Positions 1 through 35,601 of a stretch of 35,601 bases of DNA are shown here, piece by piece. The stretch's first letter is position 1. Each line of letters begins with the position of its first letter. The notes under the pieces are model-generated. The model was not told the origin of the DNA, made no database searches, and saw only the letters and a program-made list of their open reading frames with translations. This stretch comes from a virus. The position numbers and the translations under genes were made by a program. Where the stretch lies: IMG/VR virus record IMGVR_UViG_3300021963_000365, positions 1 to 35,601 of that record; one strand, given 5' to 3'.

Positions 1-226
1 AAAGAATGGGGGTAGAATAAGACAACCAATGTTTACTAGAGTATTCGTAAAGCCTCTGCGCATGTTTTGGATTACTCCCAAATTGTTTTGATACGAAAGC
101 GAATCGTTGCTGAGGGCTCGTCTCTTCTTCCTTCATGTACGACTCTTGCAGTCGCTTAATTCCTAAGATATCGAAAAGATTATCACGTGAATAATCTACC
201 TCGATGTCAAGATATGTGTCTGACAT
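1..226 (-). CDS. nrdA: Ribonucleoside-diphosphate reductase large subunit, N-terminal part (cut by window edge)
   Basis: Only the first 75 codons are in the window; the gene runs off the left edge. The start ATG (226-224) follows a GGAG Shine-Dalgarno seven bases upstream. The visible protein has the pattern SPQQRFAFVSKQF, then a HAQRLYEYSSKHW stretch and STPIL, which I recognise from the N-terminal region of class I RNR large subunits of aquatic T4-like phages. The family reduces ribonucleotides to deoxyribonucleotides for phage DNA synthesis. The catalytic cysteines lie outside the window, so activity cannot be judged. It is the last visible gene of the primase-thyX-nrdA run and fits a nucleotide-supply role with ThyX. 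The small subunit is not seen here. Confidence 0.8.
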   Translation of the reverse strand, partial: MSDTYLDIEVDYSRDNLFDILGIKRLQESYMKEEETSPQQRFAFVSKQFGSNPKHAQRLYEYSSKHWLSYSTPIL

Positions 227-249
227 TGATTAACTCCAACTATTATTTT

Positions 250-918
250 TTATTCTGAGACGAATGTTGCTGTAAGGGGAAATATTTCAGTGATTACCGT
301 GGCGCATAATTTAGCGATATCGATGTGTTCTTGCTGTGTGCCATTTGCCGATCGGAGTTGTATATAGTGAATCCAAGAACGCAGGGTTCCGTTCATGTAA
401 AGACGCGAGACTGTCAGTCCTTCTGGTAGTACAGCACGTGCTTGCTCCTTGGCAATTCCATGAGAAATTGCCCACTCATATGCTTCCTTAGCCTCTTGAA
501 TAACCCGCTTTTGTCGCTCTTCCCACCACGCTTTCACAGCAAGATTGTCTGTTTTTATGCTGTTTTGTCGATTAGACGAGTCCTGTAGGCGAGCTTCTCT
601 GTATACAAATTCAAGATCCTTTGTCGGGTCAGCGTATCGTTGACTGAATTCTTGGAATGAGAAACTGCGGTGTCTGAGGATTTGGCGGGCGATATCTCGT
701 GTTGTTTCGATTTCGAGACATGCGGAGACCATTTCGAGCGGGCTCCAGTGTTGGTTTTTAACGAGGTACTTAATGAGCTTTTCCGACGTGCCAGCATTAA
801 ATTGGTTTGCTGGATTCGATACTCTTGCACAGAACGCGATAAGTTCCTGGACGTCATAGAGACCTTGTTCATATATTTCCCTGCTTGGTTTTGAAAAACT
901 AATCAGCTTGACCTTCAT
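250..918 (-). CDS. thyX: Flavin-dependent thymidylate synthase ThyX
   Basis: Converts dUMP to dTMP using FAD, NAD(P)H and methylene-tetrahydrofolate. The ThyX signature RHRxxSxxxxSxR is complete at residues 82-94 (RHRSFSFQEFSQR). The 222-residue length is normal for the family. A C-terminal LPEGLTVSRLYMNGTLRSW-type segment matches the substrate-binding end of ThyX. The start ATG overlaps the stop of the upstream small gene (ATGA), so translation is probably coupled. It lies between primase and nrdA, giving a DNA-precursor run. T4 itself uses the unrelated ThyA-type enzyme (Td), so ThyX here follows the pattern of aquatic T4-like phages. The call is firm. Confidence 0.95.
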   Translation of the reverse strand: MKVKLISFSKPSREIYEQGLYDVQELIAFCARVSNPANQFNAGTSEKLIKYLVKNQHWSPLEMVSACLEIETTRDIARQILRHRSFSFQEFSQRYADPTKDLEFVYREARLQDSSNRQNSIKTDNLAVKAWWEERQKRVIQEAKEAYEWAISHGIAKEQARAVLPEGLTVSRLYMNGTLRSWIHYIQLRSANGTQQEHIDIAKLCATVITEIFPLTATFVSE

Positions 919-1106
919 TTAATGATTCCCTCAACCCAATTCTCACAAGTATCTTCAGCGTATTGAAGGTTATGTTCTGTTAACATCCTCGTCTCACGCT
1001 TCTCATCATTCTCAAAAAATTCAACTTCATACCCAGCCCACGTTGATATTACACGGGCGCGCCTACCATTGTCTCTACCATAAAATTCACTTAAAAATGT
1101 TCTCAT
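915..1106 (-). CDS. Small conserved-type hypothetical protein (63 aa)
   Basis: I do not recognise a function. The product is soluble and mixed-charge, beginning MRTFLSEFYGRDNGRR, with one tryptophan in mid-protein and one near the acidic C-terminus. I chose the ATG at 1106 over the one at 1118. It is preceded by GGAAG at good spacing and makes an ATGA overlap with the primase stop, while the upstream ATG has no Shine-Dalgarno. It ends in an ATGA overlap with thyX, so it is sandwiched in a translationally coupled primase-thyX-nrdA operon. That context suggests an early nucleotide or replication accessory, but nothing in the sequence proves it. Confidence 0.7.
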   Translation of the reverse strand: MRTFLSEFYGRDNGRRARVISTWAGYEVEFFENDEKRETRMLTEHNLQYAEDTCENWVEGIIK

Positions 1107-2137
1107 ATTTTCTTCCATTGTGTTAACATCATCTTTGCCAAAAGGTCCCTATATGTATGCTGATCTATCAACTGTTGAATGCTGTGTGGGGTCATCCCAG
1201 CAAGAACCATATCATTGATATCTTTATATTGCATACTTTGAGGCCATATACAAACATCATACCCCAAATTAATTACTTTTTCAATAGCATTAACAATATC
1301 TTTATTCCTTGGCTCATTATCATATACAATTGTTGTGTTCTCTGGCTTTAGACCAACCTGCACAGCTGTTTTATCCAAATGAGCACCACCCATTGCAAGA
1401 CAGTTATGTAGGAACATTGAATCTATTGGGCCTTCTGTCACATAGACTCTCTCGTTCAAATTAACCGCATCTAGCCCGTATACACGCGGCTTTTCCTCGT
1501 CTAATATGATTGTGATGTATCTTGGCTCAACATCGAAAAAAGCACGCCCTTGATACCCGAATAAATTGCCTTTTTGATCGACAAATGGAATAACGAGTCT
1601 CGGTTCATCTTTTTTCGCAAGATCAAATTTATCTGGCTTCAGTGTGTTTGTCCAAGCCTTAAACCTTGGTGCAAAGAATAGTTTGGCATGATACCTATTT
1701 GGTATCTGTCTTTTAATAATATACTTACGAGCTGGGTGTTCTATTTCAAGCTGCGATATCTTTTTCAACCCGCTAAGAGCTGTATATTTGATAAATTTCG
1801 GAGTAATAAACTTTGATATATCAGCAGCAGGCTCGATGATACGATCTGTATTATACGTATTTGCCTTTTCGATATATCTTTCACGGATGTAATCTTGATA
1901 TGCGGATGGATCAACCGTTTCAAGGAACCGGCCAAAAGGCATACTAACATTACAGTTGTGACACGTATAGACATAGCCACCTGAGCTACCAAGAATGTAG
2001 CCACGTGCTTTTGTTTTGCTTTTACGGGAGTCGCCGCAAATAGGACAACGCATGTTCCAAACATCGTTATCTTTCTTTGCAAACATAGACAGTCTCGGCG
2101 CCAGAGCGCCGATATATTTCAAATCAATCCAATTCAT
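1103..2137 (-). CDS. 61: DNA primase (T4 gp61-like)
   Basis: Synthesises RNA primers for lagging-strand replication with the gp41 helicase. The N-terminus carries a zinc-ribbon with C31, C34, C59 and C62 (CPICG, later CHNC). A TOPRIM-type acidic motif (VTEGPIDSMF) sits near residue 233. The 344-residue length is essentially that of T4 gp61 (342). The start is supported by a GGGAGAG Shine-Dalgarno four bases upstream. It is the first gene after a strong sigma70-like promoter (2163-2191) and heads the run to thyX and nrdA. In T4, gene 61 lies near gene 41; here the two are about 16 kb apart. Confidence 0.92.
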   Translation of the reverse strand: MNWIDLKYIGALAPRLSMFAKKDNDVWNMRCPICGDSRKSKTKARGYILGSSGGYVYTCHNCNVSMPFGRFLETVDPSAYQDYIRERYIEKANTYNTDRIIEPAADISKFITPKFIKYTALSGLKKISQLEIEHPARKYIIKRQIPNRYHAKLFFAPRFKAWTNTLKPDKFDLAKKDEPRLVIPFVDQKGNLFGYQGRAFFDVEPRYITIILDEEKPRVYGLDAVNLNERVYVTEGPIDSMFLHNCLAMGGAHLDKTAVQVGLKPENTTIVYDNEPRNKDIVNAIEKVINLGYDVCIWPQSMQYKDINDMVLAGMTPHSIQQLIDQHTYRDLLAKMMLTQWKKI

Positions 2138-2146
2138 GATACTCTC

Positions 2147-2162
2147 CCACTAACGGTAGTGG
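2147..2162 (-). promoter_or_regulatory. Leader hairpin of the primase operon
   Basis: A perfect 6-bp stem with a 4-base loop (CCACTA CCGT TAGTGG, minus strand). It lies just downstream of the -10 box of the promoter at 2163-2191 and directly before the GGGAGAG ribosome-binding site of primase. The predicted mRNA therefore begins at or within this hairpin. A 5' stem-loop can protect mRNA from 5'-dependent decay or tune initiation; which applies is inference. Confidence 0.5.
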
Positions 2163-2191
2163 ACTATATCATAAATGGGTGGTTTTGTCAA
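2163..2191 (-). promoter_or_regulatory. Strong sigma70-type (early) promoter for primase-thyX-nrdA
   Basis: Minus-strand TTGACA (2191-2186, perfect -35), a 17-base spacer, and TATAGT (2168-2163, five of six to consensus). The -35 overlaps the stop of the upstream gene at 2188. This is the best host-type promoter in the window and would start transcription just upstream of the primase Shine-Dalgarno. It separates the early nucleotide/primase run from the lysis and envelope genes to its right. Confidence 0.75.
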
Positions 2192-2433
2192 CCTAATTTA
2201 AACAAATGTGATGCTAAAAATCCAATAACAGCAGAACCACCAATAATCATCCAACGCCACTTTTCAAGTGCTGTCAGACGATCATCAATTTCCTCGATTT
2301 TTTGCATCATAGCTTTATGTTGTTCTTTTGAATCTTGTCTAAACTCTTTAAGCTCTGATCCGAGGTTACTTAGTTGATTTTCCAAAACAGCTATCCTTGA
2401 TGTGGAGTCGAACAATTCCATCTCCGTACTCAT
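2188..2433 (-). CDS. Small coiled-coil protein with C-terminal membrane anchor (81 aa)
   Basis: The first 60 residues are polar with heptad-like leucine, isoleucine and valine spacing (a predicted coiled coil). They are followed by one hydrophobic segment at about 61-78 (WMIIGGSAVIGFLASHLF). The layout is that of XhlA/hemolysin-like or holin-associated small phage proteins. It overlaps the upstream exported protein gene by ATGA. It lies at the downstream end of the lysis and envelope block, so a role at the inner membrane during lysis is plausible but inferred. No catalytic motif is visible. Confidence 0.7.
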   Translation of the reverse strand: MSTEMELFDSTSRIAVLENQLSNLGSELKEFRQDSKEQHKAMMQKIEEIDDRLTALEKWRWMIIGGSAVIGFLASHLFKLG

Positions 2434-2636
2434 TTCTTCACAGGAACTTCAGTACCTTCAAGCTTCTTGTGAACCTTCATTTCTTTACAATTTTGCTTGA
2501 CGTTACCTTTTGCGTCTTTAACTGGCTTGCCATCTTTGTCTTTGACATCGACGCATACCTTTGTCTTTTCAGCCTCAGCATAAACTGCGGTTGTCATGCC
2601 AAACAATAATGCAATTGATAATACTAGTGATTTCAT
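2430..2636 (-). CDS. Small exported protein with two cysteines (68 aa)
   Basis: A clear Sec signal peptide (MKSL followed by a hydrophobic core, cleavage likely after AVYA, about residue 20). The mature part is about 48 residues, very lysine-rich, with two cysteines about 20 residues apart flanking a repeated DKDGKPVKDAKGN-type turn. Both cysteines would be in the periplasm and could form a disulfide. The start has AAGGA six bases upstream. I do not recognise the family. It is one of several small envelope proteins in this block, so interaction with the host cell wall or outer membrane is a reasonable inference. Confidence 0.7.
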   Translation of the reverse strand: MKSLVLSIALLFGMTTAVYAEAEKTKVCVDVKDKDGKPVKDAKGNVKQNCKEMKVHKKLEGTEVPVKK

Positions 2637-2638
2637 TT

Positions 2639-2854
2639 TTATTCCTTTTTAGAAAACTTTTCTGATGCTGTGAAACCTAATCCTGCTATCACGATATACA
2701 TCATTGAATCAAACAATTTTGAATCCACTTTGTAACCATATACATCCATTGCAAAAGCCCACGCACACATTAGGAATGCTAATATGGTAACAACTCTTTT
2801 GCTGGAGACAGTATTATTAGTACCGTCTGATAACATACTTAGTATATAATTCAT
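2639..2854 (-). CDS. Holin candidate (71 aa, two TM segments)
   Basis: A short polar N-terminus ends in SSKR. It is followed by a hydrophobic segment at about 23-41 (VVTILAFLMCAWAFAMDVY), a short loop with VDSKLFD, a second hydrophobic segment (MMYIVIAGLGFTAS) and a charged tail. The two-helix pattern with a FTASEKFSKK-like end is familiar from small phage holins. It lies in the same block as the GH19 endolysin and the spanin-like genes. The family assignment is by architecture and recollection, so it is a candidate. The gene directly upstream is a second possible membrane lysis factor. Confidence 0.55.
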   Translation of the reverse strand: MNYILSMLSDGTNNTVSSKRVVTILAFLMCAWAFAMDVYGYKVDSKLFDSMMYIVIAGLGFTASEKFSKKE

Positions 2855-3349
2855 TTATAGTTCGGGTTGAGGGGCTGGAGCTGGGGCTGGCTTGCCTCCG
2901 AAACCTGTGACGACTTGGGGTTGAGATACGCTTCCAAAGCTGCTTCCTGCACCCATGGATTGTGATCCAAACGAATTCGTGACTGTTGGAGAAAAGCCAG
3001 GTGCTGGAGAGAAGGAAGATGAGCTGGTTGTTTCATTTTTTTGTACTGGTGTTGGTGGACGTTCCCATCCTTTATTCGCTGCTTGTAATGCTGCCTTCTG
3101 AGCATCTTTATCATTACCAGCAAGCATGATACCAGAAAGAGTACCTGTCAAAAATGTCGCAATAGGAATAATCAATTCAAAAAACTTCTGGTCGATTGGA
3201 CTGATAGCATTCAGTGGCTGTGTCACAAAGATAATTGAGTACAGAACAACAAACACAATACCAGTTAATGTCAAAGCCAAGCAAATTCCAATAAAGAATT
3301 TCAATCTCGCCATCAATTGTTCTTCTGTATACATTTGATTATTTTCCAC
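2855..3349 (-). CDS. Membrane protein with proline-rich tail, GTG start (164 aa)
   Basis: Two hydrophobic segments near the N-terminus (about 18-40 and 54-75) are followed by a low-complexity tail rich in Ser, Pro, Gly, Ala and Gln that ends in PAPAPAPQPEL. I chose GTG at 3349. AAGGAG lies six bases before it, whereas the longer frame from 3424 has no such signal and would overlap the upstream gene by 86 bases. An ATG at 3334 would also lack a spaced Shine-Dalgarno. The role is unknown. It resembles membrane proteins seen near the lysis genes of aquatic myoviruses, and a holin-type or superinfection role is speculative. Confidence 0.7.
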   Translation of the reverse strand: MENNQMYTEEQLMARLKFFIGICLALTLTGIVFVVLYSIIFVTQPLNAISPIDQKFFELIIPIATFLTGTLSGIMLAGNDKDAQKAALQAANKGWERPPTPVQKNETTSSSSFSPAPGFSPTVTNSFGSQSMGAGSSFGSVSQPQVVTGFGGKPAPAPAPQPEL

Positions 3350-3638
3350 AATTCGCTCCTTGTGCTGTTTGTGCTTGGCATGCCATTGCTGGAGCCACAG
3401 GTATAGGTGTTTGAGTTTGTCCATCTTTTGAGGGTCCTAGTCTAGGGTCGCGTTGACCTTTAAAAATATGTTCAGGACAAGTTCTTGTCACATCACATTT
3501 CGGTAATTTACAAAAATCTTTTTCCCAGTTGTCGGGATCTTGACATGGATAACGGAATCTATCACCACCAAAAAATGCTAATGCAAGAGGCAGTACAAGT
3601 AGAGTTATTGCAATATAGAATAGTTTTTTATCGTTCAT
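3339..3638 (-). CDS. Cysteine-rich exported or membrane-anchored protein (99 aa)
   Basis: Starts MNDKKLFYIAITLLVLPLALAFFGG, which is an uncleaved or cleavable signal-type helix. The rest carries six cysteines in C-x(9-10)-C and C-x3-C-type spacings (YPCQD, DFCKLPKCDVTRTCPEH), then a pair near the C-terminus. Such spacing suggests a disulfide-bonded periplasmic domain. The ATG at 3638 overlaps the stop of the upstream nuclease (TAATG); a TTG twelve bases earlier is less likely. No known family is recognised. Its coupling to the exported nuclease suggests they are made together. Confidence 0.65.
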   Translation of the reverse strand: MNDKKLFYIAITLLVLPLALAFFGGDRFRYPCQDPDNWEKDFCKLPKCDVTRTCPEHIFKGQRDPRLGPSKDGQTQTPIPVAPAMACQAQTAQGANCGK

Positions 3639-4072
3639 TATGGGCACCAACTTGTTTTTGCTTCACCGTAGTATTCTCTTGCGTAACCATTAGCAATCAG
3701 CTGTTGGCGCAAACTTTTACCATCAAGAATAACATCACCAAGAACACGGCCACCATACTTATCCCAATCCATCAGGACAACTTGTCTCGATGATGATGCA
3801 TTGATAGCAGCTTTTGTGAATGCAGTAGCAGCTTGCCCTCTTGCATCTTCAGACGGGCACTTCGCTCTAAATCCTTTTTCTGGTGTATCAACACCAAAAA
3901 CTCTTATTGACAATTCTTTCTTGAGAGGATCGGGCAGCCACATAGCTTGAAAAGCAACAGTGTCACCATCAATTACACGAGTAATGACGGCATCATACAC
4001 CACACCAGCTCTTTGCTGTTGTCCGAATACGATAGCAGGTAGTAATGCTAGAATAAGGAGTATCTTTTTCAT
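3638..4072 (-). CDS. Exported SNase-type (thermonuclease) nuclease
   Basis: The staphylococcal-nuclease fold enzyme cleaves DNA and RNA with Ca2+. A signal peptide occupies about residues 1-17 (MKKILLILALLPAIVFG). The SNase motifs are in order: VIDGDTV, then RVFGVDTPEKG (Arg, Asp-Thr and Glu of the active site), then YGGRVLGDV (second active-site Arg). The 144-residue length fits a secreted single-domain SNase. Two cysteines (KCPSE and the C-terminal SWCP) may form a disulfide. AGGAG precedes the TAATG-coupled start. It lies between the endolysin and small exported genes. An extracytoplasmic nuclease made at lysis time could degrade DNA in the periplasm or released debris; that role is inference. 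Confidence 0.88.
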   Translation of the reverse strand: MKKILLILALLPAIVFGQQQRAGVVYDAVITRVIDGDTVAFQAMWLPDPLKKELSIRVFGVDTPEKGFRAKCPSEDARGQAATAFTKAAINASSSRQVVLMDWDKYGGRVLGDVILDGKSLRQQLIANGYAREYYGEAKTSWCP

Positions 4073-4698
4073 TAGTGTACTCCTAAAACATGCAGTGCAT
4101 GTTCATAATGTTTGATACGATCTTCCAGTCCAATTGTACCACCATTAATACGCTTGGTTAAAGTAAGAATATCACCTTTATCCGCCCATTGATTGAGGTT
4201 GTTGTTTTCCCAGAACCAGCACGCTGATTGAGCAGCACCTTCAAATGTGGCCATATACTCTGCTGCTTCTTCTACAGAAATTTGCAATGAGCCAGCAAAG
4301 AATGTATAGTTGTCTTTACCAGTCAATTGAATGAGACCACGGCCACGATACTTGTAACCATCACCTGAAGACTCATCACCGTTACCCATTCGCGATGCAT
4401 AGATTCTATTTGCAATAGCTTCTTGTTTGTTTGGTTTCGCACAGTATTGAGCTGCTAACTCATCAGTTGGAAAATACTTAGCAAATAATTTACGCAACGT
4501 TGCTGGCTTGTAATTTAGATTTTCTTGCAGCGCTGTAAAACCACCAGATTCGTGTGAACATTGAGCAATAAATGCAGCGATACGTTGTGGTGTATTAATT
4601 TCATAATCTGGTAACAATTGTTCCAGAGCATGATGCCAATGATCGATGTACGGATTCTTTGGAAGTAATTGTTTTAGTTGTTCTTTTGATAATTCCAT
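4072..4698 (-). CDS. Endolysin, glycoside hydrolase family 19 (chitinase-like lysozyme)
   Basis: Hydrolyses the peptidoglycan glycan strand at lysis. GH19-like features are visible: an N-terminal helical part with AFIAQCSHESGGF (catalytic Glu in the HESGG context, about residue 52), an IANRIYASRMGNG segment, and the YKYRGRGLIQLTGKDNY signature at about 102-118. The 208-residue length is typical of single-domain phage GH19 lysins. No signal peptide is visible, so a holin is needed for export; the best candidate is at 2639-2854. The start is in TAATG overlap with the upstream lipoprotein-like gene, placing endolysin and spanin candidates in one coupled run. Confidence 0.9.
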   Translation of the reverse strand: MELSKEQLKQLLPKNPYIDHWHHALEQLLPDYEINTPQRIAAFIAQCSHESGGFTALQENLNYKPATLRKLFAKYFPTDELAAQYCAKPNKQEAIANRIYASRMGNGDESSGDGYKYRGRGLIQLTGKDNYTFFAGSLQISVEEAAEYMATFEGAAQSACWFWENNNLNQWADKGDILTLTKRINGGTIGLEDRIKHYEHALHVLGVH

Positions 4699-5006
4699 TA
4701 TTTTACACTTTCAAAAATGTTTTTCTGTACGTTATACCATTCAATAAAAGCATCGTGTTTCACGGCACACTCATAATATGTTGAGTAGTTGATAGTTATC
4801 GTTTTTGATATATCACTCAGTTTTGCATCCTCGTTCACTTTTTGTAATGAAGGACACTTCTCCATAATCTTTACAGGTACCTCTGGAAACTTAGCTGTAA
4901 CAGGTACGGTTGTAGAGCATCCCGTGCACATTGCAACGAAAAAGATTGCTGTTACTATAACGAAAAGAATTGTGCTAATTCTTTGCTGTCTCTCAATGTC
5001 TTTCAT
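4698..5006 (-). CDS. Lipoprotein, probable outer-membrane spanin subunit (Rz1-like)
   Basis: An N-terminal hydrophobic segment (about 10-28) ends in the lipobox-like AMCTGC, so C30 is the probable lipidated residue. Downstream are VPVKIMEKCPSLQKV and a NYSTYYECAVKHDAFIEWYN segment with two more cysteines. In phages of this type I associate the CP...NY..YYEC...WY pattern with spanin-like proteins next to endolysins, though it is less proline-rich than classical Rz1. With the i-spanin candidate at 5438-5869 and the lysin at 4072-4698 it would disrupt the outer membrane. The role is inferred from topology and position. Confidence 0.6.
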   Translation of the reverse strand: MKDIERQQRISTILFVIVTAIFFVAMCTGCSTTVPVTAKFPEVPVKIMEKCPSLQKVNEDAKLSDISKTITINYSTYYECAVKHDAFIEWYNVQKNIFESVK

Positions 5007-5441
5007 TTAACAATTCCATTTTTTAAGAGCCAATGCTTTTCTTGTTGGTTCACCATTAGGCTTTTTCATTGGGCCCTCAACACCACCCATTCTTGCACAA
5101 AAGGATTTTCTACGTTTAGCTGACTTTGAATTGGGATCAAGTTTTGATGGCTTTGTTGTTACGGCCATTGATAGTTTTGATCCTGGATTCTCTCTGCGAT
5201 AAGACATAATTCCTTTGCGGTTCAAACCACCTTTTGGATTCTTACCAGCACTCCTCGTCCATGCTGCTGTCTCATCTATCACTTGCTCTTGTGCGTCTTT
5301 AAAGTTTTGTTTTGTAGGTGCACCCTTAGAACCAGGTTTACGCATATGTTCGCCCGATCCATTTTTGATTCTCTCACGTTTGGCATGGATATTATCCCAA
5401 AGCCCATTCTCGTTTAATCTGAACTGTTTAAATGTAATCAT
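5007..5441 (-). CDS. Basic conserved hypothetical protein with capsid-targeting-like N-terminus (144 aa)
   Basis: The protein is strongly basic, with GLWDNIHAKRERIKNGSGE and, at the C-terminus, KSAKRRKSFCARMGGVEGP then KPNGEPTRKALALKKWNC. I recognise this C-terminal block as a conserved family of unknown function found in many phages (I believe DUF6321). The N-terminus MITFKQFRLNE matches the pattern of T4 internal-protein leaders and contains an L-x-E site for a gp21-type prohead protease. High basicity and this leader suggest a DNA-associated internal head protein. It sits oddly between two spanin-like genes. The start overlaps the upstream stop by ATGA. Confidence 0.75.
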   Translation of the reverse strand: MITFKQFRLNENGLWDNIHAKRERIKNGSGEHMRKPGSKGAPTKQNFKDAQEQVIDETAAWTRSAGKNPKGGLNRKGIMSYRRENPGSKLSMAVTTKPSKLDPNSKSAKRRKSFCARMGGVEGPMKKPNGEPTRKALALKKWNC

Positions 5442-5869
5442 TTTGGAGCCTCTGCTGCTTGGTTATGAGCTTGAATAAATTCTTTTGGTATCTCGCATTG
5501 TCCGCCAGGAGCAAACTTTGTATCATATTTAACAATTTCACGATCAATGTATTTAACGATTTCTTCACCGCGCGTCTTAACAACTTGTACCTTGTTAACA
5601 ACTTTTGTTTCTATTTTTACGTTCTCTTGTTTTGCAGCAGCCTCGGCTTCAGCAACCTTATTCTCCATCTCTTTTACTCTTGCAACCCATGCTTCGTTAT
5701 CATGGATGGCTCCTGCCATAAACAAACCAATAACGAAAAAAGCCGCACTAGCGGCTTGAACAGCAGTCTTGTATGGACCAGGTATGAATTTACCTATTAG
5801 CAGCCCGACAAAACCAATTAAAAGGATTGCGTAAAAAATCCAATCAGGTAGAAACTTTAGAACCCACAT
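5438..5869 (-). CDS. Probable inner-membrane spanin-like protein (143 aa)
   Basis: Two N-terminal hydrophobic segments (about 8-28 and 34-54) are followed by a long Glu/Lys/Ala-rich coiled-coil (about 60-110, EMENKVAEAEAAAKQENVK then KVVNKVQVVKTRGEEIVKYI). A short C-terminal domain ends GGQCEIPKEFIQAHNQAAEAPK. The CxIPxEFxxAHN-type ending after a periplasmic coiled coil is typical of i-spanin-like proteins near lysins. Its partner would be the lipoprotein at 4698-5006. The coding start overlaps the small gene upstream by 26 bases. The assignment is by architecture. Confidence 0.6.
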   Translation of the reverse strand: MWVLKFLPDWIFYAILLIGFVGLLIGKFIPGPYKTAVQAASAAFFVIGLFMAGAIHDNEAWVARVKEMENKVAEAEAAAKQENVKIETKVVNKVQVVKTRGEEIVKYIDREIVKYDTKFAPGGQCEIPKEFIQAHNQAAEAPK

Positions 5870-6020
5870 TTACAGGCTTTCTTTTTAACATCTTATTCAT
5901 AATAGCTTTACGACCCCCAGGTTCTCCTTTTGGTCCAAAACCAATACCCTGCACATTACCAGCTCCAACAGCATTTATTGCAACGCCTGCTTCTTCAACA
6001 AATTGCTTGAATGTCTTCAT
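5844..6020 (-). CDS. Small protein with T4 internal-protein-like leader (58 aa)
   Basis: This is a short gene with ATG at 6020 in ATGA overlap with the stop of the upstream gene (6017). The protein starts MKTFKQFVEEAGV, strikingly like the T4 internal protein leader MKTYQEFIAEA. It continues with a Gly-rich segment (GAGNVQGIGFGPKGEPGGRK) and a basic tail (NKMLKRKPVNVG). If the leader is cut by a prohead protease after VEE, a basic peptide of about 48 residues would remain in the head. It overlaps the next gene by 26 bases. The function is inferred; the reading frame is supported by coupling and by the leader. Confidence 0.65.
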   Translation of the reverse strand: MKTFKQFVEEAGVAINAVGAGNVQGIGFGPKGEPGGRKAIMNKMLKRKPVNVGSKVST

Positions 6021-6409
6021 ATATGTCTTAATATTTCTACTATGTTTTCATCCATATGAATGTCTGAGCTGATAATATTTTTATTTTCTATTCCTATATT
6101 ATAAACAACATCCGGCATATAACCCATCAACACGAGAAAAGGTTTAATGAAATGGTAATGTCCCTTCAATTTGAGAAACAACATTCTTGTTGCAGGTTCT
6201 GCTCCAAATATGTTATAGATGATTGTCAAATGATTGATTATTAATCTTTCTTTGAGCTCACCCGTCTCTTCAAACCTATTAAACAAACGCTTAATATACT
6301 TAAAACGATTAAGGTCATCATAAAACTCTAAGGTATCGTAACAATGGGGGTTATCATAATGTTTTGCGGCATATAACAAAAAATTAGTTTCATCAAGTTT
6401 TTCACGCAT
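6017..6409 (-). CDS. Conserved-type hypothetical protein of T4-like phages (130 aa)
   Basis: I recognise the general pattern NFLLYAAKHYDNPHCYDT, then FKYIKRLFNRFEETGELKERL, then LTIIYNIFGAEPATRMLFLKL from T4-like marine phages. There it occurs beside structural genes, but I know of no function. The protein is predicted helical and soluble, with a positively charged middle and an acidic C-terminus (DIHMDENIVEILRHI). No signal peptide or membrane segment is evident. The position upstream of the small internal-protein-like gene and downstream of two structural genes suggests expression with virion genes. Confidence 0.75.
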   Translation of the reverse strand: MREKLDETNFLLYAAKHYDNPHCYDTLEFYDDLNRFKYIKRLFNRFEETGELKERLIINHLTIIYNIFGAEPATRMLFLKLKGHYHFIKPFLVLMGYMPDVVYNIGIENKNIISSDIHMDENIVEILRHI

Positions 6410-6412
6410 ATT

Positions 6413-6706
6413 TTAAAAAGTACTAAGTGCAGCCCTCACCCATGTGTTGTTAGCCACACAAATGTAAACGTGTGAAGAACTAAATGTTATTTGACCTTTT
6501 GTTCCAGCAGAGTTAGCCAATGCAGGAACAGCTTCTCTTACATGCGATGCATATATGTTTGCGCTATTAGCTCCTAGTAAAGACGCTACCGTTACACTTT
6601 TTGTAACAGCGTTGCCACTAGGAGCATCTACAACAACTGTCAGGTCATCGCCTGACACTGCTGTCAGAGTTGGTAACTCTGTTATTTTTTTAGCGCGATC
6701 AGCCAT
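6413..6706 (-). CDS. Probable virion structural protein (97 aa)
   Basis: The N-terminus MADRAKKITELPTLTAVSGDDLTVVVD is the short helix-plus-strand module found at the start of many phage fibre and virion proteins. The middle is Ala/Asn/Ser-rich, and the end (KGQITFSSSHVYICVANNTWVRAALSTF) is a small beta domain common in aquatic myovirus structural proteins. The length is too short for a full fibre, so a decoration or fibre-attachment role is plausible. It starts seven bases after the upstream structural gene ends (6710), within a virion-type run. Exact location in the particle is unknown. Confidence 0.65.
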   Translation of the reverse strand: MADRAKKITELPTLTAVSGDDLTVVVDAPSGNAVTKSVTVASLLGANSANIYASHVREAVPALANSAGTKGQITFSSSHVYICVANNTWVRAALSTF

Positions 6707-6709
6707 TTA

Positions 6710-7213
6710 TTAACTATCTGCAACTGTTGTATCATCACCAGCGTCACTAGCAACTGCTTGAGTCATGCTACGCATTGCTACAAGAGTCTCTACACGCTTA
6801 CGACCGTTAGTGTTGTTGATACGAACCCAACCTGGTGTCTTGATTCCGTTTGCACGGTTAGCAGCAAGACGAGCTTCAGTTACGTCAACACCAACATAAT
6901 CGATAGGACGCATACCAACGTGTGTACCACTGATATACTTTGGACCTGATTGAATCCAAATAGTAGCAGCAACGTTTGATGTTGCAGCGTATGTACGATC
7001 AATCGTCAATGATGTGCTGTTAGCAATTGCAGTCACACGATAACGTGTGTTTGCTCCAGCAGCAGTGTTTGCTGTCGAAATGAAGATGTTATCACCAACT
7101 TGAATTTCTGTATCAAAACTTGTTGATGAGTTTGCTGTTACAGTAGCGCTACCGTTTGTTAGCTTCGCTGTTCCTGTAAGAGCCGTTTGATCTGTTTTTC
7201 CCCATAGTGGCAT
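6710..7213 (-). CDS. Probable virion structural protein (167 aa)
   Basis: The N-terminus MPLWGKTD is followed by a Thr/Ser/Ala-rich beta-strand segment (GTAKLTNGSATVTANSSTSFDTEIQVGDNIFI...). Such Ig-like, low-charge composition is typical of phage surface proteins. A later part (HVGMRPIDYVGVDVTEARLAANRA, then GWVRINNTNGRKRVETLVAMRS) is more globular. I recall the MPLWGKTD start from structural proteins of T4-like cyanophages. AAGGAG precedes the start by a suitable distance and a late-promoter-like AATAAATA lies upstream at 7245-7252. It may be a head decoration or neck protein; which cannot be decided here. Confidence 0.65.
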   Translation of the reverse strand: MPLWGKTDQTALTGTAKLTNGSATVTANSSTSFDTEIQVGDNIFISTANTAAGANTRYRVTAIANSTSLTIDRTYAATSNVAATIWIQSGPKYISGTHVGMRPIDYVGVDVTEARLAANRANGIKTPGWVRINNTNGRKRVETLVAMRSMTQAVASDAGDDTTVADS

Positions 7214-7244
7214 TTTTCTCTCTCCTTGAGATTATTGTTTTAGT

Positions 7245-7252
7245 TATTTATT
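7245..7252 (-). promoter_or_regulatory. Possible T4-type late promoter (AATAAATA)
   Basis: Seven of eight bases match the T4 late -10 element TATAAATA. It would start transcription about 25 bases upstream of the structural gene at 6710-7213, whose leader carries AAGGAG. The element is AT-rich and short, so chance occurrence is possible. Confidence 0.35.
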
Positions 7253-7463
7253 AGTCTTCCAAAGTCAGCATATCAAGGAGATACTGTGACTTTTTACCAA
7301 TTTTGCGTTCTTTACCGTTGACATATAGACGAGTCTCACCATCTCGTCCAGGGTACAATTGTTCCCTCAGACGTTGATTTTCTCTGCGTAGATCTTCCTC
7401 TTGAGGAAGACGTTGTTGATTTTTTACAACTAACCGCGTTGCATCCGTAACGATAATCGCCAT
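7251..7463 (-). CDS. Small hypothetical protein (70 aa)
   Basis: The product starts MAIIVTDATRLVV, then has a charged helix with possible coiled coil (EEDLRRENQRLREQL) and a basic segment (YVNGKERKIGKKSQYLLDML). There is no membrane segment or recognised domain. AAGGA lies five bases before the ATG. It sits between virion-type genes, and the short coiled coil could mediate assembly, but its role is unknown. Confidence 0.65.
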   Translation of the reverse strand: MAIIVTDATRLVVKNQQRLPQEEDLRRENQRLREQLYPGRDGETRLYVNGKERKIGKKSQYLLDMLTLED

Positions 7464-7471
7464 GGTAATCC

Positions 7472-7681
7472 TTATTGAGCTTTTGGCTTGATGTGCTTAA
7501 TCTTTGCACCCATCTCTGCGGCATCGTCAAGGTGAGTATCAGTTAGGTGCTCGCCTACTTTGATACCATCGCTAAGATGGCTACCAACAGCATGCACCTT
7601 GTACTTACCACCACCTGCATGAGAAACATGCAATGCCATTGGGTGAACAGTTTCTTCTGTAAAAACTTTAAAAGACTTCAT
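7472..7681 (-). CDS. Small protein with capsid-targeting-like N-terminus (69 aa)
   Basis: Start chosen at ATG 7681, one base after the stop of the upstream gene (7683); a longer frame to 7741 would overlap that gene without support. The N-terminus MKSFKVFTEE resembles the T4 internal-protein leader pattern (Met, basic, Thr/Ser, aromatic, two residues, Phe, then an acidic cleavage region). The remainder is His/Gly-rich (MALHVSHAGGGKYKVHAVGSHLSDGIKVGEHLTDTHLDDAAEMG) with a basic end. The repeated histidines could bind metal, but that is speculation. It is a candidate internal head protein. Confidence 0.65.
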   Translation of the reverse strand: MKSFKVFTEETVHPMALHVSHAGGGKYKVHAVGSHLSDGIKVGEHLTDTHLDDAAEMGAKIKHIKPKAQ

Positions 7682-7682
7682 A

Positions 7683-8459
7683 TTACATTGCTTTCTTTTT
7701 CTTTTTGTGATCCATGTGACCTTCGGAAACAAGAATCTCAATATCTTTTGTCTCTACACGTTTGATACCTTCAGCAAACATAACATCGTACCATGCAATG
7801 TTACCTTGTGCATCTGGTTCTGCGTGTTGGCTGGTCAATGTACGACCTTCACCGAACTGCTCAGACTTAACGTGGATAGCGCACTGGTGTGTGCTGTTTC
7901 CAGGTGTGTCTAGGTTCTCTTCTTTGACAGACTTTCTCTTCTCTCTGTCCATTTTTCTTTCATCAGCATCCTTACCAGGACCATCATCGAAAGTGCTAGA
8001 CTTACGAGTATACTGTGTAACACCAGGCTTAATTTCTTTTTTATCAAACTTGCCAGTGCCTTTATTAGCATTGACAGCTTTCATCATATCATCCCAACCT
8101 TCTTGAGCCTGTTCAGCTTCTTCTTTCTTCATGCCAACACCACGTGCTTTCATCACATCACCGTATGTGATGCGCTTTTTGTTACCATGCTTTGCAGCAA
8201 GTTCTTTTTCGCGAGGTGTTGTTGGAATGCTACCTTCTGCTTCTGCAACAATCTCTTCTTTGACATTCTTTGTTGTCATTTTCTGAGTAGCTGACGAAGC
8301 GGCAGGCTCTGCTTTTGGTGCAGGCTGCGTTGGCATCTTCATTTGTTTACCAACCATTTTCTCATGCAAAGCATTTTGTTCTTCAACAAACTTTGCACGT
8401 GACTTTTGGTTAATTTCTGCAGCAGCTGCTACAAGTTTTGCGGATAGGTCCTTAATCAT
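7683..8459 (-). CDS. Highly charged probable virion-associated protein (258 aa)
   Basis: The N-terminal half is Ala/Lys/Glu-rich and probably helical or disordered (KMPTQPAPKAEPAASSATQK). A middle segment (GDVMKARGVGMKKEEAEQAQEGW) and a basic stretch follow. The C-terminal 60 residues look like a compact domain: HQCAIHVKSEQFGEG, SQHAEPDAQGNIAWYDVMF, then VETKDIEILVSEGHMDHKKKKKAM. I recall this C-terminal module as conserved in aquatic T4-like phages without a function. AAGGAG precedes the ATG. Charge and neighbours suggest a packaged or scaffold-type protein. No enzyme motif is seen. Confidence 0.65.
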   Translation of the reverse strand: MIKDLSAKLVAAAAEINQKSRAKFVEEQNALHEKMVGKQMKMPTQPAPKAEPAASSATQKMTTKNVKEEIVAEAEGSIPTTPREKELAAKHGNKKRITYGDVMKARGVGMKKEEAEQAQEGWDDMMKAVNANKGTGKFDKKEIKPGVTQYTRKSSTFDDGPGKDADERKMDREKRKSVKEENLDTPGNSTHQCAIHVKSEQFGEGRTLTSQHAEPDAQGNIAWYDVMFAEGIKRVETKDIEILVSEGHMDHKKKKKAM

Positions 8460-8468
8460 TTTTGCTCC

Positions 8469-9068
8469 TTAATCGTTATCTATGATTTTTAGTTTACGTT
8501 GCATTCTTAAATTTCTTGAGATACGGAATTTCTGATTATCAATATCCATATCTTTTGGTTCAGGTGTCTGTGAGAGTGATGGGCGAGTAAATTTCTTCTT
8601 TATATCCTCATCAGATACATCTGTTTTTGGATTAAGATCTTCTACTTTGTGAAGCTTTTTAATAGCTTTAACATGGTCTGCAACAAAACTATGTTCCTTC
8701 TCCATATCAGCTTCAATGGCAACTTTCATAATCTTTTCTGCATACTCTTCTGCCTGCTTAATATCCTCACTTGTTGCTTTGTCTACAGCAATCACACTCT
8801 TTTCTAATGCAAACAACTGGTCTAAAAGCTTTGCTGTTGTCTCCATTTTGTTACGATCAACGTCGACAGGTAGATTGCTATACAGCTTTTGAGCTTTCGG
8901 ACACATCTCAAAGTTTGATGTCTCATACTGACCAACAACAATCTGATCTCTATAATGAGTCTCTAACTTCTTTTCATAGATTGAAGCAATTGCACTACGA
9001 AAGCTCTTATACTTGCTTTCGGTAACAGGACGTACGCGAATCGTACTAATTAATGATTTGTAACTCAT
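8469..9068 (-). CDS. Hypothetical, mostly helical protein (199 aa)
   Basis: The product is rich in Lys, Asp and Glu with long predicted helices (about 75-150), starting MSYKSLISTIRVRPVTESKYKSF. An aromatic/cysteine segment (YETSNFEMCPKAQKLYSNLPVD) lies about 50-75. A Pro/Asp linker leads to a basic tail that ends RNLRMQRKLKIIDND. No known domain is recognised. It overlaps the Dps-like gene upstream by four bases (ATGA), so it is made with that protein. The context is a virion-type gene run. A role as a partner or cargo protein is only a guess. Confidence 0.65.
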   Translation of the reverse strand: MSYKSLISTIRVRPVTESKYKSFRSAIASIYEKKLETHYRDQIVVGQYETSNFEMCPKAQKLYSNLPVDVDRNKMETTAKLLDQLFALEKSVIAVDKATSEDIKQAEEYAEKIMKVAIEADMEKEHSFVADHVKAIKKLHKVEDLNPKTDVSDEDIKKKFTRPSLSQTPEPKDMDIDNQKFRISRNLRMQRKLKIIDND

Positions 9069-9511
9069 TGCTCTTTTCCCTTAAGAATAGAGCGCAGCAT
9101 CCACTGATGTTTCTTGTGAGCAACGATACGATCTTGCAAAAAGTTGGATAAGCCAATCTCTGTATAACGTTCCGCTAATCTAAACGCTTCCATAATACTA
9201 TTGATAACTTTGTTGTTATCATTGTATAGATTACGGAACATGACCATTGCATCAGGTGCAACTTCTGTCTCGTCAAGTGTCGTTAGCTCAGCAATACGGC
9301 GAGGACCCAAAGGAGCATATGCATCCAATGTACGGATGAATTCACCAATATTGTCGATCACCCCGTCTATCTCTGCATAGAAGTCACCAAGGAATTCGTG
9401 ATATGAGGGAAAGTCGTCGCCCTCTACATTCCAATGATACTGCTGTGCCTTCATACCGAGTGCAACGTTGTCGGCAAGATACACTTTCATTTGTTGAATC
9501 AGCTCTTCCAT
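9065..9511 (-). CDS. Dps-like ferritin (DNA-protection/iron-storage family)
   Basis: Dps proteins form hollow 12-mers that oxidise Fe2+ with peroxide and can bind DNA. The family signature is clear: YHWNVEGDDF, then YHEFLGDFYAEIDGVIDNIGEFIR. The intersubunit ferroxidase ligands are all present with canonical spacing: H26, H38 (12 later), D53 (15 later) and E57 (4 later). At 148 residues it is slightly shorter than most Dps and lacks a long basic N-terminal tail, so DNA binding is not evident from the tail. It starts by TAATG overlap in a virion-type operon, which is unusual for a stress protein. It is probably functional for ferroxidation; the phage role is inferred. Confidence 0.85.
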   Translation of the reverse strand: MEELIQQMKVYLADNVALGMKAQQYHWNVEGDDFPSYHEFLGDFYAEIDGVIDNIGEFIRTLDAYAPLGPRRIAELTTLDETEVAPDAMVMFRNLYNDNNKVINSIMEAFRLAERYTEIGLSNFLQDRIVAHKKHQWMLRSILKGKEQ

Positions 9512-10446
9512 TATTTCTTTTCCTCTGGTTTCTTTTCGTCTTTCTTACCAAAGACTGAGTTTACATACGGAGCAGCAAGACGTTCTCTACGCTCGCGATC
9601 AGCTTTAATCTTTTCCAGAGCTCTTTGCATTCTAACAGCTGGTGAAGAGGCTTCTGTCATTTGCTTCTCTGTTGATCTGACAATGCCCTGTGATCTTTTT
9701 GCAGACTTCACTAGCATTTTTGTAATGTTGTCGTGTCTCTTAGAAGAAAATTGTTTTCTGTTCTTTTCCATTGCTTTTGATGCTTTTGCATCAATCTTTT
9801 TTCTATCTGATATAGCTGACCACATATAGCTGTTGAGTGTATCTTTTGACAACTCATCAATTTGTACACTCTCTCTCATGTATGATTGATATTTCTGAGC
9901 AAGATGTTTTTTCGCTTGCATCTCATCGCCTGTTGAGTGTTTCACGTTGCCTTTTGCATCAACAACATGGAATACAGTCTTACCATTGTAAACATTCTTT
10001 TCACGTTTAATATGTGGGCGCATTGCACCACCTGTACCCTTAATGCCAACACGTTCTACAATTGGTAACAAGTCGCAGTCTTCCATCATTGCTGCACCAC
10101 CAGCAACAAAGGAGTTAACACGGTTCATAGCATATTGCTCGCGTGTCAAGCTTGAATTCAATGGGAGTGATTTGTATCCGCGTGTGTAGACTTGTTTGAT
10201 TGTCTCTTCTGGCAGCTCTGCACTGCTTGCCTTTGCGTTGAGAACAATCTCAATCTTTTTTTCCAGAATTACTGTATGCTTTGATAGCGCAACTTTGAAA
10301 CGCTCTTGGAACCCACGTTGTGGATCCACTTTTTCTGGCGGATTAATGATGACCTTTGCGTTTTTGTCGGTCTTCTTTAGTGAAATTGTTTTTTTATCAT
10401 CAGTTGCTGCTGGAGCAGCTGACTCTTGATCTTTAATTTTATCCAT
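9511..10446 (-). CDS. Probable virion-associated protein, helical and basic (311 aa)
   Basis: An acidic/Ala-rich start (MDKIKDQESAAPAATDDKK) leads to a lysine-rich region. A middle domain follows with SLTREQYAMNRVNSFVAGG and a KNVYNGKTVFHVVDAKGN beta segment (about 165-185). The ESVQIDELSKDTLNSYM motif comes next (about 213-228), then a long basic helical tail. The DELSKxTLxSY motif recurs, as I recall, in structural proteins of T4-like marine phages. GAGG lies five bases before the ATG. A perfect T4-type late promoter box lies 38 bases upstream of the start. Late timing and basicity suggest a head or DNA-associated component. Confidence 0.65.
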   Translation of the reverse strand: MDKIKDQESAAPAATDDKKTISLKKTDKNAKVIINPPEKVDPQRGFQERFKVALSKHTVILEKKIEIVLNAKASSAELPEETIKQVYTRGYKSLPLNSSLTREQYAMNRVNSFVAGGAAMMEDCDLLPIVERVGIKGTGGAMRPHIKREKNVYNGKTVFHVVDAKGNVKHSTGDEMQAKKHLAQKYQSYMRESVQIDELSKDTLNSYMWSAISDRKKIDAKASKAMEKNRKQFSSKRHDNITKMLVKSAKRSQGIVRSTEKQMTEASSPAVRMQRALEKIKADRERRERLAAPYVNSVFGKKDEKKPEEKK

Positions 10447-10483
10447 TTATACCTCGAGGTTTACCTTGGCCTAACTCTGGTGG

Positions 10484-10491
10484 TATTTATA
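10484..10491 (-). promoter_or_regulatory. T4-type late promoter (TATAAATA)
   Basis: A perfect match to the T4 late -10 element on the minus strand, in the 68-base gap between the fibre-like gene (ending 10515) and the gene starting at 10446. The start point would be near 10478, leaving a leader of about 32 bases that carries a GAGG Shine-Dalgarno. It supports late expression of the 9511-10446 gene, Dps-like protein and following virion genes. Confidence 0.65.
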
Positions 10492-10514
10492 ATCACTTAT
10501 ACTTCATAATACGA

Positions 10515-11582
10515 TCATAAGCCACTTACACTAACAGGGGACACCGTTAGAACAACAGAAGCAGTGCCTGGTATATAAGGACTCGCCCCACCTACCGCTG
10601 TTTGTTCAGGTAAAGTAGGAATAGTAACATGAACTTCATCAGCTGTAAACCACATAAATTCAAAATATTCATTACTACTTATTGTCTTGATGTAAAAATT
10701 CCAACCAATTAGCAGAGCTCCGGGATTACCACCGTGACTCGAAGGGACGTCTATCTTTCCTGTTGATCCTGCAACATCAACACCATTTTGTCGTAACCAA
10801 ATATAAACTGAATCAATTTGAGTACCAGAGTTTGTTAACTGCACACTGAACTGTGCGTTGTACAATCCTGGATGTTCGATCACTACATGACTGCTGTTGG
10901 CAATCGTGATGCCATAGGAAAAATCTGTTTGGTTATAAGTTAAGGCTGTGGCGGTTGAAGGATTACAAGTCTGAGTAGCAGTACTTTGGAAAGCTCCGTA
11001 AAAATTGTAATTATGACCAGTATCAAACGTGAACTTCTTCATCGACTCGTCGTATCGCAAGTAACGATGATCTGCAATAGAGTTTCGATCGACGTCATCT
11101 AGCCAGCGTAAATTTACTTCACCTCCACCACCCATTTGTGAAGTGTTACGTGCGTATCGATGAAGATCAGTTATTGTCTTCTTCATCGCATCCAGCTCGC
11201 GACGAATAGGATCGTCTATCTTATCTACCGCAGACTGCGTATCAACAGCCTTTGATATCATTTCAACAGACTTAGTAACGATAGTATTGACAGGTAGCTG
11301 TGGTAGAGGAGGAATTACATTTTCTACAATTGGCTCTACGACTGACTCAACAACAGATACAATCTCTTGTGGCTCTTGTTCTGGCATTGGCTCAATCACT
11401 ACCTGCTCAACAAGCGCAGTAGGTACTTCTCTTTCGGCTTCTTGCGCAACGACAACACCAAACTGAGCACCAAGGCTTTCCAGCATTCTTTTTTCTTTTT
11501 GATGTCTTTCTTCAATCTCTCGAAGCTTGTCACTGGCTCCTAAAATCTTAGCAAAGTTCTCAAGGAACTCAGACTCTTTCAT
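10515..11582 (-). CDS. Fibre-like virion protein with C1q/TNF-like C-terminal domain (355 aa)
   Basis: The N-terminal part has charged helices (MKESEFLENFAKILGASDKLREIEERHQKEKR). A long Glu/Pro/Val-rich linker of about 80 residues follows, then a helix with NTSQMGGGGEVNLRWLDDVDRNS (about 150-172), a junction common in aquatic phage structural proteins. The last 160 residues form a beta-rich domain (FYGAFQSTATQTCNP, ITIANSSHVVIEHPGLYNAQFSVQ, VYIWLRQNGVDVAGS, EYFEFMWF) that matches the C1q-like jelly-roll pattern. Such tips trimerise and often contact receptors. The start overlaps the upstream stop by ATGA. A receptor-binding or decoration role is inferred. Confidence 0.7.
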   Translation of the reverse strand: MKESEFLENFAKILGASDKLREIEERHQKEKRMLESLGAQFGVVVAQEAEREVPTALVEQVVIEPMPEQEPQEIVSVVESVVEPIVENVIPPLPQLPVNTIVTKSVEMISKAVDTQSAVDKIDDPIRRELDAMKKTITDLHRYARNTSQMGGGGEVNLRWLDDVDRNSIADHRYLRYDESMKKFTFDTGHNYNFYGAFQSTATQTCNPSTATALTYNQTDFSYGITIANSSHVVIEHPGLYNAQFSVQLTNSGTQIDSVYIWLRQNGVDVAGSTGKIDVPSSHGGNPGALLIGWNFYIKTISSNEYFEFMWFTADEVHVTIPTLPEQTAVGGASPYIPGTASVVLTVSPVSVSGL

Positions 11583-13411
11583 TTATGTCCCATCCCTTTA
11601 CGGACGTCATTCATCATTTCTTTTGCATGAGCGTCCGAGACGTGCGCCGGGATCCCTTTACGGAATTCTTTGAAGTTGCCTTTTGCGGCATGCTCTCGCA
11701 TCTTTGTGCCAGAGATTCCTGTATCACCCTCTGCATCAGGGTCGCGTTCTCCGGAAGAATGAACAGTGATTGATTTGAAGTTGTATTCTCCATGTTTTTC
11801 CTTCTTTCCATTATATTTGTCGAGTAATGCTTGCATCTCGTGTTGACGATCAGAGCCAGCAACGACGTGCAAGTGCTTGATACCAGCCTTATGCATTTCT
11901 GCAGCCTGGTGGAGAATAGTTGGTTTATCTTTATCAGCAGCAACTACATGAGAACCTTTAGGGAAAGCTCTCAATGCATGCTTTACTTTTTCATCCGTTG
12001 AAAGTGGATTCTTCTTTGCGTCTTGTGAAGCAGATAGTACAATCTTATGATCCGCATTGTTACGCTTTGCTACTTCTTGTACTTTTTCAGCAACCTTTGC
12101 GTGACCGGATGTCGGAGGATTCATACGACCAAATGCAAGAACGCCATGCTTTTCTTCTTGTTGTTTTTTCTCTTTAGGTACATTCTTATCAGTCATCTCT
12201 TTCGGTGCATCACCTGGACGTGGACGAGCAGCAAAATTAGCAGCACTAAAATCTGCACGATCAACAAGTTTAGTAGGACGTCCATCTATCGTAACAACAG
12301 ATCCTTCACTTTTTGTTGGTTGTAACTTGCCCTCTGGATCCGTCTTGTACGTTGTAAAGTCACCCTTAACAGCAGGTTCAATAGCATGAATCAACGTGTT
12401 CTTTGCTTTTTGAATGTGGCTATGTAACTCAAGAGCATTGGTTAGATGTTTCTTATGCTGATCGACTTGCTTCATCGATAGGTCAAGAGCCTTTTGACGA
12501 GTAGCTTTACCTGCAGCTGTCTTTAGCTTATCAAGATCTTTTTGCCCTTTTTGCTGAACATGCTCTTTGTATCCAGCAACAGACGGAGTAGTCCCCTCAC
12601 GTACTGTTTTATTAATATATGTCTTAAGGTTTTCCTGATGCTGCTGGATTGCATCATAACCCTTGTCTTTCATAATACGTTGATGTACAGCCTCTGCATT
12701 GTTCATGTGAGTATGAAACTCATCAGATGTCTTTTTGTTGAAAGCAGCTTTCGTTGCGTCAATCGTTGGCTTAATCATATGCACATCGGAGTGCTCTTTG
12801 AATTTATTAAAGTCTGGCTTGAAGTCAGCTTTCATTGACTCAAAATCTTTACCCTTATATTGTGTATGTACGACAAGTCCAAACTTTGATTGTTCAATCT
12901 TGCGACCTTCAGGAGATGTCTTCTTTACACCATATGTAATTGTGTTTGGTTTGAAGTGATACTCATCACCGTTAGACTTGACATCGCTTTTTCCTGAATG
13001 CATCACATCACCTTGATACACTCCTTTATCTGGTGCAATCTTTGGAAGATGTTTAAGAGCATGCTTTAACTTTTCTGCAAGTCCAGGAACGTTACCGTGA
13101 TTCTTTTCAATGTCCTCAGGAGAATAGTTTATTTTAGGATCTTTATTAAAAGCAGACTTACTCGCAACAAAGAACTTACCTGTCGTTGGATGATGTCCAA
13201 ATACGATAGAAGGAGAACCATCATACTTTGTTGTAATGTGAGCATCTTTTCCTCCACCAGACATTGCTTGGTGTACAGCATGCAAAGTCTTGGCAGCATG
13301 CATATAACCTTCCTTACCAGCATTGATTGGATGATCTTCTGCATGCTCGAGATGCTTTAATTTGTCTTCCGAAGCCACAGCTTCAGATAAAAAGTATTGA
13401 AATGATATCAT
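11579..13411 (-). CDS. Fusion: ligase-like nucleotidyltransferase + NMN-adenylyltransferase-like domain (610 aa)
   Basis: Residues 1-10 (MISFQYFLSE) resemble a T4 capsid-targeting leader. The first domain has features of the ATP-ligase/mRNA-capping fold: HITTKYDGSPSIVFG, with K62-Y-D-G65 as motif I and the possible adenylated lysine. FFVASKSAFNK, VYQGDVMHS (132-139) and KFGLVVHTQYKG (176-187) lie where motifs III-IV would be. A helical linker of about 200 residues follows. From about residue 425 there is a nucleotidyltransferase of the HxGH class: FGRMNPPTSGH near 429-440 and GISGTKMREHAAKGN near 570, as in NadM/NadR-type enzymes. The first histidine of HxGH is Thr here. Substrates are unknown. 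It is coupled to a predicted nuclease upstream (ATGA). Confidence 0.75.
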   Translation of the reverse strand: MISFQYFLSEAVASEDKLKHLEHAEDHPINAGKEGYMHAAKTLHAVHQAMSGGGKDAHITTKYDGSPSIVFGHHPTTGKFFVASKSAFNKDPKINYSPEDIEKNHGNVPGLAEKLKHALKHLPKIAPDKGVYQGDVMHSGKSDVKSNGDEYHFKPNTITYGVKKTSPEGRKIEQSKFGLVVHTQYKGKDFESMKADFKPDFNKFKEHSDVHMIKPTIDATKAAFNKKTSDEFHTHMNNAEAVHQRIMKDKGYDAIQQHQENLKTYINKTVREGTTPSVAGYKEHVQQKGQKDLDKLKTAAGKATRQKALDLSMKQVDQHKKHLTNALELHSHIQKAKNTLIHAIEPAVKGDFTTYKTDPEGKLQPTKSEGSVVTIDGRPTKLVDRADFSAANFAARPRPGDAPKEMTDKNVPKEKKQQEEKHGVLAFGRMNPPTSGHAKVAEKVQEVAKRNNADHKIVLSASQDAKKNPLSTDEKVKHALRAFPKGSHVVAADKDKPTILHQAAEMHKAGIKHLHVVAGSDRQHEMQALLDKYNGKKEKHGEYNFKSITVHSSGERDPDAEGDTGISGTKMREHAAKGNFKEFRKGIPAHVSDAHAKEMMNDVRKGMGHK

Positions 13412-14214
13412 ATTACGATTGTTCCTGATGATGGCTTACCAGCTAATCTAAAGCTGGCCATTACGTCTATTGATACGGGTTTGTCTGGAGCAGAGAGTCC
13501 TCGTGGCTGAATACGGACTTCTAAGTTTGCTTTAAGCGAATTCATTACCGCAATATTATTCACCCCAAATTTTTCTGCAATCATCTTTTTTTCCTGGGGT
13601 GTTGCATTGCCACTCTCTTCCAAGAACCAAATCTCTTTTCCTATCATCATCATTAATACACTGTGATCGGCATCGTTGCGCTGAGCTTTTTTAAATTTTG
13701 CACTGTAGTGATCAAGTATCTTTTGACCAAGCGTTGCATTTTCAATTTTTGCTAACTGATAGTTTGCAGTATTATGTGTAAAGTTTAGTAACTTTGATCG
13801 TCTAAGTTTTTTATCGCTTTCTACAGTCAACATACCAGAATATATTTTTGATACTCTCTTATCAAAATATGTCTTCATATCATTCAGTAAACGAACACCA
13901 TTTTTCTTACAATCAGGGCTTGCGTTCATTACTGAAATTAATGTTTCTTTATCCGTTGACTCTTTATCGTTAGTACTGAATACACGACCATCAAACACCC
14001 AATCACGCATGCTACCCATCTGTGCTTTGGGATCAGCTTTATACTCAATATGAACGTCAATATTTTTTTTATTGACCATAAGTCTGAAACCAAAATCAGG
14101 AAACCCAGTAGCAAATCCCGCAGGTTCAGCGAAAGCCTCCGGGTTTCCTAATTGTTTTTTTATTTTGTGGAAAGCATCCGCTTCCGCATGCATTGCTTGA
14201 TTGCTTACTGCCAT
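13408..14214 (-). CDS. Predicted PD-(D/E)XK-fold nuclease-like protein (268 aa)
   Basis: The N-terminal 60 residues have the pattern of a restriction-endonuclease-like core: a helix with E11 (HAEADAFHKI), then FPDFGF with D40, and a beta strand ending DVHIEYKAD with E57-x-K59. The D...ExK spacing (16 residues between D40 and E57) fits PD-(D/E)XK nucleases. The remaining 200 residues are helical then beta and are not recognised; they end SIDVMASFRLAGKP. The start codon lies in a hairpin (14213-14241). It overlaps the ligase-like fusion gene downstream by ATGA, which makes a cut-and-seal partnership conceivable. The nuclease call rests on one motif region only. Confidence 0.5.
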   Translation of the reverse strand: MAVSNQAMHAEADAFHKIKKQLGNPEAFAEPAGFATGFPDFGFRLMVNKKNIDVHIEYKADPKAQMGSMRDWVFDGRVFSTNDKESTDKETLISVMNASPDCKKNGVRLLNDMKTYFDKRVSKIYSGMLTVESDKKLRRSKLLNFTHNTANYQLAKIENATLGQKILDHYSAKFKKAQRNDADHSVLMMMIGKEIWFLEESGNATPQEKKMIAEKFGVNNIAVMNSLKANLEVRIQPRGLSAPDKPVSIDVMASFRLAGKPSSGTIVI

Positions 14215-14241
14215 AGCCTAGTCCATTAAGTACTAGGCTAT
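14213..14241 (-). promoter_or_regulatory. Perfect hairpin covering the start codon of the nuclease-like gene
   Basis: A 10-bp perfect inverted repeat (ATAGCCTAGT / ACTAGGCTAT) with a 9-base loop. Its 3' arm includes the first bases of the ATG (14214-14212) and all the region where a Shine-Dalgarno would lie. In read-through mRNA it should hinder initiation. There is no following T-run, so it does not look like a terminator. A late-promoter-like box overlaps the 5' arm side (14239-14246). Confidence 0.6.
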
Positions 14242-14246
14242 TTATC
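14239..14246 (-). promoter_or_regulatory. Possible T4-type late promoter (GATAAATA) overlapping a hairpin
   Basis: Seven of eight bases match TATAAATA. If the last A is at -6, transcription would start near 14233, inside the 5' arm of the 14213-14241 hairpin. Late mRNAs would then lack nearly the whole 5' arm and could not form the hairpin. The arrangement is like T4 genes e and soc, where only late transcripts expose the initiation region. Confidence 0.4.
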
Positions 14247-14469
14247 ACAGCCCAATCGCACGTCCTTCAAACTTCAGCGGTGCACCATGTTTGTAATCAT
14301 GTTCAAGATAAGCAGCCAAACATTCGAAAGTCACAGCGCTATCCATATCTTTTGCCTGCTCAAGAGCATGTTGTGCATTGCGCACAAACTTAATCAAAGA
14401 TTCTACTGTGATTGTTGGGTTATCGAATGAACTGATGTGTGGTTTCATCCGAGCAGCACGTTGGTACAT
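14245..14469 (-). CDS. Small hypothetical protein (74 aa)
   Basis: A predicted helical, soluble protein starting MYQRAARMKPHISSFDNPTI, with a LIKFVRNAQHALEQAKDMDSAVTFECLAAYLEHDY helical core. The start is set by AAGGAG five bases upstream; an internal Met at residue 8 lacks this. No recognised domain. It has its own candidate sigma70-like promoter (14489-14517). It ends just before the hairpin in front of the nuclease-like gene, so early read-through from here is what that hairpin would control. Confidence 0.65.
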   Translation of the reverse strand: MYQRAARMKPHISSFDNPTITVESLIKFVRNAQHALEQAKDMDSAVTFECLAAYLEHDYKHGAPLKFEGRAIGL

Positions 14470-14488
14470 AAGAACTCCTTAAAACTAT

Positions 14489-14517
14489 ATTTTACATCAT
14501 AAGATGGAGTTTTACAA
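14489..14517 (-). promoter_or_regulatory. Candidate sigma70-type promoter
   Basis: Minus-strand TTGTAA (14517-14512, four of six), a 17-base spacer and TAAAAT (14494-14489, five of six). It lies in the 49-base gap after the glycosyltransferase-like gene (ending 14519) and just upstream of the AAGGAG of the 74-residue protein. The match is moderate and the region is AT-rich. Confidence 0.35.
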
Positions 14518-14518
14518 C

Positions 14519-15271
14519 TTAGAATATTTGTGTCCATTCAAAGTTAAGAACTTGCTTAGATTTTCTACCTTCTGCTGTTTTATTACGCTCTCTGACAAAT
14601 TTTTTAAGTCCGTGACGAAAAGCATCATTGCCCCACGAACTCACAGGATGTATAAGTGTGTTATCATCTGGATATATTGTAAACGGTACATCTTCCCAGG
14701 ACACGTTCCTCGCTCCACGAACGTACTTAACCTCCCACGTCTCCATTTTTTTTCTTTTCGCAACGCGTTTCAAAGTTTCTAAAAAATACCTATCACCCCA
14801 ATGAACATTAACAAACTCTTCATCATATCCACCTGTCTGCCAGAAATCATATTGGTGGACAAGATAGTCGTTTAAAGAAAAGTTATCAGGTGAACCTTTG
14901 TTCAATTCATAGAAAGAGTAGTAAGAGCCCTTGATCAAATCATCTTCACAAACATTAATCGTCTTCAATGTCTTGTCCGGATAGTGACGATCAATGTCCG
15001 ACATTAAATTCCAATCTGTCGTTGTATATTTCATTAATAGATTTCTTGTACCATGGGAATTGAAACCAATATCGTTAATGACACGAAACAAATGCATATG
15101 TTTTGTTGGTTGATTCTTTTCAAAAAAATCAACTGCTGGATTTTTCATTGAACCATCATCACCAACATTGAGAATAAATTCGTACCCTTCACTCTCTAAC
15201 CTCTTTACTGTTGAGTACCACCACTTTAACAATTCGAAATCGTTGTAGTATGTTACATTGAGTGATATCAT
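14519..15271 (-). CDS. GT-A type glycosyltransferase-like protein (250 aa)
   Basis: The protein begins MISLNVTYYNDFELLKWWY, has NVGDDGS at about 36-41 (the nucleotide-sugar binding strand typical of family-2-like transferases), and WNLMSDIDRHYP around 88-98 with a DxD-like SDID. Later WQTGGYDEEFVNVHWGDRYF resembles the acceptor-side GGYDE...WGxE/D motif. Such enzymes transfer a sugar from a nucleotide-sugar donor to a glycan, protein or modified base. It overlaps the methyltransferase upstream by four bases. With the two genes further upstream it forms a glycan-type cluster. The acceptor is unknown. Confidence 0.75.
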   Translation of the reverse strand: MISLNVTYYNDFELLKWWYSTVKRLESEGYEFILNVGDDGSMKNPAVDFFEKNQPTKHMHLFRVINDIGFNSHGTRNLLMKYTTTDWNLMSDIDRHYPDKTLKTINVCEDDLIKGSYYSFYELNKGSPDNFSLNDYLVHQYDFWQTGGYDEEFVNVHWGDRYFLETLKRVAKRKKMETWEVKYVRGARNVSWEDVPFTIYPDDNTLIHPVSSWGNDAFRHGLKKFVRERNKTAEGRKSKQVLNFEWTQIF

Positions 15272-15786
15272 GAAGAGAAATGGGATATAATTAGTTGATC
15301 ATATCGTGAAAATTTATTACGCCACCATTTTTCTGGTTTAACAGTAGCATGTGCGTTACTTCCGTCAACAAGCAGTTTGGTCGATGTCCGTGTTGATATA
15401 CCAAAAAAGATTGCTTTTTTTGAATAATCACATATTGCATCCATCACATCATCAACAAGATGCTCCGGAACATGCTCCATTACATCAATACAAACAATCA
15501 AGTCTGCTTGTTTATTTGGCTTGGTAGCATATCTTTCAACACCAGGATCAAAAAGAATCACTTGCTCCAGACCGAGCATTTGCTTCAGTTTATAATATTC
15601 CCATGCTTCGGCTTTTCCACAGCCATAATCAATAACACTTTTTATATTGGATGATTTTATTAATTGTGTAATTTCAGGTAGGTAGGCAACAATAGAATGC
15701 CCTTTAAAAAAATCAGGCTTTTGTTCATGCGTATCTTTATATACTTTATAGGTATCTTCTAGTGTCTGTGTAGTCATTATATTCAT
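15268..15786 (-). CDS. SAM-dependent methyltransferase-like protein (172 aa)
   Basis: A class I methyltransferase core: motif I-like SVIDYGCGKAEAW near residue 48, an acidic residue ending strand 2 (ILFDPG), and the CIDVMEHVPE motif typical of small-molecule methyltransferases. The end has HATVKPEKWWRNKFSRYD, shared with the second methyltransferase at 21233-21850. I took ATG 15786; ATG 15777 is also possible, and the TTG at 15789 is unlikely. It overlaps the upstream gene by about 40 bases. It lies among glycosyltransferases, so methylation of a sugar is a plausible role. Substrate unknown. Confidence 0.75.
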   Translation of the reverse strand: MNIMTTQTLEDTYKVYKDTHEQKPDFFKGHSIVAYLPEITQLIKSSNIKSVIDYGCGKAEAWEYYKLKQMLGLEQVILFDPGVERYATKPNKQADLIVCIDVMEHVPEHLVDDVMDAICDYSKKAIFFGISTRTSTKLLVDGSNAHATVKPEKWWRNKFSRYDQLIISHFSS

Positions 15787-16447
15787 CAATCCATTTCTGT
15801 GCGTACATCGTATCGTTATAATCTATAAACCAAGGACCACCGTCAGTGTAATGAATAGCCTTTGGATGTTCGATATAATAGTAATCATCGAGCGTATTCC
15901 ACTCCATAGTTATACTACCGATTTCATCATCCTGTAACCAATCAAACTGATGCAGCTTGCGTCCCGGCATCACCGTATTGACATACTCTGGTGTCAAAGC
16001 TCTGTTAGAAGGGTGCGCATTATTGAACACCATTAAGCTGGCCCAGTTTTTTCGTGGCATTGAGTGCTGTTCGACACCATCCATTTTTATACCTGTACGT
16101 GGTACATATGTTGGATGCTTTACTACGCTGACAGCTTTGTTCTCGTTGACAGTGTATACCAAGTTACTTATATCTTCAAGAAATAAAAAGTCGCAATCAC
16201 AAAATACAGAAAACTTTTTACCCATTCCCTGTCCGTACATTTCTATAGACGGAATCATAAACCGAGTGTATGTGAAGTCGGTTGATTGATTTGGTTCTTT
16301 AGGACGAGTGTATGTGTCAATGTTCTCACTCTTCAAAAACCAAATGTCCGGCTCATCAAATAATAATCTTTTCTTAATTGAGTAGGCACAGACTTCCGCT
16401 GCAATATCTTCGCGCTCATCATAACCAATGTATACATTATAATTCAT
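15746..16447 (-). CDS. Glycosyltransferase-like protein, GT8-like (233 aa)
   Basis: Starts MNYNVYIGYDEREDIAAEVCAYSI, the YIGYDxRE start of many phage and bacterial GT-A (GT8-like) transferases. The metal-binding DxD is D84-C-D86 (FSVFCDCDFLFLEDIS). A later KNWASLMVFNN and a C-terminal AIHYTDGGPWF (the histidine region used for Mn2+ in GT8) are consistent. ATG 16447 was chosen because it overlaps the upstream stop. The extra 18 residues in the longer frame are a hydrophobic stretch without a start signal. It would transfer a sugar; acceptor unknown. Confidence 0.75.
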   Translation of the reverse strand: MNYNVYIGYDEREDIAAEVCAYSIKKRLLFDEPDIWFLKSENIDTYTRPKEPNQSTDFTYTRFMIPSIEMYGQGMGKKFSVFCDCDFLFLEDISNLVYTVNENKAVSVVKHPTYVPRTGIKMDGVEQHSMPRKNWASLMVFNNAHPSNRALTPEYVNTVMPGRKLHQFDWLQDDEIGSITMEWNTLDDYYYIEHPKAIHYTDGGPWFIDYNDTMYAQKWIDEYNDYTDTRRYL

Positions 16448-17231
16448 ATTGTAAGTGATTCCTAAAATTAATATCAGGCATGTAACTACTGTACATCTCA
16501 TCGTTCATAACAATCCGATTATAAGCTGCATTTAACGATTGATCAAGATTACCAATATCGCTAAACATAAATTTCTTACTGCTTATAAGTGCAGAAGGGA
16601 ACGCATTACGTGACAGGCTTCCACCGTCTGTAAACAACACAGACGGTACTTTCATAAACTTTGCTGGCCATGCAGCCGTACCGTGGTAACCAACAAATCC
16701 CTTTGCTTTTCTCAATAGACTAACCAAACGATCAACTGGTGTTCTGTAATCAACAACAGCAACTTCATATTTCTCTGTTAGTCGTTGCACAACGTCAGCC
16801 CAGTAATCAGCAATTGGATCTTTCCATGCCTTCCCGTATTCTTTCAACGATTTAAGATTACCTTGTGTTGAGTTAACAACAATCAGATTAGTATTACCAA
16901 CGTTTGGTTGTTTGGGATACCAGTGGTTGTGAAATTGATCTTTACCAACAACACCCCAATCATAGTTGGTGTGGTTGATATCAAGTGGATTGTCAAATTT
17001 ATGAATCAATGTAACATCCGTTCCTTGCTTCTCACAAAGCATATCAAAGAACGAAGCTCTCTCCCACAACGCTTCGGGATCTGATCGATGCACTTTACGG
17101 TTCTGTCCATGTGACCATCTGAAAGTCAAACGAACGGGTGTCTTGAGTTTATAAGAGACATTGTGTGCATAACAAATTGGAGAAATGATATCACCGTAGC
17201 CTATCTTCCCCTTCCACTGAATATCAATCAT
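16437..17231 (-). CDS. Glycosyltransferase-like protein, possibly GT-B/GT9 type (264 aa)
   Basis: Starts MIDIQWKGKIGYGDIISPICYAHNVSY, with an early GYGD loop. The C-terminal half has VAVVDYRTPVDRLVSLLRKAKGFVGYHGTAAWPAKFMKVPSVLF, which resembles the donor-binding end of heptosyltransferase-like (GT9) enzymes (FVG...G..H.A..l..P.v.lF). I recall similar unannotated proteins in T4-like cyanophages. It is the first of three transferase-like genes read in order with a methyltransferase. The upstream overlap with the metallopeptidase is one base. The family assignment is tentative. Confidence 0.55.
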   Translation of the reverse strand: MIDIQWKGKIGYGDIISPICYAHNVSYKLKTPVRLTFRWSHGQNRKVHRSDPEALWERASFFDMLCEKQGTDVTLIHKFDNPLDINHTNYDWGVVGKDQFHNHWYPKQPNVGNTNLIVVNSTQGNLKSLKEYGKAWKDPIADYWADVVQRLTEKYEVAVVDYRTPVDRLVSLLRKAKGFVGYHGTAAWPAKFMKVPSVLFTDGGSLSRNAFPSALISSKKFMFSDIGNLDQSLNAAYNRIVMNDEMYSSYMPDINFRNHLQYEL

Positions 17232-17671
17232 TATATATTTCCGGCTTTTCTTTCCTGGTAAAGTGCATACAGTATGAACTCTAACGACGAAGCTTCAATC
17301 TCCCATGGTAGATCCGAATACTCTATTGTATCTATATCGACCCTCTCACCTTTCCATTTATCATTTGCTGGATTCAATTCACCTTTTGCAAATTGTTTCA
17401 CATGCACCATTTCATGGGCAAGAGTAATCAATGTATTTTTTAAACTACGTCGCGATCTCAACTCAATGATAAATTCTCTTGGTTTGTACCAGTCATTATA
17501 ATATGATATGCTACAGTTTCCTAGATCACCAATACTCGATTTCATAACAATTTCTATTGTGATATGCTTCATCATTTTTGATGAAAGCAATTCGCTGGCG
17601 AAAAAACGAGTACCGCTGATCAGCTCCTGTTCTACTAAAGGATTCCTGCAACCGGTTACTAGGATTTTCAT
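17231..17671 (-). CDS. SprT-like zinc metallopeptidase-like protein (146 aa)
   Basis: A zinc-binding HExxH motif at H86-E-M-V-H90, in the context NTLITLAHEMVHVKQFAKGELN, matches SprT/minigluzincin-type domains. The following QFAKGEL and W-G-E region (WKGERVDIDTIEYSDLPWEIEA) contains acidic residues that could give the third ligand. 146 residues is normal for a stand-alone SprT-like core. SprT proteins act on DNA-protein crosslinks in cells, but phage copies are uncharacterised. It is coupled by overlap with a small membrane protein upstream and a glycosyltransferase-like gene downstream. Confidence 0.7.
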   Translation of the reverse strand: MKILVTGCRNPLVEQELISGTRFFASELLSSKMMKHITIEIVMKSSIGDLGNCSISYYNDWYKPREFIIELRSRRSLKNTLITLAHEMVHVKQFAKGELNPANDKWKGERVDIDTIEYSDLPWEIEASSLEFILYALYQERKAGNI

Positions 17672-17835
17672 TAGTCGTCTACTACGGCTTTTTCGATTCC
17701 ATCACTAAGAAGATTCCAAATATCGACAGGTGAGTTAAACAAAAACCAAAAGCATGAGAATGCTATACTCAATCCAAAGCCCAAGACGACCAATGGATAA
17801 ACAACTAACCATGCAAGCGCTTTAACAATAAACAT
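17671..17835 (-). CDS. Small membrane protein (54 aa)
   Basis: A short gene between helicase and metallopeptidase. The protein is MFIVKALAWLVVYPLVVLG..., with a hydrophobic stretch of about 35 residues that can form one long or two short membrane helices, then an acidic tail ending IEKAVVDD. Its ATG overlaps the stop of gp41 (TGATG) and its stop overlaps the start of the next gene (TAATG). That double coupling is the main support for it being real. No function is recognised. Confidence 0.65.
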   Translation of the reverse strand: MFIVKALAWLVVYPLVVLGFGLSIAFSCFWFLFNSPVDIWNLLSDGIEKAVVDD

Positions 17836-19202
17836 CAGCTGAATCCTTTAAACGCTTCTCTATTAAACTTACCTTCACCAGGTTTATCAAAAACAGGTTC
17901 ATCATTCATCACGTTCTGTTGAGCAGATTGTTCGACATCGTACAATCGCATCTTTGGTCTATCGACTCCAACGACAAACCGTTTCATAAATGTTGGATCA
18001 CCATACCTATTTTTCAATTGCTTAAACATAATTTGATTAAGCTGTTGTAATTCATCTGTAGTAATCATTGCAGCCATAAAGTCAACGGTTGCTGGTAAAC
18101 CAAATGACTCTGATGTATCTTCAAGTCCCACATCCGAATTAGTAAATCCTGATCGTGTCGTCTGGGTAGCAGAGACAATAGGTACGTTGAATTCAACTGC
18201 AAGACCTCGCAACTCTTCTGCGATTGCCTTAACGTAAGTGTATGAATTGACATTCGCACCTTGCTTAAGCCGACTAGACGCACATATATTTAGATAATCG
18301 ATGTAAATGATGTCTGGTGTAAACTTTTTCTTTAAACGAAGTTCGTTTAACAAGTGTCTGAAATTAGCGGATCCAACAGAAGCGGTTGGATATTCCTTAA
18401 TAATTAACTTACCAGGTGCTTTTTCTCGAATTTTTTCAATCCGTTTCTCATAAACATCACGAGGTAATAAAGCTAACTCATCAAGTGGTGTGTTCAACAA
18501 GTTGGCATCAATACGTTCAGCAATCCTCTCCTCAGCCATCTCCATTGTAATGTACAAAACATTTTTACCAATTGAAAGATGCGAAGCAGCACAGTGACAC
18601 ATGAACAACGACTTACCAACACCGGTACCAGCAAGAATAACATTCAATGTTTTCTTTGGTAAACCACCTTTTGTTATCCTGTTCAAATATTCCAAATCAA
18701 AAGGAATCCGTTCTTCCTTTTTATGATAGAAGTCGTATCGAGCTGAGGCATCGTCAATAAAGTCGTGGCCAATGTGAGTGTCAAACGATACAGCGAGGGC
18801 TTCCTCTAAAAGGGAAGGAATCATCCCGGGTGTTGATTTACCTGTCTTGTCATCAAGGATTTTAATTGAGTCAGATATCGCATTGAAAATTGCTTTATCC
18901 TTACAAAACTTTTCTGTCTGTACAACAAGCCATTCCACATCAGCTGGCTTCTCTTCCAGCTGAGCAAGACGTAATTTTAATGTAACAAATTCATCGTTTG
19001 TAAAATGTGCTTGGTTTTCTATTTCCGCCTCAATAGCAACCTTGTTAGGAAACCTGTTGTACTGATCAACATAACCAGTAATAGTTTCAAATATAACTCG
19101 ATCGCTTCTATCGTGAAAATATCTAGTCTGCAAAAAAGGAATGACCTTGCGGCCATATCCTTCATTATACAAAAGGTTTGAAAGGATCAAGTCCTCAACC
19201 AT
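17835..19202 (-). CDS. 41: Replicative DNA helicase (T4 gp41-like, DnaB family)
   Basis: Unwinds duplex DNA 5'-3' at the fork as a hexamer and pairs with primase gp61. The N-terminal DnaB-like helical domain (LLYNEGYGRKVIPFLQTRYF) precedes the RecA-like core. Walker A is GTGVGKS at 192-198, Walker B is in FTPDIIYIDYLN near 280, and a SATQTTRSG-type sensor loop follows. The length is 455 residues (T4 gp41 475). It starts one base from the end of the 2OG-oxygenase gene, itself overlapping uvsX, so recombination and helicase genes are in one run. Confidence 0.93.
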   Translation of the reverse strand: MVEDLILSNLLYNEGYGRKVIPFLQTRYFHDRSDRVIFETITGYVDQYNRFPNKVAIEAEIENQAHFTNDEFVTLKLRLAQLEEKPADVEWLVVQTEKFCKDKAIFNAISDSIKILDDKTGKSTPGMIPSLLEEALAVSFDTHIGHDFIDDASARYDFYHKKEERIPFDLEYLNRITKGGLPKKTLNVILAGTGVGKSLFMCHCAASHLSIGKNVLYITMEMAEERIAERIDANLLNTPLDELALLPRDVYEKRIEKIREKAPGKLIIKEYPTASVGSANFRHLLNELRLKKKFTPDIIYIDYLNICASSRLKQGANVNSYTYVKAIAEELRGLAVEFNVPIVSATQTTRSGFTNSDVGLEDTSESFGLPATVDFMAAMITTDELQQLNQIMFKQLKNRYGDPTFMKRFVVGVDRPKMRLYDVEQSAQQNVMNDEPVFDKPGEGKFNREAFKGFS

Positions 19203-19850
19203 TTAAGCTCCCAAAGGCAAGAAATCAATATTGAATGAAAAAGAAATACGGGTGCTATCCGAATGCATTTCTGGTACACCATGATACAACCATGAAGGCC
19301 AGAAATACAACTTACCTTGCTTTGGCTGAATAGTCATTGATTCAGCAGCAAATGGTGTTGCACTTTGTTGTTTTAGTGGTGGCTCGTGCATACGAAATGC
19401 TGCCGTAGGATTCATTAGTATCAGAGGACTGCACGTATCATCTACTTTGGAATAGAACGTTCCAGAGAAATGAGAACGAGGGTGGTTGTGTGGTGGGTGA
19501 TAGCCACCTTTACGCATCACATTGACCCATAGATCAACAGAGCATTTCTCAATATTCAACTCATAATCAACCTCTTCTGCATATCTTACAGCAACAGAAT
19601 AAATTGCTTGGCGTAAACCATTCATATGAGTAATTTTTTCAATTTCTGGTCTATTGAAAAATGTGCTGTAACCACCCTCATAGTTCTTTCTATCACCAGC
19701 GAGCTTCAGTGCATCCTCATTAATCAGATGCGTTGGTAAATCCATATCAACCTCTGCAATCAAGACAGGAAAGACAGGATTAGAATTTATAACACGATTT
19801 CCTTCTGGACCAGGACCTGTATAGGAAAACTCTTGCACATCATTCGTCAT
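19203..19850 (-). CDS. 2-oxoglutarate/Fe(II)-dependent oxygenase-like protein (215 aa)
   Basis: The central part has GGYHPPHNHPRSHFSGTFYSK (about 115-135), with histidines that would bind Fe(II). The C-terminal half has PKQGKLYFWPSWLYHGVPEM with the second His (about 190), then STRISFSFNI carrying the Arg that binds 2-oxoglutarate. This is the pattern of the phage 2OG-Fe(II) oxygenase group common in cyanophages and pelagiphages. Substrates in phages are unknown; hydroxylation of a protein or nucleotide is possible. It overlaps uvsX by 11 bases and abuts gp41, so it is expressed with the replication genes. Confidence 0.85.
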   Translation of the reverse strand: MTNDVQEFSYTGPGPEGNRVINSNPVFPVLIAEVDMDLPTHLINEDALKLAGDRKNYEGGYSTFFNRPEIEKITHMNGLRQAIYSVAVRYAEEVDYELNIEKCSVDLWVNVMRKGGYHPPHNHPRSHFSGTFYSKVDDTCSPLILMNPTAAFRMHEPPLKQQSATPFAAESMTIQPKQGKLYFWPSWLYHGVPEMHSDSTRISFSFNIDFLPLGA

Positions 19851-20868
19851 TATTTACTCCATATTTAAATTCTTGTTGTACTGCTTCTTCAAGCAGCGCC
19901 ATTACCGATTCAGTATAATATTTCTCTGGCTCTTCATTAATGTTTTTACCAAAGCAGCTTGACCCATCAGGCAGTTGATACCGCGTTGAAACTTTCTTAA
20001 AGATCTTATACTTTTCAGCCAACTCTAAGAGGCCGTAGTACCGATCGAGCCCTTTGGCATAAGTAAGTAGCACTTCGATTTGGCTGTTCTCTTTTGAGAG
20101 TCTGGACTTGTACATTTTAACTTTGATGATGTTTCCGATGACATCTGCACCATCTTTTTCTTTTCGTTTGGAGAGCATAGCAATAGTGCTCGCTGCGTAC
20201 TTGAGGCCTGTTCCACCACTCAACTCCTTTGTAGGCACGTATGAACCGACTAGCTCATAGACGTGATTGGTCACTAACAAAGGGATTTTAACCTTTGCCA
20301 GCTTCAAAGTCAACACACGAAATGCTGCTTTGATAATTTGTGATTTGGTCATGTCTCTTGTATCTTTGCCTTCCAAACTATCTTCCATCTCTTTAGAAGT
20401 AGATAACTGGCCAAGACTATCAAGGACAAACATCATAGGTGGTCGTGTTTTCTCGTCTTGCTTTTCATATGCATCAATCAATTTCAATGCGTGTGTTTTA
20501 AATTTCTGAATTGTGTCTGGTTCTGCAATAATGATTCGCGATGTATCGATCCCACGATCTTCCATCATTGATTTGGTAATCGCAGCTTCCGTATCGTAAT
20601 ATACTACTCCTCCGGTTGGATTTTTTTCAAGGAAGGATCTGACGACCCCAAGAATGAAAAAAGTTTTACCAGTAGCGGACTCTCCTGCAAAAGCAGTAAC
20701 TTTATTATCAGGTACGCCGCCATAGAGGCTACCTGAGAGAACAGCGTTGAGAGCGTAGCTGCCAGTATCAATAAAACCCCCAAACTCAGCGCTACCAGTG
20801 CCGTCAGAGGCCATAGAAGTATCTTCATCTCTTAACTCCTTCACCAACATCTTAAAAAATTCACTCAT
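19840..20868 (-). CDS. uvsX: RecA-like recombinase UvsX
   Basis: Catalyses strand exchange and recombination-dependent replication. The RecA core is visible: Walker A-like AFAGESATGKTFFILG (about 56-65), a VVYYDTEAAITKSM segment, MFVLDSLGQL (Walker B), and a KIPLLVTNHVYE strand with AGG-like STGLKYAAS further on. I chose ATG 20868, giving 342 residues. GGAG lies nine bases upstream and the frame before it belongs to the end of the upstream gene. T4 UvsX is 391, and aquatic T4-like copies are near 340-350. It sits upstream of the oxygenase and gp41. Confidence 0.92.
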   Translation of the reverse strand: MSEFFKMLVKELRDEDTSMASDGTGSAEFGGFIDTGSYALNAVLSGSLYGGVPDNKVTAFAGESATGKTFFILGVVRSFLEKNPTGGVVYYDTEAAITKSMMEDRGIDTSRIIIAEPDTIQKFKTHALKLIDAYEKQDEKTRPPMMFVLDSLGQLSTSKEMEDSLEGKDTRDMTKSQIIKAAFRVLTLKLAKVKIPLLVTNHVYELVGSYVPTKELSGGTGLKYAASTIAMLSKRKEKDGADVIGNIIKVKMYKSRLSKENSQIEVLLTYAKGLDRYYGLLELAEKYKIFKKVSTRYQLPDGSSCFGKNINEEPEKYYTESVMALLEEAVQQEFKYGVNNDE

Positions 20869-21052
20869 CGTCAAGATCTCCAAGAACATCTGCTATATAA
20901 TTAAAATACCCACGAGCAAAGTCATCCGCATCAGCTTCTTCACCTTCAACGTTTAGGTATGGGTTAGAATATTTTTGATCCGCAGCTGCTTGATCATATC
21001 CTTGTTTATATGGTGCTTCCGCATACTTGCTGATCTTTGTTGCTTTCTTCAT
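20861..21052 (-). CDS. Small acidic hypothetical protein (63 aa)
   Basis: The sequence begins MKKATKISKYAEAPYKQGYDQAAADQKY and ends YIADVLGDLDDE. It is basic at the N-terminus and acidic at the C-terminus, with several aromatic residues (GYDQ, NPYL, GYFNY). No domain is recognised. It overlaps uvsX by eight bases downstream, and its upstream neighbour overlaps by ATGA. The context suggests it is a replication or recombination accessory of the uvsX operon, but this is only from position. Confidence 0.65.
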   Translation of the reverse strand: MKKATKISKYAEAPYKQGYDQAAADQKYSNPYLNVEGEEADADDFARGYFNYIADVLGDLDDE

Positions 21053-21231
21053 CTATCCTGCTCCATCTCTAGTTGTTTCATGTAATGATCATACAGGTTA
21101 TTATATGCTCTTACAATTGCTGGTGATACAGTATTAAACTGTTCATGCTCTTGTCCAACTGCATCTGCAAGAGCTCGAGACAATTTAAGCTCTATGGCTG
21201 TACCAATTGGATGTACTTCAAAATCTTTCAT
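21049..21231 (-). CDS. Small hypothetical protein (60 aa)
   Basis: A soluble, predicted helical protein starting MKDFEVHPIGTAIELKLSRALADAV and ending KQLEMEQDR. No motif is recognised. It begins two bases after the methyltransferase gene stops and overlaps the next small gene by ATGA, so it is part of the methyltransferase-to-uvsX run. Confidence 0.65.
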   Translation of the reverse strand: MKDFEVHPIGTAIELKLSRALADAVGQEHEQFNTVSPAIVRAYNNLYDHYMKQLEMEQDR

Positions 21232-21232
21232 A

Positions 21233-21850
21233 TTAAACCTTAATTAATGTTAAGTAAAATGATGATTGTCTTACCATTTGCTCTTCTGTAAACAAATCGT
21301 CACTGCACGGCAGTAATTTAAATTTAGCAAATTGTTTTAGCCACCATTCTTTTGGACGCAATGTTACATGATGTGGCTCGTCTAAAAAAGTCGCTATGCT
21401 GCAAACAAATAAACCATTCATCTTCAAGTTGTTGCGAATGTTAATTATTAAACCAGAAACATCTATTTCTGGAATATGCTCCATTACATCCCACGCTGTG
21501 ATAAGATCACATACCCCTGTAACACTTCTATCTTGGACAATAAAAAATGGTTTTGTTATGTCCGCCGTAAAGAGATTGTCAGGAATTGTAGCCCACTCTG
21601 CTCTTTTATGCTTCAGAGAAAAATCACTACCCTCAATACCAATTGCTTCATGCCCATCATCAAGCATATCTTTCACTAACCCACCACCTGAACATCCAAG
21701 ATCGGCCATGACAATCTTTTTACCATTTGTGATTTCATTTAGTCTTGCTACAAATTCAGGCTTATGTGTATTATCAACCATAGTACCTTTTGGCTCTATG
21801 TGATCATGGCTTTCATATGCGATAGGGAAGTCCGTTAAAACAGTTATCAT
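21233..21850 (-). CDS. SAM-dependent methyltransferase-like protein (205 aa)
   Basis: Class I methyltransferase: motif I KIVMADLGCSGGGLVKD near residue 45, EAIGIEGSD (acidic end of strand 2), and ITAWDVMEHIPEID (post-motif typical of small-molecule or sugar methyltransferases). The C-terminal HHVTLRPKEWWLKQFAKFK is shared in pattern with the methyltransferase at 15268-15786, so the two are likely paralogous. Unlike that gene it sits in the replication run between small genes and gp43. No DNA-methyltransferase motif (such as DPPY) is seen. Substrate unknown. Confidence 0.75.
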   Translation of the reverse strand: MITVLTDFPIAYESHDHIEPKGTMVDNTHKPEFVARLNEITNGKKIVMADLGCSGGGLVKDMLDDGHEAIGIEGSDFSLKHKRAEWATIPDNLFTADITKPFFIVQDRSVTGVCDLITAWDVMEHIPEIDVSGLIINIRNNLKMNGLFVCSIATFLDEPHHVTLRPKEWWLKQFAKFKLLPCSDDLFTEEQMVRQSSFYLTLIKV

Positions 21851-22146
21851 ATTGATTTTTTCTTTATGTGATTGCCCCCAATATTGTCAAGTTTAGTTTT
21901 AAATTGACTAATCTTCTGACTTCGGTTAGGCCATTTAATAATATCCATATCCGGATTGGCATTAAGATTTTTCAAAAGAGGCAGTACTGCATCATACATC
22001 TGTTGAAGCTTTGTTGTCAACATTTCTATTTCGGTCTGATGTGTTTCTTTTTCTTCTTCTGCAATAGAAGTAAGTTCTTTCTCATCAATGATTGTAAATC
22101 CAAAATCATCATCATCAAAAGAAGCTATCGATAGTTTGCTGGTCAT
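21847..22146 (-). CDS. Hypothetical coiled-coil protein next to gp43 (99 aa)
   Basis: An acidic start (SFDDDDFGFTIIDEKELTSIAEEEKE) leads into a predicted coiled coil (about 30-62, HQTEIEMLTTKLQQMYDAVLPLLKNL). The end is basic and contains DIIKWPNRSQKISQFKTKLDNI. I recall a similar WP.R...I..F..KL pattern in small proteins of T4-like marine phages. It overlaps the 3' end of gp43 by 32 bases, and GGAAG lies before its start. Function unknown. Confidence 0.7.
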   Translation of the reverse strand: MTSKLSIASFDDDDFGFTIIDEKELTSIAEEEKETHQTEIEMLTTKLQQMYDAVLPLLKNLNANPDMDIIKWPNRSQKISQFKTKLDNIGGNHIKKKSI

Positions 22147-24886
22147 TTTGTTCTTCCCACTCTATGGCTTGCATGATTGTTCTTAGTGGCTCAAGGAATG
22201 CTTTGTCAAACTGGGTATCATAGTCTAGGTACTTGTCCATTCCCAATTCTTTTGGCAACTTTCCCGGTGTTGCGATAACGTTTGTAGGTAGTGGTGATGA
22301 ATCAAGAATGTAACAGAACTTGATCTTCTCGCCTTCACCAATCGGTACGTACTTTGCTCCAAGCTGTTTTATTCGAAGCAGATGATTATATATCAAAGCA
22401 CCTTTCACATGAATAGGTGTTCCTTTAAGAAAGTTAAGCGTGCCAGTGTTATATGATTTTTGAACTAATACACCGCCGGCGTACACATCTTTAGGTAAAA
22501 GACCTCTCACACTTCGTGGGAAAGCAATTTCTTCAAATGGTAACTTCTTAAAATCTTTCCTGTATTGTTTAATGAAAGCTTGAAGATCCTTTTCTTCTTT
22601 ATTCATAATAATATGGAAAGCATTCTTCAAATTTTCTCTACACGTTGCTGGTGTTGATGAGCGAACAGACTCAATACCCAAAATCTTGAGCTTTGGTTCA
22701 CTATAGCGAACACCCTCCAAGTCCCATACATTAAGGATATAATGTTTCTTGCCTGTCCATATTCCTTTGTTTGCAATCGCCTCGCGTTTCATCTTCATCT
22801 TCTGCTCATATGCAGAAACATAATCAGCAAGTTCTTGATAACACCTATCAATGTAAGGCTCAAAGCGAGATTGACATGCTCGGTCAATGAAATCAACAAT
22901 CTGCTCTTTTGTCATCTTTTCTGTAGCAGGACCATAAACTTTCTCAACAAACCTATCTAATGTAATGTACATCGAATCGGTATCAACAGCAATTACATAA
23001 TCGTAGTTATCTGTTTTTAGTAGATTGTTGAGGTATTCGTTTATCTTACGTTCCATCCAACGAATGGAAAGTTGTCCAGACTTTGTAATAGATTCAGCTA
23101 ACCTATTGTCAAACCATCTAAAGAACTGATTGGATAAAGCTCCATAAGCGGAGTTCAGTTGAATCTTTTTAGCAAGCTGCATGTTATGACAACGAGCAAT
23201 TTCATTGACAAGAGCCTGTGAAGGTGCTTGTTCATATGCTTTTTTTGCTTCAAGCATTCGCTTCTTCCAAGCTGAACGATCGTTGTACATTTTCTCCATT
23301 AGTGTAGGAAGAAAGCCACGCTCCGTCTTATCAAACAAACAACCTGTAGGTGTGATTGTACAGTTGTGTTTGTTCATAACATCTTTAACTGTTTCGAATC
23401 GTAAGAAATAATCAGCTTGTTTGAGAATGAAGTCTTGTTTACTATGCTCGACAATCTCCTGCTCAACCAAGCCATGGATCTGTGATTTGATTGCTTCGTA
23501 TGTGTTAGTAACTTCATCTGCTGAACGTGTACGATCAAGCTCCCCATCAAGGAACATATCAACGCTGCGTGAAGTGATTGCGAGATCATACTCAAGCATT
23601 TGACCCTTCAACGTCTCTGGTGAGATGTTGTACTGCATAATCAAATGTGGGTACAGACTATTCAAGTCAAATGATACAACCCATTTGTACATACCAGGCT
23701 TCGGATCTTTAACAAACGCTCCTTTAATCTGACGTGGTTTATCTCCACGCTCTTTAAGAGGAATGACGATCTTACGCTCGATAAGATAGTTGTGAATAAT
23801 AACATCCCACATACTTACTGTTGTGAGACTATCAATCATGTTAACTTTGCCGTCATATGCAATAGCATATACTTGATCAAGCAACTTCATCTTCTGGTCG
23901 AGTTTATACACCAAGTCCACATCTCGGATGTTATAGTTGATGTAATTACGGAAGTCACCCTTATAGAATTCATCTAGTGTCTCAAATCCCAACTCCGTAT
24001 AATCAAGTTTACGTTCACCAAGCTCAACAAACGCAATGTGATCTAGTTTGAAACTCTCTTGGTTTTGGAAAGAAAACTTCTTATACAACTGAAGGTAATC
24101 AAGGACATTAATACCAGCAGGTATATTCATGTACTCTATAGTATTAGAGGGTGTGGTTGGATCTTTTGATGTTGTGCGCGCAGAAGGTGTAGAATTTGGA
24201 TCACGTCTTTGTTCCCAAAGGTTCCATGGTGACAACCTCTTTGCCATCTTTTCATCAAACAACCGAGTGATACGGTTTATCAAGTAAGGGATATCAAAGA
24301 ACTCGATGTTCCATCCCGTAACAACATCTGGTAGCCATGCTTCCGAACGCCATATGTTGAGAAATTTCTCAATCATATCTCTTTCACTCACACACTCGAT
24401 ATATGATACGTAACTAAGCTCAGGTGTGTACGGTTTAAGACCAAATGTAATTGCACGTTGATCCTTGCGAATCGTGATTGCAGTGAGTGCCTTATCAGCA
24501 GTTTTGATATTAGGGAATCCACCTTCTGAATCGGTTTCAATATCAAGTGTGACAACACTTATAAGAGTTGGGTCGTAATTGACTTCACCAGGAAAGGCAT
24601 CGTTGATATACTGGTAATGAAATGACTCAGGACCATACCCGAACATTTCGTGACCTTTTGTCGATTTATATTGATTAATATATTGTGAGGCAGAACGCAT
24701 GGATCCATGCTCTATTTTAGATACACCTCTTCCATCAAGAGTCTTGTATCCTTCCTCACCAGAGTTACCCGTCAACACAAATGTGTATGGCGAGTATTCA
24801 ATAACGTCTTGGTATCTACGTCCGTCTTCATATCCACGGACGTAGATTTTGTCAAATGCTTTTAATACGTGTGTGTAAAATTTCAT
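22115..24886 (-). CDS. 43: DNA polymerase (T4 gp43-like, family B)
   Basis: The phage replicative polymerase with 3'-5' proofreading exonuclease. Exo I is in VVTLDIETDSEGGFP near residue 117, and WNIEFFDIPYL (Exo II region) lies about 195. Polymerase motif A is SFDLNSLYPHLIMQYN near 405, motif B is QLAKKIQLNSAYGALSNQ, and motif C is AVDTDSMY near 637. The C-terminal end (EEQNDQQTIDSFF) is a typical clamp-binding tail. The length is 923 residues (T4 898). It is uninterrupted by intein or intron. A candidate promoter lies 8-36 bases upstream. Its T4 partners regA-62-44-45 are about 5 kb away rather than adjacent. Confidence 0.96.
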   Translation of the reverse strand: MKFYTHVLKAFDKIYVRGYEDGRRYQDVIEYSPYTFVLTGNSGEEGYKTLDGRGVSKIEHGSMRSASQYINQYKSTKGHEMFGYGPESFHYQYINDAFPGEVNYDPTLISVVTLDIETDSEGGFPNIKTADKALTAITIRKDQRAITFGLKPYTPELSYVSYIECVSERDMIEKFLNIWRSEAWLPDVVTGWNIEFFDIPYLINRITRLFDEKMAKRLSPWNLWEQRRDPNSTPSARTTSKDPTTPSNTIEYMNIPAGINVLDYLQLYKKFSFQNQESFKLDHIAFVELGERKLDYTELGFETLDEFYKGDFRNYINYNIRDVDLVYKLDQKMKLLDQVYAIAYDGKVNMIDSLTTVSMWDVIIHNYLIERKIVIPLKERGDKPRQIKGAFVKDPKPGMYKWVVSFDLNSLYPHLIMQYNISPETLKGQMLEYDLAITSRSVDMFLDGELDRTRSADEVTNTYEAIKSQIHGLVEQEIVEHSKQDFILKQADYFLRFETVKDVMNKHNCTITPTGCLFDKTERGFLPTLMEKMYNDRSAWKKRMLEAKKAYEQAPSQALVNEIARCHNMQLAKKIQLNSAYGALSNQFFRWFDNRLAESITKSGQLSIRWMERKINEYLNNLLKTDNYDYVIAVDTDSMYITLDRFVEKVYGPATEKMTKEQIVDFIDRACQSRFEPYIDRCYQELADYVSAYEQKMKMKREAIANKGIWTGKKHYILNVWDLEGVRYSEPKLKILGIESVRSSTPATCRENLKNAFHIIMNKEEKDLQAFIKQYRKDFKKLPFEEIAFPRSVRGLLPKDVYAGGVLVQKSYNTGTLNFLKGTPIHVKGALIYNHLLRIKQLGAKYVPIGEGEKIKFCYILDSSPLPTNVIATPGKLPKELGMDKYLDYDTQFDKAFLEPLRTIMQAIEWEEQNDQQTIDSFF

Positions 24887-24893
24887 AAGAGAT

Positions 24894-24922
24894 ATTATAT
24901 ATCACACAACGAAGAAAAGCAA
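24894..24922 (-). promoter_or_regulatory. Candidate promoter of DNA polymerase gene (possibly middle-type)
   Basis: Minus strand: TTGCTT (24922-24917), a 17-base spacer and a perfect TATAAT (24899-24894), eight bases before the gp43 ATG. TTGCTT contains the TGCTT core of T4 MotA boxes, but the spacing to TATAAT (15 bases after the 9-mer) is longer than the usual 11-13. It may be a weak sigma70 or a middle promoter. The gp43 transcript would have almost no leader from this start. Confidence 0.4.
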
Positions 24923-24925
24923 CTA

Positions 24926-25012
24926 TCAATAATAATGTTTCAGTCTATTACTCGCACGTGCGTCAGCGTATTCTACTAGGAAATCCCAGCATGCGGAAAA
25001 AAATCTTTTCAT
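24926..25012 (-). CDS. Very small basic protein (28 aa)
   Basis: A short frame starting MKRFFSACWDFLVEYADARA and ending LKHYY. It begins in ATGA overlap with the 52-residue gene upstream, and short basic/aromatic proteins beginning MKxFF are common in this phage group. There is no domain. It is reported with caution because of its length. Confidence 0.45.
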   Translation of the reverse strand: MKRFFSACWDFLVEYADARASNRLKHYY

Positions 25013-25167
25013 AGCATTCCTCTTCTTTGTAGGTTTCTTAAAGTACGCTCTACATCAGCACCATCAACACAATGCTTAAAATATTGGTCGATCTCTTCTT
25101 GGTACGATGGTGCAAATGTTTTACGCACCCATTCCCATAATTTTTCTATATGCATGTTTCTACCCAT
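25009..25167 (-). CDS. Small hypothetical protein (52 aa)
   Basis: The protein MGRNMHIEKLWEWVRKTFAP... is helical with many aromatic residues, then SYQEEIDQYFKHCVDGADVERTLRNLQRRGML. I recall similar IEKLWEWV...RTxRxLxRRGM-type small proteins in aquatic T4-like phages, with no function. ATG 25155 (Met5) is an alternative start; neither has a strong Shine-Dalgarno. It lies downstream of the terminator at 25181-25207, so it needs its own promoter or read-through. Confidence 0.6.
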   Translation of the reverse strand: MGRNMHIEKLWEWVRKTFAPSYQEEIDQYFKHCVDGADVERTLRNLQRRGML

Positions 25168-25180
25168 ATGTCTTTTGAAC

Positions 25181-25207
25181 AAAAAAATGCCGGCACGAAT
25201 GCCGGCA
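25181..25207 (-). terminator. Rho-independent terminator with UUCG loop after Hsp20
   Basis: Minus strand: TGCCGGCA, TTCG, TGCCGGCA, then seven Ts. The 8-bp GC-rich stem is itself palindromic, and the loop is the very stable UUCG tetraloop. It sits 11 bases after the end of the Hsp20 gene and is the clearest terminator in the window. It separates the phasin-like/Hsp20 operon from the gp43 region. Confidence 0.88.
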
Positions 25208-25217
25208 CGCGATCACA

Positions 25218-25703
25218 TTAGTCTTTTGAACTTTCTGTGAGTAACTGCTTCTCTGCTTTTTTATCAGCTTTGATTTCGATTTTCTTTGGCTTCTTATGCT
25301 CTGGAATGATACGCTCAAGGAAAACCTTCAACATACCATTGATCATTTCAGCATCTTTAATTTCAATCTGATCTTCAAGAGCAAATGTACGAGTGAAGTT
25401 ACGATTAGCAATTCCTTTATACAAGAAATTACCATCTCCTTCTTCATTCTTTGCACTGCCTTTAATGATCATGTTGCTATCTTTAAGTTCAATTTCAATA
25501 TCCTGCCTTGCAAAACCGGCCACGGCGACTTCGATAACATATGTGTTATCGCCAGTTTTCTTAATGTTGTATGGAGGATAGTTGGGAATGTTTTTTGTCA
25601 GGTCATCATGTAGCTTTGCTATACGATTAAACTGATCATCAAAACCAACAAAGAAACGATCATAATCCTTGAATCCAGGACCGAACAATGATAGATGAGT
25701 CAT
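25218..25703 (-). CDS. Small heat-shock protein (Hsp20/IbpA-like)
   Basis: An ATP-independent chaperone that holds unfolding proteins. The alpha-crystallin domain spans about residues 40-140: YPPYNIKKTGDNTYVIEVAVAGF, then DIEIELKDSNMIIKGSAK, FLYKGIANRNFTRTFAL, and the NGMLKVFLERIIPEHKKPKKIEI end. N-terminal residues resemble IbpA (a GPGFKDYDRFFVGFDDQF-type start). 161 residues is normal. GGGAGG precedes the ATG. It follows a phasin-like gene behind a late promoter, and the stem-loop at 25181-25207 ends the operon. Many aquatic T4-like phages carry Hsp20, where a role in virion assembly has been suggested. Confidence 0.93.
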   Translation of the reverse strand: MTHLSLFGPGFKDYDRFFVGFDDQFNRIAKLHDDLTKNIPNYPPYNIKKTGDNTYVIEVAVAGFARQDIEIELKDSNMIIKGSAKNEEGDGNFLYKGIANRNFTRTFALEDQIEIKDAEMINGMLKVFLERIIPEHKKPKKIEIKADKKAEKQLLTESSKD

Positions 25704-25717
25704 AATAAACCTCCCAA

Positions 25718-25933
25718 TTACTTCTTAGCAGTAAACAACTTTGATACAACAACTTCTGCTGCAGCACCTGTCACATCCCAATAAGTCTTAGCGACTTGTT
25801 TGGTAAATGCTGTCTGTGCGTCAACAAATTGTTGGAGGGGTTTACGGACTTGTTCGTCTGTGACGAATGTTTTGAGCCAAGACGTCTTGGATGATTGAAT
25901 GGCATCAATAGCCATGTCTGCGTATAATAGCAT
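25718..25933 (-). CDS. Small helical protein, weakly phasin-like (71 aa)
   Basis: The start ATG 25933 is set by AAAGGAG five bases upstream; a longer frame to 25990 has no signal. The protein (MLLYADMAIDAIQSSKTSW...) is helical with an amphipathic middle: KPLQQFVDAQTAFTKQVAKTYW, then GAAAEVVVSKLF. The F.DAQT.FTK.V pattern resembles phasins, which coat polyhydroxyalkanoate granules, but it is short and the similarity is weak. It precedes Hsp20 in an operon behind a late promoter with a structured leader. The phasin idea is a low-confidence inference. Confidence 0.65.
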   Translation of the reverse strand: MLLYADMAIDAIQSSKTSWLKTFVTDEQVRKPLQQFVDAQTAFTKQVAKTYWDVTGAAAEVVVSKLFTAKK

Positions 25934-26042
25934 AATTGCTCCTTTAATAAGCGAGTTAATAAAATTTGCCAACCCCGAAGGCATCGGCACCGCTGGATAT
26001 TTTACTACCCTTCAGCGGCATGGTAGGTCTCATCACTGAGAT
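25934..26042 (-). promoter_or_regulatory. Structured 5' leader of the phasin-like/Hsp20 operon
   Basis: The about 109-base leader from the late promoter contains three stem-loops on the minus strand: TCTCA/TGAGA with a GTGA (GNRA-type) loop, CCGCTG/CAGCGG with a 17-base loop, and a short CC-TTCG-GG. A 21-codon frame (26021 down to 25959) is also open here, without a good Shine-Dalgarno. No gene fills this gap. The leader could influence stability or translation of the heat-shock operon. Confidence 0.45.
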
Positions 26043-26047
26043 ATATT

Positions 26048-26055
26048 TATTTATA
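26048..26055 (-). promoter_or_regulatory. T4-type late promoter (TATAAATA)
   Basis: A perfect late -10 element on the minus strand, located four bases after the rubredoxin stop. The predicted start is near 26042. It would drive the phasin-like and Hsp20 genes late in infection, ending at the 25181-25207 terminator. Confidence 0.65.
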
Positions 26056-26058
26056 TTC

Positions 26059-26190
26059 CTATTCCACTAGGACGTAATCTTCTTTTGACACACCACACTC
26101 CGGGCAGTTAACAAAATCAGGTAAGCTCAGATAATCAGCTTCTGATAAAGTGTGACCGCAGACAATACAAACGTAAACTTTTTCAGACAT
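26059..26190 (-). CDS. Rubredoxin-like protein (43 aa)
   Basis: A one-iron electron carrier with four cysteines. The two knuckles are YVCIVCGH (C8, C11) and NCPECGV (C29, C32), with the aromatic Tyr6 and the rubredoxin-type end KEDYVLVE. The protein is shorter than free-standing rubredoxins (about 52) and matches the C-terminal domain of rubrerythrins. The ATG overlaps the stop of the rubrerythrin-like gene (TAATG), so the pair are translated together. It should shuttle electrons to the diiron partner. The sequence was too short to be obvious as an ORF but the motif is unambiguous. Confidence 0.88.
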   Translation of the reverse strand: MSEKVYVCIVCGHTLSEADYLSLPDFVNCPECGVSKEDYVLVE

Positions 26191-26639
26191 TATAGAACCT
26201 CCAACAAATGTTGATATGCTTGTGCATGGCGCTTTTCTACTTTCGCAAGTGCCGCAAAACGCTTCTCTGCCTTATTCAACACATCCATAAATTGTTCAGC
26301 GTGTAGCTTGCTTTCCGCAATCTGATGTTCAGCTTCTGCTACAGCAAATAATTGTCCTTCACGTTCAGCATCTGCTTTGAATTCTGGATACATCGTAGTG
26401 AATTCATAAGTCTCACCTTCAATTGCTTTCTCCAAGCATTCTTTAGTTGAAGGCTTACCAATCAACAATTCAAGATGACCCCATGCATGAAGAAGTTCTT
26501 GGTCGGCGGTGTGCCAAAAATGTTTTGCAACATCTTCATATCCTTCTTCCATGGCAATCTTAGCGAAATACCGATACTTGATATGAGCCATTGATTCGCC
26601 AGCCAATGCGCTCTCAAGATTTTTTAATGTTACTGACAT
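26190..26639 (-). CDS. Rubrerythrin-like diiron protein, ferritin-like domain only (149 aa)
   Basis: Rubrerythrins reduce hydrogen peroxide at a diiron centre. The ligand set is present: E15 (LAGESMAHIKY), E48-x-x-H51 (TADQELLHAW), E76 and E79 (EGETYEFTTMYPEF), and E102-x-x-H105 (VAEAEHQIAE). The TMYPEF segment is highly characteristic of rubrerythrin. The usual C-terminal rubredoxin domain is missing and is encoded separately downstream. AAAGGAG precedes the ATG. A perfect TATAAT lies 28 bases upstream of the start. It is probably a phage peroxide-defence protein; host transfer is likely but cannot be dated. Confidence 0.9.
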   Translation of the reverse strand: MSVTLKNLESALAGESMAHIKYRYFAKIAMEEGYEDVAKHFWHTADQELLHAWGHLELLIGKPSTKECLEKAIEGETYEFTTMYPEFKADAEREGQLFAVAEAEHQIAESKLHAEQFMDVLNKAEKRFAALAKVEKRHAQAYQHLLEVL

Positions 26640-26666
26640 ATAAACTCCTTTTCAATTAGTTCTATT

Positions 26667-26672
26667 ATTATA
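26667..26672 (-). promoter_or_regulatory. Possible -10 box (TATAAT) for rubrerythrin-rubredoxin
   Basis: A perfect TATAAT on the minus strand in the 71-base gap before the rubrerythrin-like gene. No good -35 is seen at 16-18 bases (GGTTTT at 17), and the area is AT-rich. The promoter call is therefore weak. Confidence 0.25.
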
Positions 26673-26710
26673 TATTTCTATCAATTAAGAAAACCAATTG
26701 ATATTTTGAA

Positions 26711-27130
26711 TCAGAGTAATAGTAATTCAACGCCAGCTTCATCAAACATTATCTTTGAAGTATCAAAATTAAATCGCTTCGCTTGTGTCTCATTTGGTAC
26801 CGTGGTAACTACTGTTTTGATTCCACGCTGAATAATTCCTTTTGCACAATCTGTACAAGGAAACAAAGTACTGTAAAGCGTTGCACCTCTAACATCAGAA
26901 GCATTATCTAAAGCATTACGCTCTGCATGTGCAACAAACAATAACTTCATATCTCTATTATTGTATCGCTCTCCACAATCATATACACCACGTGGGAATC
27001 CGTTATATCCAAGACCGAGTACTTGCTTGTCATCATTAACGATAACAGCACCAACTTTAGTAGAAGGGTCTTTGGACCAGCCGGCCACGTGCTCGGCTAG
27101 ATCCAAAAACCGTTTATTCCAATCCGTCAT
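26711..27130 (-). CDS. cd: dCMP deaminase (zinc-dependent)
   Basis: Deaminates dCMP to dUMP, the substrate for ThyX. The zinc site is VAHAERNAL (H68-A-E70) and PCTDCAKGI (P91-C92-x2-C95), in normal order. The N-terminus MTDWNKRFLDLAEHVAGWSKDPSTKVGAVIV is typical of deoxycytidylate deaminases. At 139 residues it is shorter than T4 Cd (193) and closer to bacterial ComEB-type. It overlaps the metallophosphoesterase by ATGA. Together with ThyX, NrdA and dNMP kinase it forms the DNA precursor pathway. Confidence 0.92.
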   Translation of the reverse strand: MTDWNKRFLDLAEHVAGWSKDPSTKVGAVIVNDDKQVLGLGYNGFPRGVYDCGERYNNRDMKLLFVAHAERNALDNASDVRGATLYSTLFPCTDCAKGIIQRGIKTVVTTVPNETQAKRFNFDTSKIMFDEAGVELLLL

Positions 27131-27942
27131 ACTTCAATCACTTTCATTGGATCAAATTCAGGATTCACTTCGTACCCATGATAACCACGTGGGTTTGCAA
27201 CAACACGGCACGTGTTGATCATGTAATCTGAAGACGTATGAATGTGACCATGTGTCCAAAGTTTGATCATTGGATGATCGATAATGAAGTCAGTTAGATC
27301 GGATGCATAAGCACCGTTCAGTCTATCACCAACATATCGTCCACTAATAGATTGGAACGATGGTGCATGATGACCAACAACCACCATCTTATGTGGTGCT
27401 TCTGGGCTCCATGTCTCTTTAATGTACATTGCATCAATGTATGCAAGCATGTTCTTGTGATACATGATGGCATCATCGGGATGAAATTTACAACTTGGAT
27501 TACCCATTGCTACCTCACCGTTATAAACACCACGGTAGTCGTTCATCATCCTTTGTGCATCCCACTTAACTACTGGGTCGTTACGCTTGAAATCTGTCCA
27601 TAACGTACCACCCACGAATACAATATCGTCGATAACCACACTGTGAGTGTCGAGAATATGTAAGTTAGAAAGATGCGCATACTGACGGGAAAGTACATCA
27701 TAGGTATAAGCATAATTCCCATGGTAATGCTCATGGTTACCAAGAACGTATATAACATTTTTAAAATCCCTACAAACTTGTTCAAATAAATTTTGTGTGT
27801 TCTCTGTAGTCATGCTTTTAGGCATTTCCAGGTCAGCAGCAACAGTAATATCACCTGATAAGATTAGAACATCGGCACCAGCGTTGGGGATTTGAATATC
27901 CCCAAACTCAAGATGTAAGTCACTGACTATTTGTATCTTCAT
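27127..27942 (-). CDS. Calcineurin-like metallophosphoesterase (271 aa)
   Basis: A dinuclear-metal phosphoesterase. The family motifs are in order: SDLHLEFG (D8, H10), LSGDITV (GD near 30), VLGNHEHYHGN (GNHE near 67), VVGHHAPS (about 190) and WTHGHIHTS (GHxH near 232). 271 residues is normal. The substrate could be a nucleotide, a phosphoprotein or a nucleic-acid end. It lies between dCMP deaminase and a small gene, each overlapping, so it is part of an early-type metabolic run. The exact substrate cannot be told. Confidence 0.9.
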   Translation of the reverse strand: MKIQIVSDLHLEFGDIQIPNAGADVLILSGDITVAADLEMPKSMTTENTQNLFEQVCRDFKNVIYVLGNHEHYHGNYAYTYDVLSRQYAHLSNLHILDTHSVVIDDIVFVGGTLWTDFKRNDPVVKWDAQRMMNDYRGVYNGEVAMGNPSCKFHPDDAIMYHKNMLAYIDAMYIKETWSPEAPHKMVVVGHHAPSFQSISGRYVGDRLNGAYASDLTDFIIDHPMIKLWTHGHIHTSSDYMINTCRVVANPRGYHGYEVNPEFDPMKVIEV

Positions 27943-28216
27943 CGTATTCTACCTTGTGGATAAGTTTGTCACCAAGCCAATGGCAACACATTTCTTCCTT
28001 GTTTTGCTTAAGACGCTCCATTTCCTTTTGCAATTCTTCATATGTTACTTCACGTCCATCAATAATTTGCTCACCTAGATGGCGTTGTGTAACTTCCTCA
28101 AAATTGCGACTATGCTCTGTCATAACAAGCTCGTCATAAGCATGTTCCAACGTTTGTGCTTCGATCGCATACTTCATACGAAAGGTGCTGGTTGTATCAA
28201 TTAGGAAGATTGGCAT
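27920..28216 (-). CDS. Hypothetical protein (98 aa)
   Basis: Start chosen at ATG 28216 with AGAGG six bases upstream; the longer frame to 28306 is inside the upstream gene. The protein starts MPIFLIDTTSTFRMKYAIEAQTLEHAYDELVM and has HSRNFEEVTQRHLGEQIIDGREVTYEELQKEMERL, then CCHWLGDKLIHKVEYDED. It looks small, mixed alpha/beta and acidic. I recall an IDT.STFR.KY.I...A.HA.DE pattern from T4-like phages with no function. It overlaps both neighbours. Confidence 0.7.
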   Translation of the reverse strand: MPIFLIDTTSTFRMKYAIEAQTLEHAYDELVMTEHSRNFEEVTQRHLGEQIIDGREVTYEELQKEMERLKQNKEEMCCHWLGDKLIHKVEYDEDTNSQ

Positions 28217-28502
28217 GAAAAACCTCTTTAGGCATGTTAATGAGATTGGGATTGTCTTTAAAACGACCCATGTTATCAACTGGTCTGGAAGGTTTAGTAA
28301 ACACATCCATAGTCTGTTGACTTGCTACTTTAGGCTCATATATCGATCTAAGATGTATGTATGCCTGCATAGCATTACCAAATTTAGTCATAACATCTTT
28401 ATGAACAAGGAAAAAACCTTCGCTTTCTTGTACGCCAAGTGCAATAGCACCATCTGCATTTGTGAAAACGAAGCCGTCTGGGGTGGTAGAAAATGTAATC
28501 AT
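28197..28502 (-). CDS. Hypothetical protein, first leftward gene of the divergent region (101 aa)
   Basis: I chose ATG 28502 (protein MITFSTTPDGFVFTNADGA...). A strong sigma70-like promoter at 28509-28537 would start transcription almost on this ATG, and the upstream ATG at 28520 lies inside the promoter. The N-terminal half looks like beta strands (DGFVFTNADGAIALGVQESEGFFLV). The rest is helical, with YIHLRSIYEPKV, and ends PKEVFHANLPN. No domain is recognised. It leads the run towards dCMP deaminase. Confidence 0.7.
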   Translation of the reverse strand: MITFSTTPDGFVFTNADGAIALGVQESEGFFLVHKDVMTKFGNAMQAYIHLRSIYEPKVASQQTMDVFTKPSRPVDNMGRFKDNPNLINMPKEVFHANLPN

Positions 28503-28508
28503 GTGACG

Positions 28509-28537
28509 ATTGTACAACATATTAAAGTTATCGTCAA
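28509..28537 (-). promoter_or_regulatory. Sigma70-type promoter giving a near-leaderless mRNA
   Basis: Minus strand TTGACG (28537-28532, five of six), a 17-base spacer and TACAAT (28514-28509, five of six). The expected start is six to eight bases later, at or next to the ATG of the 28197-28502 gene (28502). The message would be leaderless or nearly so. Confidence 0.55.
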
Positions 28538-28575
28538 CTATAGCTAAATAGTTACTGGTTCTATCAAGAAAGCAA

Positions 28576-29379
28576 ATGGATCCGCTAACACTGCTGGCCC
28601 TGGCAAATGGGGCAGTTGCAGCCGTAAAAAAGGGCTGTCAACTCTATAAAGACATAAAAAGTGCAGCTGGTGATGTAAAAGGTGTTCTACAAGATATGGA
28701 AAAGCAGTTTGCTAAGCAGACTGAGGGTAAGCCGCCGACCAAAGAACAGAAACAACAATTTGAAGCAAAGAAAAAAGAAGTTGTCGAGAATCTTAAAAAA
28801 GATCCCAACGACATCATCGGAATCATTGGTGACCAATTAGGAACATTCTTCGATGCTATGGACAAGATTGAAGAATTATTCTACGAAGAAGAAAGAAAAG
28901 CTAAAGAAGTCTACACCGGCGATGTGTCTCTAAGCAAGAGAGCATTACAACGTGTATTGATTCGTTCCAGACTTGAACAGATGGAAGTTGAATTGCGTGA
29001 GCAAATGATCTACCACGTACCAGCAGATTTGAAAGATCTGTGGACACGATTCCAAGATATGCGTGGCCAGATTATTGAAGAACAAAAGGTTGCAAGAAAA
29101 ATAAAAGAAAAAGAAGATGCAATCAAGGCTGCTAAACGTAAAAAGAGAATGGAAACTCTCTCATTGGAAATTTCCTTGGTCGTAGGACTAATATTGATAT
29201 TTATTGTGGTCGGTGTTTTTTTTACGTGGCTTCACTTTGATAAGAAGAAGAGATGGCCAGAGCTAGAACAAAAAACTTATCAGCAAGAGTTGGAAAAGGA
29301 ACGGAAGCTGAGAAACGAAAAAATCCTAGAAGCAATTCGATACCTTGATGAAAAGAATCACGAACAAAACAAAAATTAA
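28576..29379 (+). CDS. Rightward membrane protein with long charged helices (267 aa)
   Basis: Starts MDPLTLLALANGAVAAVKKGCQLYKDIKSAAG, a hydrophobic helix then a basic segment. Long charged, coiled-coil-like helices follow (about 40-190), one clear membrane segment lies at about 200-220 (LVVGLILIFIVVGVFFTWL), and the C-terminal tail is strongly charged. I recall a MDP.TLLALA...AA..KGC.L protein in T4-like marine phages, sometimes regarded as structural. AAGAAAG lies a few bases before the ATG. It heads the only rightward operon in the window. Function unknown. Confidence 0.75.
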   Translation: MDPLTLLALANGAVAAVKKGCQLYKDIKSAAGDVKGVLQDMEKQFAKQTEGKPPTKEQKQQFEAKKKEVVENLKKDPNDIIGIIGDQLGTFFDAMDKIEELFYEEERKAKEVYTGDVSLSKRALQRVLIRSRLEQMEVELREQMIYHVPADLKDLWTRFQDMRGQIIEEQKVARKIKEKEDAIKAAKRKKRMETLSLEISLVVGLILIFIVVGVFFTWLHFDKKKRWPELEQKTYQQELEKERKLRNEKILEAIRYLDEKNHEQNKN

Positions 29380-29388
29380 TAGCACTAA

Positions 29389-29529
29389 ATGAAAAGAAAT
29401 AAGTACACATTTTTAGAATGGGTATTTGACAACGTTGGTTTTGGTAAATTTATCCTTATCCTTTATCTTGTTTTTATTTTGATATTATTAGGAACTCTCA
29501 GTGTAGTATTTGTAATTACTAAAAATTAA
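29389..29529 (+). CDS. Small rightward membrane protein (46 aa)
   Basis: Starts MKRNKYTFLEWVFDNVGFGKF and then has one strong membrane helix (about 21-42, ILILYLVFILILLGTLSVVFVI) with a short TKN tail. It starts nine bases after the upstream stop, and its own stop overlaps the next ATG (TAATG). It is likely an inner-membrane partner of the preceding gene product. No family recognised. Confidence 0.65.
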   Translation: MKRNKYTFLEWVFDNVGFGKFILILYLVFILILLGTLSVVFVITKN

Positions 29530-29828
29530 TGTCAAATAAAATAGTTTGGTATACAGTAGTAGCAGTTGCTGTTGCTGCTCCCTTAGTACCTGATCAGTAC
29601 CGGGTTAGTATTAACGTTCCTTCGCTGACACCAATATCAACCAAAAAATCAAATGACAATACTGTGGTGGCGGCATGTACGCTTGTACGTGAATCAAACA
29701 CGCCACAAGGAATGCACGTATGCGAGTACAAGTGTGAGGGATCTACTTCGTCTCTTTACAAGACTTCCATGACTAATAACTACGTCTGTGACAAAAATAT
29801 TAAAGAGCGAATAAAACCAGGTAAGTAA
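29529..29828 (+). CDS. Small exported or anchored cysteine-containing protein (99 aa)
   Basis: An N-terminal hydrophobic stretch (VVAVAVAAPLVP, about 9-20) suggests export or anchoring. The rest is Ser/Thr-rich and carries four cysteines (AACTLV, VCEYKCEG, YVCDKN) that could be disulfide-bonded outside the cytoplasm. It is TAATG-coupled to the membrane protein upstream. It ends two bases from the stop of regA, which reads in the opposite direction, so the two transcripts converge with no intergenic space. Confidence 0.65.
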   Translation: MSNKIVWYTVVAVAVAAPLVPDQYRVSINVPSLTPISTKKSNDNTVVAACTLVRESNTPQGMHVCEYKCEGSTSSLYKTSMTNNYVCDKNIKERIKPGK

Positions 29829-29829
29829 A

Positions 29830-30225
29830 TTAGGCTTTACGGCCAATGTTATACTTTGTCACCAACTCCCACTCATCTTTTTCTTTGAATGGTATAATTT
29901 TGATTTGAGACATTGGTGCAACGGGTTCTTTAGTTTTATCAGCATCAACTAATGTAACAAGACCCCACTCTGCAATCAAATTAGCAATCGTGTTTCTACG
30001 AGCTATATCTTCTTCCGAGAAATTAGAAGGCTTGCCATCTAAACCAAACAACTCTTTAAAATGTACGATGTAATATAAACCTTGCTTGTGGAGAATATGA
30101 CAAGACTGAAACAGTCGTTGTTCTTTCTTTGATGCAACACCAATCCTCGTAAGTGTCTCTCTTACTTTAAGGAAGTCTTCGTCAATCTTGAGTTTTACCT
30201 CTACTAGCGATTCGAGTTTGGTCAT
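29830..30225 (-). CDS. regA: Translational repressor RegA
   Basis: T4 RegA binds the start regions of early mRNAs (including 44 and 45) and represses translation. The similarity is direct: DEDFLKVRETLTRIGVAS, QSCHILHKQGLYYIVHFKEL, EDIARRNTIANLIAEWGL and DEWELVTKYNIGRK match the T4 protein pattern in order. I chose ATG 30225 (131 residues; T4 has 122). An earlier GTG (30237) is possible. It overlaps gene 62 by 44 bases, as the T4 order 44-62-regA predicts. Confidence 0.93.
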   Translation of the reverse strand: MTKLESLVEVKLKIDEDFLKVRETLTRIGVASKKEQRLFQSCHILHKQGLYYIVHFKELFGLDGKPSNFSEEDIARRNTIANLIAEWGLVTLVDADKTKEPVAPMSQIKIIPFKEKDEWELVTKYNIGRKA

Positions 30226-30595
30226 TATCTTCACCACGTTGTAATTTTTGTTTTATGTAGTGCAGGTTTTCTGACGTAAGTATAGATAGTGCTTGCGTTG
30301 CTTTTTCTGTGCTGTAACCATAAAATTGTTTAACTGCCGCAACATCCTCTATATTATCACGCTTCACCCACTTTGCAAACCTTTTTGCAGGTCGAATGCT
30401 ATTTAGAAGATAGTAATATTGGAGTTTATTATCAACACTAGCTCGATTCATCTCGTTTGCATAGAGAATAGTATCGGCAAAGTAGGAAAGCGTTTTATTG
30501 ACAACAAACGGCACATAATCCGATTCCGCAACACCCTCTTTAAATAAATCTTGTTTGTTGTGTGTAACGCTGTTAATAAAATCAAAAGGGCTCAT
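30182..30595 (-). CDS. 62: Clamp-loader small subunit (T4 gp62-like)
   Basis: gp62 joins four gp44 subunits to load the gp45 clamp. The start MSPFDFINSVTHNKQDLF, the SYFADTILYANEMNR segment, the KRFAKWVKRD segment and the YGYSTEKATQALSIL segment match gp62 of aquatic T4-like phages. T4 gp62 (187) is longer; copies of about 130 are usual in this group. ATG 30595 overlaps the upstream SDR gene by 14 bases. In T4 it directly follows gene 44; here three genes intervene. Confidence 0.85.
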   Translation of the reverse strand: MSPFDFINSVTHNKQDLFKEGVAESDYVPFVVNKTLSYFADTILYANEMNRASVDNKLQYYYLLNSIRPAKRFAKWVKRDNIEDVAAVKQFYGYSTEKATQALSILTSENLHYIKQKLQRGEDNDQTRIASRGKTQD

Positions 30596-31136
30596 ATACA
30601 ATATCTCTTACAATGAATCTGTGACGGTTTTCAAAAGCATACATTATAAGATCTGCTGCTGTTGAAGTCTCCATTTGCCATTTTTGCCTTGGTCGTAATA
30701 CACCATCAATTAAATTACCCATCTTACTCTCAAACGCTCCAGGACGAAAATTCATCAAAGCAGGCCATCCTTTCAATGCTTGAAGCTGCCTTATTTGTTC
30801 ATCGAGTGCAATTTTATGTATAGCGTAGGGGTGGTGTTTTGTTTTTTGGTGATAAGAAGTGTTGCTGCTTATATTAAGTACATATGTGTTGTTACGTCCA
30901 AACCAGGATTTGTATATAGCATTTAGAAGATCAACTTGCGCAAATCCCCAATAAGCATTATTAATAAAGACATCATAATCTTTTACTTGCTCAATTATAC
31001 TCTTTATGTTTTCACGAGATACTATATCATAACCATTAGAACGTGAGAAACCAAGCATGGCTTCCGCCTCAGGTTCAAACCGTTCCCATAACTGTTTGCC
31101 AAGACCAGATGTGTGCCCTGTAATAGCAACCTTCAT
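30582..31136 (-). CDS. Short-chain dehydrogenase/reductase-like protein (SDR, 184 aa)
   Basis: An NAD(P)-dependent oxidoreductase fold. MKVAITGHTSGLGKQL has the TGxxxGxG cofactor motif (T6 to G13). NNA is at 59-61, a serine pair is at 90-91 (LNISS), and the catalytic Y104-x-x-x-K108 (YAIHK) is intact. It is short (SDRs are usually about 250), lacking parts of the substrate-binding end, but it keeps the active-site tetrad. It is inserted between gp44 and gp62 genes, overlapping both neighbours. It could use a nucleotide-sugar or small metabolite; its placement in the clamp-loader operon is odd. Confidence 0.85.
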   Translation of the reverse strand: MKVAITGHTSGLGKQLWERFEPEAEAMLGFSRSNGYDIVSRENIKSIIEQVKDYDVFINNAYWGFAQVDLLNAIYKSWFGRNNTYVLNISSNTSYHQKTKHHPYAIHKIALDEQIRQLQALKGWPALMNFRPGAFESKMGNLIDGVLRPRQKWQMETSTAADLIMYAFENRHRFIVRDIVYEPF

Positions 31137-31420
31137 ACTAACATCCTTACAAGACCGACCGTATCAATTGTTGTTAGCAATAGATAGTTAGCGAGCATGC
31201 CAAAAGATTTCCTAGTCCAAGCAGCCCAAGCATACAAGGCACAACCAGTAATCCAAATAGGATAGAGAGCCAAAAGAGGTGGGTTTGGGACCGTGCTTGC
31301 CATAGTAATAGAGCAACCCACACTGATAGCCCAAGCAAGCAACTCAATACTAAAACGAATGCGGTTGGACTTATAATCACTGCGTATCCAGTCAAATGTT
31401 GGTTTAAAAAGATCTATCAT
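31133..31420 (-). CDS. Multi-pass small membrane protein (95 aa)
   Basis: ATG 31420 overlaps the stop of the upstream small gene (TAATG); a longer frame to 31456 is less likely. The protein begins MIDLFKPTFDWIRSDYKSNRIRF and has three probable membrane segments: LLAWAISVGCSITMAS, LLALYPIWITGCALYAWAAW and MLANYLLLTTIDTVGLVRM. The sequence pattern is known to me from T4-like phages without a function. A far resemblance to small PnuC-like transporters is possible but weak. It lies in the clamp-loader operon. Confidence 0.7.
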   Translation of the reverse strand: MIDLFKPTFDWIRSDYKSNRIRFSIELLAWAISVGCSITMASTVPNPPLLALYPIWITGCALYAWAAWTRKSFGMLANYLLLTTIDTVGLVRMLV

Positions 31421-31602
31421 TACCAATGCCTTATCACGCCTGCAATAATGAAGCAATTGGTGATAATATAACTAACAACAATCAAAGTCCTTATTACAGC
31501 AATCCTGTCAGCTTGCTGGTGACTTGGATGAGCCTTCTCTCCAAGCGCTCGTGCCCACAAGGTCCAATAATATTTTATATATGCACGTAGCTTGTACTTC
31601 AT
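31420..31602 (-). CDS. Small single-pass membrane protein (60 aa)
   Basis: A basic N-terminus (MKYKLRAYIKYYWTLWARALGEKAHPSHQQADRI) is followed by one C-terminal membrane segment (IRTLIVVSYIITNCFIIAGVI). The start overlaps the gp44 stop by ATGA and its stop overlaps the next membrane protein by TAATG. It probably forms an inner-membrane pair with the 95-residue protein. Unknown function. Confidence 0.65.
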   Translation of the reverse strand: MKYKLRAYIKYYWTLWARALGEKAHPSHQQADRIAVIRTLIVVSYIITNCFIIAGVIRHW

Positions 31603-32537
31603 TTAAACGAACACTCCACCATCACTTCTGTCATACATGCAGCAATGTTAATTTCTTGATCAGCGACAAATGCAGCTTGGTACTGATACTTAGCAAGAAT
31701 AAGAACAAGGTGAGCAGCTGAAGACGGATCCATCAATTCAAACGTTTGATCATAAAACTTTCTAAAAAATGTTGCAGTATCAACATCTGCATTCTCACCT
31801 ACCCATTTGCGGACATTGGAGAATTCTTTATTCTTTAGATATCCTATCAGTTGTTTGAATGATTCATCCTGCAAATCAGAAAGGATACCAACATCAATCT
31901 TACCTGAGGCAGCATAGCGCTGCAACTCATTAAGTACACGTCTCCAATCTGGGAAGTGTTTTGTTATGACGCTTGCAACTGCTTTTGGATCATACGGAAC
32001 ATCCTCTTTTGCAAGAACGGTACCAACACGTTTAAAAAACTGAGCAGCCAGCTGTGACTTCTCTTCTCTAGGAATAACAAAGTCAATGACACTCATTCGA
32101 GACCAAAGAGGCTCAATCAACTTGTTCTTAAAGTTGCATGTGAGAATGAAGCCACAGTTCTTACTGAACTGCTCGATGAAACCACGCAGTGCAGGCTGCG
32201 TACTGTTAGCATTCAAGTAATCGGCCTCATCTAAAATAACATACTTACGTCCACCTGTAAAGCTAACAGTAGAGGCAAAATTAAGAATATCATTGCGAAG
32301 AGTATCGATATTACCATGTAGACTGCCATTGATAAGGATATAATCAGCACCCAGCTGATCAAGCATAGCGCGAGCCACAGTGGTTTTACCAACACCAGCA
32401 CGACCAGTAAGCAACAAATTAGGAACAGTGTCATCATCAACGAATTGTTGGAACACTGTCTTCAAATGCTGAGGAAGAATGGTGTCCGCAATCGTACGTG
32501 GGCGGTATTTCTCCACCCAAAGAAAATCTTCTCTCAT
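31599..32537 (-). CDS. 44: Clamp-loader ATPase (T4 gp44-like)
   Basis: An AAA+ ATPase loading gp45. N-terminal FLWVEKYRPRTIADTILP is the clamp-loader start, Walker A is TGRAGVGKTTVARA (about 43-56), Walker B is YVILDEADYLN (about 98-108), and a SRMSVIDF segment carries the SRC-like arginine region. 312 residues (T4 319) is normal. It starts five bases after gp45 ends, as in T4 order 45-44. The small subunit gene 62 is displaced by three genes. Confidence 0.95.
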   Translation of the reverse strand: MREDFLWVEKYRPRTIADTILPQHLKTVFQQFVDDDTVPNLLLTGRAGVGKTTVARAMLDQLGADYILINGSLHGNIDTLRNDILNFASTVSFTGGRKYVILDEADYLNANSTQPALRGFIEQFSKNCGFILTCNFKNKLIEPLWSRMSVIDFVIPREEKSQLAAQFFKRVGTVLAKEDVPYDPKAVASVITKHFPDWRRVLNELQRYAASGKIDVGILSDLQDESFKQLIGYLKNKEFSNVRKWVGENADVDTATFFRKFYDQTFELMDPSSAAHLVLILAKYQYQAAFVADQEINIAACMTEVMVECSFK

Positions 32538-32542
32538 ATTGA

Positions 32543-33205
32543 TTAGTTATTAAAGGTTGAATGATTTGAATCCGCCATTATCCAATATTCTACATCACTT
32601 CCCTTAAAATGTGAAATGTTCTTTGAAGAAATTTCCACATCATAGTCACCAGGCAATATTTTAATGTTCTCAGCTTTAAAAGCAAACTTAAATGTATAGT
32701 TACTAAGGCCAACTTCGATCTTAAAAGTATCACTTGTTGGATCCGATGGCTTACCAACCCCAATTGTTACATTCTCTCCATCGCCCTCAACAATAATGTG
32801 AGTCGATTGTAAAGCACCCAAAGCTCTCATTGCTGATTGCAAATTCTCTGCTGTTAGCTTGAAAGCAATCTCAGGCTCTGATACGTTTGGTGTTTTTGAT
32901 GGAGGAGCAACAATCAATTCAGGATCAGCAAAGGTGTATGCTACCTTTTGACGTCCCTGACTAATCAATACCTTTGTATCATCATATTCAATCTCTGGTT
33001 CATTGAATAGCGATAACACTCCAATGAACCGTGACAGATCAAAGATAGCAAACTCTTTTGGAAAGCTCTCTCCGATTGTCGTTCTTGCTAAGATATTCCG
33101 TTGTGGCCCGATAGTAGTTTGTACACTACCTTCGCGAAACAGCATCGATGGATTAATCATAGCAAAGTTTTTCAATATCTGCATCGTGCGGTTTTCAAGT
33201 TTCAT
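32543..33205 (-). CDS. 45: Sliding clamp (T4 gp45-like)
   Basis: A homotrimeric processivity clamp for gp43, also needed in T4 as the mobile enhancer of late transcription. The start MKLENRTMQILKNFAMINPSM and later segments FPKEFAIFDLSRFIGVLSL, LTAENLQSAMRALGALQ and DYDVEISSKNISHF match T4 gp45. 220 residues (T4 228) is normal. ATGA overlap with the upstream glycosyltransferase-like gene. Its presence agrees with the T4-type late promoters seen at 10484 and 26048. Confidence 0.95.
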   Translation of the reverse strand: MKLENRTMQILKNFAMINPSMLFREGSVQTTIGPQRNILARTTIGESFPKEFAIFDLSRFIGVLSLFNEPEIEYDDTKVLISQGRQKVAYTFADPELIVAPPSKTPNVSEPEIAFKLTAENLQSAMRALGALQSTHIIVEGDGENVTIGVGKPSDPTSDTFKIEVGLSNYTFKFAFKAENIKILPGDYDVEISSKNISHFKGSDVEYWIMADSNHSTFNN

Positions 33206-34059
33206 TTCGATTCCTTTTTCTTCAACATACCAGCATCAGCAGTTGCAGGAGCACCAATAGCAGCAAGATCTGCCAAGCTACCACCAAAGATATAACTACC
33301 AACGTGATTCATACTCATCCAAGGACATAGCCAAACTTTCATGCCAGCCTTCTCAACATTATAACAGAACATATAATCCTCAGACAGATAACGTTTGCTT
33401 ACTGGATCAATGATACAATCAAAGTATGCATGGATCTCACGTGAGCCATCAAACGCTTCTGTACGAACGTGATCGGGCTTATACGACAACTGAGGGAATA
33501 CATCTTTGTATTTTTCAAACGTCTTACGACGAATCATCATAAACCCTGTACCCATTTCCATCACTTCAACAGGCTGACCAATAGGAATCTCTTTCTGTCC
33601 ACCTTTAGGATTAAAGACATAATCACCAACAAACTTCTCCAGTTTACCTGGATCTTCGTCAGCAAATCCCTTATCAACAGCAATCTTAATCTTTTCCCAA
33701 CTAATACACTTCTTAGGATAAGGACCACCAATAACATCGTAGTCACTTTCTTCTGTCTGCAAAGCAAGCAAAGCAATAACGTCTTGAGGATTAAAACCAA
33801 TGTCACTATCAATAAACATTAAGTGTGTTGCATCACTGCGCAAGAATTCATCAACGCAATAGTTACGTGCACGTGTAATCAATGATTCATTGAACAAGTA
33901 ATACAATTGCAAAGGGATCTGATACTTGGCACAAATTGCTGCAAGGTCAGCAACAGAACGAGCATACATGCCAGCACATTGACCTCCGTACATTGGAGTG
34001 GCAAGGAATAGTTTCTTCGTCTGTAGTTCGGATACAGGTACTTTAATTTCAAATGTCAT
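33202..34059 (-). CDS. GT-A glycosyltransferase-like protein (285 aa)
   Basis: Starts MTFEIKVPVSELQTKKLFLATPMYGGQC. A nucleotide-sugar domain is suggested by THLMFIDSDIGFNPQDV with a D-S-D metal-binding motif (near 88-90), VIGGPYPKK and later EVMEMGTGFMMIRR plus a YLSEDYMFCYNVEKAG acceptor-side motif. I recall this protein next to gp45 in cyanophages. ATG 34059 was chosen over the 34086 frame, which lies in the upstream gene; AAAGA is near. It probably glycosylates a phage or host component; the acceptor is unknown. Confidence 0.75.
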   Translation of the reverse strand: MTFEIKVPVSELQTKKLFLATPMYGGQCAGMYARSVADLAAICAKYQIPLQLYYLFNESLITRARNYCVDEFLRSDATHLMFIDSDIGFNPQDVIALLALQTEESDYDVIGGPYPKKCISWEKIKIAVDKGFADEDPGKLEKFVGDYVFNPKGGQKEIPIGQPVEVMEMGTGFMMIRRKTFEKYKDVFPQLSYKPDHVRTEAFDGSREIHAYFDCIIDPVSKRYLSEDYMFCYNVEKAGMKVWLCPWMSMNHVGSYIFGGSLADLAAIGAPATADAGMLKKKESK

Positions 34060-34060
34060 G

Positions 34061-34687
34061 TTAATCTTTCTTTTTTGTTGTGCCAAATGGTCGGCCTGGT
34101 TTACGTTTCACTGGTTCCGGTGGCTTCTCAACAGCCGTTTCCTCTGCAATAGGAATACCCAATTGCTTGAGAGCCTCTTGTTGAGCGTATGCTTCTTGTT
34201 GGTATTTCAGATCGTGTTGTTTGTTCTTCCCGTACGATCCATCATAGCTGTGCAGTGCCTCTGCATTAAACGAAAGGTACTGACCAATCCGCGTACCTTT
34301 TTGAATACGCATCGGTCCACACGTAACGTGCATTACACCAGCCATTACACCATCATAGCCTGTATCGTATAGACCAGATGTAAGGAATACACCGTTACGG
34401 TTGAGTGTTGATCTAGTAATCACCCATCCAGCTTCATTCTCACCAACAACAATCATATTCTCCATTACGACTTCATAATGTCCTTCTGGAAGATTGAAGT
34501 ATCCCAATGCATCGGGCTTCATTTCATATGAACCACGATGAACCTTTTCCTTCTCGTCAATCTTAAATGTTGACTGCGACATCTTAAATACTTTACCTAA
34601 CCTCAAATCAACTGCGTTCGGTTGTACATCGCCTTCCTTAACATTCGTCAACGACGAACGACTGTTAGGTCCCATAATATGTTTCAT
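34061..34687 (-). CDS. dUTPase/dCTP-deaminase-fold protein with basic AT-hook-like tail (208 aa)
   Basis: The trimeric dUTPase fold is shown by VQPNAVDLRLGKVF (motif 1 region), WVITRSTLNRNGVFL (RSSLxRxG-like motif 2), SGLYDTGYDGVMAG (motif 3, D-x-G-Y/F-x-G) and GTRIGQYL. T4-like phages usually need a dUTPase/dCTPase. It has a C-terminal extension with PVKRKPGRPFGTTKKKD, an AT-hook-like GRP core flanked by lysines. ATG 34687 has AAGGAG five bases upstream and overlaps the dNMP kinase stop by ATGA. Whether it deaminates dCTP or hydrolyses dUTP is not decided by sequence. Confidence 0.8.
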   Translation of the reverse strand: MKHIMGPNSRSSLTNVKEGDVQPNAVDLRLGKVFKMSQSTFKIDEKEKVHRGSYEMKPDALGYFNLPEGHYEVVMENMIVVGENEAGWVITRSTLNRNGVFLTSGLYDTGYDGVMAGVMHVTCGPMRIQKGTRIGQYLSFNAEALHSYDGSYGKNKQHDLKYQQEAYAQQEALKQLGIPIAEETAVEKPPEPVKRKPGRPFGTTKKKD

Positions 34688-35256
34688 TGCCACTCCTTCA
34701 TTATACTATCCATAACACATCTTACTCTTTGCTTCAGATAATCCATGTCACCATCATTCATAAGTACTCGGTCTACTAAGTGGTCATCAAAAGCTCTTTC
34801 TGTAATGTGACCATCATACTGATACTGAGGTCTAATAATTTTAATAATCTTTGCACCAAGACCTTTAAGCACACTATACTCATTATCAAAACGTAGATCA
34901 GTCACAACCCACAAGTCTGAAGGCAGATACCTAATCTCATTGACAACATAGTTAGTGAATTGCTTCTCATCATACCTACGCATCAACATACCAATTTCAC
35001 GGACTACATGCCTTCCAGCAACAACACGTGACACCGAATCATCAATATTAAAATACAACGATGTGCGCTTGAATGTGTCGTACTGATCATTATCAGTCGA
35101 GTCTAAATTAAAGATATGCTGTACTTCTTTTTTAATTGGATCAGCAAACGCAATCGTATGTACGTTGTACTTAAAATACATCTCTTTGATCAACTGACCA
35201 ACAGTATCCTTACCAGATCCTTTCGGTCCGGTAAGAGCAACAATCTTTAAACTCAT
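34684..35256 (-). CDS. 1: Deoxynucleoside monophosphate kinase (T4 gp1-like)
   Basis: Phosphorylates dNMPs to dNDPs. The P-loop is VALTGPKGSGKDTVGQ (about 6-20), followed by TIAFADPIKKEVQHIF, the phage dNMP kinase signature. A later DLWVVTDLRFDNEY segment (D-R pair) is also typical of gp1-like kinases. 190 residues (T4 gp1 241) is shorter than T4 but common in this group. It overlaps the genes on both sides by ATGA. It completes a pathway with the dCMP deaminase, ThyX and RNR. Confidence 0.88.
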   Translation of the reverse strand: MSLKIVALTGPKGSGKDTVGQLIKEMYFKYNVHTIAFADPIKKEVQHIFNLDSTDNDQYDTFKRTSLYFNIDDSVSRVVAGRHVVREIGMLMRRYDEKQFTNYVVNEIRYLPSDLWVVTDLRFDNEYSVLKGLGAKIIKIIRPQYQYDGHITERAFDDHLVDRVLMNDGDMDYLKQRVRCVMDSIMKEWQ

Positions 35257-35601
35257 TTTTTCCTACTTAAAGCATCAATGTAGTTAATATTACTAAACAC
35301 ATTGGCTATATTATGCAGCTGCTGGTGAGAAAAGTCAACTTCCTTTTCAAACTTACCATTCATCAAACCAGTGGGAGAGTCATCAAATAACACATCGTTG
35401 ATACCAGCCCATATAGCAGCACTAGAATCCCATGAGAAAATATATTTGTGGTATTCGCGAAGCAAGTCAATCTCTTTAGGACCATCGACCATACCTAAAC
35501 AATGGAAACGCTTCTCTGCCAAAGGACCAAGTAGTTTACGTTTCTCAAGCTCTCTAAAGACGTTCAAACGAGAGATATAACGTTGCATCTTATATGCATC
35601 A
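35253..35601 (-). CDS. Hypothetical protein, C-terminal part (cut by window edge)
   Basis: The frame is open to the right edge, so the gene probably begins outside the window; an internal ATG at 35588 is not preceded by a Shine-Dalgarno. Visible segments are LGPLAEKRFHCLGMVDGPKEIDLL, SWDSSAAIWAGIN and TGLMNGKFEKEVDF. I recall the SWDSSAAxWAG...GKFEKEVDF pattern from T4-like phages without a function. It overlaps the dNMP kinase by ATGA. Confidence 0.65.
   Translation of the reverse strand, partial: DAYKMQRYISRLNVFRELEKRKLLGPLAEKRFHCLGMVDGPKEIDLLREYHKYIFSWDSSAAIWAGINDVLFDDSPTGLMNGKFEKEVDFSHQQLHNIANVFSNINYIDALSRKK

Follow-up and report, generated by a model that had tools for sequence, protein, structure and literature searches.

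A conserved gene pair for a rubrerythrin-like diiron protein and a shortened rubredoxin in uncultured T4-like phages

Among the rubrerythrins described by Cardenas et al. 2016 (PMC5114695), group 5, the "cyanobacterial-type" group, brings together single-domain forms from proteobacteria and cyanobacterial forms in which the diiron domain is fused to a rubredoxin. RbrA of Anabaena, which is presumably a member of this group, as judged from its being a cyanobacterial rubrerythrin and not from a sequence alignment, is described in a review (PMC6616624, after Zhao 2007) as an NADPH-driven H2O2 peroxidase that works with ferredoxin-NADP reductase (FNR). Ferriperoxin, which has no rubredoxin domain, is likewise an FNR-dependent peroxidase (PMC3317640). 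Rubrerythrin has also been reported as an auxiliary gene in viruses from silage (PMC10146946) and from the gut (PMC10199544). In the open-access literature searched, no description of a rubrerythrin-rubredoxin pair in phages was found.

Such a pair is present in a 35.6-kb IMG/VR record of a T4-like phage. This record is a genome fragment, and its whole stretch of 35,601 nucleotides is referred to here as the window. An earlier note on this DNA, made from the sequence alone, described a 149-residue and a 43-residue open reading frame (ORF) joined by TAATG, and both are indeed found on the minus strand (Table 1). The stop codon TAA of the first (positions 26192-26190) and the start codon ATG of the second (26190-26188) have one base in common.

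Table 1. Features of the rubrerythrin-rubredoxin locus and its neighbors
Feature	Position	Strand	Basis
T4-like family B DNA polymerase	22115..24886	-	phrog_262 1e-290; ~45% identity to Synechococcus T4-like phages
Hsp20 small heat-shock protein gene	25218..25703	-	PF00011 5.8e-18, phrog_432
Shortened rubredoxin, 43 aa, C2-C3 spacing 17	26059..26190	-	23-homologue phage profile; PF00301
TAATG stop/start overlap (translational coupling)	26188..26192	-	direct reading
GGAGG ribosome-binding site for rubredoxin, within the last rubrerythrin codons	26198..26202	-	direct reading
Rubrerythrin-like diiron protein, 149 aa, without rubredoxin domain	26190..26639	-	PF02915 5e-15; AF2 model
dCMP deaminase gene, upstream neighbor	26711..27130	-	phrog_174 1.2e-48

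A scan of IMG/VR proteins revealed 518 stretches that encode rubrerythrin relatives. The best loci among these yielded 85 distinct coding sequences, 83 of them with downstream sequence. The earlier note had proposed a search for adjacent pairs across viral genomes, and this search supports the pairing from both sides: rubredoxin is the next gene in 82 of the 83 loci, and in the reverse search, which started from rubredoxin, rubrerythrin lies directly upstream in 79/79 loci with room for it and is fused in none. The two genes overlap in 77 of the 82 pairs (by 1 nt in 54 and by 4 nt in 23), all rubredoxin starts are ATG, and 81 of the 82 pairs have a GGAG or GAGG motif ahead of the rubredoxin start, where shuffled sequences would be expected to give 9.3. 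The median pN/pS values of the two genes are 0.12 and 0.14 in the least-saturated pairs and 0.25 and 0.31 across all pairs; purifying selection acts on both. The two-gene arrangement is far beyond chance, and, because the pairing, the overlap, the ribosome-binding site, and the selection recur over viral loci, the two-gene state is real and selected.

As the earlier note had suggested, the best reading of this locus is a two-part rubrerythrin/rubredoxin peroxide reductase carried by a phage; the family match, the ligands, and the near-obligate pairing point to it, with the activity extrapolated from relatives. The translationally coupled operon thus probably specifies a two-component system made of a diiron rubrerythrin and a separate rubredoxin donor, driven by a host NAD(P)H flavoprotein. 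By analogy with characterized relatives, the 149-aa protein would bind iron and, inside the infected cell, reduce H2O2 to water, and the 43-aa rubredoxin, a separate soluble protein, would serve as its one-electron donor and be recharged by an NAD(P)H-dependent flavoprotein of the host. Electrons would then flow from NAD(P)H via the host flavoprotein, phage rubredoxin, and phage rubrerythrin to H2O2, presumably to the benefit of the phage. Among 15 related phage contigs, which may be fragments, none encodes a PF07992 or PF00175 reductase above the cut-off, suggesting that the chain would depend on a host enzyme, a dependence that counts against the model. The location of the pair in the early/middle replication gene region of T4-like phages suggests that it may be active during phage DNA synthesis. 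The two-component model is also supported by the same pairing in bacteria, including Vampirovibrio, where the pair directly follows a thiol peroxidase gene.

A different route of electrons, in which host FNR reduces the rubrerythrin directly and the rubredoxin serves some other acceptor or acts as an auxiliary donor only, appears unlikely. It draws on the FNR dependence of both RbrA and ferriperoxin (PMC3317640) and on the report that the diiron site of RbrA is reduced by FNR without involvement of its rubredoxin center (PMC6616624), which counts against rubredoxin as the donor; besides, a rubredoxin made as a separate protein could diffuse. However, in viruses the two genes are almost always paired and their translation is coupled, which makes a private rubredoxin partner more likely.

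The 149-aa protein matches PF02915 over residues 6 to 145 with a score of 56.5 bits (cut-off, 22.8). Its AF2 model has a pLDDT of 91.4, and residues 1 to 128 of the model superpose on the Burkholderia pseudomallei rubrerythrin and on sulerythrin with Z scores of ~14 and rmsd values of 1.5 to 1.8. As judged by its nearest relatives and its place in the tree, as distinct from the similarity network used by Cardenas et al., it falls in the grouping of cyanobacterial fused and proteobacterial single-domain forms and fits the group 5 rubrerythrins. A C-terminal rubredoxin in the same chain, which defines the classical fused rubrerythrins, is absent, and the two proteins are encoded by separate ORFs in 82/82 viral pairs. 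A fold search of BFVD, a collection of viral protein structures, returned no match at E values of ≤0.001, and the PHROGs family scan gave no convincing match, so pipelines that rely on these resources would miss this rubrerythrin.

In an alignment of 67 relatives, E15, E48, H51, E76, E79, S110, H113, E135, and H138 are invariant, and E109 is kept in 66. The expected diiron ligand pattern, E, ExxH, E(xxE), and ExxH, could be read as E15, E48xxH51, E76xxE79, and E135xxH138. However, structure and profile alignments place S110 and H113 where the last helix usually carries its Glu/His pair. The canonical ExxH motif, E135xxH138, lies farther on, in a C-terminal extension beyond the superposed part. 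In the AF2 model, this extension continues the last helix, with block-mean pLDDT values of 77 to 83. Thus, of the earlier statement that all diiron ligands are present, the presence of E15, E48, H51, E76, E79, E135, and H138 stands, all of them invariant, but E135 and H138 are found outside the usual last-helix position. In the monomer model, E109-S110..H113 and E135xxH138 are both candidates for the last iron-ligand pair, an ambiguity that counts against the two-component reductase model. The segment with the two Glu/His sets (residues 97 to 149, positions 26190-26351, minus strand), which is conserved in the 67 relatives, might represent an internal helix duplication.

The extension of the last helix at the C terminus, which holds a second conserved Glu/His set and is outside the part that superposes on the best-matching solved rubrerythrins, could alter the site. 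The diiron protein might then mainly oxidize and bind ferrous iron, as a ferroxidase with an anti-Fenton role, or act on another substrate, with peroxide reduction as a side reaction. Since the rubrerythrins characterized so far act as peroxidases and a rubredoxin partner points to a reductive cycle, this option is quite improbable.

Taken alone, the 43-aa ORF of the window scores 22.3 bits against the Pfam rubredoxin family, for which 23 bits are required, and falls 0.5 to 0.7 bit under the gathering score. A profile of 23 phage homologues retrieves solved rubredoxins, with Rubredoxin 2 of Pseudomonas aeruginosa (2v3b) as the best match at 8.4e-12, and PF00301 is matched by 23/23 phage members scanned. 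The cysteines are invariant. With its two knuckles, CxxCG and CPxCG, and a family profile that matches solved rubredoxins, the ORF is a rubredoxin, as the earlier note had it. The phage rubredoxins have 17 or 20 residues between the cysteine pairs, versus 29 in their bacterial relatives. A zinc ribbon that carries no electrons, a possibility raised by additional weak zinc-ribbon matches in single-sequence scans and by the slightly subthreshold score of the window copy, is highly improbable in view of these profile and PF00301 matches and of the full-length rubredoxin that holds the same gene position in bacterial relatives.

Classical rubrerythrins and the cyanobacterial forms of group 5 are fused, but a fused gene broken by a sequencing or assembly error, or a decaying host fragment, can be dismissed with near certainty: the junction and ribosome-binding site are shared by 82 distinct viral sequences on independent contigs, all with ATG and none fused, both genes are under purifying selection, and the bacterial relatives are likewise split. 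Among the best 80 bacterial loci, nearly all of them from Beta- and Gammaproteobacteria, a separate rubredoxin is found just downstream in 76, and 3 of the remaining 4 end at a contig edge. The split was therefore wrongly taken to be unusual in the earlier note: the nearest relatives among bacteria carry the two as separate, adjacent genes, and single-domain forms had already been described (PMC5114695). The bacterial rubredoxins are mostly 54 aa long, and the gap between the two genes has a median of 62 bp and reaches 278 bp. In cyanobacterial relatives, the rubrerythrin is fused to a long rubredoxin with CxxCS as its first cysteine pair.

The window encodes a family B DNA polymerase, which marks the phage replication region, as well as a helicase, a primase, UvsX, a sliding clamp, and a clamp loader; these T4-type neighbors exclude host contamination. 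Near the pair, 34 of 85 viral loci carry an Hsp20 homologue on the same strand, and 29 of 85 carry a homologue of the dCMP deaminase gene. The position of the Hsp20 gene downstream of the pair possibly reflects a stress module. Comparison of positions 20000-35600 with isolate phages returned short matches only, and a search of the window for tRNA and tmRNA genes returned none. Elsewhere on the minus strand, a 610-aa protein (11579-13411) combines a C-terminal cytidylyltransferase match with phrog_455, a phage family of unknown function, and a 2OG-Fe(II) oxygenase (phrog_81; 19203-19850) is encoded between the UvsX and helicase genes. A 267-aa ORF on the opposite strand from its neighbors (28576-29379, plus) contains a hydrophobic segment, has homologues in 7 viral loci, and has no NCBIfam match. 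The earlier note had suggested that the pair might protect the infected cell, or a diiron ribonucleotide reductase of the phage, against peroxide. No ribonucleotide reductase subunit is found among the proteins scanned in the window, itself a genome fragment, and all ORFs other than the DNA polymerase are too short for NrdA. The small subunit (PF00268) is found in 9 of 15 related contigs, a count that by itself speaks neither for nor against protection of the reductase, given that it may simply reflect how frequent this subunit is in T4-like phages.

In a tree of 102 sequences, in which bootstrap values are not fully settled, the phage rubrerythrins group in a single, fully supported clade, which has a long stem and is nested near sequences from betaproteobacteria. 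The copy from the Vampirovibrio metagenome-assembled genome DET50b falls inside the phage clade, away from other sequences of its class. Its pair resembles that of the phages in sequence (77% identity), in a 1-nt overlap, and in a short rubredoxin (spacing, 20), but it is chromosomal, on a 1.49-Mb contig. There, the phage-type pair is located directly after a thiol peroxidase gene (L153, positions 4340-5700). Gene transfer between phage and bacterium, in either direction, is likely.

The phage pair is real and conserved, a viral counterpart of a gene pair known from bacteria that detoxifies peroxide. Its two-gene layout is ordinary in bacteria; what seems to be undescribed is its streamlined and near-obligate occurrence across hundreds of uncultured viruses. 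We propose, tentatively, that many uncultured T4-like phages might share a peroxide-reductase operon that is phage-specific and near-obligate, with a minimized rubredoxin and a diiron last helix bearing two Glu/His sets, a geometry absent from the best-matching solved rubrerythrins. These observations suggest that a wide range of uncultured T4-like phages commonly need to control H2O2 while they infect their hosts, and that this need is under selection; the compact pair is offered for testing.

Among 50,697 phage records, no isolate carries this rubrerythrin subtype; the only matches are the other subtype found in Pelagibacter phage Mosig EXVC030M (Kyanoviridae) and faecal fragments of 33 to 47% identity. 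As in the window, the gene annotated as rubrerythrin in Mosig is located near T4-type genes, but its product is only ~37% identical, has a canonical ExxH near the C terminus without the extension, and has no rubredoxin gene beside it. Sulerythrin and ferriperoxin, of the aerobic type, also lack a rubredoxin domain, and sulerythrin superposes on the model as described above; unlike the phage protein, they have no helix extension, and their gene context consists of DUF3501 and an Fe-S oxidoreductase (PMC5114695) instead of rubredoxin. The group 5 rubrerythrins (PMC5114695) share with the phage protein a diiron domain with invariant Q106/S110/H113/F117 and F128/E135/H138/Y142 in the last helix region, but in the cyanobacterial forms this domain is joined in one chain to a rubredoxin with long spacing, whereas the phages have two separate genes and a shorter rubredoxin. 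The pairs of Aquabacterium, Rhodoferax, Polynucleobacter, Undibacterium, and other bacteria likewise consist of a separate rubrerythrin, typically of 150 to 158 aa and 59 to 66% identical to the window protein, followed by a rubredoxin; they differ in having an intergenic gap in place of the overlap and a longer rubredoxin. The traits specific to the phages are the single clade, the tight overlap, the shortened rubredoxin, and the place among T4 replication genes.
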